A stretch of DNA of 64,000 nt from Alloprevotella sp. Lung230 (lineage in GTDB: Bacteria > Bacteroidota > Bacteroidia > Bacteroidales > Bacteroidaceae), in contig NZ_JACSUD010000001.1 of assembly GCF_014385435.1 (NCBI RefSeq), positions 372,001 to 436,000 on the forward strand. Direction: 5' to 3'. The notes under the pieces were generated by a model. That model was not told the DNA's origin, did no database searches, and saw nothing but the letters and a program-made list of their open reading frames with translations. Below are positions 1 to 64,000 of this stretch, in pieces. Position 1 is the stretch's first letter, and every line of letters begins with the position of its first letter. Made by a program: the position numbers and the translations under genes.

Positions 1-804
1 AATCTCATTTTCAAAGGTGTCGGACGGCATCCGAAGACAGGGAAAAAGAAGGGCGGGATCAAAGTCCACGCCAATATTCATGCCAACGAGTTTGTGCCCT
101 CCGATATCCGCTTCACCTCGGCGGAAAAGGGTGATTCCTTTATGCTCCGCCCCTCCAACTACCACTGCGGCGATATCTTGGCCTTTGACAGAGCTTATAT
201 CGACTACGCCAAGTTTGAAGAAATGACGGAAGCCGGCGTGAAGTATGTCACCAAGATGAAGAAGAATCTCCGGTACGAAACCCTTGAAGATGTGATGTAT
301 ATGACCTCGGAAGAGGTGATGGTATACCGCGTGCAGCAAGTGGTGTTCACCAAACGGAGCAAAGGAGGAGAGGAACTAAAACACCGGGCAAGAATCATCA
401 CCTACGCTGACCGTAAGAAGCACAAAACCAAACTGATCTCGCTGCTTACCAATGACATGGAAATGTCGATTCAGGACATCATCGAGATCTATCGCCAAAG
501 GTGGGAGATAGAACTACTTTTCAAGCAACTCAAACAGAATTTTCCCCTCAGATATTTCTATGGAGAGAGCGCCAATGCCATCAAAATTCAGATTTGGGTC
601 ACATTGATTGCCAATTTACTGCTCATGGTGCTGCAAAAGCGGATCAAACGCAATTGGAGTTTCTCTAATTTGGCCACGATGGTGCGCATCATGCTCATGT
701 ACTACATTAACTGCTATAGTTTCTTCGAGCATCCGGAAAAAGATTGGTCGAAGATTTTGGATACCCACGATAAGCCACCCGCCGAACCTTCACTCTTTGA
801 CTAA
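1..804 (+). CDS. IS4-family transposase, C-terminal part (cut by window edge)
   Basis: The reading frame is open from base 1 to the stop at 802-804 (267 codons), so the 5' part lies outside the window. The second catalytic Asp lies in FDRAY (near nt 187). The IS4-family YREK signature Y-x2-R-x3-E-x6-K is complete near nt 487-530, in IYRQRWEIELLFKQLK. The fragment therefore carries the C-terminal half of an RNase H-like DDE domain that cuts and joins transposon ends. The C-terminus looks intact. Whether the whole element is intact cannot be judged. The right terminal repeat was not located with confidence and probably lies within about 100 bases of the stop. Confidence 0.85.
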   Translation, partial: NLIFKGVGRHPKTGKKKGGIKVHANIHANEFVPSDIRFTSAEKGDSFMLRPSNYHCGDILAFDRAYIDYAKFEEMTEAGVKYVTKMKKNLRYETLEDVMYMTSEEVMVYRVQQVVFTKRSKGGEELKHRARIITYADRKKHKTKLISLLTNDMEMSIQDIIEIYRQRWEIELLFKQLKQNFPLRYFYGESANAIKIQIWVTLIANLLLMVLQKRIKRNWSFSNLATMVRIMLMYYINCYSFFEHPEKDWSKILDTHDKPPAEPSLFD

Positions 805-828
805 GGGGGCTTACTTTTCGAAAAAGGA

Positions 829-860
829 ATCCGCAATGCCTATGGATGGGCGTTGCGGAT
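829..860. terminator. hairpin downstream of IS4 transposase
   Basis: Twelve-base inverted repeat ATCCGCAATGCC (829-840) and GGCGTTGCGGAT (849-860), pairing fully with one G-T wobble over an 8-base loop. It lacks a strong U tract, so it may be a weak terminator or a hairpin protecting the IS from read-through. Confidence 0.4.
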
Positions 861-1000
861 AGGGAAAATGTGTCGTTTTGAAGTTTAGCGGACAGCAATA
901 ATATTAATTTAGAAGAGAATCAAGTTTGTGAAAATAGCCATATAATCCCCAAGAAGTTTTGCAACTCTTTGCTGGAATACTTTCTTTTTGGGGTGTAATA

Positions 1001-1038
1001 AAGGGTGTAAATCACATAACTTTCTGATTTACACCCTT
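1001..1038 (-). terminator. 14-bp inverted repeat downstream of tRNA-Ser
   Basis: AAGGGTGTAAATCA (1001-1014) and its exact reverse complement (1025-1038) lie immediately 3' of the minus-strand tRNA-Ser. The stem is perfect. A further GGGTGTAA copy sits at 991-998. The position suggests a tRNA terminator. Repeats at the 3' end of a tRNA can also be leftovers of element integration. Confidence 0.5.
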
Positions 1039-1042
1039 GTTT

Positions 1043-1130
<88 letters not shown>

Positions 1131-1199
1131 TGGGAGTGGAATTGGTAAAGATGAAATAGGATCCCTTTTGGAAAACCACGAAGGTATCTGATTCGGCTG

Positions 1200-1207
1200 C
1201 AAAAGTA
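1200..1207 (-). promoter_or_regulatory. probable -7 box for tRNA-Ser
   Basis: The minus strand reads TACTTTTG, a match to the Bacteroidetes -7 element TAnnTTTG, about 70 bases upstream of the tRNA. No good TTTG -33 box is seen. Confidence 0.4.
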
Positions 1208-1263
1208 CAATCAAAAAACGACGTGAGCAAGCCTTTTCTTCGCTTTTTTCGTCACCTGCCCGA

Positions 1264-1379
1264 TTTTGAAAGTACGACGACGGTACGGTACGACGACGGT
1301 ACGACGACGGTACGTACAGATTTTGAAAGTACGTACAAGTTTTGAAAGTATAGGTTTTGAAAGTGCAACAGATTTTGAA
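1264..1379. repeat. short repeat cluster 3' of pyrD
   Basis: Four copies of TTTTGAAAGT (1264, 1321, 1340, 1355) and a partial fifth (1373) flank a run of ACGACGACGGTAC units (1273-1316). The cluster lies between the pyrD stop and the tRNA-Ser promoter. No coding potential is seen. Function is unknown. Confidence 0.7.
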
Positions 1380-1413
1380 TATACACATTTCGGCAGAAGC
1401 AGAAGCCAACTCC

Positions 1414-2319
1414 TCAGACGACTCCGATGATGTCGTGCAGGTCGCGGATGCCGTGGCTGTCGCACCATTCGTTGATGCCGTCAATGACTTTAAGAGTGAC
1501 GGTGGGGTCGATGAAGTTGGCCGTACCGATTTGGACAGCGGTGGCGCCGCACATGAGAAACTCGATGGCGTCGTGGGCATTCATAATCCCTCCCAAACCG
1601 ATGACGGGGATGCGCACAGCTTTGGCCACTTGGTGCACCATGCGCAAAGCGACGGGCTTGACGCAAGGGCCGGAAAGTCCGCCCGTTCCGATGCTCAGCC
1701 GGGAGCATCGGCGCTCGATGTCGACGCTCATGCCCATGAGGGTGTTGATGAGCGAAACGCTGTCGGCGCCCTCAGCTTCGACAGCGCGAGCAATTTCGGC
1801 GATGTCGGTGACATTGGGGGAAAGTTTGACAATCAGGGTCTTCGGATAGGCCGCCCGCACGGCTCTGACGACGGAAGCAGCTCCGGCACACGTTACACCA
1901 AAGGCCATACCGCCGTCGTGTACGTTGGGACAGGAGATATTGAGTTCGATGGCGGGAATGCGGTCTAACGCTGCGACCTTTTCAGCGCACGCGGCATAGT
2001 CTTCGGGCGACGAGCCACTCACGTTTACGATGGCCGCGGCGTCAATGTCTTTGATTTGAGGATAGATGTGTTCGGCAAAATAGTCTACGCCTTTATTTTG
2101 CAGTCCCACGCAGTTGAGCATCCCACCGGTGGTTTCTGCCATGCGCGGATAGTCGTTGCCTTGTCGCGGCATAAGGGTTGTCCCTTTGACAACAAAGCCT
2201 CCGAGGCGGTTGAGGTCGATGAAGTCGGCAAACTCAAGGCCGTAGCCGAATGTTCCGGAGGCGGTGAGCACAGGATTTTTGAGTCGAAGCGCTCCAATCT
2301 GAACGGCAGTCTGTACCAT
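1414..2319 (-). CDS. pyrD: dihydroorotate dehydrogenase B, catalytic subunit PyrD
   Basis: The 301-residue FMN enzyme oxidises dihydroorotate to orotate in pyrimidine synthesis. The TIM barrel starts with the substrate loop [14 protein letters not shown] (residues 14-27). The catalytic-base Cys of class 1B enzymes is C130 in NISCPN, where class 2 enzymes have Ser. The FMN phosphate region GGI and GTANF lies near the C-terminus. The start at 2319 lies 4 bases after the pyrK stop, so the two are one operon encoding the NAD-dependent heterotetramer. Length is normal for the family. Confidence 0.95.
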
Positions 2320-2323
2320 TGTC

Positions 2324-3106
2324 TTATTCCCAGGTTAGTTCGTTAGTATTGAATACGGGGCCCTCGGTGCAGACACAGAGGTTGCCGCGCACGGTTTTCT
2401 CGACACAGCAAAGGCAGGCACCTACTCCACAGGCCATTAGGTTTTCGAGCGAAACGTGGCAAGGCAGTTCGTGCTGTCGGGCCAATCGGGCAACGGCGAC
2501 CATCATCGGTTTGGGGCCGCAGGCGGCCACGGCATCAAAGGTTTCGGTTTCCCAAAGGCTGTGGTGGGTCACAAAACCGCGTTCGCCCAGCGTTCCGTCT
2601 TCCGTGGTCACGCACACGGTGCCAAATTCAGCAAACCGCTCTCGTTCCAAAATGTCGCGGCTGCTGCGTCCGCCGAGCAAGAAGGTGGGGCGGTGGCCTG
2701 CAGCGTGCAACTGCCGACCGTAGAGGAGCATGGGAGCCGTGCCCACGCCGCCGCCCACGAGCAGTAGACGCTGCGATGCGGCAGTGGGAGCAGGGAGTGC
2801 AAAGCCGTTGCCAAGCGGATAGATGCAGTTGAGCCGGTCGCCCACTTGCAGCCGCGCCAGTGCGCGCGTACCCTCACCGACGAGATGGATGAGCAAATCG
2901 AACGTGTTGTGCACGGCATCGTGGTCGTTGATGGAAATGGGGCGACGCAGGAATGTGGTGGGCGAACCCTCGACGGCGATTTGTACGAATTGCCCTGGCA
3001 ACATGGGGGGAAGCGGTGCTTGCTCATCGGTGAGACGCAGGAGGAGATAGTCTTCGCGAAGCATCTCGCGACCGACCAGCCGCAGATCTTTGACGTATTT
3101 TTTCAT
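2324..3106 (-). CDS. pyrK: dihydroorotate dehydrogenase B, electron-transfer subunit PyrK
   Basis: The 260-residue protein binds FAD and a 2Fe-2S cluster and passes electrons from PyrD to NAD+. The flavin-binding RRPISIND (residues 55-62) is followed by the NAD-binding GGGVGTAPM. The C-terminal cluster motif is C-x4-C-x2-C in CGVGACLCC, with the last Cys before TEGPVF. It is the first gene of the pyrK-pyrD pair. The start at 3106 gives the usual N-terminal beta-barrel domain, [13 protein letters not shown]. Confidence 0.94.
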
Positions 3107-3223
3107 AAGGGAAACAGATGGCCTGAACGGCTGTTTACGGAAAGAAGAGCGCTTGCGCGCTTAATTTTGGCGCGAAAATACGAAAAAAACGGCTGTTTCT
3201 CCTCTCTTTTCCTGGGTAATTCC

Positions 3224-3231
3224 TATCTTTG
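3224..3231 (+). promoter_or_regulatory. -7 box TATCTTTG upstream of cutC
   Basis: Match to Bacteroidetes TAnnTTTG. Used as a promoter it would give a leader of about 215 nt that includes the 21-bp repeat locus. The -33 box is not clear. Confidence 0.45.
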
Positions 3232-3285
3232 CTCAGAAAATTGTTCGTTTCTAAACGGAAAAACTTCCTTAAGTGAGACGCAATC

Positions 3286-3330
3286 TATAAACCAAACTTT
3301 GAATTACATAAACCAAACCTTGGTTTATAG
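3286..3330 (-). repeat. 21-bp unit repeat locus A
   Basis: AT-rich repeat made of AAACCAAAC/GGTTTATAG pieces. Bases 3299-3319, read on the minus strand, are identical over 21 bases to 30245-30265. The flanks of that unit also match locus B near 30.2 kb. Confidence 0.8.
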
Positions 3331-3446
3331 ATTTCCTTTGAGAAAACCAACTTTTTCACTCAGCCCGACAAGAATTGCCCTAAGGACAGTGTTGTGGCGA
3401 GAAGGAACACCGACTTAAGAAACATAAAAACAGCAATAATAACAGT

Positions 3447-4193
3447 ATGGCCTTATTAGAAGTATGCTGCGGCACGTTGGAAAGTGCCCAAAATGCGCTG
3501 GCAGGCGGTGCCGGTCGTATCGAACTTTGTGCTGCACTCGACGAAGGAGGGCTCACCCCGAGCTACGGCTTGATGCACGCCGTTGCGCATCTGAAAGGCA
3601 TCGGCAAGCACGTCCTCATCCGCCCCCGGGGAGGGGATTTCCTCTATTCGGAAGCGGAAGTGAACCTGATGCTCGAGGACATCGCTTTGGTGCGTCGTTT
3701 AGGACTGGACGGCGTTGTTGTGGGGGCTTTGCTTCCGGATGGAGACATCGATGTGCCGACGATGCGACGTCTGATGGCGGCAGCGGGAGATTTGTCGGTG
3801 ACTTTCCACCGCGCTTTCGATCTGTGTCGCGACAAGGGTGCAGCGCTCGAAAGGTTGGTTGAGTTGGGCGTGAATCGCGTGCTCACCTCTGGAGGCGCTC
3901 CCACGGCCTGGGCAGGACGAGACACCCTGCGCCATCTTGTGGAGCAAGCAGCAGGCCGCATCGGCATTCTTCCCGGCGCGGGCGTCACCCCCGAAAATGC
4001 AGCGGACATCTTGCGCGCTACCGGGGCTTGCGAAATCCACGCTTCCTTGCGCGTTCCGCTGCGCAGCAAGATGCGGTATCAGCAGCAGGGCGTCACCATG
4101 GGCGCTGCCGATCGCGATGAATTTGAACGAAAAGAGACCTCGACAGAAAAAGTTGAAGCCCTTTTGAAAGAAATTTCCTCAATCGCTTGGTAG
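3447..4193 (+). CDS. cutC: CutC family protein
   Basis: The 248-residue TIM-barrel protein carries the family opening LLEVCCGTLESAQNALAGGAGRIELC (its first 20 or so residues), IRPRGGDF, and the C-terminal HASLR motif. CutC was linked to copper tolerance in E. coli, but its chemical role is unsettled. It is monocistronic: it is followed directly by a tRNA with its own promoter. The start ATG 3447 gives the conserved N-terminus. Confidence 0.92.
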   Translation: MALLEVCCGTLESAQNALAGGAGRIELCAALDEGGLTPSYGLMHAVAHLKGIGKHVLIRPRGGDFLYSEAEVNLMLEDIALVRRLGLDGVVVGALLPDGDIDVPTMRRLMAAAGDLSVTFHRAFDLCRDKGAALERLVELGVNRVLTSGGAPTAWAGRDTLRHLVEQAAGRIGILPGAGVTPENAADILRATGACEIHASLRVPLRSKMRYQQQGVTMGAADRDEFERKETSTEKVEALLKEISSIAW

Positions 4194-4209
4194 TTTCAAA
4201 AAAAGGCCG

Positions 4210-4217
4210 TACTTTTG
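4210..4217 (+). promoter_or_regulatory. -7 box of tRNA-Val
   Basis: TACTTTTG matches TAnnTTTG and lies 38 bases before the tRNA. It starts only 17 bases after the cutC stop. Confidence 0.5.
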
Positions 4218-4254
4218 CATCGCATTTGAGAGGAACACATCTCGCAAGCAAAAC

Positions 4255-4329
4255 GGGCGCTTAGCTCAGCTGGTTCAGAGCGTCTGCCTTACAAGCAGAG
4301 GGTCGGGGGTTCGAATCCCTCAGCGCCCA
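4255..4329 (+). tRNA. tRNA-Val (TAC anticodon)
   Basis: The 75-nt cloverleaf has acceptor stem GGGCGCT/AGCGCCC and discriminator A. The anticodon loop CTTACAA gives TAC, which reads GUA and GUG by wobble. The T loop is TTCGAAT. A strong terminator follows. Confidence 0.95.
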
Positions 4330-4335
4330 CAAAAT

Positions 4336-4377
4336 AGCATCATTTCAAGAGATTGAAATGATGCTTTTTTCTTTTTG
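4336..4377 (+). terminator. rho-independent terminator of tRNA-Val
   Basis: Perfect 12-bp stem AGCATCATTTCA (4336-4347) / TGAAATGATGCT (4354-4365), 6-base loop, then a T-rich tail. Read on the minus strand it may also serve the GNAT gene. Confidence 0.9.
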
Positions 4378-4440
4378 CATTTTTGTTTTCTCTTTCCCAT
4401 CGACCTCTGCCTGCCAGGGCGCTCTGTTCAGATGGTTTTC

Positions 4441-4968
4441 TCACCCCAACACCTTCTCGTAGGCCATACGCTGCCCTTGCGGATAAGAGATTTCTCCGCA
4501 ATAGACAAACCCTTGTTTTTCAAAGAGTCGCTGCATGCGCTCATTGTCGTAGTTGGTGTCCGCCTTAAAACTGCACACGCCTTTGGAGCGGCTCAGCGCT
4601 TCCACCTCCTGCACAAAGCGCATCCCGATGTGACGACCTCGTTCGCTTCCGACCACGGCAAGACGATGGAGCACCACGTAGGGCTGCTCCGTCAGCCAGT
4701 GGCCTTGCAGCGCCGCGTAGGCTGGTTCGCCATCAAACATCACTGCGCCATAAGCCACAAGGCGTCCCTCTCGAAACAATCCATAGGCACAGCCACCTCT
4801 GATGTCCGCCTCGATGTGCTCACTCGTGGGATAAGCCTCGCTCCATTGGCGCTTCCTCTCCCGAAGCATCTGCTGCTTGGCCTCCTCGATGATTTTCACC
4901 GCCTCATCAAGATGCGCGAGGGTCAATTTGCTAAAAATGTATTCTACAGTTGTAGTCATAGCGGACAC
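4441..4968 (-). CDS. GNAT-family N-acetyltransferase
   Basis: The 175-residue protein has an N-terminal helical strand pair (YIFSKLTLAHLDEAVKIIEEAKQQML), a central strand YVVLHRLAVV, then the acetyl-CoA pyrophosphate loop GSERGRHIG, a variant of R/Q-x2-G-x-G/A. The C-terminal strand is QRLFEKQGFVYCGEI. The substrate (a small amine or a protein N-terminus) cannot be told. It lies 41 bases after the murF stop on the same strand, so co-transcription with murF is likely. Confidence 0.85.
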   Translation of the reverse strand: MSAMTTTVEYIFSKLTLAHLDEAVKIIEEAKQQMLRERKRQWSEAYPTSEHIEADIRGGCAYGLFREGRLVAYGAVMFDGEPAYAALQGHWLTEQPYVVLHRLAVVGSERGRHIGMRFVQEVEALSRSKGVCSFKADTNYDNERMQRLFEKQGFVYCGEISYPQGQRMAYEKVLG

Positions 4969-5009
4969 TAAGAAATAGCATAAACAGGTGTTCAGCGACA
5001 GGGGTAGCC

Positions 5010-6347
5010 TTACAATTTATCCGGCAACTGGAACAAGCGCGTGCCGTTCGAGCCTTTAATGAGGATAAGACAATCCGTGAGGGGATGGGCTTGCAGTTCG
5101 GCTTCGACGGCCTCCACATTGTCGAAGTGCACGAAGCGCGTTGTGCAGGCTTGTGGAAATGCCTTGGGGTGGGCAGCGAAGAATGGACCCACGAGCCACA
5201 CCCTTTCGCAACCGGCAGTAGCAGCGAGTTGCGCCACCTCTTCGTGTGCCGCTTCGGAAGCCGCCCCCAGTTCGCGCATATCACCGAGAATCATCATCTT
5301 GTGGGGGTCGGAGATGTGGCGGAAGTTTTCAATCGCGGCATGCATGGAGGAGAGATTGGCATTGTAGGCATCCACCACCAGGCGGTTGCGAGCCGTCTTG
5401 CGGAATTCCGATCGGCTGTTGCTCGGACGATAGTGACGCAGGGCATGGTCTATCTGCTCGGCCGGCACGTCAAAGCGCAGACCGATGGCGATGGCTGCCA
5501 AGGCGTTCTTCAAGTTATAGGCCCCAATCAGTTGTGTCTCCACCTCGTGCAATGCTCCGGTGGCTTGCTGCCAACGCAAAGTGAGGAAAGGCGCACAATC
5601 CACCACCTCACCGCGCACATCCCCCTCGCCCGCCATTTCGGAGTAGGTGCAACCGGCCAAATCGCGGCCCAGCGGGGCAAGATAGGGGTTGTCGAGGTCG
5701 AGCAGGATGAAAGGCTGTTCAGCACCCGCCGCCTCACGACGCCGACGGATGTGCGCATAGAGTTCGGTTTTCGTGCGCACCACCCCTTCAAACGAACCGA
5801 AGCCTTCCAAGTGGGCTTTGCCGACATTGGTGATCAGCCCACAATCGGGGTAGACGATGTCGCTCAGCATCGCAATCTCTCCGGGATGGTTGGCGCCCGT
5901 TTCCACCACCGCGATGTCGTGGGCCGCCGTGAGGCGCAGCAGGGTGAGCGGCACACCGATGTGGTTGTTCAGGTTGCCTTGGGTGTAAAGCACATTGTAC
6001 TTTTCGGCCAACACCGCCGCCGCCAGCTCCTTGGTCGTCGTCTTGCCGTTGGTTCCCGTGATTTGCACGATGGGCGTACCGAGTTGTCGGCGATGATGGT
6101 GGGCCAATTGTTGGAGCGTGGTGAGCACATCCTCCACCCACAGGCATCGCGTATCGGCAGCCGCCACCTCGGCATCGTCCACCACGGCATAAGCGCAACC
6201 GGCCGCCAAAGCCTGAGCGGCAAATTGATTACCGTCGAACGTAGCCCCTTTGAGGGCAAAGAAAATGCTGCCTTCGGGGCAGTGTCGGGTATCGGTGGTC
6301 ACCACAGCGTGGCGTTTGAAGATTTCGTAGAGTTCTTGAAGTTCCAT
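5010..6347 (-). CDS. murF: UDP-N-acetylmuramoyl-tripeptide--D-alanyl-D-alanine ligase MurF
   Basis: The cytoplasmic ATP-dependent ligase adds D-Ala-D-Ala to UDP-MurNAc-tripeptide, the last soluble step of peptidoglycan precursor synthesis. At 445 residues the length is normal. The P-loop GTNGKT is at residues 98-103 after the substrate domain. NLNNHIGVPLTLL and the central ETGANHPGEI motif follow, and DAYNANLSSM marks the C-terminal domain. I chose ATG 6347 (MELQELYEIF). A longer in-frame start at 6440 would run through the divergent folP promoter region and adds a non-conserved tail. Confidence 0.95.
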   Translation of the reverse strand: MELQELYEIFKRHAVVTTDTRHCPEGSIFFALKGATFDGNQFAAQALAAGCAYAVVDDAEVAAADTRCLWVEDVLTTLQQLAHHHRRQLGTPIVQITGTNGKTTTKELAAAVLAEKYNVLYTQGNLNNHIGVPLTLLRLTAAHDIAVVETGANHPGEIAMLSDIVYPDCGLITNVGKAHLEGFGSFEGVVRTKTELYAHIRRRREAAGAEQPFILLDLDNPYLAPLGRDLAGCTYSEMAGEGDVRGEVVDCAPFLTLRWQQATGALHEVETQLIGAYNLKNALAAIAIGLRFDVPAEQIDHALRHYRPSNSRSEFRKTARNRLVVDAYNANLSSMHAAIENFRHISDPHKMMILGDMRELGAASEAAHEEVAQLAATAGCERVWLVGPFFAAHPKAFPQACTTRFVHFDNVEAVEAELQAHPLTDCLILIKGSNGTRLFQLPDKL

Positions 6348-6421
6348 AAATAAATGGGGTGTTATTTTCCTTGCAAAATTAGCGTTTACTTCCCAAAAAG
6401 CGAAAAAAGCCGGACATTTAT

Positions 6422-6456
6422 TTTGTATTTCTGCCTGCAAAAACTACCTTTGCAGG
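6422..6456 (+). promoter_or_regulatory. folP-cdaA promoter with overlapping palindrome
   Basis: TTTG (6422-6425), 19-base spacer and TACCTTTG (6445-6452) form a full Bacteroidetes promoter. An 8-bp inverted repeat CCTGCAAA (6434-6441) / TTTGCAGG (6449-6456) overlaps the -7 box, a possible operator. Confidence 0.6.
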
Positions 6457-6470
6457 AAATACGCAATACA

Positions 6471-7331
6471 ATGCCACAATCTCCAGCTCCCTTCACCCTC
6501 AATTTAGGCGGACGCCTCTTCACGCTCGACCGCCCGGTGGTGATGGGTATCCTCAACGTCACCCCCGATTCCTTCTACGAGGGTTCGCGCACGCCCTCTT
6601 CTCAACCCGAGGCCATCCGTCGCCGTGTCCGCCAGATTGTGGACGAAGGCGGGCAAATGATAGACATCGGAGCCTACTCCACCCGACCGGGAGCGAGCGA
6701 AGTGTCGCCCCTCGAAGAAATGGAGCGTCTGGAAAGCGCCTTACAGGTGGTGCACGAAGAGGCTCCGGAAGCCATCATCTCCATCGACACCTTTCGGGCC
6801 GATGTGGCTCAAAGTTGCGTGGAGCAACTGGGGGCGCACCTTATCAACGACATTTCGGGCGGCGACCTCGACAAGGGGATGTTCCGCACGGTGGCGCGCC
6901 TCGGTGTACCCTACGTCTTGATGCACATGCAGGGCACTCCAGGCACGATGCAGGTGGCACCCCACTACGACAATGTGGTGGCCGAAGTGCTGGAACATTT
7001 GGCGCGCCGCGTCCAAAAATTGCGCGACTGCGGCGGCAAAGACATCATCATCGACCCCGGATTTGGGTTTGGCAAAACGCTGGAACACAACTATCGTCTC
7101 ATGGAGCGCCTCGAAGACTTCCACGAATTGGAACTGCCGCTGCTGGTGGGCATCAGCCGGAAGTCGATGATCTATCGTCTGCTCGACACCTCCCCCCAAG
7201 AGGCGCTCAACGGCACCACCGTGCTCAACACCATCGCCCTGCTCCGTGGTGCACACATCCTCCGTGTTCACGATGTGAAATCCGCGGTGGAGGCGTGCCG
7301 CATTGTCGAAAAGATGCGGGAGGAGAATTGA
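6471..7331 (+). CDS. folP: dihydropteroate synthase FolP
   Basis: The 286-residue TIM-barrel enzyme joins p-aminobenzoate to hydroxymethyl-dihydropterin diphosphate; it is the sulfonamide target. Visible motifs are MGILNVTPDSFYEG with the first signature, DIGAYSTRPGA, SIDTFRADVA, INDISGG, IIIDPGFGFGKT and VGISRKSMI. ATG 6471 is chosen because an upstream in-frame ATG (6354) lies ahead of the promoter at 6422-6452. cdaA begins 53 bases downstream, an arrangement common in Bacteroidetes. Confidence 0.95.
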   Translation: MPQSPAPFTLNLGGRLFTLDRPVVMGILNVTPDSFYEGSRTPSSQPEAIRRRVRQIVDEGGQMIDIGAYSTRPGASEVSPLEEMERLESALQVVHEEAPEAIISIDTFRADVAQSCVEQLGAHLINDISGGDLDKGMFRTVARLGVPYVLMHMQGTPGTMQVAPHYDNVVAEVLEHLARRVQKLRDCGGKDIIIDPGFGFGKTLEHNYRLMERLEDFHELELPLLVGISRKSMIYRLLDTSPQEALNGTTVLNTIALLRGAHILRVHDVKSAVEACRIVEKMREEN

Positions 7332-7384
7332 CCTTTTGCCCCCCTGAATTGCACAAGTCTAAAAGACCTACTTACCTATGATTT

Positions 7385-8155
7385 ATGATTGAAGTTGGCA
7401 TCAAGGATATTATCGACATCGTCTTGGTGGCGTTGCTCCTTTTCTACATCTACAAACTCATGCGCGAGTCCAGTTCGGCCAACATCTTCGGCGGTGTACT
7501 GATTTTCGTGCTGGTTTGGATTTTTGTGTCGAAGGTGTTTGAGATGCGCTTGCTCGGCGGCATCTTCGACACCCTCATCAACGTCGGTTCGCTGGCACTC
7601 ATCATCCTGTTTCAAGAGGAGATCCGACAATTCTTTTCCTCCATCGGCACGCAGCGCGCCTCGCGAGTGTTCCATTGGCTGCACCGCCATCGCGAGGGCA
7701 ACATCCACCGCGAGGACATCATGCCCATCGTCATGGCCTGTATGAGCATGGGCAAACAGAAAATCGGGGCCCTCATTGTCGTGGAGCGCGACATGAACCT
7801 CAACGACATCTCCAAGACCGGTGAAATCATCGATGCCACCATCTCCCAGCGCCTCATCGAAAACATCTTTTTCAAGAACTCTCCCCTCCACGATGGTGCC
7901 ATGGTGGTGAGCAAAAAGCGCATCAAAGCCGCGGGGTGCATCCTCCCCGTCTCTCACGACAACGCTATCCCGAAATCCCTCGGTCTGCGCCACCGTGCGG
8001 CCTTGGGCATTTCTCAAAAATGCGACTGTATGGCCATCATCGTGAGCGAAGAAACGGGCGGCATCTCCATTGCTCAAAATGGGCAATTTGCCCTCAAACT
8101 TTCGGCCGAGCAACTGGAAAGCCGGCTCACGGCCCTCATGGAGCGAATGGATTAG
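7385..8155 (+). CDS. cdaA: diadenylate cyclase CdaA (c-di-AMP synthase)
   Basis: The 256-residue membrane enzyme condenses two ATP into c-di-AMP, a signal for turgor, potassium transport and cell-wall balance. Three N-terminal membrane helices (about residues 8-24, 34-50 and 62-76) precede the DisA_N domain. The catalytic DGA is at 170-172 and RHR at 202-204. It is encoded after folP. No CdaR regulator gene, the usual Firmicutes partner, is present. A second ATG 4 bases upstream of a stop-rich frame is not credible. Confidence 0.93.
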   Translation: MIEVGIKDIIDIVLVALLLFYIYKLMRESSSANIFGGVLIFVLVWIFVSKVFEMRLLGGIFDTLINVGSLALIILFQEEIRQFFSSIGTQRASRVFHWLHRHREGNIHREDIMPIVMACMSMGKQKIGALIVVERDMNLNDISKTGEIIDATISQRLIENIFFKNSPLHDGAMVVSKKRIKAAGCILPVSHDNAIPKSLGLRHRAALGISQKCDCMAIIVSEETGGISIAQNGQFALKLSAEQLESRLTALMERMD

Positions 8156-8183
8156 CGTCAAAAGGCATTCTACAACCCATTTT

Positions 8184-8215
8184 TTTGCCCATTTGCCAAG
8201 AATTATGTATTTTTG
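8184..8215 (+). promoter_or_regulatory. psd promoter
   Basis: TTTG (8184-8187), 20-base spacer, TATTTTTG (8208-8215). The box overlaps an alternative psd start at 8213, so translation must begin downstream. Confidence 0.65.
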
Positions 8216-8236
8216 CAGTCATATTGTAATCAGTTT

Positions 8237-8941
8237 ATGACAAAACTCAATAACGTAAAACCACATCGTTTGCACAACGAAGGCACGCCCACACTCATCG
8301 TGGGGGGCGTTGTTTTGTTGGCCTATATCGTGTTGGGCTATTGGCTGTTGGCCGATTTCTGCCTCCCTCTCTACGTCGGCGTACTGACTGTTCTGCTGAT
8401 CGTCTATGGCATCATTGTCAACTTCTTCCGCTGCCCCATCCGCATCTTCTCCGGAGAGACGGAAAACGTGGTCGTCGCTCCCGCTGATGGGCGCGTTGTG
8501 GTCATCGAAGAGGTCGAAGAAAATGAATATTTCCACGACCGCCGCTTGATGATTTCGGTGTTCATGTCCGTCACCAACGTCCACGCCAACTGGTTTCCGG
8601 TGGAAGGACAAGTCAAACTCGTGCGCCATCACAACGGCAACTTCCACAAGGCTTGGCTGCCCAAGGCAAGCGTTGAGAATGAGCGCAGCACCGTGGTGAT
8701 AGAGACTCCTTCCGGCCACGATGTACTGGTGCGCCAGGTGGCGGGCGCTGTGGCGCGCCGCATCGTCACCTACGCCGTAGAAGACCAACCTTGCTGCATC
8801 GACAATCACTTGGGCTTCATCAAGTTTGGTTCACGCGTAGACGTCTATCTCCCCATCGACAGCGAGGTGCACGTTGAGCTGGGACAAGCCTCCACCGGCA
8901 ACGAGACCGTCTTGGCCCACCTCAAGCCCAAGCACCCCTAA
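8237..8941 (+). CDS. psd: phosphatidylserine decarboxylase, small (PSD-A) type
   Basis: The 234-residue inner-membrane proenzyme makes phosphatidylethanolamine from phosphatidylserine. An N-terminal hydrophobic hairpin covers about residues 20-60. The self-cleavage site is FGS at 197-199, where Ser199 should become the pyruvoyl group of the alpha chain. The pattern FGS replaces the LGST/LGSS of long PSDs, as usual in this short subfamily. Start 8237 is chosen because 8213 lies inside the -7 box. pssA, the preceding pathway step, is the next gene. Confidence 0.92.
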
Positions 8942-8974
8942 TTGTAGACTTCACGCCACGTAGTCTCTTCCCTT

Positions 8975-9230
8975 CGCGCGCGTATACACTATATAGTGCA
9001 CGTTTTTTGCCTTCACTCCTTCACCCATGAGGGTAATCACCGGAAAATCAAGCATTTGAAGGTGAAGGCAAAAACTTGATTTGGATTCACTCATCTCTAT
9101 TTTCATCTAAAATAGAACCAGATGTTCCCTCACGGCATCCCCCGGACATCCCCCACATTCCGGCACCGGTGAAGGCAGTGAAGGCAAAAATAAACGTTTT
9201 GCAGTAAGTGCGCGCAGGCGCATACGCGCG
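8975..9230. repeat. foldback (MITE-like) element, copy 1
   Basis: The outer inverted ends are CGCGCGCGTATAC (8975-8987) and GCATACGCGCG (9220-9230). Inner inverted arms are TTTTTTGCCTTCACTCCTTC onward (9003-9025) and GGTGAAGGCAGTGAAGGC onward (9168-9190). An extra GGTGAAGGCAAAAA copy is at 9061. Copy 2 is at 34748-34998, with the same order and almost the same length (256 versus 251 bases). Confidence 0.8.
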
Positions 9231-9284
9231 TGAAGTCCCTCTCTCCCCCTCGTCTTCCTCGCCCTCCCATTCCGTGATTTCTAC

Positions 9285-9339
9285 CTCAGAGGTAGTTTTG
9301 CGTACCTCAGAGGCAGACGAAACTACCTCTGAGTTTTTT
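9285..9339 (+). terminator. CTCAGAGG hairpin with T tract
   Basis: Inverted repeat CTCAGAGGTAGTTT (9285-9298) / AAACTACCTCTGAG (9320-9333), perfect over 14 bases, with six Ts following. A third CCTCAGAGG copy sits in the loop. It can act as a terminator for psd. A diverged copy is at 35068-35124, again next to a foldback element. Confidence 0.65.
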
Positions 9340-9420
9340 CAACGAGGGAGGGTTGCGTTTTCGCCTCTTGTTTTTTCAAGACCTTCCCTTTCCGGCTCTC
9401 CTTTTTCAACCTATCCTTTT

Positions 9421-10164
9421 ATGAAACGTCACATTCCCAACGCCTTGACCTGTTGCAATCTGCTCTGCGGATGTTTGGCAATGGGGGCCGCCTGCTACCA
9501 AATGCTCGACTACGCCATGGGCTTCATCGTGCTCGGAGCAGTATTTGATTTTTTCGACGGCTTTGCAGCACGCTTGCTCCATGTTTCCAGTCCTATCGGC
9601 AAGGAGCTGGACTCGTTGGCCGATGTCGTGACCTTTGGTGCTGCCCCGGCAGCGATGGTGGTCAATCTGCTCTGGTTCGTGGGAGGCCATATTCCCACCA
9701 GCGACAGTGGCTATGACTGGATTTCCTACTGCTCGCTCACGGCTTTGCTCATCGCTGCCTTCTCGGCTTTGCGCTTGGCAAAATTCAATTTAGACACCCG
9801 GCAGACCACTTCTTTCATCGGGCTGCCCACGCCTGCCAATGCTTTGTTTTGGGGTGGTTTGGCGGTGTACCTCACCGACCACCTGTTCTCCCTCACTCCT
9901 ACACAAGCCATGGCGATTTACTTTGCGTTGCTGCTTTTGGTCGCCGTTTTCTGCGGATTACTGGTGAGCGAAATTCCGATGTTTGCCCTGAAATTCAAGC
10001 ACTTTGCTTGGAAGGGAAATGAGGTGCGGTATCTTTTTCTGCTCTCCTGTATCGTGCTGTTGGGGGGTGCTTTTGCGCTGGGTGCCGGTGTCCTGGGCGT
10101 CTCCCTCTGCATTCTGCTCTACATCCTCGTGTCGATAGGGGTGCACAGATTTACGTCAAAATAG
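9421..10164 (+). CDS. pssA: CDP-diacylglycerol--serine O-phosphatidyltransferase PssA
   Basis: The 247-residue integral membrane enzyme forms phosphatidylserine. The CDP-alcohol phosphotransferase motif D-G-x2-A-R-x8-G-x3-D-x3-D is complete at residues 46-68 (DGFAAR ... GKELDSLAD). Six to eight hydrophobic helices follow, ending near LCILLYILVSIGV. ATG 9421 gives the conserved MKRHIPNALTCCNLLCGC start. Its substrate comes from CDP-DAG and its product feeds Psd, encoded just upstream. Confidence 0.93.
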   Translation: MKRHIPNALTCCNLLCGCLAMGAACYQMLDYAMGFIVLGAVFDFFDGFAARLLHVSSPIGKELDSLADVVTFGAAPAAMVVNLLWFVGGHIPTSDSGYDWISYCSLTALLIAAFSALRLAKFNLDTRQTTSFIGLPTPANALFWGGLAVYLTDHLFSLTPTQAMAIYFALLLLVAVFCGLLVSEIPMFALKFKHFAWKGNEVRYLFLLSCIVLLGGAFALGAGVLGVSLCILLYILVSIGVHRFTSK

Positions 10165-10179
10165 GCAGAAACACACTTT

Positions 10180-10195
10180 TGGCACACTTCTTGCT
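10180..10195 (+). promoter_or_regulatory. sigma-54-like -24/-12 promoter
   Basis: TGGCACACTTCTTGCT fits the sigma-54 consensus TGGCACRNNNNTTGCW at every fixed base, with GG and GC 10 bases apart. It is 16 bases after the pssA stop and 72 bases before the DUF4834 gene. Confidence 0.5.
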
Positions 10196-10266
10196 TCATT
10201 CTTGATGACCGCTCCTCAGTGGAGAGAGACATCTACTTTTTTTGTGCCACCCTCAATCCCTTCCGT

Positions 10267-10548
10267 ATGAAACTCTTAGGTTGCTTAGGCCTGCTCCTCT
10301 TCGGCGGCATTTTAGTGATTGCCGTCTTCTTAAGAAGCCTCTACGACTTTGCATTGACCGCATTGGGCCTCAAGCCCTCTTCATCTCAAACAGCCGGCCA
10401 ACAAGGCCAAACTCCCCATCACCACTCCTCCCGGCACGACACCTCATCAGTGCGTGGCACGGCTGCCAATGGGCACACCGGCCAGCAAAAAGAAAAAATC
10501 TTTGAGAAGAGCGACAACGAATATGTCGACTTCGTCGATTTGCCCTAA
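10267..10548 (+). CDS. DUF4834-family small membrane protein
   Basis: The 93-residue protein starts with one hydrophobic helix (about residues 2-21, LGCLGLLLFGGILVIAVFLR), then a Ser/Gln/His-rich linker and an acidic tail ending NEYVDFVDLP. This layout and its position after pssA fit the DUF4834 family of Bacteroidetes, whose function is unknown. ATG 10267 is chosen over 10219 because it places the helix at the N-terminus. A sigma-54-like promoter lies upstream. Confidence 0.7.
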   Translation: MKLLGCLGLLLFGGILVIAVFLRSLYDFALTALGLKPSSSQTAGQQGQTPHHHSSRHDTSSVRGTAANGHTGQQKEKIFEKSDNEYVDFVDLP

Positions 10549-10592
10549 CTTTCTGATTCCCTTTTCACCTTCCCACAAAAAACTCTGTCCAC

Positions 10593-11486
10593 GTGCCCGT
10601 TGTCTACCTCAACCGCCACACCTCCTGCCCCCTCTACATCGGTTCGACCCCGTTGGGTTTCGGTCTCATCCAGGCCGAAACCGGTTTTCGCGGGCATTTC
10701 AATCCGCATTTGTCCACCATTCTGCTCGTGCTGGAAGGTCGTCTGCGCATCTCGGGGCCGAACATCGGAACGCAGGTGGTGGACAAGAACGAAATGTACA
10801 TCGTCCCCTTAGGGACAGAACACGAAGTCACGGCCATAGAGCCTACGCGCGCCCTTCGGCTCTACCTGATAGGCAACAAACTGGAGTTTTGCGGGCGGGT
10901 GATGAACGAAGAACTCATCTTGCGGGCGAAGACCAAGCGCAACAAGCCCACCACCCTGCCGCTGCTTCCCGTGGTGCGAAAATTTGCCGACCTGATGGTC
11001 GCCTACATCCAAGACGGTCTTTTGTGCTGCGACATTCACCAGCTGAAACAGCAGGAATTTGCCTCCATTTTGCAAGCCTACTACAAGAAGATTGTACTGT
11101 CGAAATTCCTTGTGCCGCTCTATCTCACGTCCAATTCTTTCATGGAGGAAGTGCTGACCATGGCGGCCGAATTGCTGACGGTGGACGAGATGGCCGCTCG
11201 TCTGGACATGCCGCGCTCGGAGTTTGTGCACTTGTTTGCGCTCCACTTCAAAGAGCCCCACGGCAAATGGCTGACACGCAACAAGGCCGGTGCCCTCTAT
11301 AAGACTCTGCGCAACAGTTCGCTGTCTCTGTCCGAGATTGCACGTTTGCTCCGTTTCTCCTCTCAGCAGCACATGAACACGTTTTGCCGCGTGCATTTAG
11401 GTTGCACCCCGCGCCAAGTCATTGATGGTTTTGTGCCGGACGCCTTTGCAGAAAAGGAGGAGGAGAACGTTCACAACGAACTCTGA
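10593..11486 (+). CDS. AraC-family transcriptional regulator
   Basis: The 297-residue protein has an N-terminal cupin-like sensor half (IGSTPLGFGLIQAETGF ... VLEGRLRISG) and two C-terminal helix-turn-helix units. The second reads LSLSEIARLLRFSSQQHMNTFCRVHLGCTPRQ, the AraC signature region. The frame has a stop at 10554 and no ATG before the conserved part, so GTG 10593 is the likely start. It follows the DUF4834 gene by 44 bases and may share its transcript. Ligand and targets are unknown. Confidence 0.85.
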   Translation: MPVVYLNRHTSCPLYIGSTPLGFGLIQAETGFRGHFNPHLSTILLVLEGRLRISGPNIGTQVVDKNEMYIVPLGTEHEVTAIEPTRALRLYLIGNKLEFCGRVMNEELILRAKTKRNKPTTLPLLPVVRKFADLMVAYIQDGLLCCDIHQLKQQEFASILQAYYKKIVLSKFLVPLYLTSNSFMEEVLTMAAELLTVDEMAARLDMPRSEFVHLFALHFKEPHGKWLTRNKAGALYKTLRNSSLSLSEIARLLRFSSQQHMNTFCRVHLGCTPRQVIDGFVPDAFAEKEEENVHNEL

Positions 11487-11561
11487 CTACCCATCCAGCT
11501 ACCTGTTCACTCATCCACCGACATAACATTTGAATAATACTTTAATTGCAATCCTCCCTAC

Positions 11562-11792
11562 ATGACACAAGACGAGAAGTGGCAAATGCAGTATGATCAG
11601 GTGAAGACCTTTATGGAGGTCAATCACCGCCGTCCCTCTAAGTATAAACCGGAAGAACTTCGGTTGTTCAACTGGTTCAAACACACCAAGAAAATGATTG
11701 CCAAAGGGGATTATCATCCCGACAGGATTGAAAAATTTGCTCTACTCGTAGAGATGGCGCTAAAATATCGCCGGAAGAATCAATACGAATAG
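11562..11792 (+). CDS. small protein with one helicase-associated-like domain
   Basis: The 76-residue protein has the spaced pattern W-x-Y-x2-V-x2-F-x6-R-P-x-K-x5-L-x2-W-x3, ending in basic helices. This resembles the helicase-associated (HA) repeat usually found in tandem on large helicases. Here it stands alone. No helicase is nearby. Nucleic-acid binding is a guess from the fold. Upstream there is only a 75-base gap after the AraC gene. Confidence 0.6.
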   Translation: MTQDEKWQMQYDQVKTFMEVNHRRPSKYKPEELRLFNWFKHTKKMIAKGDYHPDRIEKFALLVEMALKYRRKNQYE

Positions 11793-11865
11793 TGAGCTGC
11801 CGTGGAAACCCCGTTCTTCCTCCAAAGAGTAGGAAAATAGGCATCGTCACTTATCACTCCACCAC

Positions 11866-12747
11866 ATGAAACTCTACTTTCTCGGCACCGGAACTTCTTC
11901 GGGCGTACCCCAGATGGGATGCCATTGCTCGGTGTGTCGTTCGGCCGACCCACACGACGAGCGCACGCGCACTTCCGCCCTCATCGAAACCGACGACCAT
12001 CAGCTCATCCTCATCGACTGTGGTCCGGACTTTCGGCAGCAGATGCTCCGTTTTTTGGAGGCACACCCCTATGCGCCCGACACGACCCTGCCCTACCACT
12101 ACCAAAACGTGGCCGAGATGACCGACGAGCAGGCCAAAGCCGCAGGACTGCACGAAGCACCGCGCTATGACTATGCCCTTCCCGCGATTGATGCAGTGCT
12201 GATGACGCACGAACATTTCGACCACGTCGGCGGTTTGGACGATTTACGGCCGTTTTCGATTTTTCAACCCATCGAGATTTGCGCCGAAGCGAGGGTGGCT
12301 GCCCCTATCCTCCGCAACATGTTCTACTGCTTCCGAGAGAAGCGCTATCCGGGCTCGCCCCACTTGGTGATGCGTGAGATTTCGCCTGACACTCCTTTCA
12401 GCATCGGCACTACGCAGATTGTCCCCATTCGCGTGATGCACGGGAAGCTCCCCATCGTGGGCTATCGCATCGGCGACTTGGCCTACCTCACCGACATGAG
12501 TACGCTGCCCGACACAGAGCGCCACAAATTGGCCGGCGTGCGCACAATGGTGGTCAACGCTTTGCGCCACGAAGCTCATCCCACCCACCAGAACCTGCAA
12601 GAAGCCATCGCGTTCGCCCGAAGTGTCGGTGCGGCACACACCTACTTTGTGCATATGAGCCATGGAGCCGGCACACAGGCCGAAGCCGACCGCACGCTCC
12701 CCCACGGAATGACCTATGCCTACGATGGGCTGGAAATAGACCTATAA
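11866..12747 (+). CDS. MBL-fold metallohydrolase, PhnP-like
   Basis: The 293-residue protein opens with FLGTGTSSGVPQMGCHCSVC, typical of the PhnP/cyclic phosphodiesterase-like branch, where the C-x-C-x2-C set may bind a structural metal. The metal motif T-H-x-H-x-D-H is THEHFDHVGG (about residues 112-121). Later ligands are in RVMHGK (His), TDMS (Asp) and HMSHGAG (His). The real substrate is unknown. RNase Z and PqqB-like proteins have other openings. Confidence 0.85.
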   Translation: MKLYFLGTGTSSGVPQMGCHCSVCRSADPHDERTRTSALIETDDHQLILIDCGPDFRQQMLRFLEAHPYAPDTTLPYHYQNVAEMTDEQAKAAGLHEAPRYDYALPAIDAVLMTHEHFDHVGGLDDLRPFSIFQPIEICAEARVAAPILRNMFYCFREKRYPGSPHLVMREISPDTPFSIGTTQIVPIRVMHGKLPIVGYRIGDLAYLTDMSTLPDTERHKLAGVRTMVVNALRHEAHPTHQNLQEAIAFARSVGAAHTYFVHMSHGAGTQAEADRTLPHGMTYAYDGLEIDL

Positions 12748-12824
12748 AAATTTCCCCACTTCCTCGTGCAACTTTATCTTGCACAGAGAAGTGGGGAGAT
12801 TTTGTCTTCGGATGGGTGCTTTCC

Positions 12825-14066
12825 TCAGAAGCGGGCGGTGGCCTGAACGTCGAAGACGTTGTAGCGGCGGTCGGCTCCGGAAGTCGCCGCCGAGCGGTCG
12901 TAGGTGTGGGTGTAGTTGAACTGCATCATGAAGTGTGTGTTGAACCAATAGGAAGCGCTCAGCCCCCAGTCCGTTTTGAGGCTGTTCCACGTGCGGGCAT
13001 TGTCGCGGTAGCAATCCCAACGCCCATAGACCTTCAGGCCGGGCACGGCCTTGATGTTGCCTCCGGCCATAGCATACCAACCATCGCTGCGGTTGGAGGC
13101 GTCCAATATGGCTCGCGCGGCGGCAGGAGTGGCAGCTTTCATGGCCGCTTCAGTGGCGGCATAGGTAGCCCCAACGCTGTGGACATATTCGCCACGAAAC
13201 ATCCAATCGGCCTCGTAGCTCAAGCCCAAGCCATAGCGTTTGCGATTGACACTGACGGCCGTGTTTTTCTCATCGGTGGAGCGGCCATCCCATCCAAAGG
13301 CCGCAATGCGCAGGTTTTTCACCGGGCTGATCCAAAGTCCTCCCACGAGATCTTTGTGATTGTTGTAATCTTTGTGGTTGCCGCCCTGTCCGTTGAACAC
13401 TCCGACATGATAGTGAAGAAGGGTGTGCCCATCGGCCATCGGAAGGAGGTCGCCGTTGAGCTGTACGCCCAAATCGCGACACCCTGTCGGGCGCTCGCCG
13501 AGACGATCGGTGAGTCCTTGTAGTTTGGTGGCTACTTGCGAAAAACTTCCCATCTCAAGTTTGATGGGGGCAATGGGGCTGTCGAAACCGAAGGCGCGAT
13601 TGAACTGTCCGAATTTGAGACGCACAAACTTGAACTTCTCCCACTGCAGATAGGCATCATGAATGCGCGGTCCACGATCGATGCCGGGCGCACCGGCCAT
13701 CTCAAACTGAACAAAATAAGCCAAGTTTTGCCAGGCCTGCCCATTGACAATCAGACGCAAATAGCGCGTTTCAAAACTACTATGAGCGGCAAGACCTTTC
13801 TGATCACTATAAGCGTAGCGCCCCGTAACATAGCCACTAAATTTGACGGTGGGCTGAAACTCTCCCAGGGCCTTGGGGGCAAACTGCGCGAGAGAGGTGG
13901 CAGGGGACGAGCTGTTGCGCGCATCCGGAGCGGGCGAAATCTCTTCTGCGGAGTCGGAGGAGATAGAGGATGCCGACGACACCATATTATCATTGCCCCA
14001 TAGACTGCTTGTGTAAAGCAAAAGGCTGGAAAGAAAAAGAGTTTTTTGATTCATACGAGGATTCAT
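12825..14066 (-). CDS. OprO/OprP-type phosphate-selective porin
   Basis: Predicted outer-membrane beta-barrel of 413 residues, with signal peptide MNPRMNQKTLFLSSLLLYTSSLWG. A Ser/Pro-rich linker leads to the barrel opening VKFSGYVTGRYAYSD. The barrel ends in a terminal aromatic strand QATARF, the BAM signal. GRLFVRLKFGQFNRAFG-type strands and the family pattern fit porin O/P. Phosphate selectivity is by family only. A start at 14099 is possible but places extra polar residues before the signal peptide; 14054 is also possible. Confidence 0.85.
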   Translation of the reverse strand: MNPRMNQKTLFLSSLLLYTSSLWGNDNMVSSASSISSDSAEEISPAPDARNSSSPATSLAQFAPKALGEFQPTVKFSGYVTGRYAYSDQKGLAAHSSFETRYLRLIVNGQAWQNLAYFVQFEMAGAPGIDRGPRIHDAYLQWEKFKFVRLKFGQFNRAFGFDSPIAPIKLEMGSFSQVATKLQGLTDRLGERPTGCRDLGVQLNGDLLPMADGHTLLHYHVGVFNGQGGNHKDYNNHKDLVGGLWISPVKNLRIAAFGWDGRSTDEKNTAVSVNRKRYGLGLSYEADWMFRGEYVHSVGATYAATEAAMKAATPAAARAILDASNRSDGWYAMAGGNIKAVPGLKVYGRWDCYRDNARTWNSLKTDWGLSASYWFNTHFMMQFNYTHTYDRSAATSGADRRYNVFDVQATARF

Positions 14067-14199
14067 GCGAAATAATTTTATGTGGTTTATCTTCTGCAAA
14101 ATTAGAAAAAAAACGCAAAGTGAGGGCGAGAAAGCGCGAAAATGAAAAGTCTATCTTCAAAAAAGTCATCAAACCCTCGGTAAATTCAATTTTTCTATT

Positions 14200-14207
14200 T
14201 ATTTTTG
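14200..14207 (+). promoter_or_regulatory. -7 box of ROK kinase gene
   Basis: TATTTTTG, 34 bases before the start codon; the -33 TTTG is not evident. Confidence 0.5.
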
Positions 14208-14241
14208 CAGCAAATACAAACCTTTATTCTATCAAGTAAGC

Positions 14242-15216
14242 ATGGAAATGGAAGAAATCCTCGACAAGCCCTATGTGATTGGTTTAGACATGGGCGGCAC
14301 AAATTCAGTATTCGGTATTGTAGACCAGCGCGGCACAATTCTTGCGCAAACGGCCATCAAGACCAAAGCCTACCCCGATGTGAAAGACTATGTGGCAGCA
14401 GCTGTTGAAGCCCTGCAACCCGCCCTTGACGTGGTGGGCGGCATTGAGAAAGTGCGCGGTATGGGCATCGGCGCTCCCAATGGAAACTTTTATAATGGCA
14501 CCATTGAGTATGCCGCCAATCTCATTTGGCAGGGCGTGGTGCCGATTGCCGAACTCTTTGAAGAAGCGTTGGGTGTCCCTTGTCGCGTCACCAACGACGC
14601 CAATGCCGCCGCAATGGGCGAAATGACCTATGGCGTAGCTCGCGGTATGAAAAACTTCATCATGATTACCCTCGGCACCGGTGTGGGCTCGGGCATCGTA
14701 GTGGATGGACACATCGTCTATGGTTCAGACGGCTTTGCCGGCGAATTGGGGCACTTTGTGGTGGACCACTCCGAAGCCGGACGCCAATGCGGTTGCGGAC
14801 GCCACGGCTGCTTGGAGACCTACTGCTCGGCAACGGGTGTGGCACGTACGGCACGCGAAATCCTCTCGCGCAGCGATGACCCCTCTCCTTTGCGAGAACT
14901 CGACCCCGAAAGCATCACCTCGTTTGATGTGTTCCAAGCGGCAGAAAAAGGCGACAAGTTGGCCCGTGAGATTTTTGAATATACCGGTGAGCTCCTCGGC
15001 CGCAGTTGTGCCGACTTTGCGACGTTCAACACACCAGAAGCGTTTGTCTTCTTCGGTGGTTTGGCCAAAGCGGGCGACTACATCATGGAACCCATCCGTC
15101 GCGCCTATGACAAGCATGTGCTGAGCATCTTCAAAGGCAAAGCCAAACTCTTGGTATCGACCCTCAAAGGCGCAGAAGCCGCGGTGCTCGGTGCTTCGGC
15201 TCTCGGCTGGGAGTAG
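14242..15216 (+). CDS. ROK-family glucokinase
   Basis: The 324-residue cytoplasmic sugar kinase shows the ATP-phosphate loop GLDMGGTNSVFG (near residue 14), the second phosphate motif LGTGVGSGIVVDG, and the substrate and zinc-binding part GELGH ... C-x-C-x4-C-L-E-T-Y (CGCGRHGCLETY). The N-terminus lacks a DNA-binding helix-turn-helix, so it is a kinase and not a ROK repressor. Glucose is the likely substrate by family. It is monocistronic with a strong terminator. Confidence 0.9.
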   Translation: MEMEEILDKPYVIGLDMGGTNSVFGIVDQRGTILAQTAIKTKAYPDVKDYVAAAVEALQPALDVVGGIEKVRGMGIGAPNGNFYNGTIEYAANLIWQGVVPIAELFEEALGVPCRVTNDANAAAMGEMTYGVARGMKNFIMITLGTGVGSGIVVDGHIVYGSDGFAGELGHFVVDHSEAGRQCGCGRHGCLETYCSATGVARTAREILSRSDDPSPLRELDPESITSFDVFQAAEKGDKLAREIFEYTGELLGRSCADFATFNTPEAFVFFGGLAKAGDYIMEPIRRAYDKHVLSIFKGKAKLLVSTLKGAEAAVLGASALGWE

Positions 15217-15247
15217 CCCCCGGCTTTCACTCTGAAAAAATACAGAG

Positions 15248-15292
15248 GCAGGCTTCGGAAGCATCGTTGCTCCCGAAGCCTGCACTTTTTTG
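15248..15292 (+). terminator. terminator of ROK kinase gene
   Basis: A 15-base stem GCAGGCTTCGGAAGC (15248-15262) / GCTCCCGAAGCCTGC (15269-15283) with one mismatch, 6-base loop, then ACTTTTTT. Confidence 0.9.
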
Positions 15293-15336
15293 TCGTCCCT
15301 CTTCTGCCTGCGACTAAGATTGAGACGTAAGACGGC

Positions 15337-15437
15337 TACGGTGAATCTTGAGTATCCTTTATAGCGACAAACATGAAATGCGAGTTCGGTTCTCGTACTG
15401 AATACGGTGAATCTTGAGTATCCTTTATAGCGACAAA
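15337..15437. repeat. two 35-base direct repeats with 31-base spacer
   Basis: Bases 15337-15371 and 15403-15437 are identical (they begin TACGGTGAATCTTGAG and end GCGACAAA). The repeat and spacer sizes are CRISPR-like, but there are only two units and no cas gene nearby. The spacer includes the small palindrome CGAG-N7-CTCG. Confidence 0.85.
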
Positions 15438-15513
15438 TACGAGATTATTCGTTTTGCTGCAAGGTCTACTTATCAAATCAGAACAGCAGAGAAAAGAGAA
15501 AATGCGAAAAAGT

Positions 15514-15546
15514 TTTGGGGATTTTCTTGAAAATGTTGTATCTTTG
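15514..15546 (+). promoter_or_regulatory. nuo operon promoter
   Basis: TTTG (15514-15517), 21-base spacer, TATCTTTG (15539-15546), a near-ideal Bacteroidetes promoter. Confidence 0.65.
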
Positions 15547-15822
15547 CACCACCAAAGACGAACGAAAGTGAACAAAGGCAATGATGATGGGGCGACATTT
15601 TTTATGTTATCCTCTACAAATCAACTCATTAAGATGAACAAGTATTGTTCATCACATTTGTTATGCGTCCGCACTTCGGGAGAAATCCGCCCGTAGCCGC
15701 GGACTTTCGTCTTTTATGGCCTTTCTCTCGTTTTTTTCGTGAGCTTCTTTCGTTACCACTCTTCGGCTGCAATTCTTTCGTTACAACAATAAACAATTTA
15801 AATAACAACTCACATTAGAGCT

Positions 15823-16173
15823 ATGAACTTTACCTTATTTGTCACCGCTTTGCTGACAGGTCTCGGGTTTGTCGGACTTGTGACGGTGCTGGCGCGACTG
15901 CTGGCTCCTCGCAGTTTCAACCCGCAGAAAGAGGATCCGTTCGAATGTGGTATCCCGACACGTGGGCGCTCCTGGATGCAGTTTCGCGTGGGCTACTATC
16001 TCTTCGCCATCCTCTTCCTGATGTTCGATGTGGAAACGATGTTCCTCTTCCCTTGGGCCGTCGTGATGAAGACGCTGGGTAGCGCCGCACTTCTAAGCAT
16101 CGCTTTCTTCTTGTTCATCTTAGTTCTGGGCCTTGCTTATGCCTGGAAGAAAGGAGCGTTGGAATGGCAATAA
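15823..16173 (+). CDS. nuoA: NADH:quinone oxidoreductase subunit NuoA
   Basis: The 116-residue inner-membrane subunit has three helices (about residues 4-26, 58-80 and 86-108). The conserved loop FECGIPTRGRSWMQFRVGYY contains the Cys of the quinone-side loop. It starts the ten-gene nuo operon after a long leader. The stop overlaps nuoB by 10 bases, which suggests coupled translation. Confidence 0.95.
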   Translation: MNFTLFVTALLTGLGFVGLVTVLARLLAPRSFNPQKEDPFECGIPTRGRSWMQFRVGYYLFAILFLMFDVETMFLFPWAVVMKTLGSAALLSIAFFLFILVLGLAYAWKKGALEWQ

Positions 16174-16802
16174 AGAAATCTCCTGTCATCAACAATATTC
16201 CCTACGAAGAATTTCAAGACAACGAAACGCTTGAAAAGCTCGTTGAGGAACTCAACCAAAATGGTGTGGGAGTGATGGTCGGCAGTCTCGACACTCTCAT
16301 CGACTGGGGGCGTAGCAATTCACTCTGGCCGCTCACATTTGCCACTAGTTGCTGCGGCATCGAGTTTATGGCTGTGGCTGCTGCACGCTATGACATGGCA
16401 CGTTTCGGCTTTGAAGTAACGCGCAACAGTCCTCGTCAGGCCGATGTTATTTTGGTCAATGGTACCATCACCACCAAGATGGCACCGGTATTGAAGCGTC
16501 TGTACAACCAAATGGCCGACCCCAAATATGTCGTGGCCATCGGAGGTTGCGCCATCTCGGGCGGTCCTTTCACCAAGAGTTATCACGTGGTGAAGGGGGT
16601 CGACAAGATTCTTCCGGTCGATGTCTACGTGCCCGGATGCCCGCCTCGTCCTGAGGCGTTCCTCTACGGAATGATGCAACTCCAGCGCAAAGTGCGCGTC
16701 GAAAACTTCTTCGGCACAACCAACCGCAAGGAAAGCGATCCTTACAAGGAAGAAATGAATGAACAGTATGTCGAACTTCTCAAACAACAGGAGGAAGCCT
16801 AA
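16164..16802 (+). CDS. nuoB: NADH:quinone oxidoreductase subunit NuoB
   Basis: The 212-residue peripheral-arm subunit carries the terminal 4Fe-4S cluster N2. Its ligands are visible: the tandem Cys63-Cys64 in SCCGIEF, Cys129 in GGCAISGG and Cys159 in PGCPPRP. The conserved R-x-S-P-R-Q-A-D is also present. The C-terminal tail, rich in Glu and Gln, is specific to this lineage. Its stop shares a base with the nuoCD start (TAATG). Confidence 0.96.
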   Translation: MAIKKSPVINNIPYEEFQDNETLEKLVEELNQNGVGVMVGSLDTLIDWGRSNSLWPLTFATSCCGIEFMAVAAARYDMARFGFEVTRNSPRQADVILVNGTITTKMAPVLKRLYNQMADPKYVVAIGGCAISGGPFTKSYHVVKGVDKILPVDVYVPGCPPRPEAFLYGMMQLQRKVRVENFFGTTNRKESDPYKEEMNEQYVELLKQQEEA

Positions 16803-18604
16803 TGGATTTAGAAAAAGATTTGACTCCCGCAGCCGAACAACCTGCTGCACCTGCAGAAAGCCCCAAGGCCTCCCCTGCTCCTGCTGTTGAACCCGCGGCC
16901 GCCGCTCCCACAGCCCCGAAGGAAGAGAAGTCGGAAACCACCATAGAAGCAAAGCCTGAACTGGCTGCCACCACGGCAAAACCGGCTGCCCCACGTCCGG
17001 CAGCGGCTCGTCCGGCTCCTGCTCCTGCCAAACCAGCCGACAACAAGTTTGAGCCCGAAGTAGTGGCCCCGGCTGACCTGCACCAACGTCTGGCTGCCCT
17101 GAAAGCCGAAGGCTATGGTCTGCTCGAGAACCTCACCGCCACCGACTGGGGCGAAGAGGGAATGGGCGTGATTTACTCTCTCGCCAATCCCGAAACCTTC
17201 AAGATGGCACACGTCAAAGTGGTGGCCGAGGACAAAGAGACGCCCTGTCTCGACAGCGTTTCGGACCTTTGGGACATTGCCAACATCTACGAGCGCGAAG
17301 CCTATGACTTCTACGGCATCATCTTCCTCAACCACCCCGACCTGCGCCGCATTTTCCTCCGCGAAGACTGGAAAGGCTATCCTTTCCGCAAGAACTATGA
17401 CGAGAGCGAAAATCCCGAAATTCCCGAAGGCGATGAGCCCATTTCGGACCTTGCCGTAAAGTATACGCGCAAAGAAGACGGCACGCTCCACAAGGAAGAA
17501 ACGCCCCTATTTGCTGAGGATGATTATGTCATCAATCTCGGTCCTCAGCACCCCTCCACCCACGGAGTGTTGCACTTCCGCACCCGTTTGGAAGGTGAAA
17601 TCATCACCAAACTCGACCCGCACCTCGGTTATATCCACCGTGGTATAGAGAAGATCAGCGAACAGCTCACCTATCCGCAGACCCTCGCCCTCACTGACCG
17701 TATGGACTACTTGGGCGCTATGCAAAGCCGTCATGCACTCTGTGCTTGTATCGAAAAGGGACTGGGCGTGGAAGTGAGCGACCGCGTACAAGTGATTCGC
17801 ACCATCATGGACGAATTACAACGTATCGACTCGCACATTCTCTTCTTCTCCTGCCTTTGTCAGGACTTGGGGGCTACTACGGCTTTCCTCTATGGGTTCC
17901 GCGACCGCGAGAAAATTCTCGACATTTTTGAAGAAACCTGCGGCGGCCGCCTCATCATCAACTACAACATGATTGGTGGTCTGGCGCACGACTTGCATCC
18001 CAACTTCCAGCGTCGCGTCAAGGAATTTATTCCCATGATGCGCGAAAACCTGAAAGAATATGACGATATCTTCACAGGCAACGTCATCTTCCGCAACCGT
18101 TCTATCGGTGTGGGTACGCTCAGCAAGGAGCAAGTGATTTCCTATGGTTGCACCGGTCCTACGGGACGCGCTTCGGGTTGGCACAACGACCTGCGCAAGC
18201 ATCGTCCCTATGCTGCCTACGATCGTGTCAACTTCAACGAAGTGGTGCGTAGCGAAGGCGACAGCCATGCCCGCTACTTGGTGCGTTTGGACGAGATCCG
18301 CGAGTCGCTCTCGATCATCGAACAGCTCATCGACAACATCCCCGAAGGCAACTATGCCGAAAAGATGAAGCCCATCCTCAAGATTCCTGCGGGCACTTAC
18401 TACCACGCTGTGGAAGGAAGCCGCGGACTCTTTGGTGTGCACATCGAGAGCAAAGGCGACAAGATGCCCTACCGTCTGCACTACCGCGCCACGGGGCTGC
18501 CCTTGGTGGCCGTGATGGACACGGCTTGCTCGGGCAACATGATTGCCGACTTGATTACAATCGGTGGTACGGTCGACTACGTTGTACCCGACATTGATCG
18601 ATAA
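16802..18604 (+). CDS. nuoCD: fused NuoC-NuoD subunit with Ala/Pro-rich N-terminal extension
   Basis: The 600-residue fusion starts with about 80 residues of Ala/Pro/Glu/Lys low-complexity sequence. The NuoC (30-kDa) domain follows at about 85-205, with EREAYDFYGI and DLRRIFLREDWKGYPFRK. NuoD (49-kDa) runs from about 235 to 600: LGPQHPSTHG with the quinone-site His, GYIHRGIEK, and the C-terminal GTVDYVVPDIDR. NuoCD fusion is known in several phyla. The long extension is unusual and its role is unknown. Start 16802 is fixed by the overlap with nuoB. Confidence 0.95.
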   Translation: MDLEKDLTPAAEQPAAPAESPKASPAPAVEPAAAAPTAPKEEKSETTIEAKPELAATTAKPAAPRPAAARPAPAPAKPADNKFEPEVVAPADLHQRLAALKAEGYGLLENLTATDWGEEGMGVIYSLANPETFKMAHVKVVAEDKETPCLDSVSDLWDIANIYEREAYDFYGIIFLNHPDLRRIFLREDWKGYPFRKNYDESENPEIPEGDEPISDLAVKYTRKEDGTLHKEETPLFAEDDYVINLGPQHPSTHGVLHFRTRLEGEIITKLDPHLGYIHRGIEKISEQLTYPQTLALTDRMDYLGAMQSRHALCACIEKGLGVEVSDRVQVIRTIMDELQRIDSHILFFSCLCQDLGATTAFLYGFRDREKILDIFEETCGGRLIINYNMIGGLAHDLHPNFQRRVKEFIPMMRENLKEYDDIFTGNVIFRNRSIGVGTLSKEQVISYGCTGPTGRASGWHNDLRKHRPYAAYDRVNFNEVVRSEGDSHARYLVRLDEIRESLSIIEQLIDNIPEGNYAEKMKPILKIPAGTYYHAVEGSRGLFGVHIESKGDKMPYRLHYRATGLPLVAVMDTACSGNMIADLITIGGTVDYVVPDIDR

Positions 18605-18678
18605 TCACGTTCGTCCTCTCAAGACACTAAAAAGTTTACAATTTTTCCAGACTACTGGTTTACCAAATCTCAAATAAT

Positions 18679-19758
18679 ATGTTTGACTTTTCAGTCGTAA
18701 CGTCATGGCTGCATGGTGTGCTTTCGGGTGCTATCGGCGACAGTTGTGCTGTGCTGGTGGAGAGTGTGTTGGTGGCACTGGCCATCGTCACAGTCTATGC
18801 CATCTTGGCGATGATTATGATTTATGCGGAGCGCAAAGTGTGTGCTGCTTTCCAATGTCGCATCGGTCCCGACCGTGTGGGTAAATGGGGCTGGTTGCAG
18901 GTCATCAGCGATGTGCTGAAGATGATGACCAAAGAGGTCATCAACCTCCGCAAGACCGACCATTTCCTTCACAAACTTGCCCCGTTTTTAGTGGTAACGG
19001 CTTCGATGACCACTTTTGCTTGTCTGCCTTGGAACAAGGGAGCACAAATCATCGACTTCAACGTCGGCGTTTTCTTCTTCCTTGCCGTGGGTAGTATCGG
19101 TGTAGTGGGCATTTTGCTCGCCGGTTGGTCGTCCAACAACAAATATGCTCTCATCGGTGCTATGCGCTCGGGCGCACAAATCATCTCCTATGAGCTCTCC
19201 ATCGGTATGGTGATGCTCACGATGATTGCCCTCACCGGCACGATGAGTTTTTCTGAAATCTGCCAACAACAAGCCGTCGAGGGTTGGAACATTTTCCGTG
19301 GGCATATCATTGCCATTCCGGCCTTTGTGGTCTACCTCATTGCGGGTAATGCCGAGTGCAACCGTGGTCCGTTTGACCTCCCTGAGAGTGAAAGTGAGTT
19401 GACCGCAGGTTACCACACCGAGTATTCAGGTATGGACTTCGGTTATTACTATCTGGCCGAATACCTCAACATTGTGGTATGTGCCGGAATGGCCAGCACC
19501 ATCTTCTTAGGCGGATGGGCCCCCTTGGTCGTACCCGGTCTCGATGGTTTCAACGAAGTGATGGCTTTGATTCCCGGCTTTGTTTGGTTCATCGGCAAGA
19601 CTTTCTTTGTCGTAGCGCTCCTTCTTTGGGAACGTTGGACCTTCCCCCGCTTGCGTATCGACCAAATTCTCACGCTCGAATGGAAGTATCTCATTCCCAT
19701 TTCCATGGCACTCCTCGTGGGTATGTCGCTATTGGTAAGTTTCGGTCTTACCCTCTAA
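18679..19758 (+). CDS. nuoH: NADH:quinone oxidoreductase subunit NuoH
   Basis: The 359-residue membrane subunit has eight or nine helices and lines the quinone channel. Diagnostic motifs are ERKVCAAFQCRIGPDRVG (near residues 51-68) and the quinone-chamber loop GPFDLPESESELTAGYHTEYSG, with its acidic cluster. The start lies 74 bases after nuoCD, the widest gap in the operon. NuoH docks on NuoB, NuoCD and NuoI. Confidence 0.95.
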   Translation: MFDFSVVTSWLHGVLSGAIGDSCAVLVESVLVALAIVTVYAILAMIMIYAERKVCAAFQCRIGPDRVGKWGWLQVISDVLKMMTKEVINLRKTDHFLHKLAPFLVVTASMTTFACLPWNKGAQIIDFNVGVFFFLAVGSIGVVGILLAGWSSNNKYALIGAMRSGAQIISYELSIGMVMLTMIALTGTMSFSEICQQQAVEGWNIFRGHIIAIPAFVVYLIAGNAECNRGPFDLPESESELTAGYHTEYSGMDFGYYYLAEYLNIVVCAGMASTIFLGGWAPLVVPGLDGFNEVMALIPGFVWFIGKTFFVVALLLWERWTFPRLRIDQILTLEWKYLIPISMALLVGMSLLVSFGLTL

Positions 19759-19783
19759 CCTCCTCCTAAAAAACAAAGAAATT

Positions 19784-20251
19784 ATGGAACAAAACAATTA
19801 TTTCGCTGGTCTGATAGGGGGAATTAAGAGTTTGTGCACGGGTCTGAAAGTGACCATGCGCGAATTCTGGACTCCTAAAATCACCGAGCGCTATCCCGAA
19901 AACCGCAAGGAGAACAAGATGTTCGACCGCTTTCGTGGCCAACTCATCCTTCCTCACAACGAACTCAACGAGCACAAGTGTGTGGGTTGCGGTGTTTGTC
20001 AAATGGTGTGCCCCAACGACACCATCATCATCGAAACCGAAATGGTGGAAACCGAAGAGGGCAAGAAAAAGAAGATTCTCAAGAACCACATTTACGACCA
20101 CGGCAAGTGCATGTACTGCATGCTTTGCGTGACCAGTTGCCCGCATGGCGCATTGGACTTCGACAACGAATTTGAATATGCCGTTTTCGATCGTGCCAAG
20201 CTCGTCAAGCACCTCAATCATCCTGGTTCTAAGTGTCAACCCAAGAAGTAA
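19784..20251 (+). CDS. nuoI: NADH:quinone oxidoreductase subunit NuoI
   Basis: The 155-residue subunit carries clusters N6a and N6b. Two C-x2-C-x2-C-x3-C motifs are present: Cys66, 69, 72, 76 (CVGCGVCQMVCP) and Cys109, 112, 115, 119 (CMYCMLCVTSCP). The N-terminal amphipathic helix should anchor it on NuoH. As NuoE, F and G are not encoded here, NuoI would be the entry cluster pair for electrons into the complex. Confidence 0.95.
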   Translation: MEQNNYFAGLIGGIKSLCTGLKVTMREFWTPKITERYPENRKENKMFDRFRGQLILPHNELNEHKCVGCGVCQMVCPNDTIIIETEMVETEEGKKKKILKNHIYDHGKCMYCMLCVTSCPHGALDFDNEFEYAVFDRAKLVKHLNHPGSKCQPKK

Positions 20252-20269
20252 TGCCCAAATAGAAAAACA

Positions 20270-20788
20270 ATGAACGCTTACAATATAATGTTTGTCATCT
20301 TGGCCGTGCTGATTCTCTGCTCTTCCGTTGCCACAGTGGTCACCAAGAGCATCATTCGCGCTGCCACCTATCTGCTTTTTGTGCTTTTGGGCACTGCAGG
20401 GCTCTATTTCCTCCTCGGCTACACTTTCCTTGGGTCAGTTCAGACAATGGTCTATGCCGGAGGCATCATCGTGCTTTACGTTTTCTCCATTCTGCTCACC
20501 AGTGGGCAACAAGAAAAACTGAGTCAGAACTCTGCCCTCAAAACCCTTGCGGCCATCTTGCTGAGTTTGGCTGGTTTTGGTGTCGTTGTCGGCATTTTCT
20601 GGGCTCATGGTTTCATCGGTGCCGAGACGCTCAGTGCACCTTCCGAAGCCGCCACTCCCTCGATGAAGGAAATCGGTGGCTATATGCTTTCGACGGGTCG
20701 TCACGGCTATCTGCTCCCATTCGAAGCCGTTTCGGTATTGCTGCTGGCCTGCATCGTGGGTGGTCTGCTCATTGCTCGGAAACGATAA
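20270..20788 (+). CDS. nuoJ: NADH:quinone oxidoreductase subunit NuoJ
   Basis: The 172-residue membrane subunit has five helices, including the family part TYLLFVLLGTAGLYFLLGYTFLG, then MVYAGGIIVLYVFSILL, the pi-bulge helix. It ends with a Lys/Arg stop-transfer. The length is short for NuoJ but normal in Bacteroidetes. It precedes nuoK by 24 bases. Confidence 0.93.
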   Translation: MNAYNIMFVILAVLILCSSVATVVTKSIIRAATYLLFVLLGTAGLYFLLGYTFLGSVQTMVYAGGIIVLYVFSILLTSGQQEKLSQNSALKTLAAILLSLAGFGVVVGIFWAHGFIGAETLSAPSEAATPSMKEIGGYMLSTGRHGYLLPFEAVSVLLLACIVGGLLIARKR

Positions 20789-20812
20789 TCGCCCCTAAAA
20801 CCAAACAGAATT

Positions 20813-21121
20813 ATGATACAGATAGAATATTTCCTCGTTATCGCCGCTTTCATGATGTTTGCCGGGGTCTATGGTTTTCTGACCCGCAAGAGCACTTTGG
20901 CCATCCTACTGAGCATTGAACTGATGCTCAACGCTGCCGACATCAATTTTGCGGTCTTCAATCGCTTGCTCCACCCTGCCGGACATGAGGGCTTGTTCTT
21001 TGCCATTTTTGCCATTGCTATTGCAGCTGCCGAAAGTGCCATTGCCATTGCCATTATGATCAACATTTACCGCCAGTTGCAAAACATCTCTGTCGACAAA
21101 CTCACAAAGATGAAATGGTAA
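20813..21121 (+). CDS. nuoK: NADH:quinone oxidoreductase subunit NuoK
   Basis: The 102-residue subunit (MrpC-like) has three helices. The buried Glu residues of the proton path are visible in LLSIELMLNAADINF and FAIAIAAAESAIAIA. Length and motifs are normal. It lies between nuoJ and nuoL. Confidence 0.95.
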   Translation: MIQIEYFLVIAAFMMFAGVYGFLTRKSTLAILLSIELMLNAADINFAVFNRLLHPAGHEGLFFAIFAIAIAAAESAIAIAIMINIYRQLQNISVDKLTKMKW

Positions 21122-21142
21122 CATTCAAAGAAAATTAGCACA

Positions 21143-23113
21143 ATGGATTATACAATCTTTATCCTCTTATTGCCCCTCTTCTCTTTCCTCCTTATCGGTG
21201 TGGTCGATATGGACATCACGAAGACGGGACGAGTGTGGAGTCACAAGGTGGCGGGATTGATTGGCACAACCTCTTTGGCCATCGTTACCGTTCTTTCCTA
21301 TCTCGCGGCCTACCAGTATTTCACGGCTGAACGCCTCGCCGATGGCACATTCCCTACGATTGTGCCCTACAACATCACGTGGTTGCCACTCGGTTCGCTT
21401 CATTTCGACTTGGGCATCTTGCTCGATCCCATTTCCGTGATGATGCTGATCGTGATTTCCACCGTTTCGCTCATGGTACACCTCTATTCGTTCGGCTATA
21501 TGCACGGCGAACGTGGTTTCCAGCGCTATTATGCTTATCTTAGCCTCTTCACGATGTCGATGCTCGGACTCGTACTCTCTACCAACATCTTCCAAATGTA
21601 TCTCTTCTGGGAGTTGGTGGGTGTTTCGTCCTACCTGCTCATCGGCTTCTACTACACCACGGCTCCGGCTATCGCTGCCTCTAAAAAGGCATTCATCGTG
21701 ACCCGCTTTGCCGATATGTTCTTCTTGGTCGGCATTTTGGTGTTTGGCTATTTTGCTCACTCTTTCAATTTCTCATTCGCCGGTACAGTGCAGATGGGTG
21801 AAGGAGCAGCAGCTTTCATCCCAGTTGCTATCAGCAAAGAGGTTGCCGCTGCCGGTTTCCTCATTCCCAGCGCCTTGGTACTGATGTTCATCGGCGGCGC
21901 GGGTAAGAGTGCCATGTTCCCCCTCCACATTTGGCTCCCCGATGCTATGGAAGGCCCAACTCCAGTTTCGGCCTTGATTCACGCCGCTACGATGGTCGTG
22001 GCCGGTGTATTCCAAATCGCCCGCATGTTCCCCATGTGGATGGAATATGCTCCCGACAGCCTCTCTATCGTGGTATGGATAGGTGCTTTCACCGCTTTCT
22101 ATGCCGCTGCCGTGGCTTGTGCCCAAAGCGACATCAAGCGCGTACTGGCATTCTCCACCATTTCGCAAATCGCCTTTATGATGGTGGCACTGGGTGCTTG
22201 TCTGCCCGGACACCATGGAGCAACAATCGACAATCACGCGTCGTTGGGCTACATGGCCTCTATGTTCCACCTCTTCACCCACGCCATGTTCAAGGCCTGC
22301 TTGTTCCTCGGCGCCGGTGCCATCATCCACGCAGTTCACAGCAATGAGATGAGCATGATGGGTGGTCTGCGCAAGTACATGCCCATCACCCACATCACCT
22401 TCTTGGTGAGTTGTTTGGCGATTGCGGGTATTCCCGGCTTGAGCGGTTTCTTCTCGAAAGACGAAATCATCACCGCCTGCTTCGAATACAGCCCCGTGCT
22501 CGGTTGGTGGATGACAGCAGTCGCTGCCATGACCGCATTCTATATGTTCCGATTGTACTACGGTATCTTCTGGGGTACGGAAAACGTGGAAGCTCATGCC
22601 CACCACACTCCTCACGAGGCGCCTTGGACGATGACCCTTCCCCTCATTATTCTCACCGCCATCACCCTCGGTGCCGGCTGGTTGCCCTTCGGACACTTTG
22701 TGAGTGCCAGCGGCGAAGCCTATGACATCCATCTGAATGCGCAAGTTGCCATCACCAGCAGCGTGATTGCCATTATCAGCATTGGTTTGGCTACGTGGAT
22801 TTTTGCGGGAAAGAAGCAGCCCATCGCCGAAAAGATGTATGCCGCTGCCCCCCGACTCCACCATTGGGCTTACAAGCGTTTCTACCTCGATGAGGTTTAT
22901 CAATTTGTAACGCACAGAATTATCTTCAAGCGCATTTCTACCCCCATCGCTTGGTTCGACCGCCACATCATTGATGGTTTCTTCGATTTCTTGGCTTGGG
23001 GCACCCACCGCCTTTCAGCGCTCATCAAAGACCTGCAAAGTGGAAGTGTTCAAAAATACGCTTTTGTGTTCCTCCTTGGTGCGCTCATCCTCTTACTCAT
23101 CATGATTTTCTAA
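21143..23113 (+). CDS. nuoL: NADH:quinone oxidoreductase subunit NuoL
   Basis: The 656-residue antiporter-like subunit is the distal proton pump. It has the N-terminal Oxidored_q1_N part, FWELVGVSSYLLIGFYY with the key Glu, GKSAMFPLHIWLPDAMEGPTPVSALIHAATMVVAGV with Lys and His of the proton path, and a long C-terminal region that supplies the lateral helix. The final hydrophobic helix is YAFVFLLGALILLLIMIF. nuoM follows after 10 bases. Confidence 0.96.
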   Translation: MDYTIFILLLPLFSFLLIGVVDMDITKTGRVWSHKVAGLIGTTSLAIVTVLSYLAAYQYFTAERLADGTFPTIVPYNITWLPLGSLHFDLGILLDPISVMMLIVISTVSLMVHLYSFGYMHGERGFQRYYAYLSLFTMSMLGLVLSTNIFQMYLFWELVGVSSYLLIGFYYTTAPAIAASKKAFIVTRFADMFFLVGILVFGYFAHSFNFSFAGTVQMGEGAAAFIPVAISKEVAAAGFLIPSALVLMFIGGAGKSAMFPLHIWLPDAMEGPTPVSALIHAATMVVAGVFQIARMFPMWMEYAPDSLSIVVWIGAFTAFYAAAVACAQSDIKRVLAFSTISQIAFMMVALGACLPGHHGATIDNHASLGYMASMFHLFTHAMFKACLFLGAGAIIHAVHSNEMSMMGGLRKYMPITHITFLVSCLAIAGIPGLSGFFSKDEIITACFEYSPVLGWWMTAVAAMTAFYMFRLYYGIFWGTENVEAHAHHTPHEAPWTMTLPLIILTAITLGAGWLPFGHFVSASGEAYDIHLNAQVAITSSVIAIISIGLATWIFAGKKQPIAEKMYAAAPRLHHWAYKRFYLDEVYQFVTHRIIFKRISTPIAWFDRHIIDGFFDFLAWGTHRLSALIKDLQSGSVQKYAFVFLLGALILLLIMIF

Positions 23114-23123
23114 ATCCAACAAT

Positions 23124-24659
23124 ATGAATTTTCTCTCGATATTCGTAATCATTCCCTTGGTGATGTTGCTGGGTCTTTGGTTGTCCCGCAGCCTCAACCA
23201 AGTGCGAGGTGTGATGGTAGCAGGTAGCACCGCCCTTTTGGCACTCTCCGTCTATCTCGTTTTCGCGTTCCTCGACGCACGCGCTGCTGACCCCACCAGC
23301 GAAATGCTTTTCGTCAGCAGCATTGAGTGGTTCCCTCCCCTTCACATCAACTACACCGTCGGTGTCGACGGCATCAGCGTAGCGATGTTGTTGCTCTCGG
23401 CCATCATCGTCTTCACGGGAACTTTTGCCTCTTGGCAACTCAAACCGCTCACCAAAGAATACTTCCTTTGGTTCACCCTCCTCTCTATGGGTGTGTTCGG
23501 CTTCTTTATCACCATCGACATGTTCGCCATGTTCATGTTCTACGAAATTGCCCTTATTCCCATGTATCTCCTCATCGGAGTTTGGGGTTCCGGCAAAAAG
23601 GAATATGCGGCCATGAAGCTCACCCTTATGCTCATGGGTGGTTCTGCCTTCTTGATGTGTGGTATTTTCGGCATCTTCTATGGTGCAGGTGGACAAACGA
23701 TGAACATCATCGACATTGCCAACCACACGAATGGCGCTCATGCCATCGCCTCCGGCTGGCAAATGCTTTGGTTTCCCATGACCTTTGTCGGTTTTGGTAT
23801 CCTCGGTGCACTTTTCCCTTTCCACACGTGGTCGCCCGATGGTCACGCTTCCGCCCCCACAGCAGTTTCGATGCTTCACGCCGGCGTATTGATGAAACTC
23901 GGTGGCTACGGCTGTTTCCGCATCGCTATGTATCTGCTTCCTGAGGCCGCCAACGAACTCAGTTGGATTTTCCTCGTGCTCACCGGCATTTCCGTAGTCT
24001 ATGGTGCTTTCTCGGCTTGCGTACAAACCGACCTCAAATACATCAACGCCTACTCTTCCGTGTCCCACTGCGGTTTGGTGCTCTTTGCCATCTGCATGAA
24101 CACCACCACCGCCAGCACAGGAGCCATCCTTCAGATGCTCTCTCATGGATTGATGACCGCCCTCTTCTTTGCGCTCATCGGCTTCATCTATGGCCGCACC
24201 CACACCCGCGACATCCGCGAATTGGCAGGTTTGATGAAGATTATGCCCTTCCTCGCCGTCTGCTACGTCATTGCCGGTTTGGCCAACCTTGGTCTGCCCG
24301 GTCTCTCCGGTTTCATTGCTGAAATGACCATCTTCGTGGGTTCGTTTGAGAACACCGGTACGTTCTACACCACGATGACCATCATTGCCTGCACTTCGAT
24401 TGTCATCACGGCGGTCTACATCCTTCGCTTGGTCGGCAAGATTCTCTATGGTGTCCCCACCAACGAGCATCACCTCCAACTGACCGATGCCACCTGGGAC
24501 GAACGTTTCTCGGTCATCTGCCTCATCCTCGCCGTTGCTAGTTTGGGACTTGCGCCTTTCTGGGTGAGCAATATGATTGAAACCGGCGTTGCCCCCATCA
24601 TCAATCACATCCACAGCGCCGGCAGTCTGCTGCAAAGCGTCAGCAATCCTTTCTTGTAA
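23124..24659 (+). CDS. nuoM: NADH:quinone oxidoreductase subunit NuoM
   Basis: The 511-residue antiporter-like subunit is the middle pump. Motifs include FYEIALIPMYLLIGVWG with the conserved Glu, FPFHTWSPDGHASAPTAVSMLHAGVLMKLGGYG, and the Lys-containing helix. Fourteen helices are expected. A long open frame on the opposite strand across this gene is a shadow and is not annotated. Confidence 0.96.
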   Translation: MNFLSIFVIIPLVMLLGLWLSRSLNQVRGVMVAGSTALLALSVYLVFAFLDARAADPTSEMLFVSSIEWFPPLHINYTVGVDGISVAMLLLSAIIVFTGTFASWQLKPLTKEYFLWFTLLSMGVFGFFITIDMFAMFMFYEIALIPMYLLIGVWGSGKKEYAAMKLTLMLMGGSAFLMCGIFGIFYGAGGQTMNIIDIANHTNGAHAIASGWQMLWFPMTFVGFGILGALFPFHTWSPDGHASAPTAVSMLHAGVLMKLGGYGCFRIAMYLLPEAANELSWIFLVLTGISVVYGAFSACVQTDLKYINAYSSVSHCGLVLFAICMNTTTASTGAILQMLSHGLMTALFFALIGFIYGRTHTRDIRELAGLMKIMPFLAVCYVIAGLANLGLPGLSGFIAEMTIFVGSFENTGTFYTTMTIIACTSIVITAVYILRLVGKILYGVPTNEHHLQLTDATWDERFSVICLILAVASLGLAPFWVSNMIETGVAPIINHIHSAGSLLQSVSNPFL

Positions 24660-24689
24660 TCTCCCTAATTCCACCAAACATTCACTAAC

Positions 24690-26174
24690 ATGGATTATTC
24701 TCAGTTTCTCAGTATGCAAGCTGAACTCTCTCTGTTGGCGGTGATCGTCATTCTCTTTGTGGCCGACCTCTTCATGTGTGCCGACCGCAAGGGTGGCAAG
24801 GGAGTCTACAACACCCCATTGCCCGTCATTCTGCTTGCACTCCATACGCTCCTCAACCTCGTCCCCGTTTGTCCGCTCACGGGAGCCTGCCGCGCCACCA
24901 CCGGCGAAGCCTTCGGTGGCATGTACGTGGCCACACAGATGGGAGTTATCGTCAAGACCGTGCTCAACGTGGGCACCATCGTGGCCTTCTTGATGGCTCA
25001 CAAATGGCTTTCGCGCGAAGAAAACCTCGTCAAGCAAGGGGAGTTCTACCTCGTCACCCTCTTCACCCTTTTGGGGATGTACTTTATGATTTCGAGCGGT
25101 CACTTCCTGATGTTCTTCATCGGTCTCGAACTCGCCTCCGTGCCCATGGCGGCCATCGTGGCGTTCGACAAGCACCGCTACGAAAGCGCAGAAGCCGCGG
25201 CCAAGTTCATCTTGCTCGCCCTCTTCTCCGCTGCCCTCCTGCTCTATGGCATTTCCTTTGTCTACGGTGGAGCCGGAACCCTCTATTTTGATGCCGTCGG
25301 CTCTCATGCCGTGGCCGGACAGCCCTACGCGATTTTGGGATTGTTACTCTTCCTCACCGGGATGGGCTTCAAAATCTCCCTCGTCCCCTTCCACCTTTGG
25401 ACAGCCGACACCTACGAAGGTGCTCCCACCACCGTGACCGGCTATTTGAGCGTCATCTCCAAGGGTAGTGCAGCCTTTGTGCTGTTCACCATCCTCATCA
25501 AAGTGTTCCCCTCTTTGGTGAATGAATGGAACACGGCCTTCGTTTGGCTCATCATTGCCTCCATCACCGTGGCCAACCTCTTCGCGCTTCGTCAGAAGAA
25601 TTTGAAGCGTTTCATGGCTTTCTCGGCCATCTCTCAAGCCGGCTACCTCGTGCTGGCCATTATGGATGGTACCGCACAAGGCATGACTGCACTGGTGTTT
25701 TACCTGCTCGTCTACATGGCGGCCAACCTCGGTGCATTTGCCGTAATGAACGTCATTGAGCAAAATAGTGGCAAGATAGGCATGGACGACTACAACGGCC
25801 TCTACAAGACCAACCCTCGCCTGGCCTTCCTCATGACACTCTGCCTCTTCTCTTTGGCCGGTATTCCTCCCTTTGCCGGTTTCTTCTCGAAGTTCTTCGT
25901 GTTCATGGCCGCCTTCAAGGCCGGATGGCACTGGGTGGTACTCGTAGCGTTGATCAACACTGTTATCTCGCTCTATTACTATCTGCTCATCGTCAAAGCC
26001 ATGTACATCAACCCCAACGACACCCCCATCGCCACCTTTAAGAGCGACTGCTATTCTCGCACCGCCCTCTTTATCTGCGTGGCCGGCGTACTCTTGTTGG
26101 GCATCATCGGCGGTTTCTACAACTACATCGACCGGTTTGCTTTCGGGCTCGACCATCTCTTCGTCAGCCTATAA
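24690..26174 (+). CDS. nuoN: NADH:quinone oxidoreductase subunit NuoN
   Basis: The 494-residue third antiporter-like subunit ends the operon. [17 protein letters not shown] carries the conserved Glu. [34 protein letters not shown] carries the Lys of the proton path. [20 protein letters not shown] is the C-terminal signature. A terminator follows 22 bases after the stop. Confidence 0.96.
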
Positions 26175-26195
26175 GCCTCCGATCATCTCTTTGAC

Positions 26196-26252
26196 AAGGA
26201 GACAATGCTCTGTTTCTCTCACAGAGAGGAGCACGCGTTGTCTCCTTTTTTA
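26196..26252 (+). terminator. nuo operon terminator
   Basis: Stem AAGGAGACAA (26196-26205) / TTGTCTCCTT (26238-26247) with an inner GCTC/GAGC and CTCTGT/ACAGAG stem, then Ts. The MATE gene starts 11 bases after the T tract. Confidence 0.85.
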
Positions 26253-26262
26253 TGCAATTCTC

Positions 26263-27615
26263 ATGGCAACAACCCAAATTTCTCCCTCGCGCCGATTCTC
26301 CCATCGCGAGATTTTGACCATAGCCTTCCCCATCTTGCTCAGTTCGCTCGTCGAGCAGATTGTGGGCATGACCGACACCGCCTTTTTGGGGCGTGTGGGC
26401 GAAATCGAACTCGGAGCTTCGGCCTTGGGCGGCATCTTCTTCATCTCCGTCTTCATGCTCATTTGGGGGTTTTGCTCAGGCGCACAGATTTTGATGGGAC
26501 GCCGCAATGGAGAACAAAACTTTGCCGACATCGGCACCGTCTTCTACCACAGCCTCGGCTTTCTGCTCCTGCTCTCCACGCTGATTCTCATCGCCACCCT
26601 CGTCTTTGCCCCCACTGTGCTGCGGCTCATCATCTCTTCGCCCGAGGTGTGCGAGGCCGCGTGGGACTATCTCTACTGGCGCATTCTGGGCATCCACTTC
26701 ACCATGGTGGCCTCACTGTTCCGCGCCTTCTATGTCGCCACCACCCGTACCGGTGTGCTGCAACTCAACTCGGTGGTCATGGTGGCGTGCAACGTCCTCT
26801 TCGACTATCTCCTCATCTTCGGTCACTGGGGATTTCCTGAACTGGGCATTGCCGGTGCCGCCATCGCGTCGAGCCTGTCGAGTGCATTTTCCATGCTCTT
26901 CTTCATCGTCTACACCCTCTGGCGAGGCGATGCTGCGCACTATGCCCTCAATCGTCTGCCCCGCTTCCGTCCCCGCCTGTTGGGCAAGATGCTCAATGTG
27001 AGCGTGTGGATGATGGTGCAGAGCTTCCTCTCTCTCTCCACGTGGTTCATGTTCTTCATCGCCATCGAACACCTCGGTTCGCGCGAACTGGCCGTTACAA
27101 ATGTGATGCGCTCCATCTCGGGCTTCACCTATATGAGCCTTATGGCCTTTGCTTCGACCGCCTCCACCCTTACTTCCAACCTCATCGGCGCCGGCAACTT
27201 CTCTGCCGTACGCCCCATGATTGGGCGCGTTGTCCGCCTCGCGGCCTATCTGCTCATCCCCACGTGGGTGATTATCTGCCTTTTCCCGGCTGCCGTGCTC
27301 AGCATCTTCACCAACGATGCCACACTCATTGCTGCCGGTATCGTCCCCTTGTGGGTGCTCGGGTCGAGCTATCTCTTTCAGGTTCCCGCGCAAATCCTCT
27401 TTATGAGCGTCTCCGGCACGGGCAATACCCGCACGGCTCTATGGGTAGAAATCTTCTCCCTCATCATCTACTGCACCTTCGTGTGGGGGATGGTGCTCCA
27501 ACTTCGCTGCAACCTTGCCGTCGCCTGGACCTCCGAGATCATCTACGCTTTCTTCATCCTGCTCCCCTCCTATGCCTATATGCGCTGGGGCAAGTGGCAC
27601 CGCAAGCAGATTTGA
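26263..27615 (+). CDS. MATE-family efflux transporter
   Basis: The 450-residue inner-membrane exporter has twelve helices in two six-helix MatE halves. The start region ILTIAFPILLSSLVEQIVGMTDTAFLGRVGEIELGA is diagnostic, and the second half begins MLNVSVWMMVQSFLSLSTWF. It would expel cationic compounds against Na+ or H+. The substrate is unknown. ATG 26263 is chosen because a longer frame from 26137 overlaps nuoN and its terminator. It may depend on read-through of that terminator or on a promoter not recognised. Confidence 0.9.
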   Translation: MATTQISPSRRFSHREILTIAFPILLSSLVEQIVGMTDTAFLGRVGEIELGASALGGIFFISVFMLIWGFCSGAQILMGRRNGEQNFADIGTVFYHSLGFLLLLSTLILIATLVFAPTVLRLIISSPEVCEAAWDYLYWRILGIHFTMVASLFRAFYVATTRTGVLQLNSVVMVACNVLFDYLLIFGHWGFPELGIAGAAIASSLSSAFSMLFFIVYTLWRGDAAHYALNRLPRFRPRLLGKMLNVSVWMMVQSFLSLSTWFMFFIAIEHLGSRELAVTNVMRSISGFTYMSLMAFASTASTLTSNLIGAGNFSAVRPMIGRVVRLAAYLLIPTWVIICLFPAAVLSIFTNDATLIAAGIVPLWVLGSSYLFQVPAQILFMSVSGTGNTRTALWVEIFSLIIYCTFVWGMVLQLRCNLAVAWTSEIIYAFFILLPSYAYMRWGKWHRKQI

Positions 27616-27645
27616 GCCATCGCGCACGCCCTTTTCCAGCTTTCC

Positions 27646-27677
27646 TTTGCCCATTCCGCGCAAAAGTCGTATTTTTG
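27646..27677 (+). promoter_or_regulatory. ffh promoter
   Basis: TTTG (27646-27649), 20-base spacer, TATTTTTG (27670-27677), about 43 bases before the start codon. Confidence 0.65.
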
Positions 27678-27719
27678 CACGCACAACTCCCATCGTCTCA
27701 ACACTGAAAATTACCCCTT

Positions 27720-29045
27720 ATGTTCGATAATCTCAGCGAAAGACTCGAGCGGTCTTTCAAAATCCTCAAAGGTGAAGGCCGCATCACCGAAATCAACGTG
27801 GCCGAAACCCTCAAAGACGTGCGACGTGCCCTCCTTGATGCCGACGTCAACTACAAAGTGGCCAAGAGTTTCACCGACACCGTCAAGCAAAAAGCACTCG
27901 GACAAAACGTGCTCACCGCCGTGAAGCCTTCGCAGCTCATGGTCAAGATTGTACACGACGAACTGGCTGCGCTGATGGGTGGAGAAGCAGCCGACCTCCG
28001 TTTGGAGCACCGACCTTCCGTCATCCTCATGGCCGGCCTCAACGGTGCGGGTAAGACCACCCTTTCGGGAAAACTTGCCCTTTTCCTCAAAACGAAGAAG
28101 AACCGCCGACCGATTCTCGCTGCCTGCGACACCTATCGTCCTGCCGCCATCGAACAGCTCCGTGTGCTGGCTGAACAAATCGAGGTGCCCATCTTCATGA
28201 ATCTCGAAGAGCGCGACCCTGTCAAAATCGCGACCGATGCCATTCAAGAAGCCAAGGCCAAAGGCTACGACACCGTCATCATCGACACCGCCGGCCGTCT
28301 CGCCATCGACGAAGCCCTGATGAGTGAGATTGCAGCAGTCAAAGCCGCTACCCAGCCCGACGAAACCCTCTTTGTCGTCGACGCCATGACAGGACAAGAT
28401 GCCGTCAACACCGCCAAAGAGTTCAACTCCCGCCTCGATTTCGACGGCGTCGTCCTCACCAAACTCGACGGCGACACCCGCGGCGGTGCAGCACTCTCCA
28501 TCCGCTCCGTGGTCGACAAGCCCATCAAGTTTGTCGGAATGGGCGAAAAGATGGACGCTCTCGATGTGTTCCACCCCTCCCGCATGGCCGACCGTATTCT
28601 CGGCATGGGCGACATCGTCAGCCTCGTCGAGCGCGCCCAAGAGCAATACGACGAAGAGGAAGCTCGCAAGCTGCAGCGTAAGATTCAGAAAAACCAGTTC
28701 GACTTCAACGACTTCCTCGCACAGCTCCGCCAAATCAAGAAGATGGGCAACATCAAGGACCTCGCCGCCATGATTCCCGGTGTGGGCAAAGCCATCAAAG
28801 ACGTCGACATCGACGATCGCGCCATCCTCGGTGTCGAAGCCATCATCCTCTCCATGACGCCCTACGAACGCCAGCACCCCGAAGTCCTCAACGGCTCGCG
28901 CAAAGCCCGCATCGCCAAGGGGTCGGGCAAGACGGTGCAAGATGTCAACCGCCTGCTCAAGCAGTTCGACCAAACCCGCAAAATGATGAAAATGGTCTCC
29001 GGTGGAGGCCTCAAACAAATGATGGGGCGCATGCCGAAGTTTTAA
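27720..29045 (+). CDS. ffh: signal recognition particle protein Ffh
   Basis: The 441-residue SRP54 GTPase guides nascent membrane proteins to FtsY. An N domain (1-90) is followed by the G domain, with P-loop GLNGAGKTT (106-114), DTYRPAAIEQL, DTAGRLAID and TKLDGDTRGG. The C-terminal methionine-rich M domain has the RNA-binding KGSG...F and ends MKMVSGGGLKQMMGRMPKF. It is monocistronic with its own promoter and terminator. Confidence 0.97.
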   Translation: MFDNLSERLERSFKILKGEGRITEINVAETLKDVRRALLDADVNYKVAKSFTDTVKQKALGQNVLTAVKPSQLMVKIVHDELAALMGGEAADLRLEHRPSVILMAGLNGAGKTTLSGKLALFLKTKKNRRPILAACDTYRPAAIEQLRVLAEQIEVPIFMNLEERDPVKIATDAIQEAKAKGYDTVIIDTAGRLAIDEALMSEIAAVKAATQPDETLFVVDAMTGQDAVNTAKEFNSRLDFDGVVLTKLDGDTRGGAALSIRSVVDKPIKFVGMGEKMDALDVFHPSRMADRILGMGDIVSLVERAQEQYDEEEARKLQRKIQKNQFDFNDFLAQLRQIKKMGNIKDLAAMIPGVGKAIKDVDIDDRAILGVEAIILSMTPYERQHPEVLNGSRKARIAKGSGKTVQDVNRLLKQFDQTRKMMKMVSGGGLKQMMGRMPKF

Positions 29046-29066
29046 GCTGCCGCCCCTGAATCCAAT

Positions 29067-29110
29067 AGACGTTGGCACAACAGCACACCGCTGTGCCCAA
29101 CGTCTATTTT
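29067..29110 (+). terminator. ffh terminator
   Basis: Stem AGACGTTGG (29067-29075) / CCAACGTCT (29097-29105) with inner stem ACAGC/GCTGT, followed by ATTTT. Confidence 0.8.
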
Positions 29111-29157
29111 GCTACCCTACCCTCTTTCTCTCTACCCACCTCTAACCCCTCAACACC

Positions 29158-30042
29158 ATGCCTACCCTCATCGACGGCAAAGCCACAGCCACCCAAATCA
29201 AAGCCGAAATCGCACAACAGGTCGAAGCCCTCGTGGCCGCAGGCCATAAGCGTCCCCACCTCGCCGCCATCCTTGTGGGCAACGACGGCGGCAGCGAAAC
29301 CTACGTTCGCAATAAAGTACTCGCCTGCGAAGCCTGCGGATTTGAAAGCACCCTCATCCGTTTCGAAGACACCGTCAGCGAAGCCGAACTCCTCAGCAAA
29401 ATCGACGAACTCAACCACGATGCTCGCATCGACGGCTTCATCGTCCAGCTGCCCCTCCCCCGCCACATCGACCGCCAGAAAGTCATCGAGTCCATCGACC
29501 ATCGCAAGGATGTCGACGGCTTCCACCCCATCAATGTCGGCCGCCTCGCCATCGGCCTGCCCTGCTTCATCAGCGCCACCCCATTGGGCATCCTCACCCT
29601 CCTCCGGCGCTACGGCATCACCACCGCCGGCCGGAAGTGCGTCGTAGTGGGGCGCAGCAACATCGTGGGCAAACCCATGGTGCAACTCATGCTGCAGAAA
29701 GAGCACGGCAACGCCACCGTCACCTGCGTCCACTCCCACACCAAAAACCTCACCAGTGAATGCCGCGAGGCCGACATCCTCATCGCCGCCATCGGCCGCC
29801 CCGGCTACATCACGGCCGATATGGTCAAACCCGGTGCCACCGTCATCGATGTCGGCACCACCCGCGTGCCCGATGCCTCCCGCCCCTCCGGCTTCCGCCT
29901 CTCGGGCGATGTCGATTTTGAGAGCGTAGCCCCCGTAGCCGGGGCCATCACGCCCGTTCCCGGTGGTGTCGGCCCCATGACCATTTGCATGCTCATGCTC
30001 AACACCCTCGCCGCTGCACAGAAGACCTACTATCCCGACTAA
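29158..30042 (+). CDS. folD: bifunctional methylene-THF dehydrogenase/methenyl-THF cyclohydrolase FolD
   Basis: The 294-residue enzyme interconverts 5,10-methylene- and 10-formyl-tetrahydrofolate with NADP. The catalytic pair is in [17 protein letters not shown] (Tyr and Lys). [14 protein letters not shown] and [17 protein letters not shown] lead to the Rossmann [30 protein letters not shown] closes the protein. Codon use is strongly C-ending here. A downstream hairpin GATTTCCA/TGGAAATC lies at 30104-30129. Confidence 0.96.
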
Positions 30043-30212
30043 ACGCATGGACAACGGCTTCCGCTTTTCAGACGTTTTCCTTCTTCGAGGAAGACACAAC
30101 AAAGATTTCCATCTAAAAAGGTGGAAATCGGACGTCAACCATTTCTGAACATCTACTCAAAGGGGCAAAAGTTTTCTCCGAAGCGTGCAAACTTCGTTAG
30201 GTCACGCGCAAA

Positions 30213-30300
30213 CTATAAACCAAGGTTTGGTTTATATAATTCAAGGTTTGGTTTATGTAATTCAAACTTTGGTTTATATCAACCAAACCTTGAATTAAAG
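30213..30300 (+). repeat. 21-bp unit repeat locus B
   Basis: Copies at 30224-30244 and 30245-30265 differ at one base. A degenerate copy is at 30266-30286 and an inverted piece ends near 30296. The unit reads GGTTTGGTTTATRTAATTC plus AA. Locus A at 3286-3330 is the reverse-oriented relative. Confidence 0.85.
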
Positions 30301-30330
30301 AATTTCTTTGTTGTAATGAAGTTTCCGACG

Positions 30331-30372
30331 TTCGTAGTTGACTTTGCGACGTTCATAGATGACTTTGCGACG
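30331..30372 (+). repeat. 21-bp tandem duplication
   Basis: TTCGTAGTTGACTTTGCG plus ACG (30331-30351) is repeated at 30352-30372 with two changes. A partial TTCCGACG precedes it. The period equals that of the neighbouring repeat, but the sequence is unrelated. Confidence 0.75.
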
Positions 30373-30422
30373 CTATCGGGAGATAACGCTGCCCGAGAAA
30401 GGAAGAGCTACAAGCAAGAAAA

Positions 30423-30454
30423 ATCCCCGAGCCACATCAGTGTGGTTCGGGGAT
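30423..30454 (-). terminator. terminator of DUF5606 gene
   Basis: ATCCCCGAGCCACA (30423-30436) / TGTGGTTCGGGGAT (30441-30454), one G-T pair, 4-base loop. On the minus strand it is followed by TTTTTC. Confidence 0.9.
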
Positions 30455-30508
30455 AATTGTGCGGCTTTCGACCGCCTTAAAGAAAGATGGATGCCTTGCG
30501 GCCAAGAT

Positions 30509-30961
30509 TTATGCCTCTTCGGCAGGAGCGGCAGCGGATTCAGGAGTTTCTTCGGTGGCGGGAGCCGTGTAGAAATCTTTGTAGCCGGCTTTGGCGAGGA
30601 GGTTGTACCACTGCACGAGTTTGCGGATGTCGCTCAAGTGGACGCGGTCGCGATCCCAGGCGGGGAGGGCAATGTTGTCCATGAAGTCGGTGAGCTGCGC
30701 TTCGGTAGCGGTTTTGTGAGAAAATTCGGTGGGAGCGCCATTGAGGGCATCGCTGATGTTCTGGAAGACGAGCATGAGCGAAACGTCCTCGGCTTCGGTG
30801 TACATCGACACATCAGCGAGGGAGGTGACGCGGTCGCGTGCTCCGGCGGGAAGGCGGCGGTGGGTTTCGTCGATGGCTTCGACAATGAGGTTGCCGTTGC
30901 CACGTGCAACGAGTTTGTAGAGACCGGGCTTGCCGGCAATGGCGAGAAGGGTTTCTTGCAT
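30509..30961 (-). CDS. DUF5606-family protein
   Basis: The 150-residue protein opens with QETLLAIAGKPGLYKLVARGNGNLIVEAID and then SLADVSMYTEAEDVSLMLVFQNI, the pattern of the Bacteroidetes DUF5606 family. The C-terminus holds an Ala/Glu-rich tail. Function is unknown; it has no signal peptide or membrane helix, so it is cytoplasmic. ATG 30961 is preferred over 31000 because it starts the conserved domain. A full promoter lies at 31026-31056. Confidence 0.85.
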   Translation of the reverse strand: MQETLLAIAGKPGLYKLVARGNGNLIVEAIDETHRRLPAGARDRVTSLADVSMYTEAEDVSLMLVFQNISDALNGAPTEFSHKTATEAQLTDFMDNIALPAWDRDRVHLSDIRKLVQWYNLLAKAGYKDFYTAPATEETPESAAAPAEEA

Positions 30962-31025
30962 AATTGAGTTGTTTTGTTTCTGTTCGGAGTAGATGTTCAA
31001 AATTAATCGTAGCTCAGTAGGTGTG

Positions 31026-31056
31026 CAAAATTAGCGCTTTATTTCTGTTTTGCAAA
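31026..31056 (-). promoter_or_regulatory. promoter of DUF5606 gene
   Basis: On the minus strand: TTTG (31056-31053), 19-base spacer, TAATTTTG (31033-31026). Confidence 0.6.
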
Positions 31057-31099
31057 GCGGTGCACCCTTTTTGTGTACTTAATAAGTAGGAACACCCAC

Positions 31100-33337
31100 T
31101 TATTGCTTGTTGAATTTGAAGTGGCGGAAGTAGCACTCCACGTCTGCACCCGAGATATTGGTGAGACGAAACGCTTTGACAGTAAGGCCGCTCAGTTCGT
31201 TGCCGGTGTGGATGACGGGGTCGGTGGGCTTGTAGTGGAGGATGGAAACCGTCTTCCACGTACCGTCTTCGAGAAGGCAGTCGAGGCGGAACTTACCGGC
31301 AATCTCGTTGACGCCAAGGTTGAAGTCCATACCGGTGAGGGTGAAGGGGCGGTCGCCGACGATGGTGAATTGTGCGCCGGCCGGCCACTTGATGACCTCG
31401 TTGGAAGGGGTGATTTTGGCTTCTCCGCCATAGAGCGAAATGGGGAGTTGACGCAGTTGCCCTACGTTGCTTTCAATGGTGAATGGCGCGTAGGCAGAGA
31501 TAGGTTCGTAGCCATGGTTTCTGCAAACTCTGCTCATGAGGCGATCGAGCATCGGCATCAGGCGGAGAGTGGCGAGTTTGGTACCGGTTTGATAGGTGTG
31601 GAGTTGGTGTTTGTCCACCTCGTTCTCATACATCTGCTTGCGCAACGATTGCGCCTGACGATAAAGACTGTAGAACGTGTAGAGGTCGTCGGGATTGTAA
31701 GTGGCAGCATCAACAGCCGTAATCTGGTTCACATAGCGAGCGGCCTTACACACCACCCCACCATATTGCGCGATGAGTTTGCCCTGTACGAGCCAAGGGC
31801 GCAGTTCGTTGATGAGCCACGGATTTTCGGTATTGTTGAGCAGGAGGTCGCAGGCAGTGCCGAGTTCAAAACACGTTTGGGAGAGTTCTTGAACAGCCTC
31901 TCTGTCCACTTCTCCATCGGCAACAGCCTTGATGCGCTTTTCGAGGGCTTCAAGTTGTCGGCTTTCATCGCGTCGGAAACCATGGCCGTTCGGACCGAGG
32001 TCTTCGTTGTAGGAAGCAAAAGTAAGCAGCGCGATGGAGTCGGACGGCAGCAGGTCAATAATGGCACGCCGCCACGATGCTTTCCAATCGTAGTGCTTCA
32101 TGTTCCACGTATAGTCGGCAATACTGAACAGGGCTATCTTCGACGATTCGGCATACTGCATCGGATTGCTCACAAAGCCGCTCAAATCGTCGGCAATGTC
32201 CAAGCCATTACCATAGGTCGGGCCGAGGAGGATGTGGTCGCGCACAAAGTCGTTGACGGGGAAGTTAAACCAAATGTAGCCCTTGCGTTTGATGCGTTGG
32301 TTGATCCATTCCATACCCTCTTTGTCGATGGTATGCACCACGGAGTTGCCCGTCCACATTACTTCGATGCCTTTGTTCAGCCCATTGCCCAGTGCGGCAA
32401 GGTAGGGGCTGTCATTGCGGCTCCAAGCGCGGTTGTACTCTGTAGGACAGAGAAGGAGGGGGGCAATGTCGCCATGTTTTTTGACAAACACGGAGTCGAC
32501 ATAGTTAAGCAAGGCGGCTTGCTTTTCGCCTTTTGCCCCTTCGCCCCAGATATCATCGAAGAAGACGGCAAAGGAGCGAATGCCGAGGCCGTACATCCGT
32601 TCGAGTTTCTGAACAAGGTTTTGGCGGTCCTCGTCGTTCCACTTGATGTCCACCCCGGGGTGAATGGCCCAGTAGAAATTGACGCCCCGCAATTTCGCAC
32701 GCTCATTGAGCTCTTGCAGTTGCTGCGCTTCACGCGTGGGGTAAGGATCGCGCCAGTGGTCGCGGTGATAGGGGTCGTCCTTCGGGCCATAGATGTAGAC
32801 ATTCATCTTGTTGTGGCCGTAGAAATCGAGTTGGCGGAGGCGGTGCTCATGGCTCCAAGGCTGTCCGTAGAAGCCCTCAATCGCCCCTCGGAAAGGCACA
32901 TCCGGCCAGTCTTGGAGCGTGCACGTTTCGAGTTTGCCCTTGGCAGCCATCCGGCGCAGGGTCTGCACGCCGTAGTAGAGGCCGCGCTCATCACGACCGG
33001 CAATGACGATGCCCTTAGGACCCACGGCCATATAGTAGCCTTCGGCCTTCTCCGGCACCAGTTTTTGCACTTTGCTCACCGACTTGTCGCCCACCACGCC
33101 CAGCGTGACGCGAAATTTGGCACGCGGCGTCAATTCTACACCCAATTCGCTCACAGCCGTGAGGGCATAAGAACTTGTTCGGGCACGGTCGGACGTAATG
33201 CGCCACTGTTTGGGCGCTTCAAAGAAAGTGCCGGTGGTGGTTACGCTCTGCGGGATGGGCGACACGTTGGCCACTTGTGCCATCACCCCCATCGTCAGGA
33301 GAGAAAAGAGGGAGAACGTGAGAAATCTCTTTTTCAT
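31100..33337 (-). CDS. secreted GH84 beta-N-acetylglucosaminidase
   Basis: Exported enzyme of 745 residues removing N-acetylglucosamine from glycans. The signal peptide is [20 protein letters not shown]. An N-terminal GH20b-like domain spans about 25-140, and the TIM barrel begins [19 protein letters not shown] (149-167). The catalytic Asp pair is D261-D262 in FFDDIWGEG, as in the Bacteroides O-GlcNAcase-type family. A helical region and a C-terminal beta domain follow. ATG 33337 gives the signal peptide directly. No SusCD pair lies beside it, so it is not in a standard PUL. Confidence 0.93.
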
Positions 33338-33364
33338 GGTCATCATTTTGAGGTGTTTGATGCG

Positions 33365-33396
33365 CAAATGTACTCAAAAATGCGCGAAAAGCCAAA
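33365..33396 (-). promoter_or_regulatory. GH84 promoter
   Basis: Minus strand TTTG (33396-33393), 20-base spacer, TACATTTG (33372-33365). It lies back to back with the pepT promoter. Confidence 0.6.
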
Positions 33397-33405
33397 AGAA
33401 TGTAG

Positions 33406-33413
33406 TATTTTTG
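33406..33413 (+). promoter_or_regulatory. pepT -7 box
   Basis: TATTTTTG, 67 bases upstream of the chosen pepT start; it makes earlier in-frame starts unlikely. Confidence 0.5.
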
Positions 33414-33479
33414 TCGTTGGAACGCCTTTCTGCTTATGGCAGTTCCACTTTTCTTCACACCCCAAAAACCAACTGCAAC

Positions 33480-34718
33480 ATGACTTCCATTGTAGACCGC
33501 TTTCTGAAATACGTGAGTTTCGACACGCAAAGCAACGACAACAGCGATAGCTGCCCCAGTACCGACAAGCAATTTCGCCTTGCCGAATATCTCGTACAAG
33601 AACTCCAAACCCTCGGTCTTTCCGAGGTGGAAATGGATGCGCAAGGCTATGTTTATGCCACCCTGCCCTCGAATGTAGCCCACGAGGTGCCGACCATCGG
33701 CTTTATCGCCCACATGGACACCAGCCCCGACTGTTCGGGAGCCAACGTCCGTCCGCGCATCGTGCGCAATTACGATGGCACAGACATTGTGCTCGATGCC
33801 GAAGCGGGCATCGTGACCCCTGTGGAGAAATTTCCCGAACTCCTCCGCCACAAGGGCGAAGACCTCATCGTTACGGACGGACACACTCTCTTAGGCGCCG
33901 ACGACAAAGCCGGCATTGCCGAAATCGTATCGGCCATGGAGCACCTCCTGTCCCATCCCGAAATCAAGCACGGCCGCATCCGTGTCGGTTTTAATCCCGA
34001 TGAGGAAATCGGCCGCGGTGCACATCGGTTCGACGTGCCCAAATTTGATTGCGCCTGGGCATATACTATGGACGGCAGTGAGTTGGGCGAACTCGAATAT
34101 GAGAACTTCAACGCTGCCACGGCACGAATCGACATCACCGGCGTGAGCGTCCACCCCGGCTATGCCAAAGACAAGATGATCAATGCCGCCCTGCTCGCCA
34201 CTGAACTGGCACGCCGCATGCCGCTGGAAGAAGTGCCTGAAAAGACGGAAGGCTATGAAGGCTTCTTCCACCTCATCGGCATAGAAGGGGGTGTGGAGAA
34301 AGCCGGCCTTACCTACATCATCCGCGACCACGACCGCACGCGCTTTGAAGAGCGCAAGACCATGCTCCGCAGTTTGGTGCGCGGCATGAATGCCCAACTC
34401 GGGGAGGAGCGCATCCGTGTGGACATCACCGACAGCTATTATAATATGCGTGAGAAAGTGGAGCCTCAGCAGCACATCATCGACATTGCCCACGAAGCGA
34501 TGCTTGAAGTGGGAATCACTCCCATCGTTCGCCCCATTCGTGGCGGAACGGATGGAGCGCAACTCTCGTTCATGGGTTTGCCTTGTCCCAACATCTTCGC
34601 CGGCGGCTTGAACTTCCACGGCCCTCACGAGTTCCTGCCCATTCCCAACCTCGAGAAGGCTGCCGAAGTGATTGTGCGCATCGCCCGTCTCACCGCCGAG
34701 CGCTACGCAGTTTCTTGA
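33480..34718 (+). CDS. pepT: peptidase T (tripeptide aminopeptidase)
   Basis: The 412-residue cytoplasmic M20B zinc peptidase releases the N-terminal residue of tripeptides. The metal site is seen as H78-M-D80 in [12 protein letters not shown] in [11 protein letters not shown] in [11 protein letters not shown], and H in the C-terminal NFHGPHEF. The lid domain lies between about residues 210 and 320. ATG 33480 begins the conserved [19 protein letters not shown] longer frame to 33198 would overlap the GH84 gene. Confidence 0.95.
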
Positions 34719-34747
34719 GGCAGCGCCGACGTCCCGCGGTTTCTCCT

Positions 34748-34998
34748 CGCGCGCGTATACACTATTATAGGTCGTGCTTTTTGCCTTCACTCCTTCACCA
34801 TCCGTTGCAACCTCCTGAAAGATAACCTTTTGCGGGTGAAGGCAACCGTCCCTTTTGCCTTCACCTCCGGCAGGACCTTCGAGGACACACGGCACGATGT
34901 TGCCTTCACCCACAACCCTCTGAGGATGAACACTTTTCCAACAAAGGTGAAGGCAATGAAGGAAAAAATAGCAACATATAGTGTAGGAGAATACGCGC
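34748..34998. repeat. foldback (MITE-like) element, copy 2
   Basis: Ends CGCGCGCGTATAC (34748-34760) and TACGCGC (34992-34998). TACACTATTATAG near the left end pairs with ACATATAGTGTA (34974-34985). Inner arms CTTTTTGCCTTCACTCC onward (34778-34799) and GGTGAAGGCAATGAAGG onward (34946-34967). Extra GTGAAGGCAA and TTGCCTTCACC copies lie inside. Confidence 0.8.
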
Positions 34999-35067
34999 AC
35001 GAGGCATTTTCCGGATGATTTCGGATGATTTGCACGTCCTCACTCAATCTCCTCATCCGGTCAGAAA

Positions 35068-35124
35068 AAACTCAGAGATAGTTTCATCTGCATGGGAGAT
35101 AGAAAAAACCACCTCTGAGATAGA
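35068..35124. repeat. CTCAGAG inverted module, copy 2
   Basis: CTCAGAGATAGTTT (35071-35084) and CCACCTCTGAG (35109-35119) are inverted relatives of the 9285-9333 hairpin. The arms are more diverged and no T tract is clear. Confidence 0.55.
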
Positions 35125-35514
35125 TTTGCTTTCTTCCCATCTTCGTCCCTCTTTCTCCTCTTCGTCCTCCGAAGTGTTAAAGTCGTGTTAAACCCGAGGT
35201 CAAGTGGCGGATTTTCAGGGTGAGATGTCTATATACTATTGCCCCCCAGCACATACAACATTTTTTAGCAAAAAATCTATCATTTAGGTTCAAATGATTG
35301 GCATTCAATAGCCTAATGAGTTATGAAATGCAGTAGGTAATGATTTAGCGACCTATCTTCAACAATGATATACAACGCTTTGCATAACTCGAATAACCTG
35401 TTGCAAAGATAAGGGTATATCGTGAGAAAAAAGAATTTTCTCCAAATTATTTTTGTAGAGCCGTCCGTTGGGGTGGCTTTTTGTTTTCCGAGTATTCTAT
35501 TCTTATGATGAAAT

Positions 35515-35540
35515 GCAGTCTCCGAAGACTGCGTTTTTTG
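35515..35540 (+). terminator. hairpin near ICE left end
   Basis: GCAGTCT (35515-35521) / AGACTGC (35526-35532) with CCGA loop and TTTTTT tail. A terminator here would insulate the ICE from chromosomal transcripts. Confidence 0.75.
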
Positions 35541-35901
35541 TTCTCGCCCTGCTTCTCTCCTTGCACATCCTCCACTTATGCCCGTGTATCATGTCGGGAT
35601 CGGTTGTTCGTTGTCAGCGGCAAAGGTAGTTCCGGGCTTTTACGGACAAAAAAGGTCGGGGCGGCAAGCCGTTTAGACGACAATCTCCACACTTCCATTT
35701 CATTGCAGGTAGTATTCTCGCCGTAAAACCTTGTTTGTCCTAAGCCCTACCTTTTTACGCCACTGAAACGAAAACGACCGACCCGACGGAAAGACGCATA
35801 AAAAAAATGTCGGATATGCGAGAAGCAGGGAAAAAGAAAAAGTTGAAACTCAAACTCCCTCACCTCTGGAATCCGCATAAAATCAAAAAAAATCAGACAA
35901 G

Positions 35902-36111
35902 ATGAAACTGAGATACAAAATATCAATTTGGGTGGCACTTGCACTTGCAGGCTCTCTCCTTTGTGGCGGAAGCGTTTGGCTTTGGCTGGCAGGGATATGT
36001 GCAGGAAAATTCCTCGTTCGGTTACTCCTTACCATCGCTTTGGCTATCGCAGTGTACATTCTGACTTATGCCCTCATCATCGGGGCAATACTTTGGTTAC
36101 TCATTTCTTAA
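35902..36111 (+). CDS. small two-helix membrane protein, ICE-encoded
   Basis: The 69-residue hydrophobic protein has helices at about residues 8-30 and 38-66, with a short basic start MKLRYK. No family is recognised. It is the first gene of a plus-strand run that continues to PcfJ, with gaps of 4 to 30 bases, so it may be part of one operon. Confidence 0.55.
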   Translation: MKLRYKISIWVALALAGSLLCGGSVWLWLAGICAGKFLVRLLLTIALAIAVYILTYALIIGAILWLLIS

Positions 36112-36123
36112 ATACGCTCATAT

Positions 36124-36342
36124 ATGAAAAGAAGAAGCAAAACTATCGCACAGCAATGCAGATACTATGAGGTGGACAATATCTTCGAGTATATGGTATC
36201 GGTTTACCTCAACGGAAATATCTCCGCCTTTGGAGAATTATTCAAGGAACTCAATCGGAGAGACAGAAAGGAATTTATCTCCTATCTCTTTTCAGAGGTC
36301 GAACCTATTCATATCCAAGAAATCATTTTAGCAACCATCTAA
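36124..36342 (+). CDS. hypothetical protein, ICE-encoded
   Basis: The 72-residue protein is basic at the N-terminus (MKRRSKTIAQQ) and then helical, with FEYMVSVYLNGNISAFGELFKEL. It is preceded by a 12-base gap and has AAAG-type spacing instead of a strong Shine-Dalgarno, as usual in Bacteroidetes. No domain is recognised. Confidence 0.6.
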   Translation: MKRRSKTIAQQCRYYEVDNIFEYMVSVYLNGNISAFGELFKELNRRDRKEFISYLFSEVEPIHIQEIILATI

Positions 36343-36353
36343 AAGTAAGAATA

Positions 36354-36650
36354 ATGGAAAAATTCAATTTTTATCAAGACAGAAAGGTTACTTGTTGGGA
36401 ACGTACCCACTTTGATGTAAAAGCCGAGAGTTACGAAGAAGCCGTTGCCATTGTCAAGTCGTGGCAGGGAGAGGACGTGCTTTGCTTTGAGGATGATGAG
36501 AATATCATCATCACAGACGGAGAGACCTTGTATGACACCTCCGAAAGTCTATCCGTAGAGGAAAACGGAGGGAAACCGACTATCGAGGTGTTTACGGACA
36601 ATGGAGAAGACATCATCAACAATAAACCCGATAACACTGAACAGATATGA
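36354..36650 (+). CDS. hypothetical protein, possibly DpnD/PcfM-like
   Basis: The 98-residue acidic protein begins with a beta-strand, then WERTHFDVKAESYEEAVAIVKSW. The pattern F-x-V-x-A-x-S-x-E-E-A resembles the small DpnD/PcfM-like domain. The tail is rich in Asp, Glu and Asn. Its stop overlaps the next start (ATGA). A second gene of this pattern lies at 39805-40035. Confidence 0.6.
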   Translation: MEKFNFYQDRKVTCWERTHFDVKAESYEEAVAIVKSWQGEDVLCFEDDENIIITDGETLYDTSESLSVEENGGKPTIEVFTDNGEDIINNKPDNTEQI

Positions 36651-37237
36651 GAACGGAAACAAGAACATACGAGGTATATAACCTCCACGAACTGACAAGG
36701 GAGGTACAAGCAAAGGCACACAGCCATTGGGCAGAACATTGCGACTATGCTTGGGACAGAGAGAACCGAGCCACATTGCAAGCCTTTGAACGGATTTTCA
36801 ATATCAAGGCGGAAAGATGGTCATACGACAGTTGTACCTACACCTATCGTTTCATTTCCCATTACAGCGAGGAGGAAAACAATATGAAAGGGACAAGACT
36901 TCTGAAATACCTTGTCAATAACTATTGGAACGACTTGTATCCACCCAAGACTTATTGGAGCGGAAACTACAAGAAGAAACGCAAGAGCCGTGTGTTTGTT
37001 TCGGACGATTGTGTGCTGACTGGCTACTGCATAGACTATGAAATCTTAAAACCCATATATGATTTTCTGAAAGCCCCCGATGACACCACCCTTTACGAAC
37101 TTATGGACAGGTGCTTGGACGGATTTTTCAAGGCTTGCAGGGACGATATGGAATATCAATTCAGCGAGGAAGCCTTTGCCGAGAGTTGCGAAGCAAACGA
37201 TTATGAGTTCCTATCAGACGGAACATTATTCAACTGA
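36647..37237 (+). CDS. conserved hypothetical protein of Bacteroides ICEs
   Basis: The 196-residue protein has a helical N-terminus, YEVYNLHELTREVQAKAHSHWAE, and aromatic-rich stretches. It has an acidic C-terminus (SEEAFAESCEANDYEFLSDGT). No catalytic motif is seen. It overlaps the preceding gene by 4 bases, so expression is coupled. I recall similar genes in the PcfK-ArdA-PcfJ block of conjugative transposons but no assigned function. Confidence 0.65.
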   Translation: MRTETRTYEVYNLHELTREVQAKAHSHWAEHCDYAWDRENRATLQAFERIFNIKAERWSYDSCTYTYRFISHYSEEENNMKGTRLLKYLVNNYWNDLYPPKTYWSGNYKKKRKSRVFVSDDCVLTGYCIDYEILKPIYDFLKAPDDTTLYELMDRCLDGFFKACRDDMEYQFSEEAFAESCEANDYEFLSDGTLFN

Positions 37238-37254
37238 TTAAAACATAAAAGACA

Positions 37255-37674
37255 ATGAAAGGTACAGAACATTTCAAAAGCGTAATCCAATGTTATTTGG
37301 AGAACCGAGCATCATACGATGAACTCTTTGCAGAGAGTTTCCGTAAGGAAAACAAGAACATAGACGAGTGTGTAACCTATATCCTCAGCGAGGTACAGAA
37401 AAGCGGTTGTTCGGGATTTTCGGACGATGAAATCTATTCTATGGCAGTGCATTACTATGATGAAGACGACATAGAGGTCGGCAAGCCCAATTCCTGCAAA
37501 GTGGTGGTAAACCACACCATCGAACTCACGGAGGAGGAGAAGGCGGAAGCCAGACAGAGAGCCGTAGAGCAGTACCAGTGTGAGGAACTTTCTAAAATTA
37601 AAAGCCGAAACGCAAAACCGAAGAAAGCGGAGACAACGGAAATCGCATCACAACCCTCACTATTCGAGTTTTAA
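37255..37674 (+). CDS. PcfK-like protein
   Basis: The 139-residue protein matches the PcfK-like family: MKGTEHFKSVIQCYLENRASYDELFAESF followed by CVTYILSEVQKSGCSGFSDDEIYSMAVHYYDEDD, and a charged C-terminal region ending QPSLFEF. The role in conjugation or regulation is not known. It precedes ardA and pcfJ, the usual company. Confidence 0.8.
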   Translation: MKGTEHFKSVIQCYLENRASYDELFAESFRKENKNIDECVTYILSEVQKSGCSGFSDDEIYSMAVHYYDEDDIEVGKPNSCKVVVNHTIELTEEEKAEARQRAVEQYQCEELSKIKSRNAKPKKAETTEIASQPSLFEF

Positions 37675-37696
37675 CTCCTTAAACAACGAAAGGAAA

Positions 37697-38227
37697 ATGG
37701 AAACAATGGATTTAAGCGAAGCACGCATCTATGTAGGCACTTATGCCAAGTACAACAACGGCTCATTGCAAGGCGAATGGGTGGAACTTTCGGACTTTTA
37801 CGATTTGGATGACTTTATGGAGCGTTGTGCCGAGATACACGAGGACGAGGAAGGACCCGAATATATGTTCCAAACGTGGGAGGAAATCCCCGATGGTCTG
37901 ATAGACGAGGGGTATTTGGAGGAAAACTTCTTTGAACTTCGGGACGAGTTGGACAGACTGAACAACACAGAGAAAGATGCCTTTTGGGTATGGGCGGACG
38001 GAAACAACATCAAACTAACCCAAGACGCATACAGCCTTGTAAAGTCTTTCCAATCCGCCTATATGGGCAGTTATGCAAGCAGGGAGGATTTTGCGGAGGA
38101 AATTGCAAAAATGGAGAATGAATTATCTGATTTTGCACTGATATACTTTGACTTCTCAAAATATGCCGATGACCTTTTCGACACGGACTTTTGGTATAAG
38201 GACGGCTATGTATTTCGCAACGAATAA
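37697..38227 (+). CDS. ardA: antirestriction protein ArdA
   Basis: The 176-residue acidic protein mimics B-form DNA and blocks type I restriction enzymes while the element enters a new host. ARIYVGTYAKYNNGSLQGEWVELSDF is the ArdA opening. Dense Asp/Glu clusters follow (ERCAEIHEDEEGPEYMFQTWEEIP). ATG 37697 fits the domain; a start at 37580 adds a basic tail that overlaps the previous gene. Confidence 0.9.
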   Translation: METMDLSEARIYVGTYAKYNNGSLQGEWVELSDFYDLDDFMERCAEIHEDEEGPEYMFQTWEEIPDGLIDEGYLEENFFELRDELDRLNNTEKDAFWVWADGNNIKLTQDAYSLVKSFQSAYMGSYASREDFAEEIAKMENELSDFALIYFDFSKYADDLFDTDFWYKDGYVFRNE

Positions 38228-38244
38228 AACAAGGAGGATAGATT

Positions 38245-39519
38245 ATGAAACCAAGAAATAAGTTTGAGAAGGTAGTCCTTGCCGAGAGCAAGCACCTTCG
38301 CCCGATAACCAAGACACAGAGCAAATGGGCATTCCGTGAGTGCATAGACCATTTCGCCTACCGACTGCCCAAAGGTCGCACAACGTGTATGGATTGTGGG
38401 CATAGTTGGACAATGGAAAAGGCAACGGACACTTGTACCTGCCCCCATTGTGGGGCAAGATTGCAGGTCAAGGAAACCTTTGAACGCAAGATTAGGCAGA
38501 AGCAGTACTTTACGATACTTACCGCTTGTGGAGAATACCAAGTACTAAGAATGTTTCTTCTTTCTGTGGAAATGGAGAAAGGCTGCAAGGCTATGCCCTA
38601 TGTTATAGAAATCGGTCAATATTGGTGGAACGCACAAGGACGGCAATCAGTAATAGCCGTTCAACGAACATTAGGCAGATACATTGACACCTTTTCTTTC
38701 TGTTCGCCTATGGCAGTACGCAACGATAACGAAGCCTACCGCCATATATCGTACTCACAGATATATCCCAAGTTCAAGGTTACAGACACACTCCGCAGGA
38801 ATGGATTTGAGAATGATTTTCACGACATAGCTCCGACAATCTTTATCCCCTCCATATTGTCCGACAGCAGAGCAGAAACCTTGCTGAAAGCAGGCAGAAC
38901 CGAGCGTCTGAAATACTTCCTCAACAATTCAAGGACATTTGACACTTGTTGGCAGTCCTATAAGGTTGCCACTCGAAACGGCTATGACATAGAGGACATT
39001 TCTATATGGTGCGACTATGTGGATATGCTCCGCAGATTGGACAAGGACACACACAGCCCGAAATATGTTTGCCCCACCGACCTGCATAGGGAACACGACC
39101 GCAGACAAAGCGAACTTCGCAAACAGAGAGAAAAGGAGGAAATAGAGAGGAAACGCAAAAAGGCAATGGAGGACGAGGAGCGTTTTCAAGAACTCAAATC
39201 CAAGTTCTTCGGTATCCGTTTCACGGACGGCATAATCCAAGTCCACGTATTGGAGAGTGTACAGGAGCATTTGGAGGAGGGAACGGCAATGCACCATTGC
39301 GTATTCTCCAACGAGTACTACCTCAAAGAGAACTCGCTGATACTTTCGGCAACCATTGAGGGCAGACGGATAGAAACGATTGAAGTCAATTTGGATACGC
39401 TCAAAGTGGTGCAAAGTCGTGGCGTGTGCAACAAGAACACGGAATATCACGACCAAATCGTGAGCCTTGTCAATGCCAACCGCAAATTGATAAGGCAGAG
39501 AATGAGGGCGACAGCATAA
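38245..39519 (+). CDS. PcfJ-like protein
   Basis: The 424-residue protein has a Zn ribbon near residues 52-75, CMDCGHSWTMEKATDTCTCPHCG, with paired Cys. A charged coiled stretch (about 280-310, REHDRRQSELRKQREKEE) follows. The C-terminal PcfJ block is EEGTAMHHCVFSNEYYLKENSLIL ... TLKVVQSRGVCNKN. The PcfJ role is not defined biochemically. It is 17 bases after ardA in the same operon. Confidence 0.85.
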   Translation: MKPRNKFEKVVLAESKHLRPITKTQSKWAFRECIDHFAYRLPKGRTTCMDCGHSWTMEKATDTCTCPHCGARLQVKETFERKIRQKQYFTILTACGEYQVLRMFLLSVEMEKGCKAMPYVIEIGQYWWNAQGRQSVIAVQRTLGRYIDTFSFCSPMAVRNDNEAYRHISYSQIYPKFKVTDTLRRNGFENDFHDIAPTIFIPSILSDSRAETLLKAGRTERLKYFLNNSRTFDTCWQSYKVATRNGYDIEDISIWCDYVDMLRRLDKDTHSPKYVCPTDLHREHDRRQSELRKQREKEEIERKRKKAMEDEERFQELKSKFFGIRFTDGIIQVHVLESVQEHLEEGTAMHHCVFSNEYYLKENSLILSATIEGRRIETIEVNLDTLKVVQSRGVCNKNTEYHDQIVSLVNANRKLIRQRMRATA

Positions 39520-39545
39520 GCAACAATCACCAAAACATCACAGAT

Positions 39546-39800
39546 ATGAAAGCAGAAATAGAAAGCATCGTATGCAACTGGGCGGACGAGATACCTAATA
39601 TCCTTGTAAGGGTAATCAATGCCATTACCCTATCCGCCAATGAAGAGGAACTGAGGGCTGCTGTCAAGAGGATAGCCGAAGAAACGGAACTTGACAAGTT
39701 CTTTGCCTATGGTTACGGCACACATCATTTTTGGCTTACCCACCGCAGGTTATCGAATGGTGAGCCAATGGAACACAGATTATTAAAGGTTGAGTTTTGA
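39546..39800 (+). CDS. hypothetical protein, ICE-encoded
   Basis: The 84-residue protein starts MKAEIESIVCNWADEIPNILVRVINAITLSANEEEL, a helical part, and ends in a basic, aromatic stretch. No family is recognised. It follows pcfJ by 26 bases. ATG 39546 is used because the longer frame overlaps pcfJ by 94 bases. Confidence 0.6.
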   Translation: MKAEIESIVCNWADEIPNILVRVINAITLSANEEELRAAVKRIAEETELDKFFAYGYGTHHFWLTHRRLSNGEPMEHRLLKVEF

Positions 39801-39804
39801 GAAT

Positions 39805-40035
39805 ATGAAGAAGAGAGTTTACAGAGTACGGACACAATACATTTTCGAGGGAGTGTTTGAGGTGGTTGCCGAGAGCAGGGAGGAAGCACGGCAAAAGGTC
39901 ATTCAAAATTGCGGATTGGTAATGGGTGGAAACATTCACAGCACCCTGCCCGATGAGGAGGTAAATTGGGCTTTCTCCACTCACCCCGAAGTCAGGACGG
40001 GATGGATAACTGTTCAAGAAAAACTGACGGAGTAA
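39805..40035 (+). CDS. small DpnD/PcfM-like protein
   Basis: The 76-residue protein YRVRTQYIFEGVFEVVAESREEARQKVIQNC has the F-x-V-x-A-x-S-x-E-E-A pattern of the DpnD/PcfM family. It is the last gene of the plus-strand block; a perfect terminator follows its stop. Confidence 0.65.
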   Translation: MKKRVYRVRTQYIFEGVFEVVAESREEARQKVIQNCGLVMGGNIHSTLPDEEVNWAFSTHPEVRTGWITVQEKLTE

Positions 40036-40066
40036 AGCGGTCGGCAGATTTGCCGACCGCTCCTTT
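40036..40066 (+). terminator. terminator of the PcfJ block
   Basis: Perfect 11-bp stem AGCGGTCGGCA (40036-40046) / TGCCGACCGCT (40051-40061), 4-base loop, then CCTTTC. Another inverted pair GTTACTTTTGA (40127-40137) / TCAAAAGTAAC (40155-40165) follows and may serve the convergent HerA gene. Confidence 0.85.
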
Positions 40067-40201
40067 CTTTCGTGAGCTTCGGGCGGACAAAGAAAGGAGC
40101 AAAGAAACCCTAATGAAAAACACCTCGTTACTTTTGACAGTGAGTTGAGACGGCTCAAAAGTAACAAAAAGCCATTTCTAAACGAGATTTATTTTTCGTT
40201 A

Positions 40202-42307
40202 TTAGTGTTTATTTTTTTCTCCTTTTTCCCATGCTTTTGCAATATCCTTGTATGCTGGAAAATCATCAGATGGATTTTGAATCCAATTCTCAATGAACTT
40301 TGGATTATTACTATTGGGTCTGGGATTAGCTGTATTCATTCGAACTTGTACAGGAGTTCTTACTGCATCTCCCATTATAATCGCATGTTGTTGTGGCAAT
40401 ATCGGCAATTGTTGTAAAATATCGTTATTAGCTGCTGAAACTAATTGTCGCACATAAGTCTGGTCATCAGGATTTTGTAAGCGATGTACGACAAAAGAAT
40501 TACATTGCGATAATACTGTTTTAGATAATTCTGATGGTCTTTGACTTGAAATCAATAATGAGACACCATATTTTCGTCCTTCACGAGCTATTCTTTCAAA
40601 AACTTTTTTAGAAATAGACTCCTTATCTCCTCTATTCCTTTCTGGGATGTAGTTTTGCGCCTCCTCTAAAGCTATAACTATGGGCATTTTCCCGCGTTCT
40701 TCTTCGGGAAAACGAGAAACAAACTCAAGTATGAGTCTCCCTACCAATCCTGTTATTGTTTCCAATACATCAAAAGGCAACAATGACATATCTATAATGG
40801 TGATTTGATTTGCCTTTTTGGTGTCATCCGCCTTTGTTTTGTCCTTGTAAAATAGCGTAAAAAAGTCATCATCTTCTTGTGAATACACTTTACAGAAATC
40901 TCCAAGTACAAAAGCTATAAATTTTGCAAGAGAGTTTTCTATTTCTGCAGTTTGATCCATCATTAAAGGTTGACACAACCTTTCGTCTCCAAGGTAAGAT
41001 TGTAAACGTAATCTTAGAGTGGATACAAACTCTCGTAGTTTATTCCCTGAATTTTCTTGTTCAATGATTGCTTCTTCAAAATAACGATTTATTAATTCCT
41101 CAAAGTTAAAATAAATCGGCAAATCAATATTACGTTCTTCAGCTGTTTCTTGTGAACGGATTGTTTGATTGTAAGTAGACAATTCTTTTTCTATGTTTTC
41201 GCTAAACTCCGATAAAACCTGTGAACTTACACAACCATTTAAATAGTTGCCATTTTTACTAAGTTTAGATTTCTCCTCTAATAATCTCTGCAATGATGAT
41301 ATGATGTTATTTTTATCAAAATCTGTTTCTAAAGAGCTGAACTCATTTATAAAATCCTCAAGCTCTGAATATATCGTGTTTTTTATCACGAAATTATTAG
41401 TTAAACACTCATTCCTAATAATCTCCAGTTTTGATAGATATGTTTGTGGAATATTTCTTTTTATTACAGCGACACTTTGATTCTTTGATAAGGATAGTGC
41501 CCTCTTGAAAATCGGTGTCTGCGTACCGGCAGTAGGAGTAAACAAATAATCAAAATCTGAAAAGTTCATAAACCAAAAAGGAACTTTCAATCCATCCTTA
41601 TCTATATGAAATGGATTTACCTCTTTTAATTTGGCATAAGGAACTTCTTTTGTCCCCATAAAAGCTTGTTTATATTCTCCATTTGTATCAAACACAACGA
41701 AATGAGCACTCTGTAGCAACTGTCCATTGTATTTAAAACTAAATAAACTTTGGATAATAGATGCAAATGTACAGGACTTTCCTGAACCAGTATTGCCTAA
41801 AATGGCTGAATGTTTCCCAAAGAATTTATCAGGATTAATTTTTATTTTATAGTCGGTGAAAGATGGTGAGGTCCCTATCGGGAGATAATAATCTTCAGAA
41901 AAATCTATATTATCCTTAGGTTGCTGATCGAAAATAGCATCTAAATCTTCTCGAACTACATACCAGACAGGATTATCAAGAATAGGATAATTATAAACTC
42001 CTTGAATATACCTTCCGTCATTTTCTATAGTTCCTATCATTGTGGCAATAAGAAAACGAGAAGATTTAGTCAAGAATATAGCTTCTTTATTTTTTCCTAA
42101 TTCTGTTTCATCTATAGCCCTTACGCTTGTTACCATAGCAACAATTCTATCTGCTCCAATAGGTATTATCACATAGGAATTAATACGAGCGACTTCGTAG
42201 ATGTCCTCATATCCACTTTTATATAAACTTTTTAGGTCATCATCTAATCTGATGAATACCCTAAAGCTATCTACGGAAATAACCTTTCCTATATTTCTGT
42301 CTGACAT
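40202..42307 (-). CDS. HerA-like hexameric ATPase, partner of SIR2 gene
   Basis: The 701-residue protein has an N-terminal HAS-barrel-like region (7-66, IGKVISVDSFRVFIRL ... VAMVTSVRAID) and a DUF87/HerA ATPase core. Walker A GNTGSGKS is at 171-178, Walker B is IVIALEEAQNYIP, and the HerA sensor/arginine region SQRPSELSKTVLSQCNSFVVHRLQNPDD follows. Codon use is AT-rich against its neighbours. Such ATPases pair with SIR2 NADases in SIR2-HerA phage defence. A matching SIR2 gene lies on the same strand upstream, but 10 kb away. A DNA-translocation role without defence cannot be excluded. Confidence 0.88.
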   Translation of the reverse strand: MSDRNIGKVISVDSFRVFIRLDDDLKSLYKSGYEDIYEVARINSYVIIPIGADRIVAMVTSVRAIDETELGKNKEAIFLTKSSRFLIATMIGTIENDGRYIQGVYNYPILDNPVWYVVREDLDAIFDQQPKDNIDFSEDYYLPIGTSPSFTDYKIKINPDKFFGKHSAILGNTGSGKSCTFASIIQSLFSFKYNGQLLQSAHFVVFDTNGEYKQAFMGTKEVPYAKLKEVNPFHIDKDGLKVPFWFMNFSDFDYLFTPTAGTQTPIFKRALSLSKNQSVAVIKRNIPQTYLSKLEIIRNECLTNNFVIKNTIYSELEDFINEFSSLETDFDKNNIISSLQRLLEEKSKLSKNGNYLNGCVSSQVLSEFSENIEKELSTYNQTIRSQETAEERNIDLPIYFNFEELINRYFEEAIIEQENSGNKLREFVSTLRLRLQSYLGDERLCQPLMMDQTAEIENSLAKFIAFVLGDFCKVYSQEDDDFFTLFYKDKTKADDTKKANQITIIDMSLLPFDVLETITGLVGRLILEFVSRFPEEERGKMPIVIALEEAQNYIPERNRGDKESISKKVFERIAREGRKYGVSLLISSQRPSELSKTVLSQCNSFVVHRLQNPDDQTYVRQLVSAANNDILQQLPILPQQHAIIMGDAVRTPVQVRMNTANPRPNSNNPKFIENWIQNPSDDFPAYKDIAKAWEKGEKNKH

Positions 42308-42641
42308 TTTTTTCAGATTTTCATTTTGTTGTTAATAAAGAATTCAAGGTCGTTGCTATATTTTCTGCGGAAGTATGGGAGTAGAAAGCAGAAAATGGCA
42401 TAAAACTCATATCTGACTGAAATACAGCGGATATTGCTTGTTTCTTCTTAGGGTTGCATCATAGGAAACAGGCAGAAAAGGGAGCGAAAAGGAGGGAGTT
42501 CAGTTACCAAATCGTTCGAAAAACGATGAAAGGAAAAGGACGGCTGAAAGTGGTAACTAAAACGGAGTTTTCTCTTTCATTATCAATGTTTTGCATCGTT
42601 CAAAGTTCCTCAAAGAAGTGTAATTTTGCAAGTAAAAAACA
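42308..42641. other. divergent region HerA / int1
   Basis: A 334-base stretch. Nested palindromes GTTACCA (42503-42509) / TGGTAAC (42551-42557) and ATCGTT (42511-42516) / AACGAT (42522-42527) lie upstream of int1 and could be recombinase or regulator sites. GTAATTTTGC (42620-42629) includes a -7 box for int1. Confidence 0.5.
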
Positions 42642-43895
42642 ATGGAAAAAGAAAAATTCAAGCTGCTTTTCTACCTCAAGAGAGGTACGCAGGACAAAAA
42701 CGGAAAAAGTCCCATCATGGGACGCATCAGCGCAGGACGCTCTATGGTACAGTTCAGTTGCAAATGCTCGTGTACTCCTCGTTTGTGGGACAGTCGCAAA
42801 AACCGACTGCTGGGCAAGAGTGCCGAAGCCGTATCGGTAAACAAGGAACTTGACCGCCTTCAGGTGAGCATACACAAGGTTTATGAGTCTCTTTCGGGTA
42901 AATCCGATGCTCCCATCACGGCAGAGCGAGTACGGGAGCTTGTATTCGGACTGAACAGTGAGTCACAAGGACTGCTGCATCATACAGACGAGTATATCGA
43001 CCGCTTCCGTGAGCGTGTGGGCATAGACCGCAGCGAACGCAGACTAAAATGCCTGTTGCTCTTTCACAAGCATCTGGCAAACTTCGTCAGGTATCGCTAC
43101 CGTGTGGAGGATATTCCCGTGCAGAAAGCCGACATCGCCTTTATCAAAGACTTGGAGGACTACTTCGCCAAAGAAAAGGGATTCAAGCTCAACACTTCGG
43201 CTGGCTATCTCTCCATGCTGGCTTCCTTGCTCAAAGACCTGCATAAACGGCACATCATTGACACCTATCCCTTCATCAACCATTCCATTCGTTGGGAAGT
43301 GGGTACTCCACGTTACATCACAAGGGAGGAGGTAGGTCTTATCGCAGCCTTGGGAGAAGATAAATTGCAAGGCTATGAAAAAGTGTCGAGGGATATGTTC
43401 CTTTTCTCCTGCCTGACGGGGCTTTCCTATACCGACGTGTATCACTTGACGGAGCAGCACGTCTTTCACGAAGCGGGAATGACTTGGATACGCAAGCCGA
43501 GAATAAAGACGGGCAACGTGTGCCACATCCCCCTACTTCCCGAAGCCACTGCCATTATCGAGCGTTATCGGGGCATTCACACGAGGGCTTTCCGACACGA
43601 ACCGCCCAAGGGGTATCTGCTGCCCATACCCGGATGCGACACGGTAAACATACACCTCAAAAAGATAGCACGGCTTTGCGGTATTCAGAAAACGCTGACC
43701 TATCACATGGCACGGCATACCTTCGCATCTCAGATGACACTGTCGGAGGGCGTGTCCATTGAGAGCGTTTCCAAAATGCTCGGACACAGTCAAATCAAAA
43801 CCACGCAAGTGTATGCGGAGACATCTCCCGAGCGTGTCTTTCTGGACATAGAGAAAATACTTCCACAACTCGCACATTATCAACTGACCAACTAA
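42642..43895 (+). CDS. tyrosine recombinase (integrase) 1
   Basis: The 417-residue protein has an N-terminal arm-binding region, a SAM-like core-binding domain (about 130-220) and a catalytic domain with LTYHMARHTFAS (HxxR) and LGHSQIKTTQVYAE (His and the nucleophile Tyr). The usual first Arg is replaced in CLTGLSYTDV, as in IntDOT-type enzymes. It should integrate, excise or invert DNA. int2 follows 12 bases downstream. Confidence 0.92.
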   Translation: MEKEKFKLLFYLKRGTQDKNGKSPIMGRISAGRSMVQFSCKCSCTPRLWDSRKNRLLGKSAEAVSVNKELDRLQVSIHKVYESLSGKSDAPITAERVRELVFGLNSESQGLLHHTDEYIDRFRERVGIDRSERRLKCLLLFHKHLANFVRYRYRVEDIPVQKADIAFIKDLEDYFAKEKGFKLNTSAGYLSMLASLLKDLHKRHIIDTYPFINHSIRWEVGTPRYITREEVGLIAALGEDKLQGYEKVSRDMFLFSCLTGLSYTDVYHLTEQHVFHEAGMTWIRKPRIKTGNVCHIPLLPEATAIIERYRGIHTRAFRHEPPKGYLLPIPGCDTVNIHLKKIARLCGIQKTLTYHMARHTFASQMTLSEGVSIESVSKMLGHSQIKTTQVYAETSPERVFLDIEKILPQLAHYQLTN

Positions 43896-43907
43896 AACCG
43901 CAGAACA

Positions 43908-45191
43908 ATGAAAAGTACATTTGCCATACTATTCTACATAGATAGAAGCAAGACCAATGAAGACGGACTATGCGTAATCCGTTGCCGTATCACCTGTAAT
44001 GGAACGTCCTCATCGTTTTCCACGCAGTTGCAAACTTCCCCCGACGAGTGGCTTGCCCGAAAAGGGTGCATCAAGGCGACAACAGGTAATTCAAGCGGCA
44101 TCAATCTGCAACTGAACTCAATAGAAGAGTGCTTGCATTCACTCTATGAACGTACATTAAGGGAAGAAAACTATATCACGGCGGAATACCTCAAGGAGCG
44201 TTATATGCAGCAAAGTCGCCCCATGCCAACACTTACGGAGCTATATCAATCCGTTTGTGAATACAAGGAGGAATTGCAGGGCAGAACATTAAGCAAGGCA
44301 ACTGTCAGGGCTTTTAAGGACAGCTACAAGAGTTTTGTTCATTTCCTGCAAGTAAGGGACAGGGCAGACTGTATGCCCACAGAGGTGGACAAGACTTTGC
44401 TTGAGGACTATCGCCTTTTTATGCTTCGGGACTTGGGAAACAAGGAAAGCAGTGTCGGCAACCGCCTACGCCACTTGCATCAGGTCATTCGCAAGGCATT
44501 GCAGGAGCGATACGTTCGTGAAGACCCTTTTGAACTCATAGACATAGAAACGCCTACCTACGAGCGCAATGCACTTACGGCGGACGACCTGCAAAAACTC
44601 TTGGCTTACCGTCCGCACCGCTCGACAGATAACCATTGCAGACTTATTTTCCTCTTGGGATGTTTCACGGGGCTGGCATTCTCAGACTTAAAGAAACTCC
44701 GAATGGACGATGTTTATACATTCGGGGATGGGCGTAGGTACATATCGCTCTGTCGAACAAAGACACAGAACAGAAGTATTGTCCCGTTGCTGCCCGTTGC
44801 CGAGAAAATACTCGCCATTGTGAGCCACGGACGAAGGGAGGGGCTTTTCTTTCGAGAGTTTCCCAGCAACAGTAATTTCAATAGAACTATTCAGGAGATA
44901 TGTATTAAGGCAGGACTGCCACCGCATACTCAAGCGACCTCGCACACCGCACGGCACACCTTTGCCACGACCATCTGTCTGGAGAACGGACTTCCGATAG
45001 AGACGGTGAGCAAGATGCTGGGGCATCGCTTCATCTCCACGACCGAGATTTATGCACGGGTGACCAAGAGCAAGATTGCCAAGGAAATGCAACCCCTGAT
45101 GGGTAGTGAGCATACAAGGGTACTGCGTAAAGCCTTACGGCTGTGTCCGTCAAGAACACCGAAAAAGTCAAGTCCCATAATTGGGATGTAA
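43908..45191 (+). CDS. tyrosine recombinase (integrase) 2
   Basis: The 427-residue second recombinase has an arm-binding part FYIDRSKTNEDGLCVIRCRITCNG, a SAM-like core domain, and catalytic TSHTARHTFATT, LGHRFISTTEIYAR. The Arg I site reads CFTGLAFSDL, again without Arg. Tandem tyrosine recombinases occur on several Bacteroidetes elements, where both may be needed. A Lys/Ser-rich tail extends past the nucleophile. Confidence 0.92.
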   Translation: MKSTFAILFYIDRSKTNEDGLCVIRCRITCNGTSSSFSTQLQTSPDEWLARKGCIKATTGNSSGINLQLNSIEECLHSLYERTLREENYITAEYLKERYMQQSRPMPTLTELYQSVCEYKEELQGRTLSKATVRAFKDSYKSFVHFLQVRDRADCMPTEVDKTLLEDYRLFMLRDLGNKESSVGNRLRHLHQVIRKALQERYVREDPFELIDIETPTYERNALTADDLQKLLAYRPHRSTDNHCRLIFLLGCFTGLAFSDLKKLRMDDVYTFGDGRRYISLCRTKTQNRSIVPLLPVAEKILAIVSHGRREGLFFREFPSNSNFNRTIQEICIKAGLPPHTQATSHTARHTFATTICLENGLPIETVSKMLGHRFISTTEIYARVTKSKIAKEMQPLMGSEHTRVLRKALRLCPSRTPKKSSPIIGM

Positions 45192-45246
45192 CAGCCGTAA
45201 TGAATGATTCAAAAAAAAGAAGTCCAACTTTTTAACAAGAAAAACA

Positions 45247-45732
45247 ATGAAACAGAAGAACAAAAAGGAACTTTCCTACTTCCGATTGAAGTTAAGAAGT
45301 TACATGAGTGAGCATCACCCCGAAAAGTTGCAAGATACGGAGTTTATCACTGCACGGGCAGATATGGCTCTCACAGTTTACTGCGATGCTGTAGCACAAG
45401 GCTTTACACACATTGAAGCGGAGAGCATGGCAAGCGAGGCATTGTATCAAGGCTTGCACTTTTCCAAGTACGATACGCTTATATCCGTGTTGGAAAACGA
45501 GTTTGAAAGGGAACTTCCTGCACCGCTCCCAGAGAAACTCGTACCTATACTGTTGTCGAACAAGGCTGTTCAAGCCACATTCGACAAGTTCGGTTTGACG
45601 GACACATTGGCTTCTGACGAGCAATACGGCCGTCTTTACACCGAACTGACAGGCACGATAGTGCTGCTCATCGAGAGCAACAATCTGCCAACGGTCAGAC
45701 TGACGGAGGAAGCAAGCCTGAAGGCGTTGTAG
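45247..45732 (+). CDS. DUF1896-family protein
   Basis: The 161-residue protein KKELSYFRLKLRSYMSEHHPEKLQDTEFI ... YCDAVAQGFTHIEAESMASEALYQGLHFSKYDTL fits DUF1896, common on Bacteroides conjugative elements beside recombinases. Function is unknown. No membrane segment is seen. It is 55 bases after int2. Confidence 0.85.
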   Translation: MKQKNKKELSYFRLKLRSYMSEHHPEKLQDTEFITARADMALTVYCDAVAQGFTHIEAESMASEALYQGLHFSKYDTLISVLENEFERELPAPLPEKLVPILLSNKAVQATFDKFGLTDTLASDEQYGRLYTELTGTIVLLIESNNLPTVRLTEEASLKAL

Positions 45733-46395
45733 GCAAAGGCGGCGCACGCAAAGTTCCTGATGCCGTTTCTTATCGTGCAAAGGTACAACGGCAGCCTGTC
45801 TGCCCTGACAAGGTCGAGTCCTGCGGATGGAGAGAAGAATCTCCACCGCAGGATTTCTCTGTTTCAAGGTGGTATTGCCATTTTCTATATCCATGCGGTC
45901 GTATTCATCTCTCCCAACCTTGCAGGGCTGGGCTGCCGTAGAGAGTATAGGCACGACAAGAATACGGCATACTCAGGCTCTTTGGACGCAAGGCGTAACA
46001 ACTAACAACAGATAGGACTGACGATAATACGGACAATCTATTGTTTGTACAATTTGTTGTCATGACTATCTGTTGTCAAAACTATATATCGTCAAAATAA
46101 TCTATCGATAAAACTATCTATCGACACTTCGACATCTCGATTTGTCGAACTATCGAATTATCGATAAAACAACAAGATAATAAAAGGAACGAGCCGGCAC
46201 CTCATCTCATTACCGCAATAACACAGACGGATTTCCTTTGTTTTTCTATTGCTTTCTCTCTATTTCCCTGCTTATCCTCATTTCTTGCAGTGGTGCTTCC
46301 GAGGGGTTACTTTTGCACCCGAGAAGTACGGCAATGGACTGCATAACAGTTTGTTTGCTGAGTAACAATAAAGTAATCAAAACAAAATTAAGGCA
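45733..46395. other. 663-base noncoding region before HTH genes
   Basis: A hairpin CCTGCGG (45820-45826) / CCGCAGG (45846-45852), then an AT-rich cluster of TCGATA, CTATC and TTGTC repeats (46010-46170). No convincing gene is seen. It lies upstream of the two Xis-like genes, so a regulatory or recombination-site role is plausible. Confidence 0.5.
46010..46170. repeat. short-repeat cluster upstream of Xis-like genes
   Basis: Repeated ACTATC (5 or more), ATCGATAAAAC (twice), TTGTTGTC/CTGTTGTC and the palindrome TATCGATA occur within 160 bases. Spacing is irregular. It looks like binding sites for a recombinase or directionality factor. Confidence 0.6.
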
Positions 46396-46665
46396 ATGAA
46401 ACTCATTATCATCGACCGCAAAGCGTGGGAGCGACATCGCTCCGAATTTGCAGACTTTATCCATCGTGTGGAAAAACTCATCGGTAATCCTCCCAAGACC
46501 GAGCAATGGCTCGACAACGAAGCCGTGTGCAAGCGTTTAGGCATCAGCAAGCGTACCCTACAATCATACCGAGATACGGGCAAAATCCCTTTCTCCATGA
46601 TTGGACATAAGTGTTATTACAAACAGACCGACATCTGTGAAATGCTGAATGCAGTCAAGGATTGA
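46396..46665 (+). CDS. helix-turn-helix protein, Xis-like (first)
   Basis: The 89-residue protein has a helical N-terminus, then LDNEAVCKRLGISKRTLQSYRDTGKIPFSMIGHKCYYKQTDICEML, a winged MerR-like HTH_17 domain of the excisionase type. Genes of this kind (for example xis2c/xis2d in CTnDOT) guide excision or regulate transfer. Which role applies here is not known. Confidence 0.8.
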   Translation: MKLIIIDRKAWERHRSEFADFIHRVEKLIGNPPKTEQWLDNEAVCKRLGISKRTLQSYRDTGKIPFSMIGHKCYYKQTDICEMLNAVKD

Positions 46666-46685
46666 AATCAAAGAATGAATGAATT

Positions 46686-47000
46686 ATGGCAGAGAATGAA
46701 ATCATTACGCGGGAAGACCCTCAGATGCAGTTGTTTTCACAACTGATGGAAGGCACTTTGAAGAAGTTGGAGCGGTATTGCTCTACCGCCCGTCCGATGC
46801 TGAATGGTGAGGTTTACCTTTCGGGTGAGGAGGTTTGCAGCCAATTACGGCTCAGCACACGCACGCTCCAAGAGTACAGAAACTCAGGAACGCTTCCTTT
46901 CTACAAAATCGGAGGGAAGATACTCTACAAGCAGAGCGACATACAAGCCATGCTTGAAAAACACTATAACCCGATACCCAAGAAATTATGGCAAGAATAG
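46686..47000 (+). CDS. helix-turn-helix protein, Xis-like (second)
   Basis: The 104-residue paralog of its neighbour has SGEEVCSQLRLSTRTLQEYRNSGTLPFYKIGGKILYKQSDIQAML. It is 20 bases downstream of the first copy and overlaps the next gene by 13 bases, so the three are one operon. Confidence 0.8.
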   Translation: MAENEIITREDPQMQLFSQLMEGTLKKLERYCSTARPMLNGEVYLSGEEVCSQLRLSTRTLQEYRNSGTLPFYKIGGKILYKQSDIQAMLEKHYNPIPKKLWQE

Positions 47001-47497
47001 ATGAAAAAAGGAAACAACGCTTGGAACAAGCCATTAGAGATATGGGAAATTATGGCGTTAAGCTCCGCAAGCCCGAAGAGTTACCCGATTTTGACCAGCC
47101 CTTCGATTATGAAGAGGAAAAGAGAAGGTTTGAGCCTGTTGATAAAGTTGAGGAACAAAATGACAAGGAGAGTAACAAGGATTTTTCTCAACCGTCCTAT
47201 CAAGAAACAGCGTTGTCGCCAACAGAAAGGGCTACTTCTACCGAAGAATTTCATCAAAGAATGGGAAAAACAAAGGACAGAAAGCAATTATCCGAGTTTC
47301 AGGGGAAATATCTCCAGCCCTTTCGCAACAGCCACCGCAAAGCCGTGTATGTATCAGAGGAAACCCAACGAAAGTTAGACTTCGTGGTGCGGAGAATCGG
47401 TGAGCATGGAGCGAGCGTTTCGGGATATGTCGAACAGGTACTGCGGGAACACCTCGACCAATACAAGGAAGATGTGGAAAGATGGAGGAAACTCTGA
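46988..47497 (+). CDS. DUF3408-family protein
   Basis: The 169-residue protein has a variable charged N-terminal half and a conserved C-terminal block, KAVYVSEETQRKLDFVVRRIGEHGASVSGYVEQVLREHLDQYKED, a ribbon-helix-helix-like pattern. DUF3408 proteins occur next to mobilization genes on Bacteroides elements and may be DNA-binding regulators or accessory mobilization factors. Confidence 0.85.
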   Translation: MARIDEKRKQRLEQAIRDMGNYGVKLRKPEELPDFDQPFDYEEEKRRFEPVDKVEEQNDKESNKDFSQPSYQETALSPTERATSTEEFHQRMGKTKDRKQLSEFQGKYLQPFRNSHRKAVYVSEETQRKLDFVVRRIGEHGASVSGYVEQVLREHLDQYKEDVERWRKL

Positions 47498-47689
47498 ATT
47501 ACTGCATTCCTCGAATGCAAGCCTACGCCGAGTTACTGTATTCAATGAATGCAGTAACACAGCAGGGGCTTATAATCCCATTTTCTACATCAGCAAGGTG
47601 TGTCTTTGTACCACAAATTGCCATTTGTACCACAAAGACCCTTGCCCCGAAAGGGGATTAAATCACTCCAAAGTCGTGATTAGAAAGCA
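47498..47689 (+). other. candidate oriT region upstream of mobA-like gene
   Basis: Bases 47503-47519 hold TGCATTC/GAATGCA. Bases 47532-47558 hold GTTACTGTATTC/GAATGCAGTAAC. TTTGTACCACAAA occurs twice at a 19-base interval (47605 and 47624), followed by CCCCGAAAGGGG (47645-47656). Such nested repeats upstream of a relaxosome gene suggest a transfer origin. No nick site was identified. Confidence 0.5.
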
Positions 47690-48109
47690 ATGAAGAAGCA
47701 AAAACAAAAGAAGCCAGACGGCAGATGTGCCACCTGCCCACGATGGGACAGATGGCACATCAGAATACCTAATTCCGAAGACCAGCAGAAACTTATCAGA
47801 CTCTATCGCAAGTCGGGAGCAAAGACAAAGAGCGACTTTGTCCGAGCAAGGCTTCTTGGTGAATCTTTTAAGGTCATCACCCAAGACCCTGCAAAAGAAC
47901 CTTACTTGGAGAAACTCTCAGAAATCGTTGCCTTGGCTCATAAGATAGGAGTTCTGTACAACGAAGTCGTGAAAGTCCTCAATACTTATCATTCTGTTGC
48001 CACTGCTCAACAACTGCTCGGCAAACTCGAAACCTATTCCCAAATTCTCATCAGACTACAACAGCAAGCAGTACAACTGACAAAATCCTTTGGGAGTAGA
48101 GAAGAATGA
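47690..48109 (+). CDS. MobA/MobC-like relaxosome accessory protein
   Basis: The 139-residue protein RIPNSEDQQKLIRLYRKSGAKTKSDFVRARLLGE resembles the ribbon-helix-helix start of Bacteroides MobA/BmgB-like proteins, followed by a long helical segment (LGKLETYSQILIRLQQQAVQLTKSF). They help the relaxase bind oriT. The relaxase gene that normally follows is absent. Only a 27-codon frame begins at 48110, where TGAATG joins the two. Confidence 0.8.
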   Translation: MKKQKQKKPDGRCATCPRWDRWHIRIPNSEDQQKLIRLYRKSGAKTKSDFVRARLLGESFKVITQDPAKEPYLEKLSEIVALAHKIGVLYNEVVKVLNTYHSVATAQQLLGKLETYSQILIRLQQQAVQLTKSFGSREE

Positions 48110-48327
48110 ATGCTGATAAATCATAACACCCATACTCGTATCGTACCGCGAATGTCCAATCCCTCTTTGGATGATACAAAAGGGTCACTTTGAACGATTA
48201 CATAGGACCAGTTTCAACGATTTTTCCACTCTGCCCTAATACTTTATCTTTTGGAAAGTACATTGATAATCAGATAATTATTTCAATAACTCCCGATTTG
48301 GAGTATTACCCCACATTTATTATTTTT
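48110..48327. other. segment between mobA-like gene and IS flank
   Basis: A short frame abuts the mobA-like stop and ends at the first TGA. Related stretches CCCGATTTGGAGTATTACC and CCCGATTTGGGGCATTACC (48283-48360) follow. I see no complete gene. Confidence 0.5.
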
Positions 48328-48585
48328 TTATTTTGACAATTCCCGATTTGGGGCATTACCATGACCATTAACAAACACAAAGTCTGTATAATCCCCTATA
48401 ACTAACGTATCTTTTGAAATTTTCCGTATTTTGTAATCAACATATGGATAGAGCTTTTCCACAGGATGTGGAAGTTTCCAATAAATAAAAACTCGCATGC
48501 CATCAACATCAAACACTTTAGGGAATAAAATGTCCTGTTGGGAAGTAAATTCTTCATCTCCTTTCTTATTATAAGCTGAATTCAA
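48328..48585 (-). pseudogene. ORF fragment abutting IS4351-like element
   Basis: The 85-codon frame reads YPYVDYKIRKISKDTLVIGDYTDFVFVNGHGN. It runs into the IS left end, where the start codon itself lies in the terminal repeat. It is probably the remaining 3' part of a gene whose 5' part is missing. No family is recognised. Confidence 0.4.
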
Positions 48586-49728
48586 CTTGCAAATGCAACA
48601 GAATTCTGATTAATAATTTGTTTAAATTTTTCGTTTGGCGTGAGGTATCCAAGTCTTTTACGAGGTCGATTATTGAGTTTATTTTCAATCCACTTAATCT
48701 GTTTGTTGGTTACTTCACTAAAGTCCTTACCCTTTGGGATATACTGCCTGATAAGCCCGTTGGTGTTTTCATTGGCACCACGTTCCCATGAGTGGTATGG
48801 TTTGCAAAAATAGAATTTTATTTCCAATTTTTGCGCAATTTCCTCGTGCTTTGCAAACTCCTTTCCATTGTCAGCCGTAATTGTGTGTATTAAGTTTTTC
48901 ACTTTCCGCAGTGCCCATACTGCAATCTTAGCTACCGGGATGGCTTCTTTTCCCGACAACTTGCGTATCCAGACCCTGCTTGTTGCTCTGTCGTTAATGG
49001 TAAGAATGGCACCTTTGTGGTTCTTACCAATAATTGTATCTATCTCTAAATCACCAAATCTCTCCTTCAGTTCCACTATCTCGGGACGCTCATCAATATC
49101 CACCCTGCCTGGGATAAATCCTCGCCCTGCATTTTTAGAACCACGTTTGGCATACCTGCGACCTTGTCTGCGAAGATATTTGTGCAGTTTGCCACCCCGC
49201 CGCTTATCCTCCCAAATCCAGCGATATATCGTTTCGTGAGATACCATCGCAATTCCCTCCAAGCGGCTCCTGCCGACAATCTGCTCCGGGCTGAATCCTT
49301 TCTTCAACAGCTTTATTATCCGTTTTCTCATTGCCGGTGTAAGCACTTCCTTGCGATGTTTTTGCTGCTTGCGCCTGTCTGCTTTTCGCTGGGCAAGCTC
49401 CATGCTATAGCTACCACTTCGGGCGTCGCAATTGCGCTTTATCTCCCTGTAAACAGTGCTTTTATCTACTCCGATAGCTTCCGCTATTGCTTTTTTGCTC
49501 ATCGGTATTTGCAACATCATAGAAAATTGCATACCTTTGTACCTCGGTTATATGTTTGCTCATCTGCAACTTTTTTTTCTTTGGACGGACAATTAAAGCA
49601 AAGATAGCAAACTTTATCCATTCAGAGTGAGAGAAAGGGGGACATTGTCTCTCTTTCCTCTCTGAAAAATAAATGTTTTTATTGCTTATTATCCGCACCC
49701 AAAAAGTTGCATTTATAAGTTGAACTCA
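48577..49728 (-). mobile_element. IS4351-like element (IS30 family)
   Basis: Terminal inverted repeats begin TGAATTCAACTTGCAAATGC (48577) and, read from the right end at 49728, TGAGTTCAACTTATAAATGC. They match at 20 of 23 bases. The 1152-base length is near the 1155 known for IS4351. No matching 3-base target duplication is visible, so the present junctions probably arose by recombination or decay. erm(F) starts 28 bases outside its right end. Confidence 0.85.
48582..49532 (-). CDS. IS30-family (IS4351-like) transposase, 5' frameshifted
   Basis: The readable frame has 316 codons. The HTH region is SKKAIAEAIGVDKSTVYREIKRN. The DDE triad is FGDLEIDTIIG, TADNGKEF and SWERGANENTNGLIRQYIP. The intact protein should begin at ATG 49563 (MSKHITEVQRYAI), and the span 49563-48582 is exactly 326 codons plus stop plus one base. 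The extra T is in the run ATTTTC near 49521-49526. Translation from the internal ATG at 49532 would lose 13 residues of the N-terminus, so activity is doubtful. Confidence 0.85.
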   Translation of the reverse strand: MQFSMMLQIPMSKKAIAEAIGVDKSTVYREIKRNCDARSGSYSMELAQRKADRRKQQKHRKEVLTPAMRKRIIKLLKKGFSPEQIVGRSRLEGIAMVSHETIYRWIWEDKRRGGKLHKYLRRQGRRYAKRGSKNAGRGFIPGRVDIDERPEIVELKERFGDLEIDTIIGKNHKGAILTINDRATSRVWIRKLSGKEAIPVAKIAVWALRKVKNLIHTITADNGKEFAKHEEIAQKLEIKFYFCKPYHSWERGANENTNGLIRQYIPKGKDFSEVTNKQIKWIENKLNNRPRKRLGYLTPNEKFKQIINQNSVAFAS

Positions 49729-49756
49729 AGAAGTATTCACCTGTAAGAAGTTACTA

Positions 49757-50557
49757 ATGACAAAAAAGAAATTGCCCGTTCGTTTTACGGGTCAGCACTT
49801 TACTATTGATAAAGTGCTAATAAAAGATGCAATAAGACAAGCAAATATAAGTAATCAGGATACGGTTTTAGATATTGGGGCAGGCAAGGGGTTTCTTACT
49901 GTTCATTTATTAAAAATCGCCAACAATGTTGTTGCTATTGAAAACGACACAGCTTTGGTTGAACATTTACGAAAATTATTTTCTGATGCCCGAAATGTTC
50001 AAGTTGTCGGTTGTGATTTTAGGAATTTTGCAGTTCCGAAATTTCCTTTCAAAGTGGTGTCAAATATTCCTTATGGCATTACTTCCGATATTTTCAAAAT
50101 CCTGATGTTTGAGAGTCTTGGAAATTTTCTGGGAGGTTCCATTGTCCTTCAATTAGAACCTACACAAAAGTTATTTTCGAGGAAGCTTTACAATCCATAT
50201 ACCGTTTTCTATCATACTTTTTTTGATTTGAAACTTGTCTATGAGGTAGGTCCTGAAAGTTTCTTGCCACCGCCAACTGTCAAATCAGCCCTGTTAAACA
50301 TTAAAAGAAAACACTTATTTTTTGATTTTAAGTTTAAAGCCAAATACTTAGCATTTATTTCCTGTCTGTTAGAGAAACCTGATTTATCTGTAAAAACAGC
50401 TTTAAAGTCGATTTTCAGGAAAAGTCAGGTCAGGTCAATTTCGGAAAAATTCGGTTTAAACCTTAATGCTCAAATTGTTTGTTTGTCTCCAAGTCAATGG
50501 TTAAACTGTTTTTTGGAAATGCTGGAAGTTGTCCCTGAAAAATTTCATCCTTCGTAG
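49757..50557 (+). CDS. erm(F): 23S rRNA adenine-N6 dimethyltransferase ErmF
   Basis: The 266-residue protein is the classic Bacteroides Erm. It dimethylates A2058 and gives macrolide-lincosamide-streptogramin B resistance. The SAM loop is VLDIGAGKGFLTVHLL (GAGKG at 41-45) and the target-adenine motif is NIPYG at 103-107. The strong AT bias fits its origin elsewhere. The start lies 28 bases beyond the IS4351-like end, which in known Bacteroides transposons supplies the promoter. Its last 13 bases overlap the opposing barrel gene. Confidence 0.96.
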   Translation: MTKKKLPVRFTGQHFTIDKVLIKDAIRQANISNQDTVLDIGAGKGFLTVHLLKIANNVVAIENDTALVEHLRKLFSDARNVQVVGCDFRNFAVPKFPFKVVSNIPYGITSDIFKILMFESLGNFLGGSIVLQLEPTQKLFSRKLYNPYTVFYHTFFDLKLVYEVGPESFLPPPTVKSALLNIKRKHLFFDFKFKAKYLAFISCLLEKPDLSVKTALKSIFRKSQVRSISEKFGLNLNAQIVCLSPSQWLNCFLEMLEVVPEKFHPS

Positions 50558-52059
50558 TTCAAAGTCGGGTGGTCTACATCAATGCCACTGTTTATCTTCC
50601 ATTGCTTACCCTTATAATCCATTCTCAGGGTGAGTTCCTGCCCACATATAGATAGTGTGTTCTCATAACTTAGGCTATCTATGTATGGTCTATTCGGTAT
50701 AGTATAGTCGTAAGTGTTGCTTGTGTTTCTATCCTCTTCGTGATGCAGTCCGTACCCTGTCTGCAATTTCAACTGTTTGCCAAAAGGATGGGTATATTGC
50801 AATGATATTCTGCTTTCGTTGCGCAGGGTGGGCAGTTGTTGGCAAAGATTGCGCAACAGTAGTGAATCTCCGCCCACAGCGTTGCGCAGGTGGTGGAATT
50901 TCGTCAGTGAAAGGCTGGTATTATTAGTTTCATTCGAGTTACCGCCAAGTGTCGCCTTCACGGTAAATGATGCCCCAGCCTTGCCAATCCGCCGTGTGAG
51001 GTCGGCAGATACATGGTAATTCTTTCCATTGCTTTTTGTGTTATTTCGCAGCGTTCCCGAGGTCAGCGTGTCCGCAGCCGTATTGCGCTCATATAGGTAT
51101 GTTGTGTTGTCAGTCAGGTTGTCTGACCGTCCGAAGTTTCCATTTGCACTTATATTCAGCAAAGTCTTTTTGTCTATGTTATACTGCAGATTTATGTTTG
51201 CGGCATTACTGTGATTCTTGCTCAAGGAAAGCAGCATTGATTCCCGATATTTTGTTCCCGATGAAAGATATTGCTCATCATAGTCATGATTCTCGCTTCC
51301 ATTGTGGAAGGCATTGAGTGAGAGGCTTGCATTGAGCGTAATTTTCTTACCAAATTTCTTCACGATATTGCCCGACAATATGTTTTGGAAATTGTTTCCC
51401 CCAATGTTCATATTACTAAGATTGTCAGAGCGCAAAGTCAGCGAGGTGTTTTCGCCATCGGCATTGAATAGATTGCCCTGTACCTCATCCCTGCGTCTGT
51501 CGCGATTGCCGTGTTCAGCCGTTAGTGTTCCTGTCAGGCTGCCATTGTAGGTAGATTTGGTCTTGATGTCCAGCACATAATTGTCGGCACCATCATCTAC
51601 TCCCGTCATTTTCTCCAATGCGCTGAGCATGTCATACAGTTTCAGTAGTTCCACTGCATCGGTTGGCATATTCTCCAACGCTGCGATAATGTCGTTGCCC
51701 ATAAAGGTCTCGCCATTGATGTTTACGCCGTTCAATGGCTTTCCTTTGAATGATAGTTGCCTGTTCGCCTTGTCGTATTCCATGCCCGGAATATTCCTGA
51801 TTAAGTCTTCCAAGTTAGCACCTTTCCTTACTCGAAGGCAATCAGTATTGATAAACGTGGTGTCTTTTCTTATGGAAAACAATTTCCGCTGTCCAATAAC
51901 TTGAACTTCATCGAGTTCTATCGTTTTATGTAATGAAGAAACATGTTTTCGAGTAGGGTATATAGTATCACCCACAACTAAATTCAAAATAGTAGCATTA
52001 GCAGTGGGAAACAGCAGAAGTAGAATGATGAAGATTAAAAGAATTCTTTTGATTATCAT
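50545..52059 (-). CDS. TonB-plug outer-membrane barrel protein, 3'-truncated
   Basis: Hydrophobic signal (MIIKRILLIFIILLLLFPTANA), then a plug-type region VQVIGQRKLFSIRKDTTFINTDCLRVRKGANLEDLIRNIPGMEYDK, as in TonB-dependent-receptor relatives, then many barrel strands. The protein stops after 504 residues at NYEG, where barrel proteins of this type run to about 800. The 3' end falls at the erm(F) junction, which suggests truncation by rearrangement. The TAATTTTG box is only 5 bases before the start. It is probably non-functional. Confidence 0.7.
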   Translation of the reverse strand: MIIKRILLIFIILLLLFPTANATILNLVVGDTIYPTRKHVSSLHKTIELDEVQVIGQRKLFSIRKDTTFINTDCLRVRKGANLEDLIRNIPGMEYDKANRQLSFKGKPLNGVNINGETFMGNDIIAALENMPTDAVELLKLYDMLSALEKMTGVDDGADNYVLDIKTKSTYNGSLTGTLTAEHGNRDRRRDEVQGNLFNADGENTSLTLRSDNLSNMNIGGNNFQNILSGNIVKKFGKKITLNASLSLNAFHNGSENHDYDEQYLSSGTKYRESMLLSLSKNHSNAANINLQYNIDKKTLLNISANGNFGRSDNLTDNTTYLYERNTAADTLTSGTLRNNTKSNGKNYHVSADLTRRIGKAGASFTVKATLGGNSNETNNTSLSLTKFHHLRNAVGGDSLLLRNLCQQLPTLRNESRISLQYTHPFGKQLKLQTGYGLHHEEDRNTSNTYDYTIPNRPYIDSLSYENTLSICGQELTLRMDYKGKQWKINSGIDVDHPTLNYEG

Positions 52060-52341
52060 TTTGCAAAATTACCATTGTTCATAGATATATGCAATACCTT
52101 AAAATGGCGATTTTATAGAATTAGAAATGTCTAAGGTTGATTTTCATTGAAAAAACAACGTAAATACTTTGCTTATATGAATTATATCGCTATCTTTGCA
52201 ACATCAAACAGAGAGTTCTTTGAGACTTTGCAGAATAAAGAAAGGGAAAGAAACTCGCTCGTTTCTTAGTCGTTCACCTTATCAGATTATATATTCTGCT
52301 TTTTATTAGTAATCAGTCGATTACATTCACCCCCATTACTT
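52060..52341. other. intergenic region barrel gene / SIR2 stop
   Basis: A 282-base gap holding an orphan plus-strand promoter (52168-52198) and AT-rich sequence. No gene is seen. It is the right junction of the segment that separates SIR2 from HerA. Confidence 0.5.
52168..52198 (+). promoter_or_regulatory. orphan promoter antisense to SIR2
   Basis: TTTG (52168-52171), 19-base spacer, TATCTTTG (52191-52198). Downstream there is no plus-strand gene, only the convergent SIR2 3' end. Confidence 0.5.
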
Positions 52342-53694
52342 TTATGCGGAACTTCCTTCGTTAAAATTGGGCATTAATGTATCTGCAAAAGTCAGAAAGT
52401 CACCAAAGAACTCGCCCTCAAGGATGATAATCCGTGGGTCATTTAAGTCCTTCAGTCGTTGTATTTCCAAATTCTTTGTCCCTGCAAAATCTACAATAAT
52501 GAGTGTAAAAGTAGGATTTGATAAAGCTTGATATATAATATCATTAAAATGCTCATCATAAAATGAGTATCCTACTGTGATGAGCACAGATTGAGGCTGT
52601 GTAATAGTTGTTGCAAATTGCCTAAACAATTCAGAGTAAGGCAAATCTAATGTGTAGGTTTTTTTTACAGCAGATGGGTAAATGATAATCTCGCCTTTCT
52701 TATCCAACTTATCAATAACATCTAATGTTTTTTCTTCAATGCCATATAGGTTGTTAGAATCTCTTTGTATAGAATTTATCCAAGAAAGAGAACCATGCAA
52801 TTTGATGTATCGAACTACCTTTTCAATTCTTTGTACTTTTCCAGAAGTTGTTGAACCTGGATAAAAAATATCATACTCAAAAGTCTCTGGCTTGAAAAAT
52901 CTTTTATGGAATCCTGTAAAACCATCAATATAATGAATCCCCAAATTATCAAAAGCATACTCAAAAGCCAAATCATAATTTGATGTAAAGATATTCGCTC
53001 TCCTCAAATTAAGAGGTCTTTGCAACAAAGATTTTAAGAATAATTGATGAAAATGATATTTGTTTTTTAGGGCACTCTTAAAAGCATTCTTTTTACCTCT
53101 TTTGATAATTCTCCGTAATTCAGAAATAGGAATTTTGCGCTTATCTACATTGCAAACCTCAAACAATCCTTCCTTGATAGTACTTATAAGCTCTCTTGTC
53201 TGTTTGGCTTCTTCTGCCATATTAGTCAAAGATTGAAGAAATTCTGTAGCCGTCAGATAATTGAGTACGCTTTCATACTCTGTTGCTATTTCTCCAGATA
53301 GACTATCTCTAATGATAGAGTCCTTTATTATAAACTCCCATCCTTTTTTGTCTTTAAAAGTTGAGCCTTCTTCCTTATCCTTCAGTTGCTCTTTCTGCAA
53401 CTTTTTTATCATCGAATAAAAAGCATCACCTCTCTCTCTTCCTAAAATATATTTTTCAACTTCAATAGGAAAGTTTCTAATAGAAACTGCCCCAAGATGA
53501 ATAGAAGTACCTGAGCCAAATAGAAAACTAACATTGTCCAATTCCATATAATTTTTCAATGTCATTTTTATTTTTTCTATGATTTTTGCTTGCGATATTT
53601 TGCCATCATTCCAGTCGTGTAATTTATCAACATTTCCAAAGAACAGCTTATTCTTCGTTATATCGAAAATCGCATTTTTTTCTTTTTCTTCCAT
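52342..53694 (-). CDS. SIR2-family NADase-like defence protein
   Basis: The 450-residue protein has the SIR2-like NAD-binding loop FLFGSGTSIHLGA (GSGTS at 60-64), the FTSNYDLAFEYAF motif (TSNYD at 237-241) and KLHGSLSW with the catalytic His300. A mid-protein helical insert separates them. Such proteins deplete NAD+ during infection, with HerA as regulator or partner. The start 53694 is chosen because the 53724 ATG is upstream of a TAACTTTG box at 53719-53712. Sequence is AT-rich. A HerA gene lies downstream at 42307, across a 10-kb segment. Confidence 0.88.
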   Translation of the reverse strand: MEEKEKNAIFDITKNKLFFGNVDKLHDWNDGKISQAKIIEKIKMTLKNYMELDNVSFLFGSGTSIHLGAVSIRNFPIEVEKYILGRERGDAFYSMIKKLQKEQLKDKEEGSTFKDKKGWEFIIKDSIIRDSLSGEIATEYESVLNYLTATEFLQSLTNMAEEAKQTRELISTIKEGLFEVCNVDKRKIPISELRRIIKRGKKNAFKSALKNKYHFHQLFLKSLLQRPLNLRRANIFTSNYDLAFEYAFDNLGIHYIDGFTGFHKRFFKPETFEYDIFYPGSTTSGKVQRIEKVVRYIKLHGSLSWINSIQRDSNNLYGIEEKTLDVIDKLDKKGEIIIYPSAVKKTYTLDLPYSELFRQFATTITQPQSVLITVGYSFYDEHFNDIIYQALSNPTFTLIIVDFAGTKNLEIQRLKDLNDPRIIILEGEFFGDFLTFADTLMPNFNEGSSA

Positions 53695-53711
53695 ATAGAA
53701 TCTGTTTTTTG

Positions 53712-53719
53712 CAAAGTTA
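53712..53719 (-). promoter_or_regulatory. -7 box of SIR2 gene
   Basis: Minus strand TAACTTTG, 17 bases before the chosen start. It also completes GTAACTTTGC, a sequence like the CTnDOT att core, probably by chance. Confidence 0.5.
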
Positions 53720-53805
53720 CTCATTCATAACGAGAAAAGTGAATAAAACGGCAAGAAAACGCCCCTTGTGAAGCACAAAAATGTCGCAAGGAGCGTATCT
53801 GATAA

Positions 53806-54315
53806 TCAGGGTATATAAAACAGGGTAAACTCTACATTTCGTCGTTTGACAAGTCCTCGCAGGACTTTGCCTTTGTATCGGCAAAAAGAGACAAATTCAC
53901 GGTAGAAATCCCTGTCGCCCGACTCTATCTTTCGTAGCAGTCGGCTCTTGGGATGCTTGCCATATCCCAGCAACCTACCCGCTCCAACATTGTAGGACAG
54001 AACGGCAAGCAACAAAGCATCCTTTCCGTAGTCCTTGAACATCATCAGACGCTTCATCAAGTCGGCACGCAATAGGGAGTCCGCCTGCCTTTCCGTCATC
54101 GCTGCCGTAAACTGTTCGCCCGGCAAGAGCTGATGCCCGTATCCGACATAGGGAGCATCTTTGAACCCGTGTAAGCCCTCAAAATGCTTAATGCAGACGA
54201 CGGCACGCTCAAAAGGTGGCAACGAAAGAAGTACATTTCTTCTTTCCTGAGCGGAAAGCCGTAAGCAGGAGAGGCAGACAAGACACAAGACGACAAGCTT
54301 ACTTCCTATCCTCAT
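53806..54315 (-). CDS. lysozyme-like glycoside hydrolase of transfer operon
   Basis: The 169-residue protein has signal MRIGSKLVVLCLVCLSCLRLSA, then IKHFEGLHGFKDAPYVGYGHQLLPGE, a GH24-like opening with the catalytic Glu, followed by a helical domain with LAVLSYNVGAGRLLGYG. It should open peptidoglycan for the conjugation channel. ATG 54315 overlaps the traQ end by 17 bases, and the longer frame inside traQ is not used. Confidence 0.88.
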   Translation of the reverse strand: MRIGSKLVVLCLVCLSCLRLSAQERRNVLLSLPPFERAVVCIKHFEGLHGFKDAPYVGYGHQLLPGEQFTAAMTERQADSLLRADLMKRLMMFKDYGKDALLLAVLSYNVGAGRLLGYGKHPKSRLLRKIESGDRDFYREFVSFCRYKGKVLRGLVKRRNVEFTLFYIP

Positions 54316-54760
54316 CCTTCTTCTCCTTTTCCTCGTCTTTCTGACTGTTGAACTCAAACGAGAGCTTTGCTGTCTGCCCGAAGTTGTCCTCCACATACAC
54401 ATCTATTGTCTGTTGGTCTGTGGATGCGGAAGTATAGTATAGCCTGAACTCTTCTTTCGTGAGCGGATAACGGTCGTTTGGCTTGAAGACCATGCCGTTA
54501 TCCATCTTCAATCTCCCCCTACCATCGGGTTGGAAATAACGGATGATATAGCGTGCATCTTCAAATCTCCCCTGCCGTTTGAGCGTGCAGCGTATTTCCG
54601 CCGTCTGCCCCTTGGCGATATGCTTCTGCACCGGCATTGTCTCTACCGTGAACGGGTACGCCTGCTGAATATCCAACTCGTGATCACAAGCAGATAGACA
54701 AAACACGGCAAAGGAGAGCACCCCCATTACCCAAATCGTATTCAATATTTTATTCTTCAT
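54299..54760 (-). CDS. traQ: conjugative transposon protein TraQ (DUF3872)
   Basis: The 153-residue lipoprotein has a signal ending in the lipobox LSAC (SFAVFCLSACDHELD), then an all-beta domain. The C-terminus is highly charged (NSQKDEEKEKKDEDRK). The family is DUF3872, named TraQ in CTnDOT; its exact role is unknown. It lies after traP. Confidence 0.88.
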   Translation of the reverse strand: MKNKILNTIWVMGVLSFAVFCLSACDHELDIQQAYPFTVETMPVQKHIAKGQTAEIRCTLKRQGRFEDARYIIRYFQPDGRGRLKMDNGMVFKPNDRYPLTKEEFRLYYTSASTDQQTIDVYVEDNFGQTAKLSFEFNSQKDEEKEKKDEDRK

Positions 54761-54787
54761 TTTTCGTTACATTTTAATATTATACTC

Positions 54788-55633
54788 TCACACCTGCCTT
54801 TGAGATAGCAGGTAGTCATTCAAATCTTTGTAGTCGGCATATAGGGAGGAACGGTCGATGACCTTCTCTCCGAAGCACTCGTACAACCTCTGAAAAGTCC
54901 TTCGCCCCGCCTCGTCGTTGTCGAGAAAGCATTCTATCCTTTCATAGCCCTGCAAGGCTTTCACAGCTTTCTCCACATTGGATACGGAATTAAGCACAAG
55001 CCAATCCGAAACGATGATGCCTAACTGTATAGCCGAGAGATAATCCATAAAGCCCTCGAATACGGCACATACGTCCGAGCCGTTATGCTTCAAGGATATG
55101 TCCTTCGGTGGAATGCAGCCCTTGAAGAAGCGGTTGCGAAGCTCCAATCCTCCTGCATCGTTACGAAAGCCGATGGCATAGTATCGTTTGCCACGCACAC
55201 GGTATCGAACCTCCTCGCAGTTGGGTATGGCTGTATCGGCAAGAATGCCCCGTTTCTTTAAGTAACCCAGCAGTTTGGCATCCTGCAACGGTCGCACCCA
55301 AATATCCTCAAAAGCGGGTTCTTTCTTTTCGCTTCTTTGCGGTTGCTCCAAAATAGGTAACGGACACGTTCCGCTCTTTGCAATGAAAGCTGCCCGCAGG
55401 AGAAAATCACCGCTTCCGATAAACTCTCCCGCCAAGTCGAAAATGTCGCCCCCTTTGCCGATGCCAAAGTCGAACCATACATTTTTGTTCGTATCGACCT
55501 TGAACGAGGGTGTCCGTTCCGTGCGGTAAGGGGCATTGTACCAAAGAATGCCGCCTTTTTGCTTTTGGGGCTGAATCCCCATCGCGTTCAGGAAGTCCGC
55601 AATGGGGATTTCTCTCATCTGTCGCACGTCCAT
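54788..55633 (-). CDS. traP: TraP, Toprim-domain DNA primase-like protein
   Basis: The 281-residue protein has a CHC2-like start, WYNAPYRTERTPSFKVDTNKNVWFDFGIGKGGDIFDLAG, without the Cys/His zinc ligands. Toprim-like VCAVFEGFMDYLSAIQ and ECFLDNDEAGRRTFQRL hold the acidic metal residues. It may prime the transferred strand. ATG 55633 is fixed by the TGATG overlap with the traO stop; a longer frame to 55705 overlaps traO. Confidence 0.88.
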   Translation of the reverse strand: MDVRQMREIPIADFLNAMGIQPQKQKGGILWYNAPYRTERTPSFKVDTNKNVWFDFGIGKGGDIFDLAGEFIGSGDFLLRAAFIAKSGTCPLPILEQPQRSEKKEPAFEDIWVRPLQDAKLLGYLKKRGILADTAIPNCEEVRYRVRGKRYYAIGFRNDAGGLELRNRFFKGCIPPKDISLKHNGSDVCAVFEGFMDYLSAIQLGIIVSDWLVLNSVSNVEKAVKALQGYERIECFLDNDEAGRRTFQRLYECFGEKVIDRSSLYADYKDLNDYLLSQRQV

Positions 55634-56217
55634 CAGTCCAGCATGATTTTCAGTCCGACACCATACTGGGCATGGAAACGCTCCGTAGAGCCACCCCACA
55701 GACAACGTTCCCTGCCATAGAACAGCAACACCAATCTATCCGTCAGATAGGTCTCCGCCTGCAAGGTAACGGCACCACCATAAAGAAAGCCATCCTTGTT
55801 GCGTAGCGTCGAGCCGTCAAAGAGCAGCTTCTTTCCACCATTGACCGTCTCATATCCCGCCACGGCGGAAACACCGGCGGAGAGGAAGAAGGTCTTGCTT
55901 CCGTCAGAAAGCACGCCAAAGAAGAAACCTCCCTCGCCCGTGAACTGCTCCACAGGGATACGGCTCTCCCGATAAGGGTGGTATCTGCGGAGATACTCCG
56001 CCCCGAGTACCCATTGATGTCCTCCTTTGGTATAGGTGGCAAGCGAAGCCCCGAACGAATAGCCCGTGTTGTTATTTGCAGACTTGGCATAAAAACCGTC
56101 CGCCATGCCTGAGGTCAGACGTATGCCCCTCATCTTGGGCAGACAGCGTTGGGCGTGTGCCTGCCCTGCAAAGAGGGCAAGCATCACGACAAACAGGAAA
56201 AACAGAGACTTTCTCAT
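55633..56217 (-). CDS. traO: conjugative transposon protein TraO
   Basis: The 194-residue protein starts with signal MRKSLFFLFVVMLALFAGQAHA, then a Gly/aromatic beta-rich sequence (GYSFGASLATYTKGGHQWVLGAEYLRRY) that looks like an outer-membrane barrel. It fits TraO of CTnDOT-type elements. Its start is 1 base after the traN stop. Confidence 0.9.
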   Translation of the reverse strand: MRKSLFFLFVVMLALFAGQAHAQRCLPKMRGIRLTSGMADGFYAKSANNNTGYSFGASLATYTKGGHQWVLGAEYLRRYHPYRESRIPVEQFTGEGGFFFGVLSDGSKTFFLSAGVSAVAGYETVNGGKKLLFDGSTLRNKDGFLYGGAVTLQAETYLTDRLVLLFYGRERCLWGGSTERFHAQYGVGLKIMLD

Positions 56218-56218
56218 A

Positions 56219-57139
56219 TTACTTCACTTTGAGTTCGTCAATCTCCCTTGCACGCACAAGGTCCTCATTCTCCACGATGAAGGACTGATGTCGTCCACCG
56301 TTCTTCTCGTGCATCTCCACAACGAGTTGCTTGTCATCGGGGATGGTGAACTTCTGGAGCGTGAACACCGTGCGACCGCTCTTCTGTCCAGACACACAGG
56401 TAACATAGTTGTAGGCACGCAGCGGAAGCAGTACCTGCTCCTGCATGGCGGTCTGCTTGGCAACCTTCTTATCCACGATTTTGAACGTAATGAAGTCGAT
56501 GTCGAACGGCACGTTGGACTTGTTGCGCAGTTCGGTGTGGAAGTACAGCAACCCATTGTGCGAGTAGAGACCTCGAAGCAGGTACTGAATACCGAACGCC
56601 TTATTGCCGATGTGCTTGACGGTACGCCTATTCTCCTTATGGATGGACTTCATGATGAGCCTTACCAGCATCGGACTCTCGCTGCCGAGTTCCTTCAGAT
56701 AGACCTCCATCGCATTGTTCGGGCGGTTTACGCTCGCACCGTCATGAATGAAGTCCGTCATCTCCACGTTCAAAAGCAGCGGCTCATCGGCATACTTGAC
56801 ATTAAAGGTGTAAAAAGCACCGTCCTCCGTGATCACACTCATGTTTGTCTCCTCCTGGAAGTTCTTGACCGTCGCTTTCACACGGATGACGTTCTCCGCT
56901 CCATCTGCCTTTCCTGCAAAGAGGTTGGGCGAACCCAGATCCACATAGCGTACAGCGGAGGGGAAGATGATGTGCACCGTCTTGTCGTAGGTGATTTCTA
57001 ACCCATGGGGCGGTATCATACGCTCAAAGGAGATTTTGCGTGTCAGACCCTCATAGAGATCTCCGCTTGAAGTTGTTTCCTGTGCGTTTGCACAGACTGC
57101 GCCCAGCATCAGGGCGATGGCTAAAACTGTTCTTTTCAT
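56219..57139 (-). CDS. traN: conjugative transposon protein TraN (VirB9-like)
   Basis: The 306-residue secreted protein has signal MKRTVLAIALMLGAVCANA, an N-terminal VirB9-like domain (DKTVHIIFPSAVRYVDLGSPNLFAGKADGAENVIRVKA) and a DUF4138 C-terminal beta domain. It should form the outer-membrane ring with TraM and TraO. Confidence 0.92.
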   Translation of the reverse strand: MKRTVLAIALMLGAVCANAQETTSSGDLYEGLTRKISFERMIPPHGLEITYDKTVHIIFPSAVRYVDLGSPNLFAGKADGAENVIRVKATVKNFQEETNMSVITEDGAFYTFNVKYADEPLLLNVEMTDFIHDGASVNRPNNAMEVYLKELGSESPMLVRLIMKSIHKENRRTVKHIGNKAFGIQYLLRGLYSHNGLLYFHTELRNKSNVPFDIDFITFKIVDKKVAKQTAMQEQVLLPLRAYNYVTCVSGQKSGRTVFTLQKFTIPDDKQLVVEMHEKNGGRHQSFIVENEDLVRAREIDELKVK

Positions 57140-57176
57140 TTTACTTTGGATTAAAGTGGTGAATAATAAATGTGAA

Positions 57177-58544
57177 TTACTTGTTCTCGGGCTGATAGAG
57201 CAGCACCTTATAACCTGCTTTCAGATGCACCTTGACAGTACGCATCTTCTCGGCAAAGTATTGACTCGTCCCCTGTATCAGCCCCTTGCCAAAGTCGGAG
57301 GCAAGCTGCGCTTTTGCGTCGGTGGAGATGTTCACGCTGCTGCCCACGGATGTCCCCATGTTAGCGGCAATCTCTTTGGCGGCACTGCGCTCCATCGAGC
57401 CGGGAATGAATATCCCCGCCTGTCCGTCCGTATCATAAACCGATAGCTCTACGGGAATGATGTTTCCCCGATACTCCAATGAGGAAATGACAATGGCGAG
57501 CCGTTCGCCCTGTAACTTTGCCGCTCCCACGACAAGGGCATTGCGTGGAATCTCCCTGCCCGATACCGACATCGGCTCCAAGAGACGGAAACGCACCGTC
57601 TGCCCATCCATAACCGTCTGATTGTTATACACACAGGCTGATATGGTGTTTCTCTCCGTCTGCGAGATTGTCCCGATAGCCGTTTGAAACATATAGTTCC
57701 TCTCCTTGACATATTCGGAGCGGAAAGTCGAGTCGCTCATCGGCTGTGCCAGAGCCGACACCACTTGACCGCTCACCTGCCTGACAGGAAACGCCATTGC
57801 CTTTCCATTGCGACTGGAAGAGACCGCTTTCCTTTCGGAAGCCGTCTCATTCCCTAAAGTCGAAGGGCGAGCAGCGGGAACAGATTGTCCATTACCTCCT
57901 GCGGGCATATACTTGGCTGCCAGCTGATAGGATTTTTCGAGCAGTGCCATCTGGTCGTTCACGGTTATAGCGGGCGACTGCTGCTCGCTACTCATACGAC
58001 TTTCCAACTCCTTCAAACGGGTACGCATTTCCTCCTTTTCCGGATCTTCTCTCGGCATCTCATAGAAACTGCCGAGCGTGCGGTTGATGTCCTGGTAAGC
58101 GGAAGCCGAAGCATGGAATCCCTCTTGCGGAGCAGTAGTACGAGAGCCGAAGCCGTTGTCTCTTTCCGACAAATCCGTCTTCAAAGCCAACTCTTCGGAA
58201 GCCTGATCTGGTTGTCCTCCCGTCATCTCCCCGAACATGGAACTGAGGCTTTGCATGGCACGGCTTCGTTCCTGTTCCTTCTGTTCCATCATCTCCTTTT
58301 CGTAGGCTTTCTTCTTGTCGCCGATGAGTTCCGAGGCTTGCGGATCCGGCACTTCCGTATTGAAGCCTTGGCTGTCCTGCTCCTCCTCTTTCTTCGATGG
58401 GGCAAAGATGAGCCACATACAGCCTGCAAAGAGCAGGAACATCAAGGGATAGATGACAAACTTCTTTCGCCTTTGTTTTTCTTCCTCCGTCAGTTCAGGC
58501 GAGGTACTCCCGTCGGAGGCTGTCTTTCTTTTGAATGGGTACAT
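57177..58544 (-). CDS. traM: conjugative transposon protein TraM (VirB10-like)
   Basis: The 455-residue protein has a cytoplasmic start, one membrane helix (about 30-48, FVIYPLMFLLFAGCMWLIF), a long disordered linker (50-250) and a VirB10/TrbI-type beta barrel with SVGSSVNISTDAKAQLASDFGKGL. It links the inner and outer membrane parts of the channel. Its start overlaps traL by 50 bases. Confidence 0.93.
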   Translation of the reverse strand: MYPFKRKTASDGSTSPELTEEEKQRRKKFVIYPLMFLLFAGCMWLIFAPSKKEEEQDSQGFNTEVPDPQASELIGDKKKAYEKEMMEQKEQERSRAMQSLSSMFGEMTGGQPDQASEELALKTDLSERDNGFGSRTTAPQEGFHASASAYQDINRTLGSFYEMPREDPEKEEMRTRLKELESRMSSEQQSPAITVNDQMALLEKSYQLAAKYMPAGGNGQSVPAARPSTLGNETASERKAVSSSRNGKAMAFPVRQVSGQVVSALAQPMSDSTFRSEYVKERNYMFQTAIGTISQTERNTISACVYNNQTVMDGQTVRFRLLEPMSVSGREIPRNALVVGAAKLQGERLAIVISSLEYRGNIIPVELSVYDTDGQAGIFIPGSMERSAAKEIAANMGTSVGSSVNISTDAKAQLASDFGKGLIQGTSQYFAEKMRTVKVHLKAGYKVLLYQPENK

Positions 58545-58827
58545 AATCGTAATACTTTAATGGGTTGATACTGTCGTTGGGATAGAGCCGCTTTACTTCA
58601 GGCGTTTCTATATGCTTGATAGCCGGTATGTTCCCCTCATTTCCCCTTTCCTCGAAGAAGATGTGGTATATCCCCTGAAAGAAAAGGTAATTGGAAAGAA
58701 GAGCGAATACCGCCAGCATTGTCAAAACGACATAGAGCCTTGCATGAAGTGGAATACGTCCGCACAAATGGCGAAGCCTCTCATTGACCTCTTCCCGAAC
58801 CTTTTGAAACACACGCTTCTTTTTCAT
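58495..58827 (-). CDS. traL: conjugative transposon protein TraL
   Basis: The 110-residue protein has a basic N-terminus, one helix (about residues 29-50, RLYVVLTMLAVFALLSNYLFFQG) and a charged periplasmic tail. It fits the DUF3989 TraL family. It overlaps traK by 4 bases and traM by 50. Confidence 0.85.
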   Translation of the reverse strand: MKKKRVFQKVREEVNERLRHLCGRIPLHARLYVVLTMLAVFALLSNYLFFQGIYHIFFEERGNEGNIPAIKHIETPEVKRLYPNDSINPLKYYDYVPIQKKDSLRREYLA

Positions 58828-59447
58828 CGTTTACGGGTATTGATGTCCTTGTTTTCCATAATCTCAAATCCCTCGATGTTGAAACCGTTCGGGTTGTCGT
58901 CGCTTCGGTTCGTGTTCAGCAGGCGGCACTCCGTAACGAGGCTACGTTCCGTGACGTTGCTGGCACGGATAATCAGCTGTCGGGCATACGTCCTTGCGGA
59001 ATACGGATAGCGGTCGAAGTTGCATACCACGCTGTCCACCTGCACCACTTGGTTGATGTTGCCCGCAATGATACGGTTGTAATATCCCTTCTCCGAGAAA
59101 TCCCGATAATAGTTGTAGGCACTCTTGTCCGCCAAGAGCAGTGCCCGTGAGATATTGCTCTCAATGGCATTCTTGTCGGGTGAAAGCGTGAAGAACAGTT
59201 CGTGGAAGCGGCGGATATGTTCCTTGGCTTCCGCCGGTCTGTTCTGCGACAAATCCTGCGAGAGTGCGAGCATGAGCGACTTTCCGCCGTCCAGCACATA
59301 GATTTTCTGCCGCTGGGCTTCGGCAAAGGAGTAGGCACTCCACACCGAATAGCCCGCAAGGGCGGTACACAGGCAGACGACCACCAACGTAAAGAGCCTT
59401 ATCTGCCTGAAACTTGTTTCGATATTCTTTAATGACTTAAATTCCAT
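58824..59447 (-). CDS. traK: conjugative transposon protein TraK (VirB8-like)
   Basis: The 207-residue protein starts MEFKSLKNIETSFRQIRLFTLVVVCLCTALAGYSVW with one N-terminal helix, then a periplasmic NTF2-like VirB8 domain. Its small inner-membrane assembly role is known from type IV systems. It is 6 bases from traJ and overlaps traL. Confidence 0.92.
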   Translation of the reverse strand: MEFKSLKNIETSFRQIRLFTLVVVCLCTALAGYSVWSAYSFAEAQRQKIYVLDGGKSLMLALSQDLSQNRPAEAKEHIRRFHELFFTLSPDKNAIESNISRALLLADKSAYNYYRDFSEKGYYNRIIAGNINQVVQVDSVVCNFDRYPYSARTYARQLIIRASNVTERSLVTECRLLNTNRSDDNPNGFNIEGFEIMENKDINTRKR

Positions 59448-59453
59448 AGCTTT

Positions 59454-60545
59454 TTAATTTTGTTCCGATGGTTCGGAGGATTTGTTTCCTCCCCGATGAA
59501 ATAACTTCCCGGCTATCTCCTTGCCCTTGCTACCCGCATAGTTCATCGCATTTCGTGCATGTCCTCCGGCGAAACCGCCGACGGCTCCGCCCACGGCACC
59601 TGCGATACCTGCACCCTTTGCAGCAGCAAGTCCCACATTCTTGCCATAGTTTCCTGCACCTCCCGCTTGGATAATCCAACCGGCAACGGTAGGAACCGTA
59701 AAGTATCCGATGATACCGATGATCATAAAGACCAAATACACACCGTTCGAGGCATCTATGGAATAGGTCGGGTCGTTCTGTAACTGTGTGATGTCGTGCT
59801 TGAGCATCAGTTCTTGGATTTTTGCCAGCATCGAACTGAACAAGTCCGCCACGGGCAGCCACAGATAGATGGAGACGTACCTCGTAATCCATTGCGTGAG
59901 GGTACTCTGAAAACCGTCCCATACGGAGATGGCGAAGGCTATCGGTCCCAAGATGGAGAGGACAATCAGGAAGAAAGTCCTGAGCGTGTCGATGAGCAGG
60001 GCGGAAGCGGCGAAGAGCAGTTCCAAAAACTCCCGCACCATATTGCGGAACCATTTCTTGAAGTTGTACATGCTACGTTCCACATACATACCCGCCATTG
60101 TTGCCATATCCGAAGGCGAGAGACCGAGTTCATCTAATTTTTTATCGAACTCCTCGTTGCTCACCAAGTAGGCGGTCTCCGGGTCACGCACCATTGACTC
60201 ATACTCTATCTTGTCCCGCATCTTGCGGTATTCGTCCATCTTGAAGGTCTGTGTCTCCATCATCTTGTGCGTTCCCTGTACAACGGGACTGAGCACGCCG
60301 TTGATGGTGTCCAAGACCATCGGGAAAAAGAGAATGCAGAGACCGAGGGCGAACGGACGGAGCAGCGGATAGACGTCGATAGGCTCGGCACGGGCAAGCG
60401 TCTGCCATACCCTGAGTGCCACATAGAAGAGAGCACCCAAGCCCGCAATCCCCTTTGCAACGGCAATCATATCGCCGCACATGGGCATCATCTCCGTATA
60501 AAGCGAACGGAGTACCTGATGCAGATTGTCAAATTCCGCTCCCAT
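59454..60545 (-). CDS. traJ: conjugative transposon protein TraJ (VirB6-like)
   Basis: The 363-residue polytopic protein has six or more helices, including IAGLGALFYVALRVWQTL, FALGLCILFFPMVLDTI, FLIVLSILGPIAFAISVW and VFMIIGIIGYFTVPTVAGWII. A Gly/Ala-rich helical end (AAAKGAGIAGAVGGAVGGF) follows. It is the core inner-membrane channel part. Confidence 0.92.
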   Translation of the reverse strand: MGAEFDNLHQVLRSLYTEMMPMCGDMIAVAKGIAGLGALFYVALRVWQTLARAEPIDVYPLLRPFALGLCILFFPMVLDTINGVLSPVVQGTHKMMETQTFKMDEYRKMRDKIEYESMVRDPETAYLVSNEEFDKKLDELGLSPSDMATMAGMYVERSMYNFKKWFRNMVREFLELLFAASALLIDTLRTFFLIVLSILGPIAFAISVWDGFQSTLTQWITRYVSIYLWLPVADLFSSMLAKIQELMLKHDITQLQNDPTYSIDASNGVYLVFMIIGIIGYFTVPTVAGWIIQAGGAGNYGKNVGLAAAKGAGIAGAVGGAVGGFAGGHARNAMNYAGSKGKEIAGKLFHRGGNKSSEPSEQN

Positions 60546-60547
60546 GA

Positions 60548-61177
60548 CTACCAGTATCTTTCGTTGTCCGTCCCGTACAGGTCAAGTACCCTGTCCGCAT
60601 CCTTCTTCGCCTTGGCTCGGAGATAACTCACGGAGATGTTCTTGTTGGTGTAGTAGCGCACGAGGTTGCGGTAGTCCCTCACCTCCTTGTAGCAGCGGTC
60701 CACCACGTCCATACGCTCCTTGTCGGTCATCTTCAGCGTGGTGATGTTCACCACCTGCTTCAGTTCCTTGAGCAGGTTGTTGCTCTCGCCAAGCAGTTTG
60801 GTATAGCCGTTGGCAATGGCAATCAGCTCCTCCGGTCGGAAGTTCGGGTCAGAGAGCATCTTCTTGTAGTTGTTCACATAGATGTCGGAGATTTCTCCGA
60901 CCATCAGAATGGTCTCTTTCACTCGCTGGGCGTCCCTGACGAGGTCGTTCACCTTTTTCAGGGCATCGTAGTATTTCTTGCTCTCATTGTAGAGTTTCTC
61001 TACCTCCTTGAAGTTGTCGAGCGTGTTCTTGACCGTCTTCGAGGTCTGCACGATTTCCTTGGTGGTGTTGATGATACTCTGTGCAAGGTTGGTGGGGTCT
61101 GTGACCACCCACTGGGCGTGTGCGCTGCTTGCCAAGAGGCAACCGCACGTGATAAGCATTAAAATTTTCTTTCTCAT
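60548..61177 (-). CDS. traI: conjugative transposon protein TraI (DUF4141)
   Basis: The 209-residue secreted protein has signal MRKKILMLITCGCLLASSAHA, then long helical, coiled-coil sequence (IINTTKEIVQTSKTVKNTLDNFKEVEKLYNESKKYYDALKK). It is the DUF4141/TraI family, a VirB5-like part. No TraH-sized gene lies between it and traG. Confidence 0.9.
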   Translation of the reverse strand: MRKKILMLITCGCLLASSAHAQWVVTDPTNLAQSIINTTKEIVQTSKTVKNTLDNFKEVEKLYNESKKYYDALKKVNDLVRDAQRVKETILMVGEISDIYVNNYKKMLSDPNFRPEELIAIANGYTKLLGESNNLLKELKQVVNITTLKMTDKERMDVVDRCYKEVRDYRNLVRYYTNKNISVSYLRAKAKKDADRVLDLYGTDNERYW

Positions 61178-61210
61178 TTTACTTTGGATTTTAGTGAATG
61201 TTACTGTTGT

Positions 61211-63697
61211 CTAATTCTCTTCGGCGAGTTGCCTGACGGCAAGCTCCATGTTGCCGCCAAGTTTCTCGGCTCGGGCAAGCACGCGCATCTTCTCCGTCTC
61301 TTCCGTCGTATAGGTGAGGTATTCGGCTTTCGACACTTCCGTGGCATAGACGGCGGACTGTACGCCGCCCAGCCCGATCCACACCTCCTTGTATGACCTT
61401 GTGGCATCGTTGCTCTGGTTGATGGAGAGTATTTGCCCCCGTTCCTTGTCCGTCAGTCCCAAGAGTTCCTGTATCTGATCGAACTTGTTCATGTACTTGC
61501 GCTGGTCGAGCAGTATCTTGCAGTCGGAATTGTTGATGATGCTTTCCTTGACAATGGGCGACTGGATGATGTCGTCCACCTCCTGAGTGACCACAACCGC
61601 CTCACCGAAGAACTTTCTTACCGTCTTGTAGAGGTATTTTATATAACCCGCCATGTTTGCGGACGCAATCGCCTTCCATGCCTCCTCGATGAGGATGACC
61701 TTCCGTATTCCTTTCAATCGTCGCATCTTGTTGATGAAGAGTTCCATAATGATGATGGTCGTGATGGGGAATAGGATGGGATGATCCTTTATCGCATCAA
61801 TTTCGAAGACGATAAAGCGTGCATTCAAGAGGTCGAGTTGCTTGTCCGAGTTCAGCAGGTAGTCGTATTCGCCACCTTTGTAGTACGGCTCTAGCACGTT
61901 GAGAAAATTGGCCAAGTCAAAATCCTTTTCCCTGACCTTTTTCTCATGGAGCAGAGCCGAGTAGTCGGTGGTGAGATACTCATAAAAGCTGTTGAACGAA
62001 GGTACGATGCCGTCGTCCGTTTTGATCCGCTCGATAAAAAGTGACACGGCATTGGAGAGGGCTACCTCCTCCGAGCGTGTGGCAGGCTCGTTGTCCTTCT
62101 TCCACAGCGTGAGCAGCAATGTCTTGATGCTCTCCCGTTTTTCCACGTCGAACACCTTATCCGGCGTATAGAACGGGTTGAAGCTGATGGGGCTTTCGTC
62201 CGTGTAGGTAAAATACACCCCGTCCTCGCCCTGCGTCTTGTGGCGTATCATCTCGCACAGCCCCTGATAGCTGTTTCCCGTGTCCACCAAGACGATATGG
62301 GTATTCTGCTCCCAGTACTGCCTTAAGAGGTGGTTGGTAAAGAACGACTTGCCACTGCCCGACGGTCCCAAGATGAACTTGTTGCGGTTGGTGATGATAC
62401 CTTTCTTCATCGGCAGGTCGGAAATATCCAAATGAATCGGCTTGCCACTGCGGTCTGCCATCTTGATACCAAACGGCGAGAGCGAATCTTGGTAGTTGGT
62501 CTCCTCGTTGAAGAAGCAGACCGCCTGTTCGATGAAGGTATAGAAACTCTCTTCGGCGGGGAAGTCGGCTTCATTGCCCGGGATGCCTGCCCAAAAGAGC
62601 GTAGGCACGTCCACGGTGTTGTGCCGTGGCTTGCACTCCATCAAGGCAAGCTGACTGCCCACGTCGTTGCGGATACGTCGGAGTTCCTCACCGTCCTCGC
62701 TCCATGCCAGCACGTTGCAGTGGCAGCGGACGGAGGTAAGTCCAAAGCTGTGCGCCTCGTTCAGATATTCGTCAATCCATTGCTTGTTGATCTGGTTGCT
62801 TCGGCTATAGCGGGAGAGCGAGTGCATGTTCCGTGCGTTCTTCTCAAAGCGTTGCAGGTTCTCCGCACTGTCGTCAATCAGCACATACTGGTTGTAGATA
62901 TGGCTACACGGCAGCAACAGTCCCACGGGAGCGGCAAATGAAAGACGGCAGTCGCTGCGGTCGGTGGACAGGCGTTCGTAACGCATATCCGTCCCTACCT
63001 GTCCCGGCAGGTCTTCCGTGTCGGAAAGCGTATGCAGACAGAGCCGCTTATCGCCGATACGCATCCGGTCGGCTCTCAGGTCGATGTCTTCCAATACCGT
63101 CGTGTCGGAGAGGGAAAGCGAGAAGTATTTTTCTATCAGTCCCGGTTTCTCTTCCGTGCCGACAATCTCTTCGTCGCTCAATCGCCTCAGGCGGACAAAA
63201 CCGCACTCGTTCATAATCCGCTCAAACTGCTCGGTGGCTTCGAGGAACTTGCGAGCGGTATCCTTGTCGCGTACTTCCTTGGGAATGATATGCCCGCGGC
63301 AGAGCGTGGAAAAATTGCTCTGTTGTCGGCTTCGGTTCTTGGTTGTCTTGGTCAGGAACAGGTAGCAGGCGTGGTTCAGGAATGGACGCTCGTTGAAGTG
63401 CCGCTCGAAGCTGCGGGAGAGAAAACTCATCTCCTCCTTCTGCAAATCCGGACGGTAGCCCTCCCTGACAAACCAGTCCTGCTTGTGCACGACGCTGTAA
63501 GTCGGCAAGACCTTGATCGCCTTCACCCAAGCTGAGTGGATGGCGGCATACTCCGCACTCGTCACCGTATAGAGTTCGGGCAAATCCACACGGAAGGCGA
63601 CCGTGATGTCGGCGTCCTTCGAGAGGATGCACCCCTCTTCGACGGCAAGCAGCGGGAAGCGGTTTTCCAGCGTGGTGGCTTTCAGTACGTTTCTCAT
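61211..63697 (-). CDS. traG: conjugation ATPase TraG (VirB4-like)
   Basis: The 828-residue ATPase powers assembly of the mating channel. An N-terminal CagE/VirB4-like domain leads to Walker A NKFILGPSGSGKSFF (near residue 425) and Walker B KVILIEEAWKAI. The C-terminal region matches the TraG-P family. It overlaps traF by 4 bases (ATGA), so the two are coupled. Confidence 0.95.
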   Translation of the reverse strand: MRNVLKATTLENRFPLLAVEEGCILSKDADITVAFRVDLPELYTVTSAEYAAIHSAWVKAIKVLPTYSVVHKQDWFVREGYRPDLQKEEMSFLSRSFERHFNERPFLNHACYLFLTKTTKNRSRQQSNFSTLCRGHIIPKEVRDKDTARKFLEATEQFERIMNECGFVRLRRLSDEEIVGTEEKPGLIEKYFSLSLSDTTVLEDIDLRADRMRIGDKRLCLHTLSDTEDLPGQVGTDMRYERLSTDRSDCRLSFAAPVGLLLPCSHIYNQYVLIDDSAENLQRFEKNARNMHSLSRYSRSNQINKQWIDEYLNEAHSFGLTSVRCHCNVLAWSEDGEELRRIRNDVGSQLALMECKPRHNTVDVPTLFWAGIPGNEADFPAEESFYTFIEQAVCFFNEETNYQDSLSPFGIKMADRSGKPIHLDISDLPMKKGIITNRNKFILGPSGSGKSFFTNHLLRQYWEQNTHIVLVDTGNSYQGLCEMIRHKTQGEDGVYFTYTDESPISFNPFYTPDKVFDVEKRESIKTLLLTLWKKDNEPATRSEEVALSNAVSLFIERIKTDDGIVPSFNSFYEYLTTDYSALLHEKKVREKDFDLANFLNVLEPYYKGGEYDYLLNSDKQLDLLNARFIVFEIDAIKDHPILFPITTIIIMELFINKMRRLKGIRKVILIEEAWKAIASANMAGYIKYLYKTVRKFFGEAVVVTQEVDDIIQSPIVKESIINNSDCKILLDQRKYMNKFDQIQELLGLTDKERGQILSINQSNDATRSYKEVWIGLGGVQSAVYATEVSKAEYLTYTTEETEKMRVLARAEKLGGNMELAVRQLAEEN

Positions 63698-64000
63698 TCT
63701 TTGTCCTCCTTTTCTTTGTTTGTTTTTTTACGATCTGTTCTCTTTCGTCTTGGCAGCTCCTTGTGCCGCAGCAGACGGGGAATGCGTCGTCGGTTGATGA
63801 GGTATCGGGGATGGCTGTGCAGCGCGGAACGCTTCATCAGCCCGTGTTCCCCGTACTTCCTGTTCAGGGAGAAGGTTTGCCACACCAAGATGGCTGCGGC
63901 AGTACCTCCGAATCCGATACAAATCCATTGATTGACGCCCGCCATGTAGAGGATGACAAACAGTACGAAGAGGGCGAGCAGCCCTCCTGCGAAGATGAAC
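63694..64000 (-). CDS. traF: conjugative transposon protein TraF (DUF4133), partial
   Basis: The frame is open to the window edge. It reads a helix LFVLFVILYMAGVNQWICIGFGG and then FSLNRKYGEHGLMKRSALHSHPRYLINRRRIPRLL, the DUF4133 TraF pattern. The N-terminal part is outside the window; the ATG at 63945 lies inside the membrane part and is not the true start. traE and other genes should follow beyond the edge. Confidence 0.88.
   Translation of the reverse strand, partial: FIFAGGLLALFVLFVILYMAGVNQWICIGFGGTAAAILVWQTFSLNRKYGEHGLMKRSALHSHPRYLINRRRIPRLLRHKELPRRKRTDRKKTNKEKEDKE

What the first reader, a model, noticed from the sequence alone, without database searches (positions are those of the whole stretch)
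40202..53694. SIR2 and HerA defence genes split by a 10-kb erm(F)-bearing segment
Seen: a SIR2-family gene (GSGTS, TSNYD, LHGS) and a HerA-like ATPase gene (Walker A/B, HAS barrel) lie on the same strand in the order SIR2 then HerA, both AT-rich, but 10 kb apart. Known: SIR2-HerA pairs are adjacent in anti-phage systems. Between them are recombinases, Xis-like genes, a mobilization gene and erm(F). Inference: a mobile segment inserted between SIR2 and HerA, which may uncouple or rewire the system while joining phage defence and antibiotic resistance in one ICE.
Basis: partly seen in the sequence, partly recalled or inferred. Interest (0 to 1): 0.82.

Follow-up and report, generated by a model that had tools for sequence, protein, structure and literature searches.

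The report
Resistance element splits phage-defence gene pair
A 10-kb mobile element carrying an antibiotic-resistance gene has recombined into the end of the first gene of a two-gene anti-phage system on a larger mobile element, splitting the pair and trimming the first protein, while a relative still carries the unsplit pair.

Summary
SIR2 (52342-53724, minus; start probably 53694) and HerA (40202-42307, minus) lie 10 kb apart. Prevotella illustrans locus L002 holds the same flanks with the two genes 13 bp apart: a natural empty site, the only close one found. The segment, window 42366-52351, recurs whole at 99.6-99.97% identity at four places in three other genomes, with the same ends. It is an integrative element of the tandem-tyrosine-integrase (MTnPi) kind with erm(F), one IS4351-like transposase gene and a MobC gene; no relaxase was found. 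Its crossover site is TTCC-N5-RA. The crossover lies inside SIR2 and removes its last 14 residues, with a tail motif seen in all 18 relatives found. And the lysozyme-PcfJ interval is a cargo hotspot of the host ICE family. In all 18 relatives the two genes are adjacent or overlap. The most likely effect is a broken operon: trimmed SIR2, HerA cut off from its promoter, defence probably impaired. That effect is inferred, not shown. Small elements nested in ICEs are a known kind, so the case is instructive rather than surprising.

The parts
35270..64000 (.). host ICE (left part; continues beyond the window to about G000:C1:485,400, about 78 kb in all; ends approximate)
   Evidence: homology to L002 stops at 35272; TraM, TraJ, TraG domains; own integrase and right end beyond the window
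38245..39519 (+). PcfJ-like gene, left flank of the cargo site
   Evidence: Pfam PcfJ 1.2e-46; present in L002 and in 12 of 13 fetched related ICE stretches
40202..42307 (-). HerA-family ATPase, open reading frame intact
   Evidence: 91% identical to the L002 protein
42321..42410 (-). 29-codon ORF: start supplied by the element, fused to the severed SIR2 tail, ends 13 bp before HerA
   Evidence: expression not tested
42362..42372 (-). attL core, TTCC-GCAGA-AA on the SIR2 strand
   Evidence: empty site in L002 at 4508
42366..52351 (.). inserted integrative element with erm(F), about 9.99 kb (crossover within the att cores)
   Evidence: same ends and 99.6-99.97% identity at four other places
42642..43895 (+). 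tyrosine integrase 1
   Evidence: Pfam Phage_integrase 1.2e-16
43908..45191 (+). tyrosine integrase 2
   Evidence: Pfam Phage_integrase 7.1e-20
46396..47000 (+). two HTH_17 (excisionase-like) genes
46988..48109 (+). DUF3408 gene and MobC_2 gene
   Evidence: NCBIfam Bacteroid_MobA 2.7e-22, below its cut-off
48582..49532 (-). IS30-family transposase (IS4351-like)
   Evidence: NCBIfam IS30 8e-97; a plasmid record annotates the 99.7% identical match as IS4351 family (H3)
49757..50557 (+). erm(F)
   Evidence: NCBIfam erm_F 612.8 bits, cut-off 575
50545..52059 (-). outer-membrane beta-barrel protein fragment
   Evidence: Pfam OMP_b-brl_3 1.9e-4, under its cut-off
52341..52351 (-). attR core, TTCC-GCATA-AA on the SIR2 strand; gives SIR2 a new stop codon
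52342..53694 (-). SIR2-family gene, last 14 codons cut off by the insertion
53712..53719 (-). TAACTTTG, candidate -7 box of the SIR2 promoter
   Evidence: pattern match only
53806..54402 (-). lysozyme gene of the ICE, right flank of the cargo site
   Evidence: Pfam Phage_lysozyme 5.9e-11

Best explanation
A SIR2-HerA anti-phage operon sat as cargo between the lysozyme and PcfJ genes of a conjugative element. A 10-kb integrative element with two tandem tyrosine integrases and erm(F) then recombined into a TTCC-N5-RA site in the last codons of SIR2. Shown by sequence: the empty site in a relative, the ends, whole copies elsewhere, the loss of 14 SIR2 residues, and the separation of two genes that are adjacent in all 18 relatives found. 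Inferred: SIR2 is still made from its own promoter but lacks a conserved tail, HerA is cut off from SIR2 transcription and translational coupling, and the NAD-depleting defence is therefore weakened or lost while the ICE carries erm(F) along.
For: Natural empty site L002 with both flanks. Whole same-ended copies L068-L071 with 3, 3, 9 and 38 mismatches over about 10 kb; the two in G353 share no flank. TTCC-N5-RA at 11 of 12 left junctions and TTCC at 4 of 5 right junctions. SIR2 and HerA adjacent in 18 of 18 loci, gap -8 to +13 bp. Tail motif [ED]-x-[VI]-[AS]-x-[TI]-LN in 18 of 18, absent here. PADLOC profile match stops at 391 of 414 here against 407, 409 and 410 in the three relatives scanned. 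Before HerA: 1 Bacteroides-type box of 5/6 against 4.3 in shuffles and none of 6/6. In V. cholerae, deleting herA significantly raised plaquing by ICP1_2001_A, ICP1_2004_A and ICP3 (PMC11559045, section 8 read).
Against: No functional data. The SIR2 motifs TSNYD, LHGS and GSGTS and the HerA frame are intact. The role of the lost tail is unknown; the AlphaFold model was too poor to tell (mean pLDDT 47.7). A 29-codon ORF carrying the severed tail ends 13 bp before HerA and could help its translation. One sigma-70-like match lies on the HerA strand at its start, though matches in that kilobase are within chance (4 against 2.2, sd 1.5). HerA shows 6 window-derived changes at conserved columns against 1 L002-derived and 2 undecided, SIR2 1 against 1; with a recombined block in HerA this is weak either way. 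The empty site rests on one locus.
Confidence: 0.8

Rival explanations
1. The insertion is real but harmless: the SIR2 tail is dispensable, HerA is transcribed from within the element or by read-through, and the two proteins still assemble.
For: Both frames open and SIR2 motifs intact; the removed stretch is the chain end; one sigma-70-like match on the HerA strand at 42335-42306.
Against: The tail motif is kept in 18 of 18 relatives; promoter-like matches around HerA are within chance (4 against 2.2, sd 1.5, both strands; Bacteroides box); gene adjacency lost.
Confidence: 0.25
2. SIR2 and HerA were acquired separately and never formed a pair here.
For: They are 10 kb apart in the window.
Against: L002 has them adjacent at the same ICE position with the same flanks; 18 of 18 relatives adjacent.
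Confidence: 0.01
3. The segment arrived by IS4351 or compound-transposon (Tn4351-type) transposition rather than by integrase.
For: An IS4351-like transposase gene next to erm(F).
Against: The segment ends at 42366 and 52351, kilobases from the single transposase gene; the same ends recur at four other sites with a TTCC-N5-RA core beside the tandem integrases.
Confidence: 0.02
4. Assembly artefact joining an erm(F) element to the ICE.
For: Draft genome of 31 contigs.
Against: Only one whole copy of the element in this genome, inside a 529,595-base contig, with a clean crossover in a 12-bp overlap.
Confidence: 0.03

Closest known systems
SIR2-HerA (Nezha) anti-phage system
   Same: SIR2_2 and DUF87 proteins, adjacent in all 18 relatives found; PADLOC SIR2 and HerA profiles match strongly; solved chains 8j4u, 8yhx and 8w9l (SIR2) and 8ziq, 8xau, 8wiv (HerA) match by sequence
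   Different: Distant from NCBI's named families: below equivalog cut-offs (145 against 500 bits; 257 against 850 bits); pair split and SIR2 shortened here
MTnPi1-3 mobilizable transposons of Prevotella intermedia (PMC4755523, passages and section 13; PMC5704250, table passages)
   Same: Two tandem, dissimilar tyrosine integrases; 11-bp att of the form TTAC or TTGC, N5, two purines
   Different: Core here is TTCC; no relaxase found in the element; carries erm(F)
IMEs that insert into ICE genes, and the ermF region of CTnDOT described as an IME derivative (PMC5704250, passages)
   Same: Small integrative element, with erm(F), riding in a conjugative element
   Different: Here it lies in a defence gene; 6 of the 11 other copies examined lie in a large helicase gene
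CTnPg1-family ICEs (att TTTTCNNNNAAAA, PMC4755523 section 13)
   Same: Both ends of the host ICE, read by eye, fit TTTTTNNNNAAAA
   Different: Fifth base T instead of C; membership otherwise not tested

Membership tests
SIR2-HerA (Nezha) | SIR2-like protein with the conserved Asn and His | tested here: met
   SIR2_2; N239 and H300 invariant in the 14 aligned sequences; that these are the catalytic residues is by homology only
SIR2-HerA (Nezha) | HerA-type ATPase partner | tested here: met
   DUF87, PADLOC HerA, solved HerA chains matched
SIR2-HerA (Nezha) | genes adjacent | tested here: not met
   10 kb apart in the window; met in L002 and the 17 other loci
SIR2-HerA (Nezha) | NCBIfam equivalog score cut-offs | tested here: not met
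   145 of 500 and 257 of 850 bits
SIR2-HerA (Nezha) | NAD depletion on phage infection | not testable with these tools
   needs experiment
MTnPi-type mobilizable transposon | tandem tyrosine integrases | tested here: met
MTnPi-type mobilizable transposon | 11-bp att, TTxC-N5 and two purines | tested here: met
   TTCC-N5-RA at 11 of 12 left junctions (L071 has TTCA) and TTCC at 4 of 5 right junctions (L068 has CTCC)
MTnPi-type mobilizable transposon | relaxase gene | tested here: not met
   relaxase pieces of the second nested element gave no hit in the window, nor in L068-L078; no ORF of 80 aa or more after MobC on its strand before erm(F) other than frames antisense to the transposase gene
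MTnPi-type mobilizable transposon | excision as a circle | not testable with these tools
   shown for MTnPi1-3 in PMC4755523; not tested for this element
CTnPg1-family ICE | att TTTTCNNNNAAAA | tested here: inconclusive
   TTTTT instead of TTTTC at both ends as read

The most novel reading that the evidence does not exclude
The erm(F) element is a reversible plug in a defence operon. Since most MTnPi1-3 copies tested were found to excise (PMC4755523), cells may alternate between a split, quiet SIR2-HerA system with a trimmed NADase and an unplugged one, tying the costly defence of the ICE to the movement of a resistance element. The severed SIR2 tail, on its own small ORF just before HerA, would be part of the same rewiring.
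Probability: 0.06. Interest if true: 0.75.

Novelty: new member of a known kind. Interest (0 to 1): 0.42.

Why it matters
It is a clean natural case in which an antibiotic-resistance element interrupts an anti-phage operon on a conjugative element, with an empty site, a crossover core and several same-ended copies at hand. It shows that defence genes annotated as present on ICEs can be split or trimmed by passengers. It also points to a conserved SIR2 tail as a testable part of the SIR2-HerA complex.

Tried and rejected
Separate acquisition of the two genes was rejected by L002. IS4351-driven transposition was rejected because the ends recur and do not lie at the transposase gene. The phage collection gave no match to window 40000-54500 at the near setting. 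Viral contigs gave 1 distant relative of SIR2 from 127 candidate stretches. HerA DNA matched 12 of 399 family genomes, own included; the rest are distant, the best two (G027, G032) at 65-70% over parts, with SIR2 beside HerA there too. SIR2 protein matched 3 of 58 genus genomes, own included, the other two at 32% and 27%. SIR2 DNA was sought in ten genomes that hold related elements or ICE flanks: 0 of 10 (no positive control in that call). The AlphaFold model of L002 SIR2 was too poor to place the tail (mean pLDDT 47.7), so no fold search and no second prediction were run. dN and dS to L002 (SIR2 0.020 and 0.164, HerA 0.052 and 0.335) mostly reflect time before the insertion and were not used as evidence of present function. 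Paper searches: searches listed papers, none of whose listed titles or abstract starts describes this insertion; two searches found none. These cover the held library only.
Full report
What is in the sequence. SIR2 lies at 52342-53724 and HerA at 40202-42307, both on the minus strand. Pfam gives SIR2_2 and DUF87. PADLOC gives SIR2 PDLC04084 (1e-94) and HerA PDLC04102 (9e-183). Both genes are AT-rich. Between them are two tyrosine integrases, two HTH_17 genes, DUF3408, MobC_2, an IS30-family transposase, erm(F) and an outer-membrane-barrel fragment. The finding's description is right. The SIR2 start is probably the ATG at 53694, because a TAACTTTG box lies just after the upstream ATG (inference).

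The empty site. A scan of genome contigs with SIR2 gave 18 loci. The closest, L002 from Prevotella illustrans A2931, matches window 35272-42372 at 88.8% and window 52340-56802 at 87.8%; the two matches meet in a 12-bp overlap in L002 (4508-4519). There SIR2 (474 aa as called) and HerA (705 aa) are 13 bp apart, between the same lysozyme and PcfJ genes. L002 is the only locus found with both flanks and no insert. In all 18 loci the two genes are adjacent, with gaps from -8 to +13 bp. Two of the 18 are themselves damaged: L017 SIR2 lies in two frames and L019 HerA is broken.

The insert is a discrete element. The segment 42366-52351 recurs whole at four places in three other genomes of the same family: L068 (G092), L069 and L070 (both G353) and L071 (G337). 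Mismatches are 3, 3, 9 and 38 over about 10 kb; L068 carries 368 bp more between erm(F) and the barrel fragment. The two G353 copies share no flanking sequence. Seven further loci, L072-L078, match from the same left end but not to the right end. With the first 5.8 kb as query, 96 of 399 family genomes, own included, have some match, many of them short. The window's own genome has one whole copy, which speaks against misassembly.

The crossover site. Read on the SIR2 strand, the left junctions have the form ATACTTCC-N5-RA in 11 of 12 copies (L071 has TTCA) and the right junctions TTCC-N5-AAAGTAATGG in 4 of 5 (L068 has CTCC). L002 shows the unoccupied site TTCC-GCAGA-AAA. This resembles the 11-bp att of MTnPi1-3 from P. 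intermedia (TTAC or TTGC, N5, AA or two purines; table passages of PMC5704250). Those elements also have two tandem integrases, and most of the copies tested were shown to excise (PMC4755523, passages and section 13). I found no relaxase in the element here. The second nested element in the same ICE has a Pfam Relaxase domain, its frame split in two; its pieces also gave no hit in L068-L078, so what follows MobC in the relatives is not settled. I call the insert an MTnPi-like element without its own relaxase that probably travels inside conjugative elements; the last part is inference.

Where else it goes. Of 11 other copies examined at the left end (L068-L078), 6 (L068, L071, L073-L076) lie at the same place in a large helicase gene. 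The homologue in the window's own genome has Eco57I and SNF2 domains and lies inside the ICE. In G092, G345, G136 and G056 the element lies about 35-58 kb from an ICE lysozyme-region match on the same contig, so the preferred target is probably an ICE gene. L070 lies in a permease-like frame (named by eye). In the other four (L069, L072, L077, L078) the longest frame reaching the left junction was 38 codons.

The host. The ICE starts near window 35270 and ends near G000:C1:485,400, about 78 kb. It has TraM, TraJ and TraG domains and its own integrase. Both ends, read by eye, fit TTTTTNNNNAAAA, one base from the CTnPg1-family site TTTTCNNNNAAAA (PMC4755523 section 13). I fetched 13 related stretches from among the 108 of 399 genomes, own included, that matched the lysozyme region. 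Of these, 12 have both lysozyme and PcfJ with 1.5-9.9 kb between; L118 has no PcfJ match, and none of the 13 has a SIR2 or HerA match. Of 8 cargo proteins scanned with PADLOC, 6 match at least one defence model, among them AbiH, bSEFIR and PDC-S31; the methyltransferase (mad2) and LmuA matches are weak grounds. So SIR2-HerA sits in a hotspot of exchangeable cargo.

What the insertion does. It replaces the last 14 SIR2 residues by an immediate stop. The lost stretch holds the motif [ED]-x-[VI]-[AS]-x-[TI]-LN, seen in all 18 relatives. In the alignment of 13 of them with the window, E451, L457 and N458 (L002 numbering) are listed as nearly invariant. The PADLOC profile match ends at 391 of 414 in the window but at 407, 409 and 410 in L002, L003 and L016. 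The SIR2 motifs are kept. HerA keeps its frame but loses the SIR2 promoter and its neighbour. No Bacteroides-type box of 6/6 lies upstream of it, and there is 1 of 5/6 where shuffles give 4.3. A 29-codon ORF, begun by the element and ending with the severed tail, stops 13 bp before HerA; whether it is used is unknown. In V. cholerae, SIR2 active-site changes abolished immunity and deletion of herA significantly raised plaquing by three phage isolates (PMC11559045, section 8 read). The likeliest outcome is an impaired system. This is inference: no function was tested and the structure prediction was too poor to use.

Verdict. The case is a well-supported nested insertion of a known kind of element into a known kind of defence system, with the twist that the crossover trims a conserved SIR2 tail.

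Noticed in passing
G000:C1 about 464,000-477,900 (window-extended about 92.0-105.9 kb): A second tandem-integrase element with a relaxase (frame split) sits in the helicase gene of the same ICE; its Xis-Mob block is 84% identical to that of the erm(F) element.
   Followed up: partly
L114-L117, L119-L126: The lysozyme-PcfJ interval of this ICE family is a cargo hotspot with defence-like genes (AbiH, TIR/SEFIR, AAA_21, PDC-S31), an NYN gene, methyltransferases and transposase-like ORFs (transposases named by eye).
   Followed up: partly
window 42321-42410, minus: The severed SIR2 tail stays open as a 29-codon ORF with a start supplied by the element.
   Followed up: partly
L068 8043-8410: This copy has 368 bp between erm(F) and the barrel fragment that the window, L069, L070 and L071 lack.
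   Followed up: no
L070 left and right ends: N5 sequences at its junctions (TTATA and CAATT) differ from the usual GCATA, as if carried over from an earlier site.
   Followed up: no
window HerA, codons about 300-400: About 65% nucleotide identity to L002 HerA in this block against 89-98% in the other full blocks; looks like local recombination.
   Followed up: no
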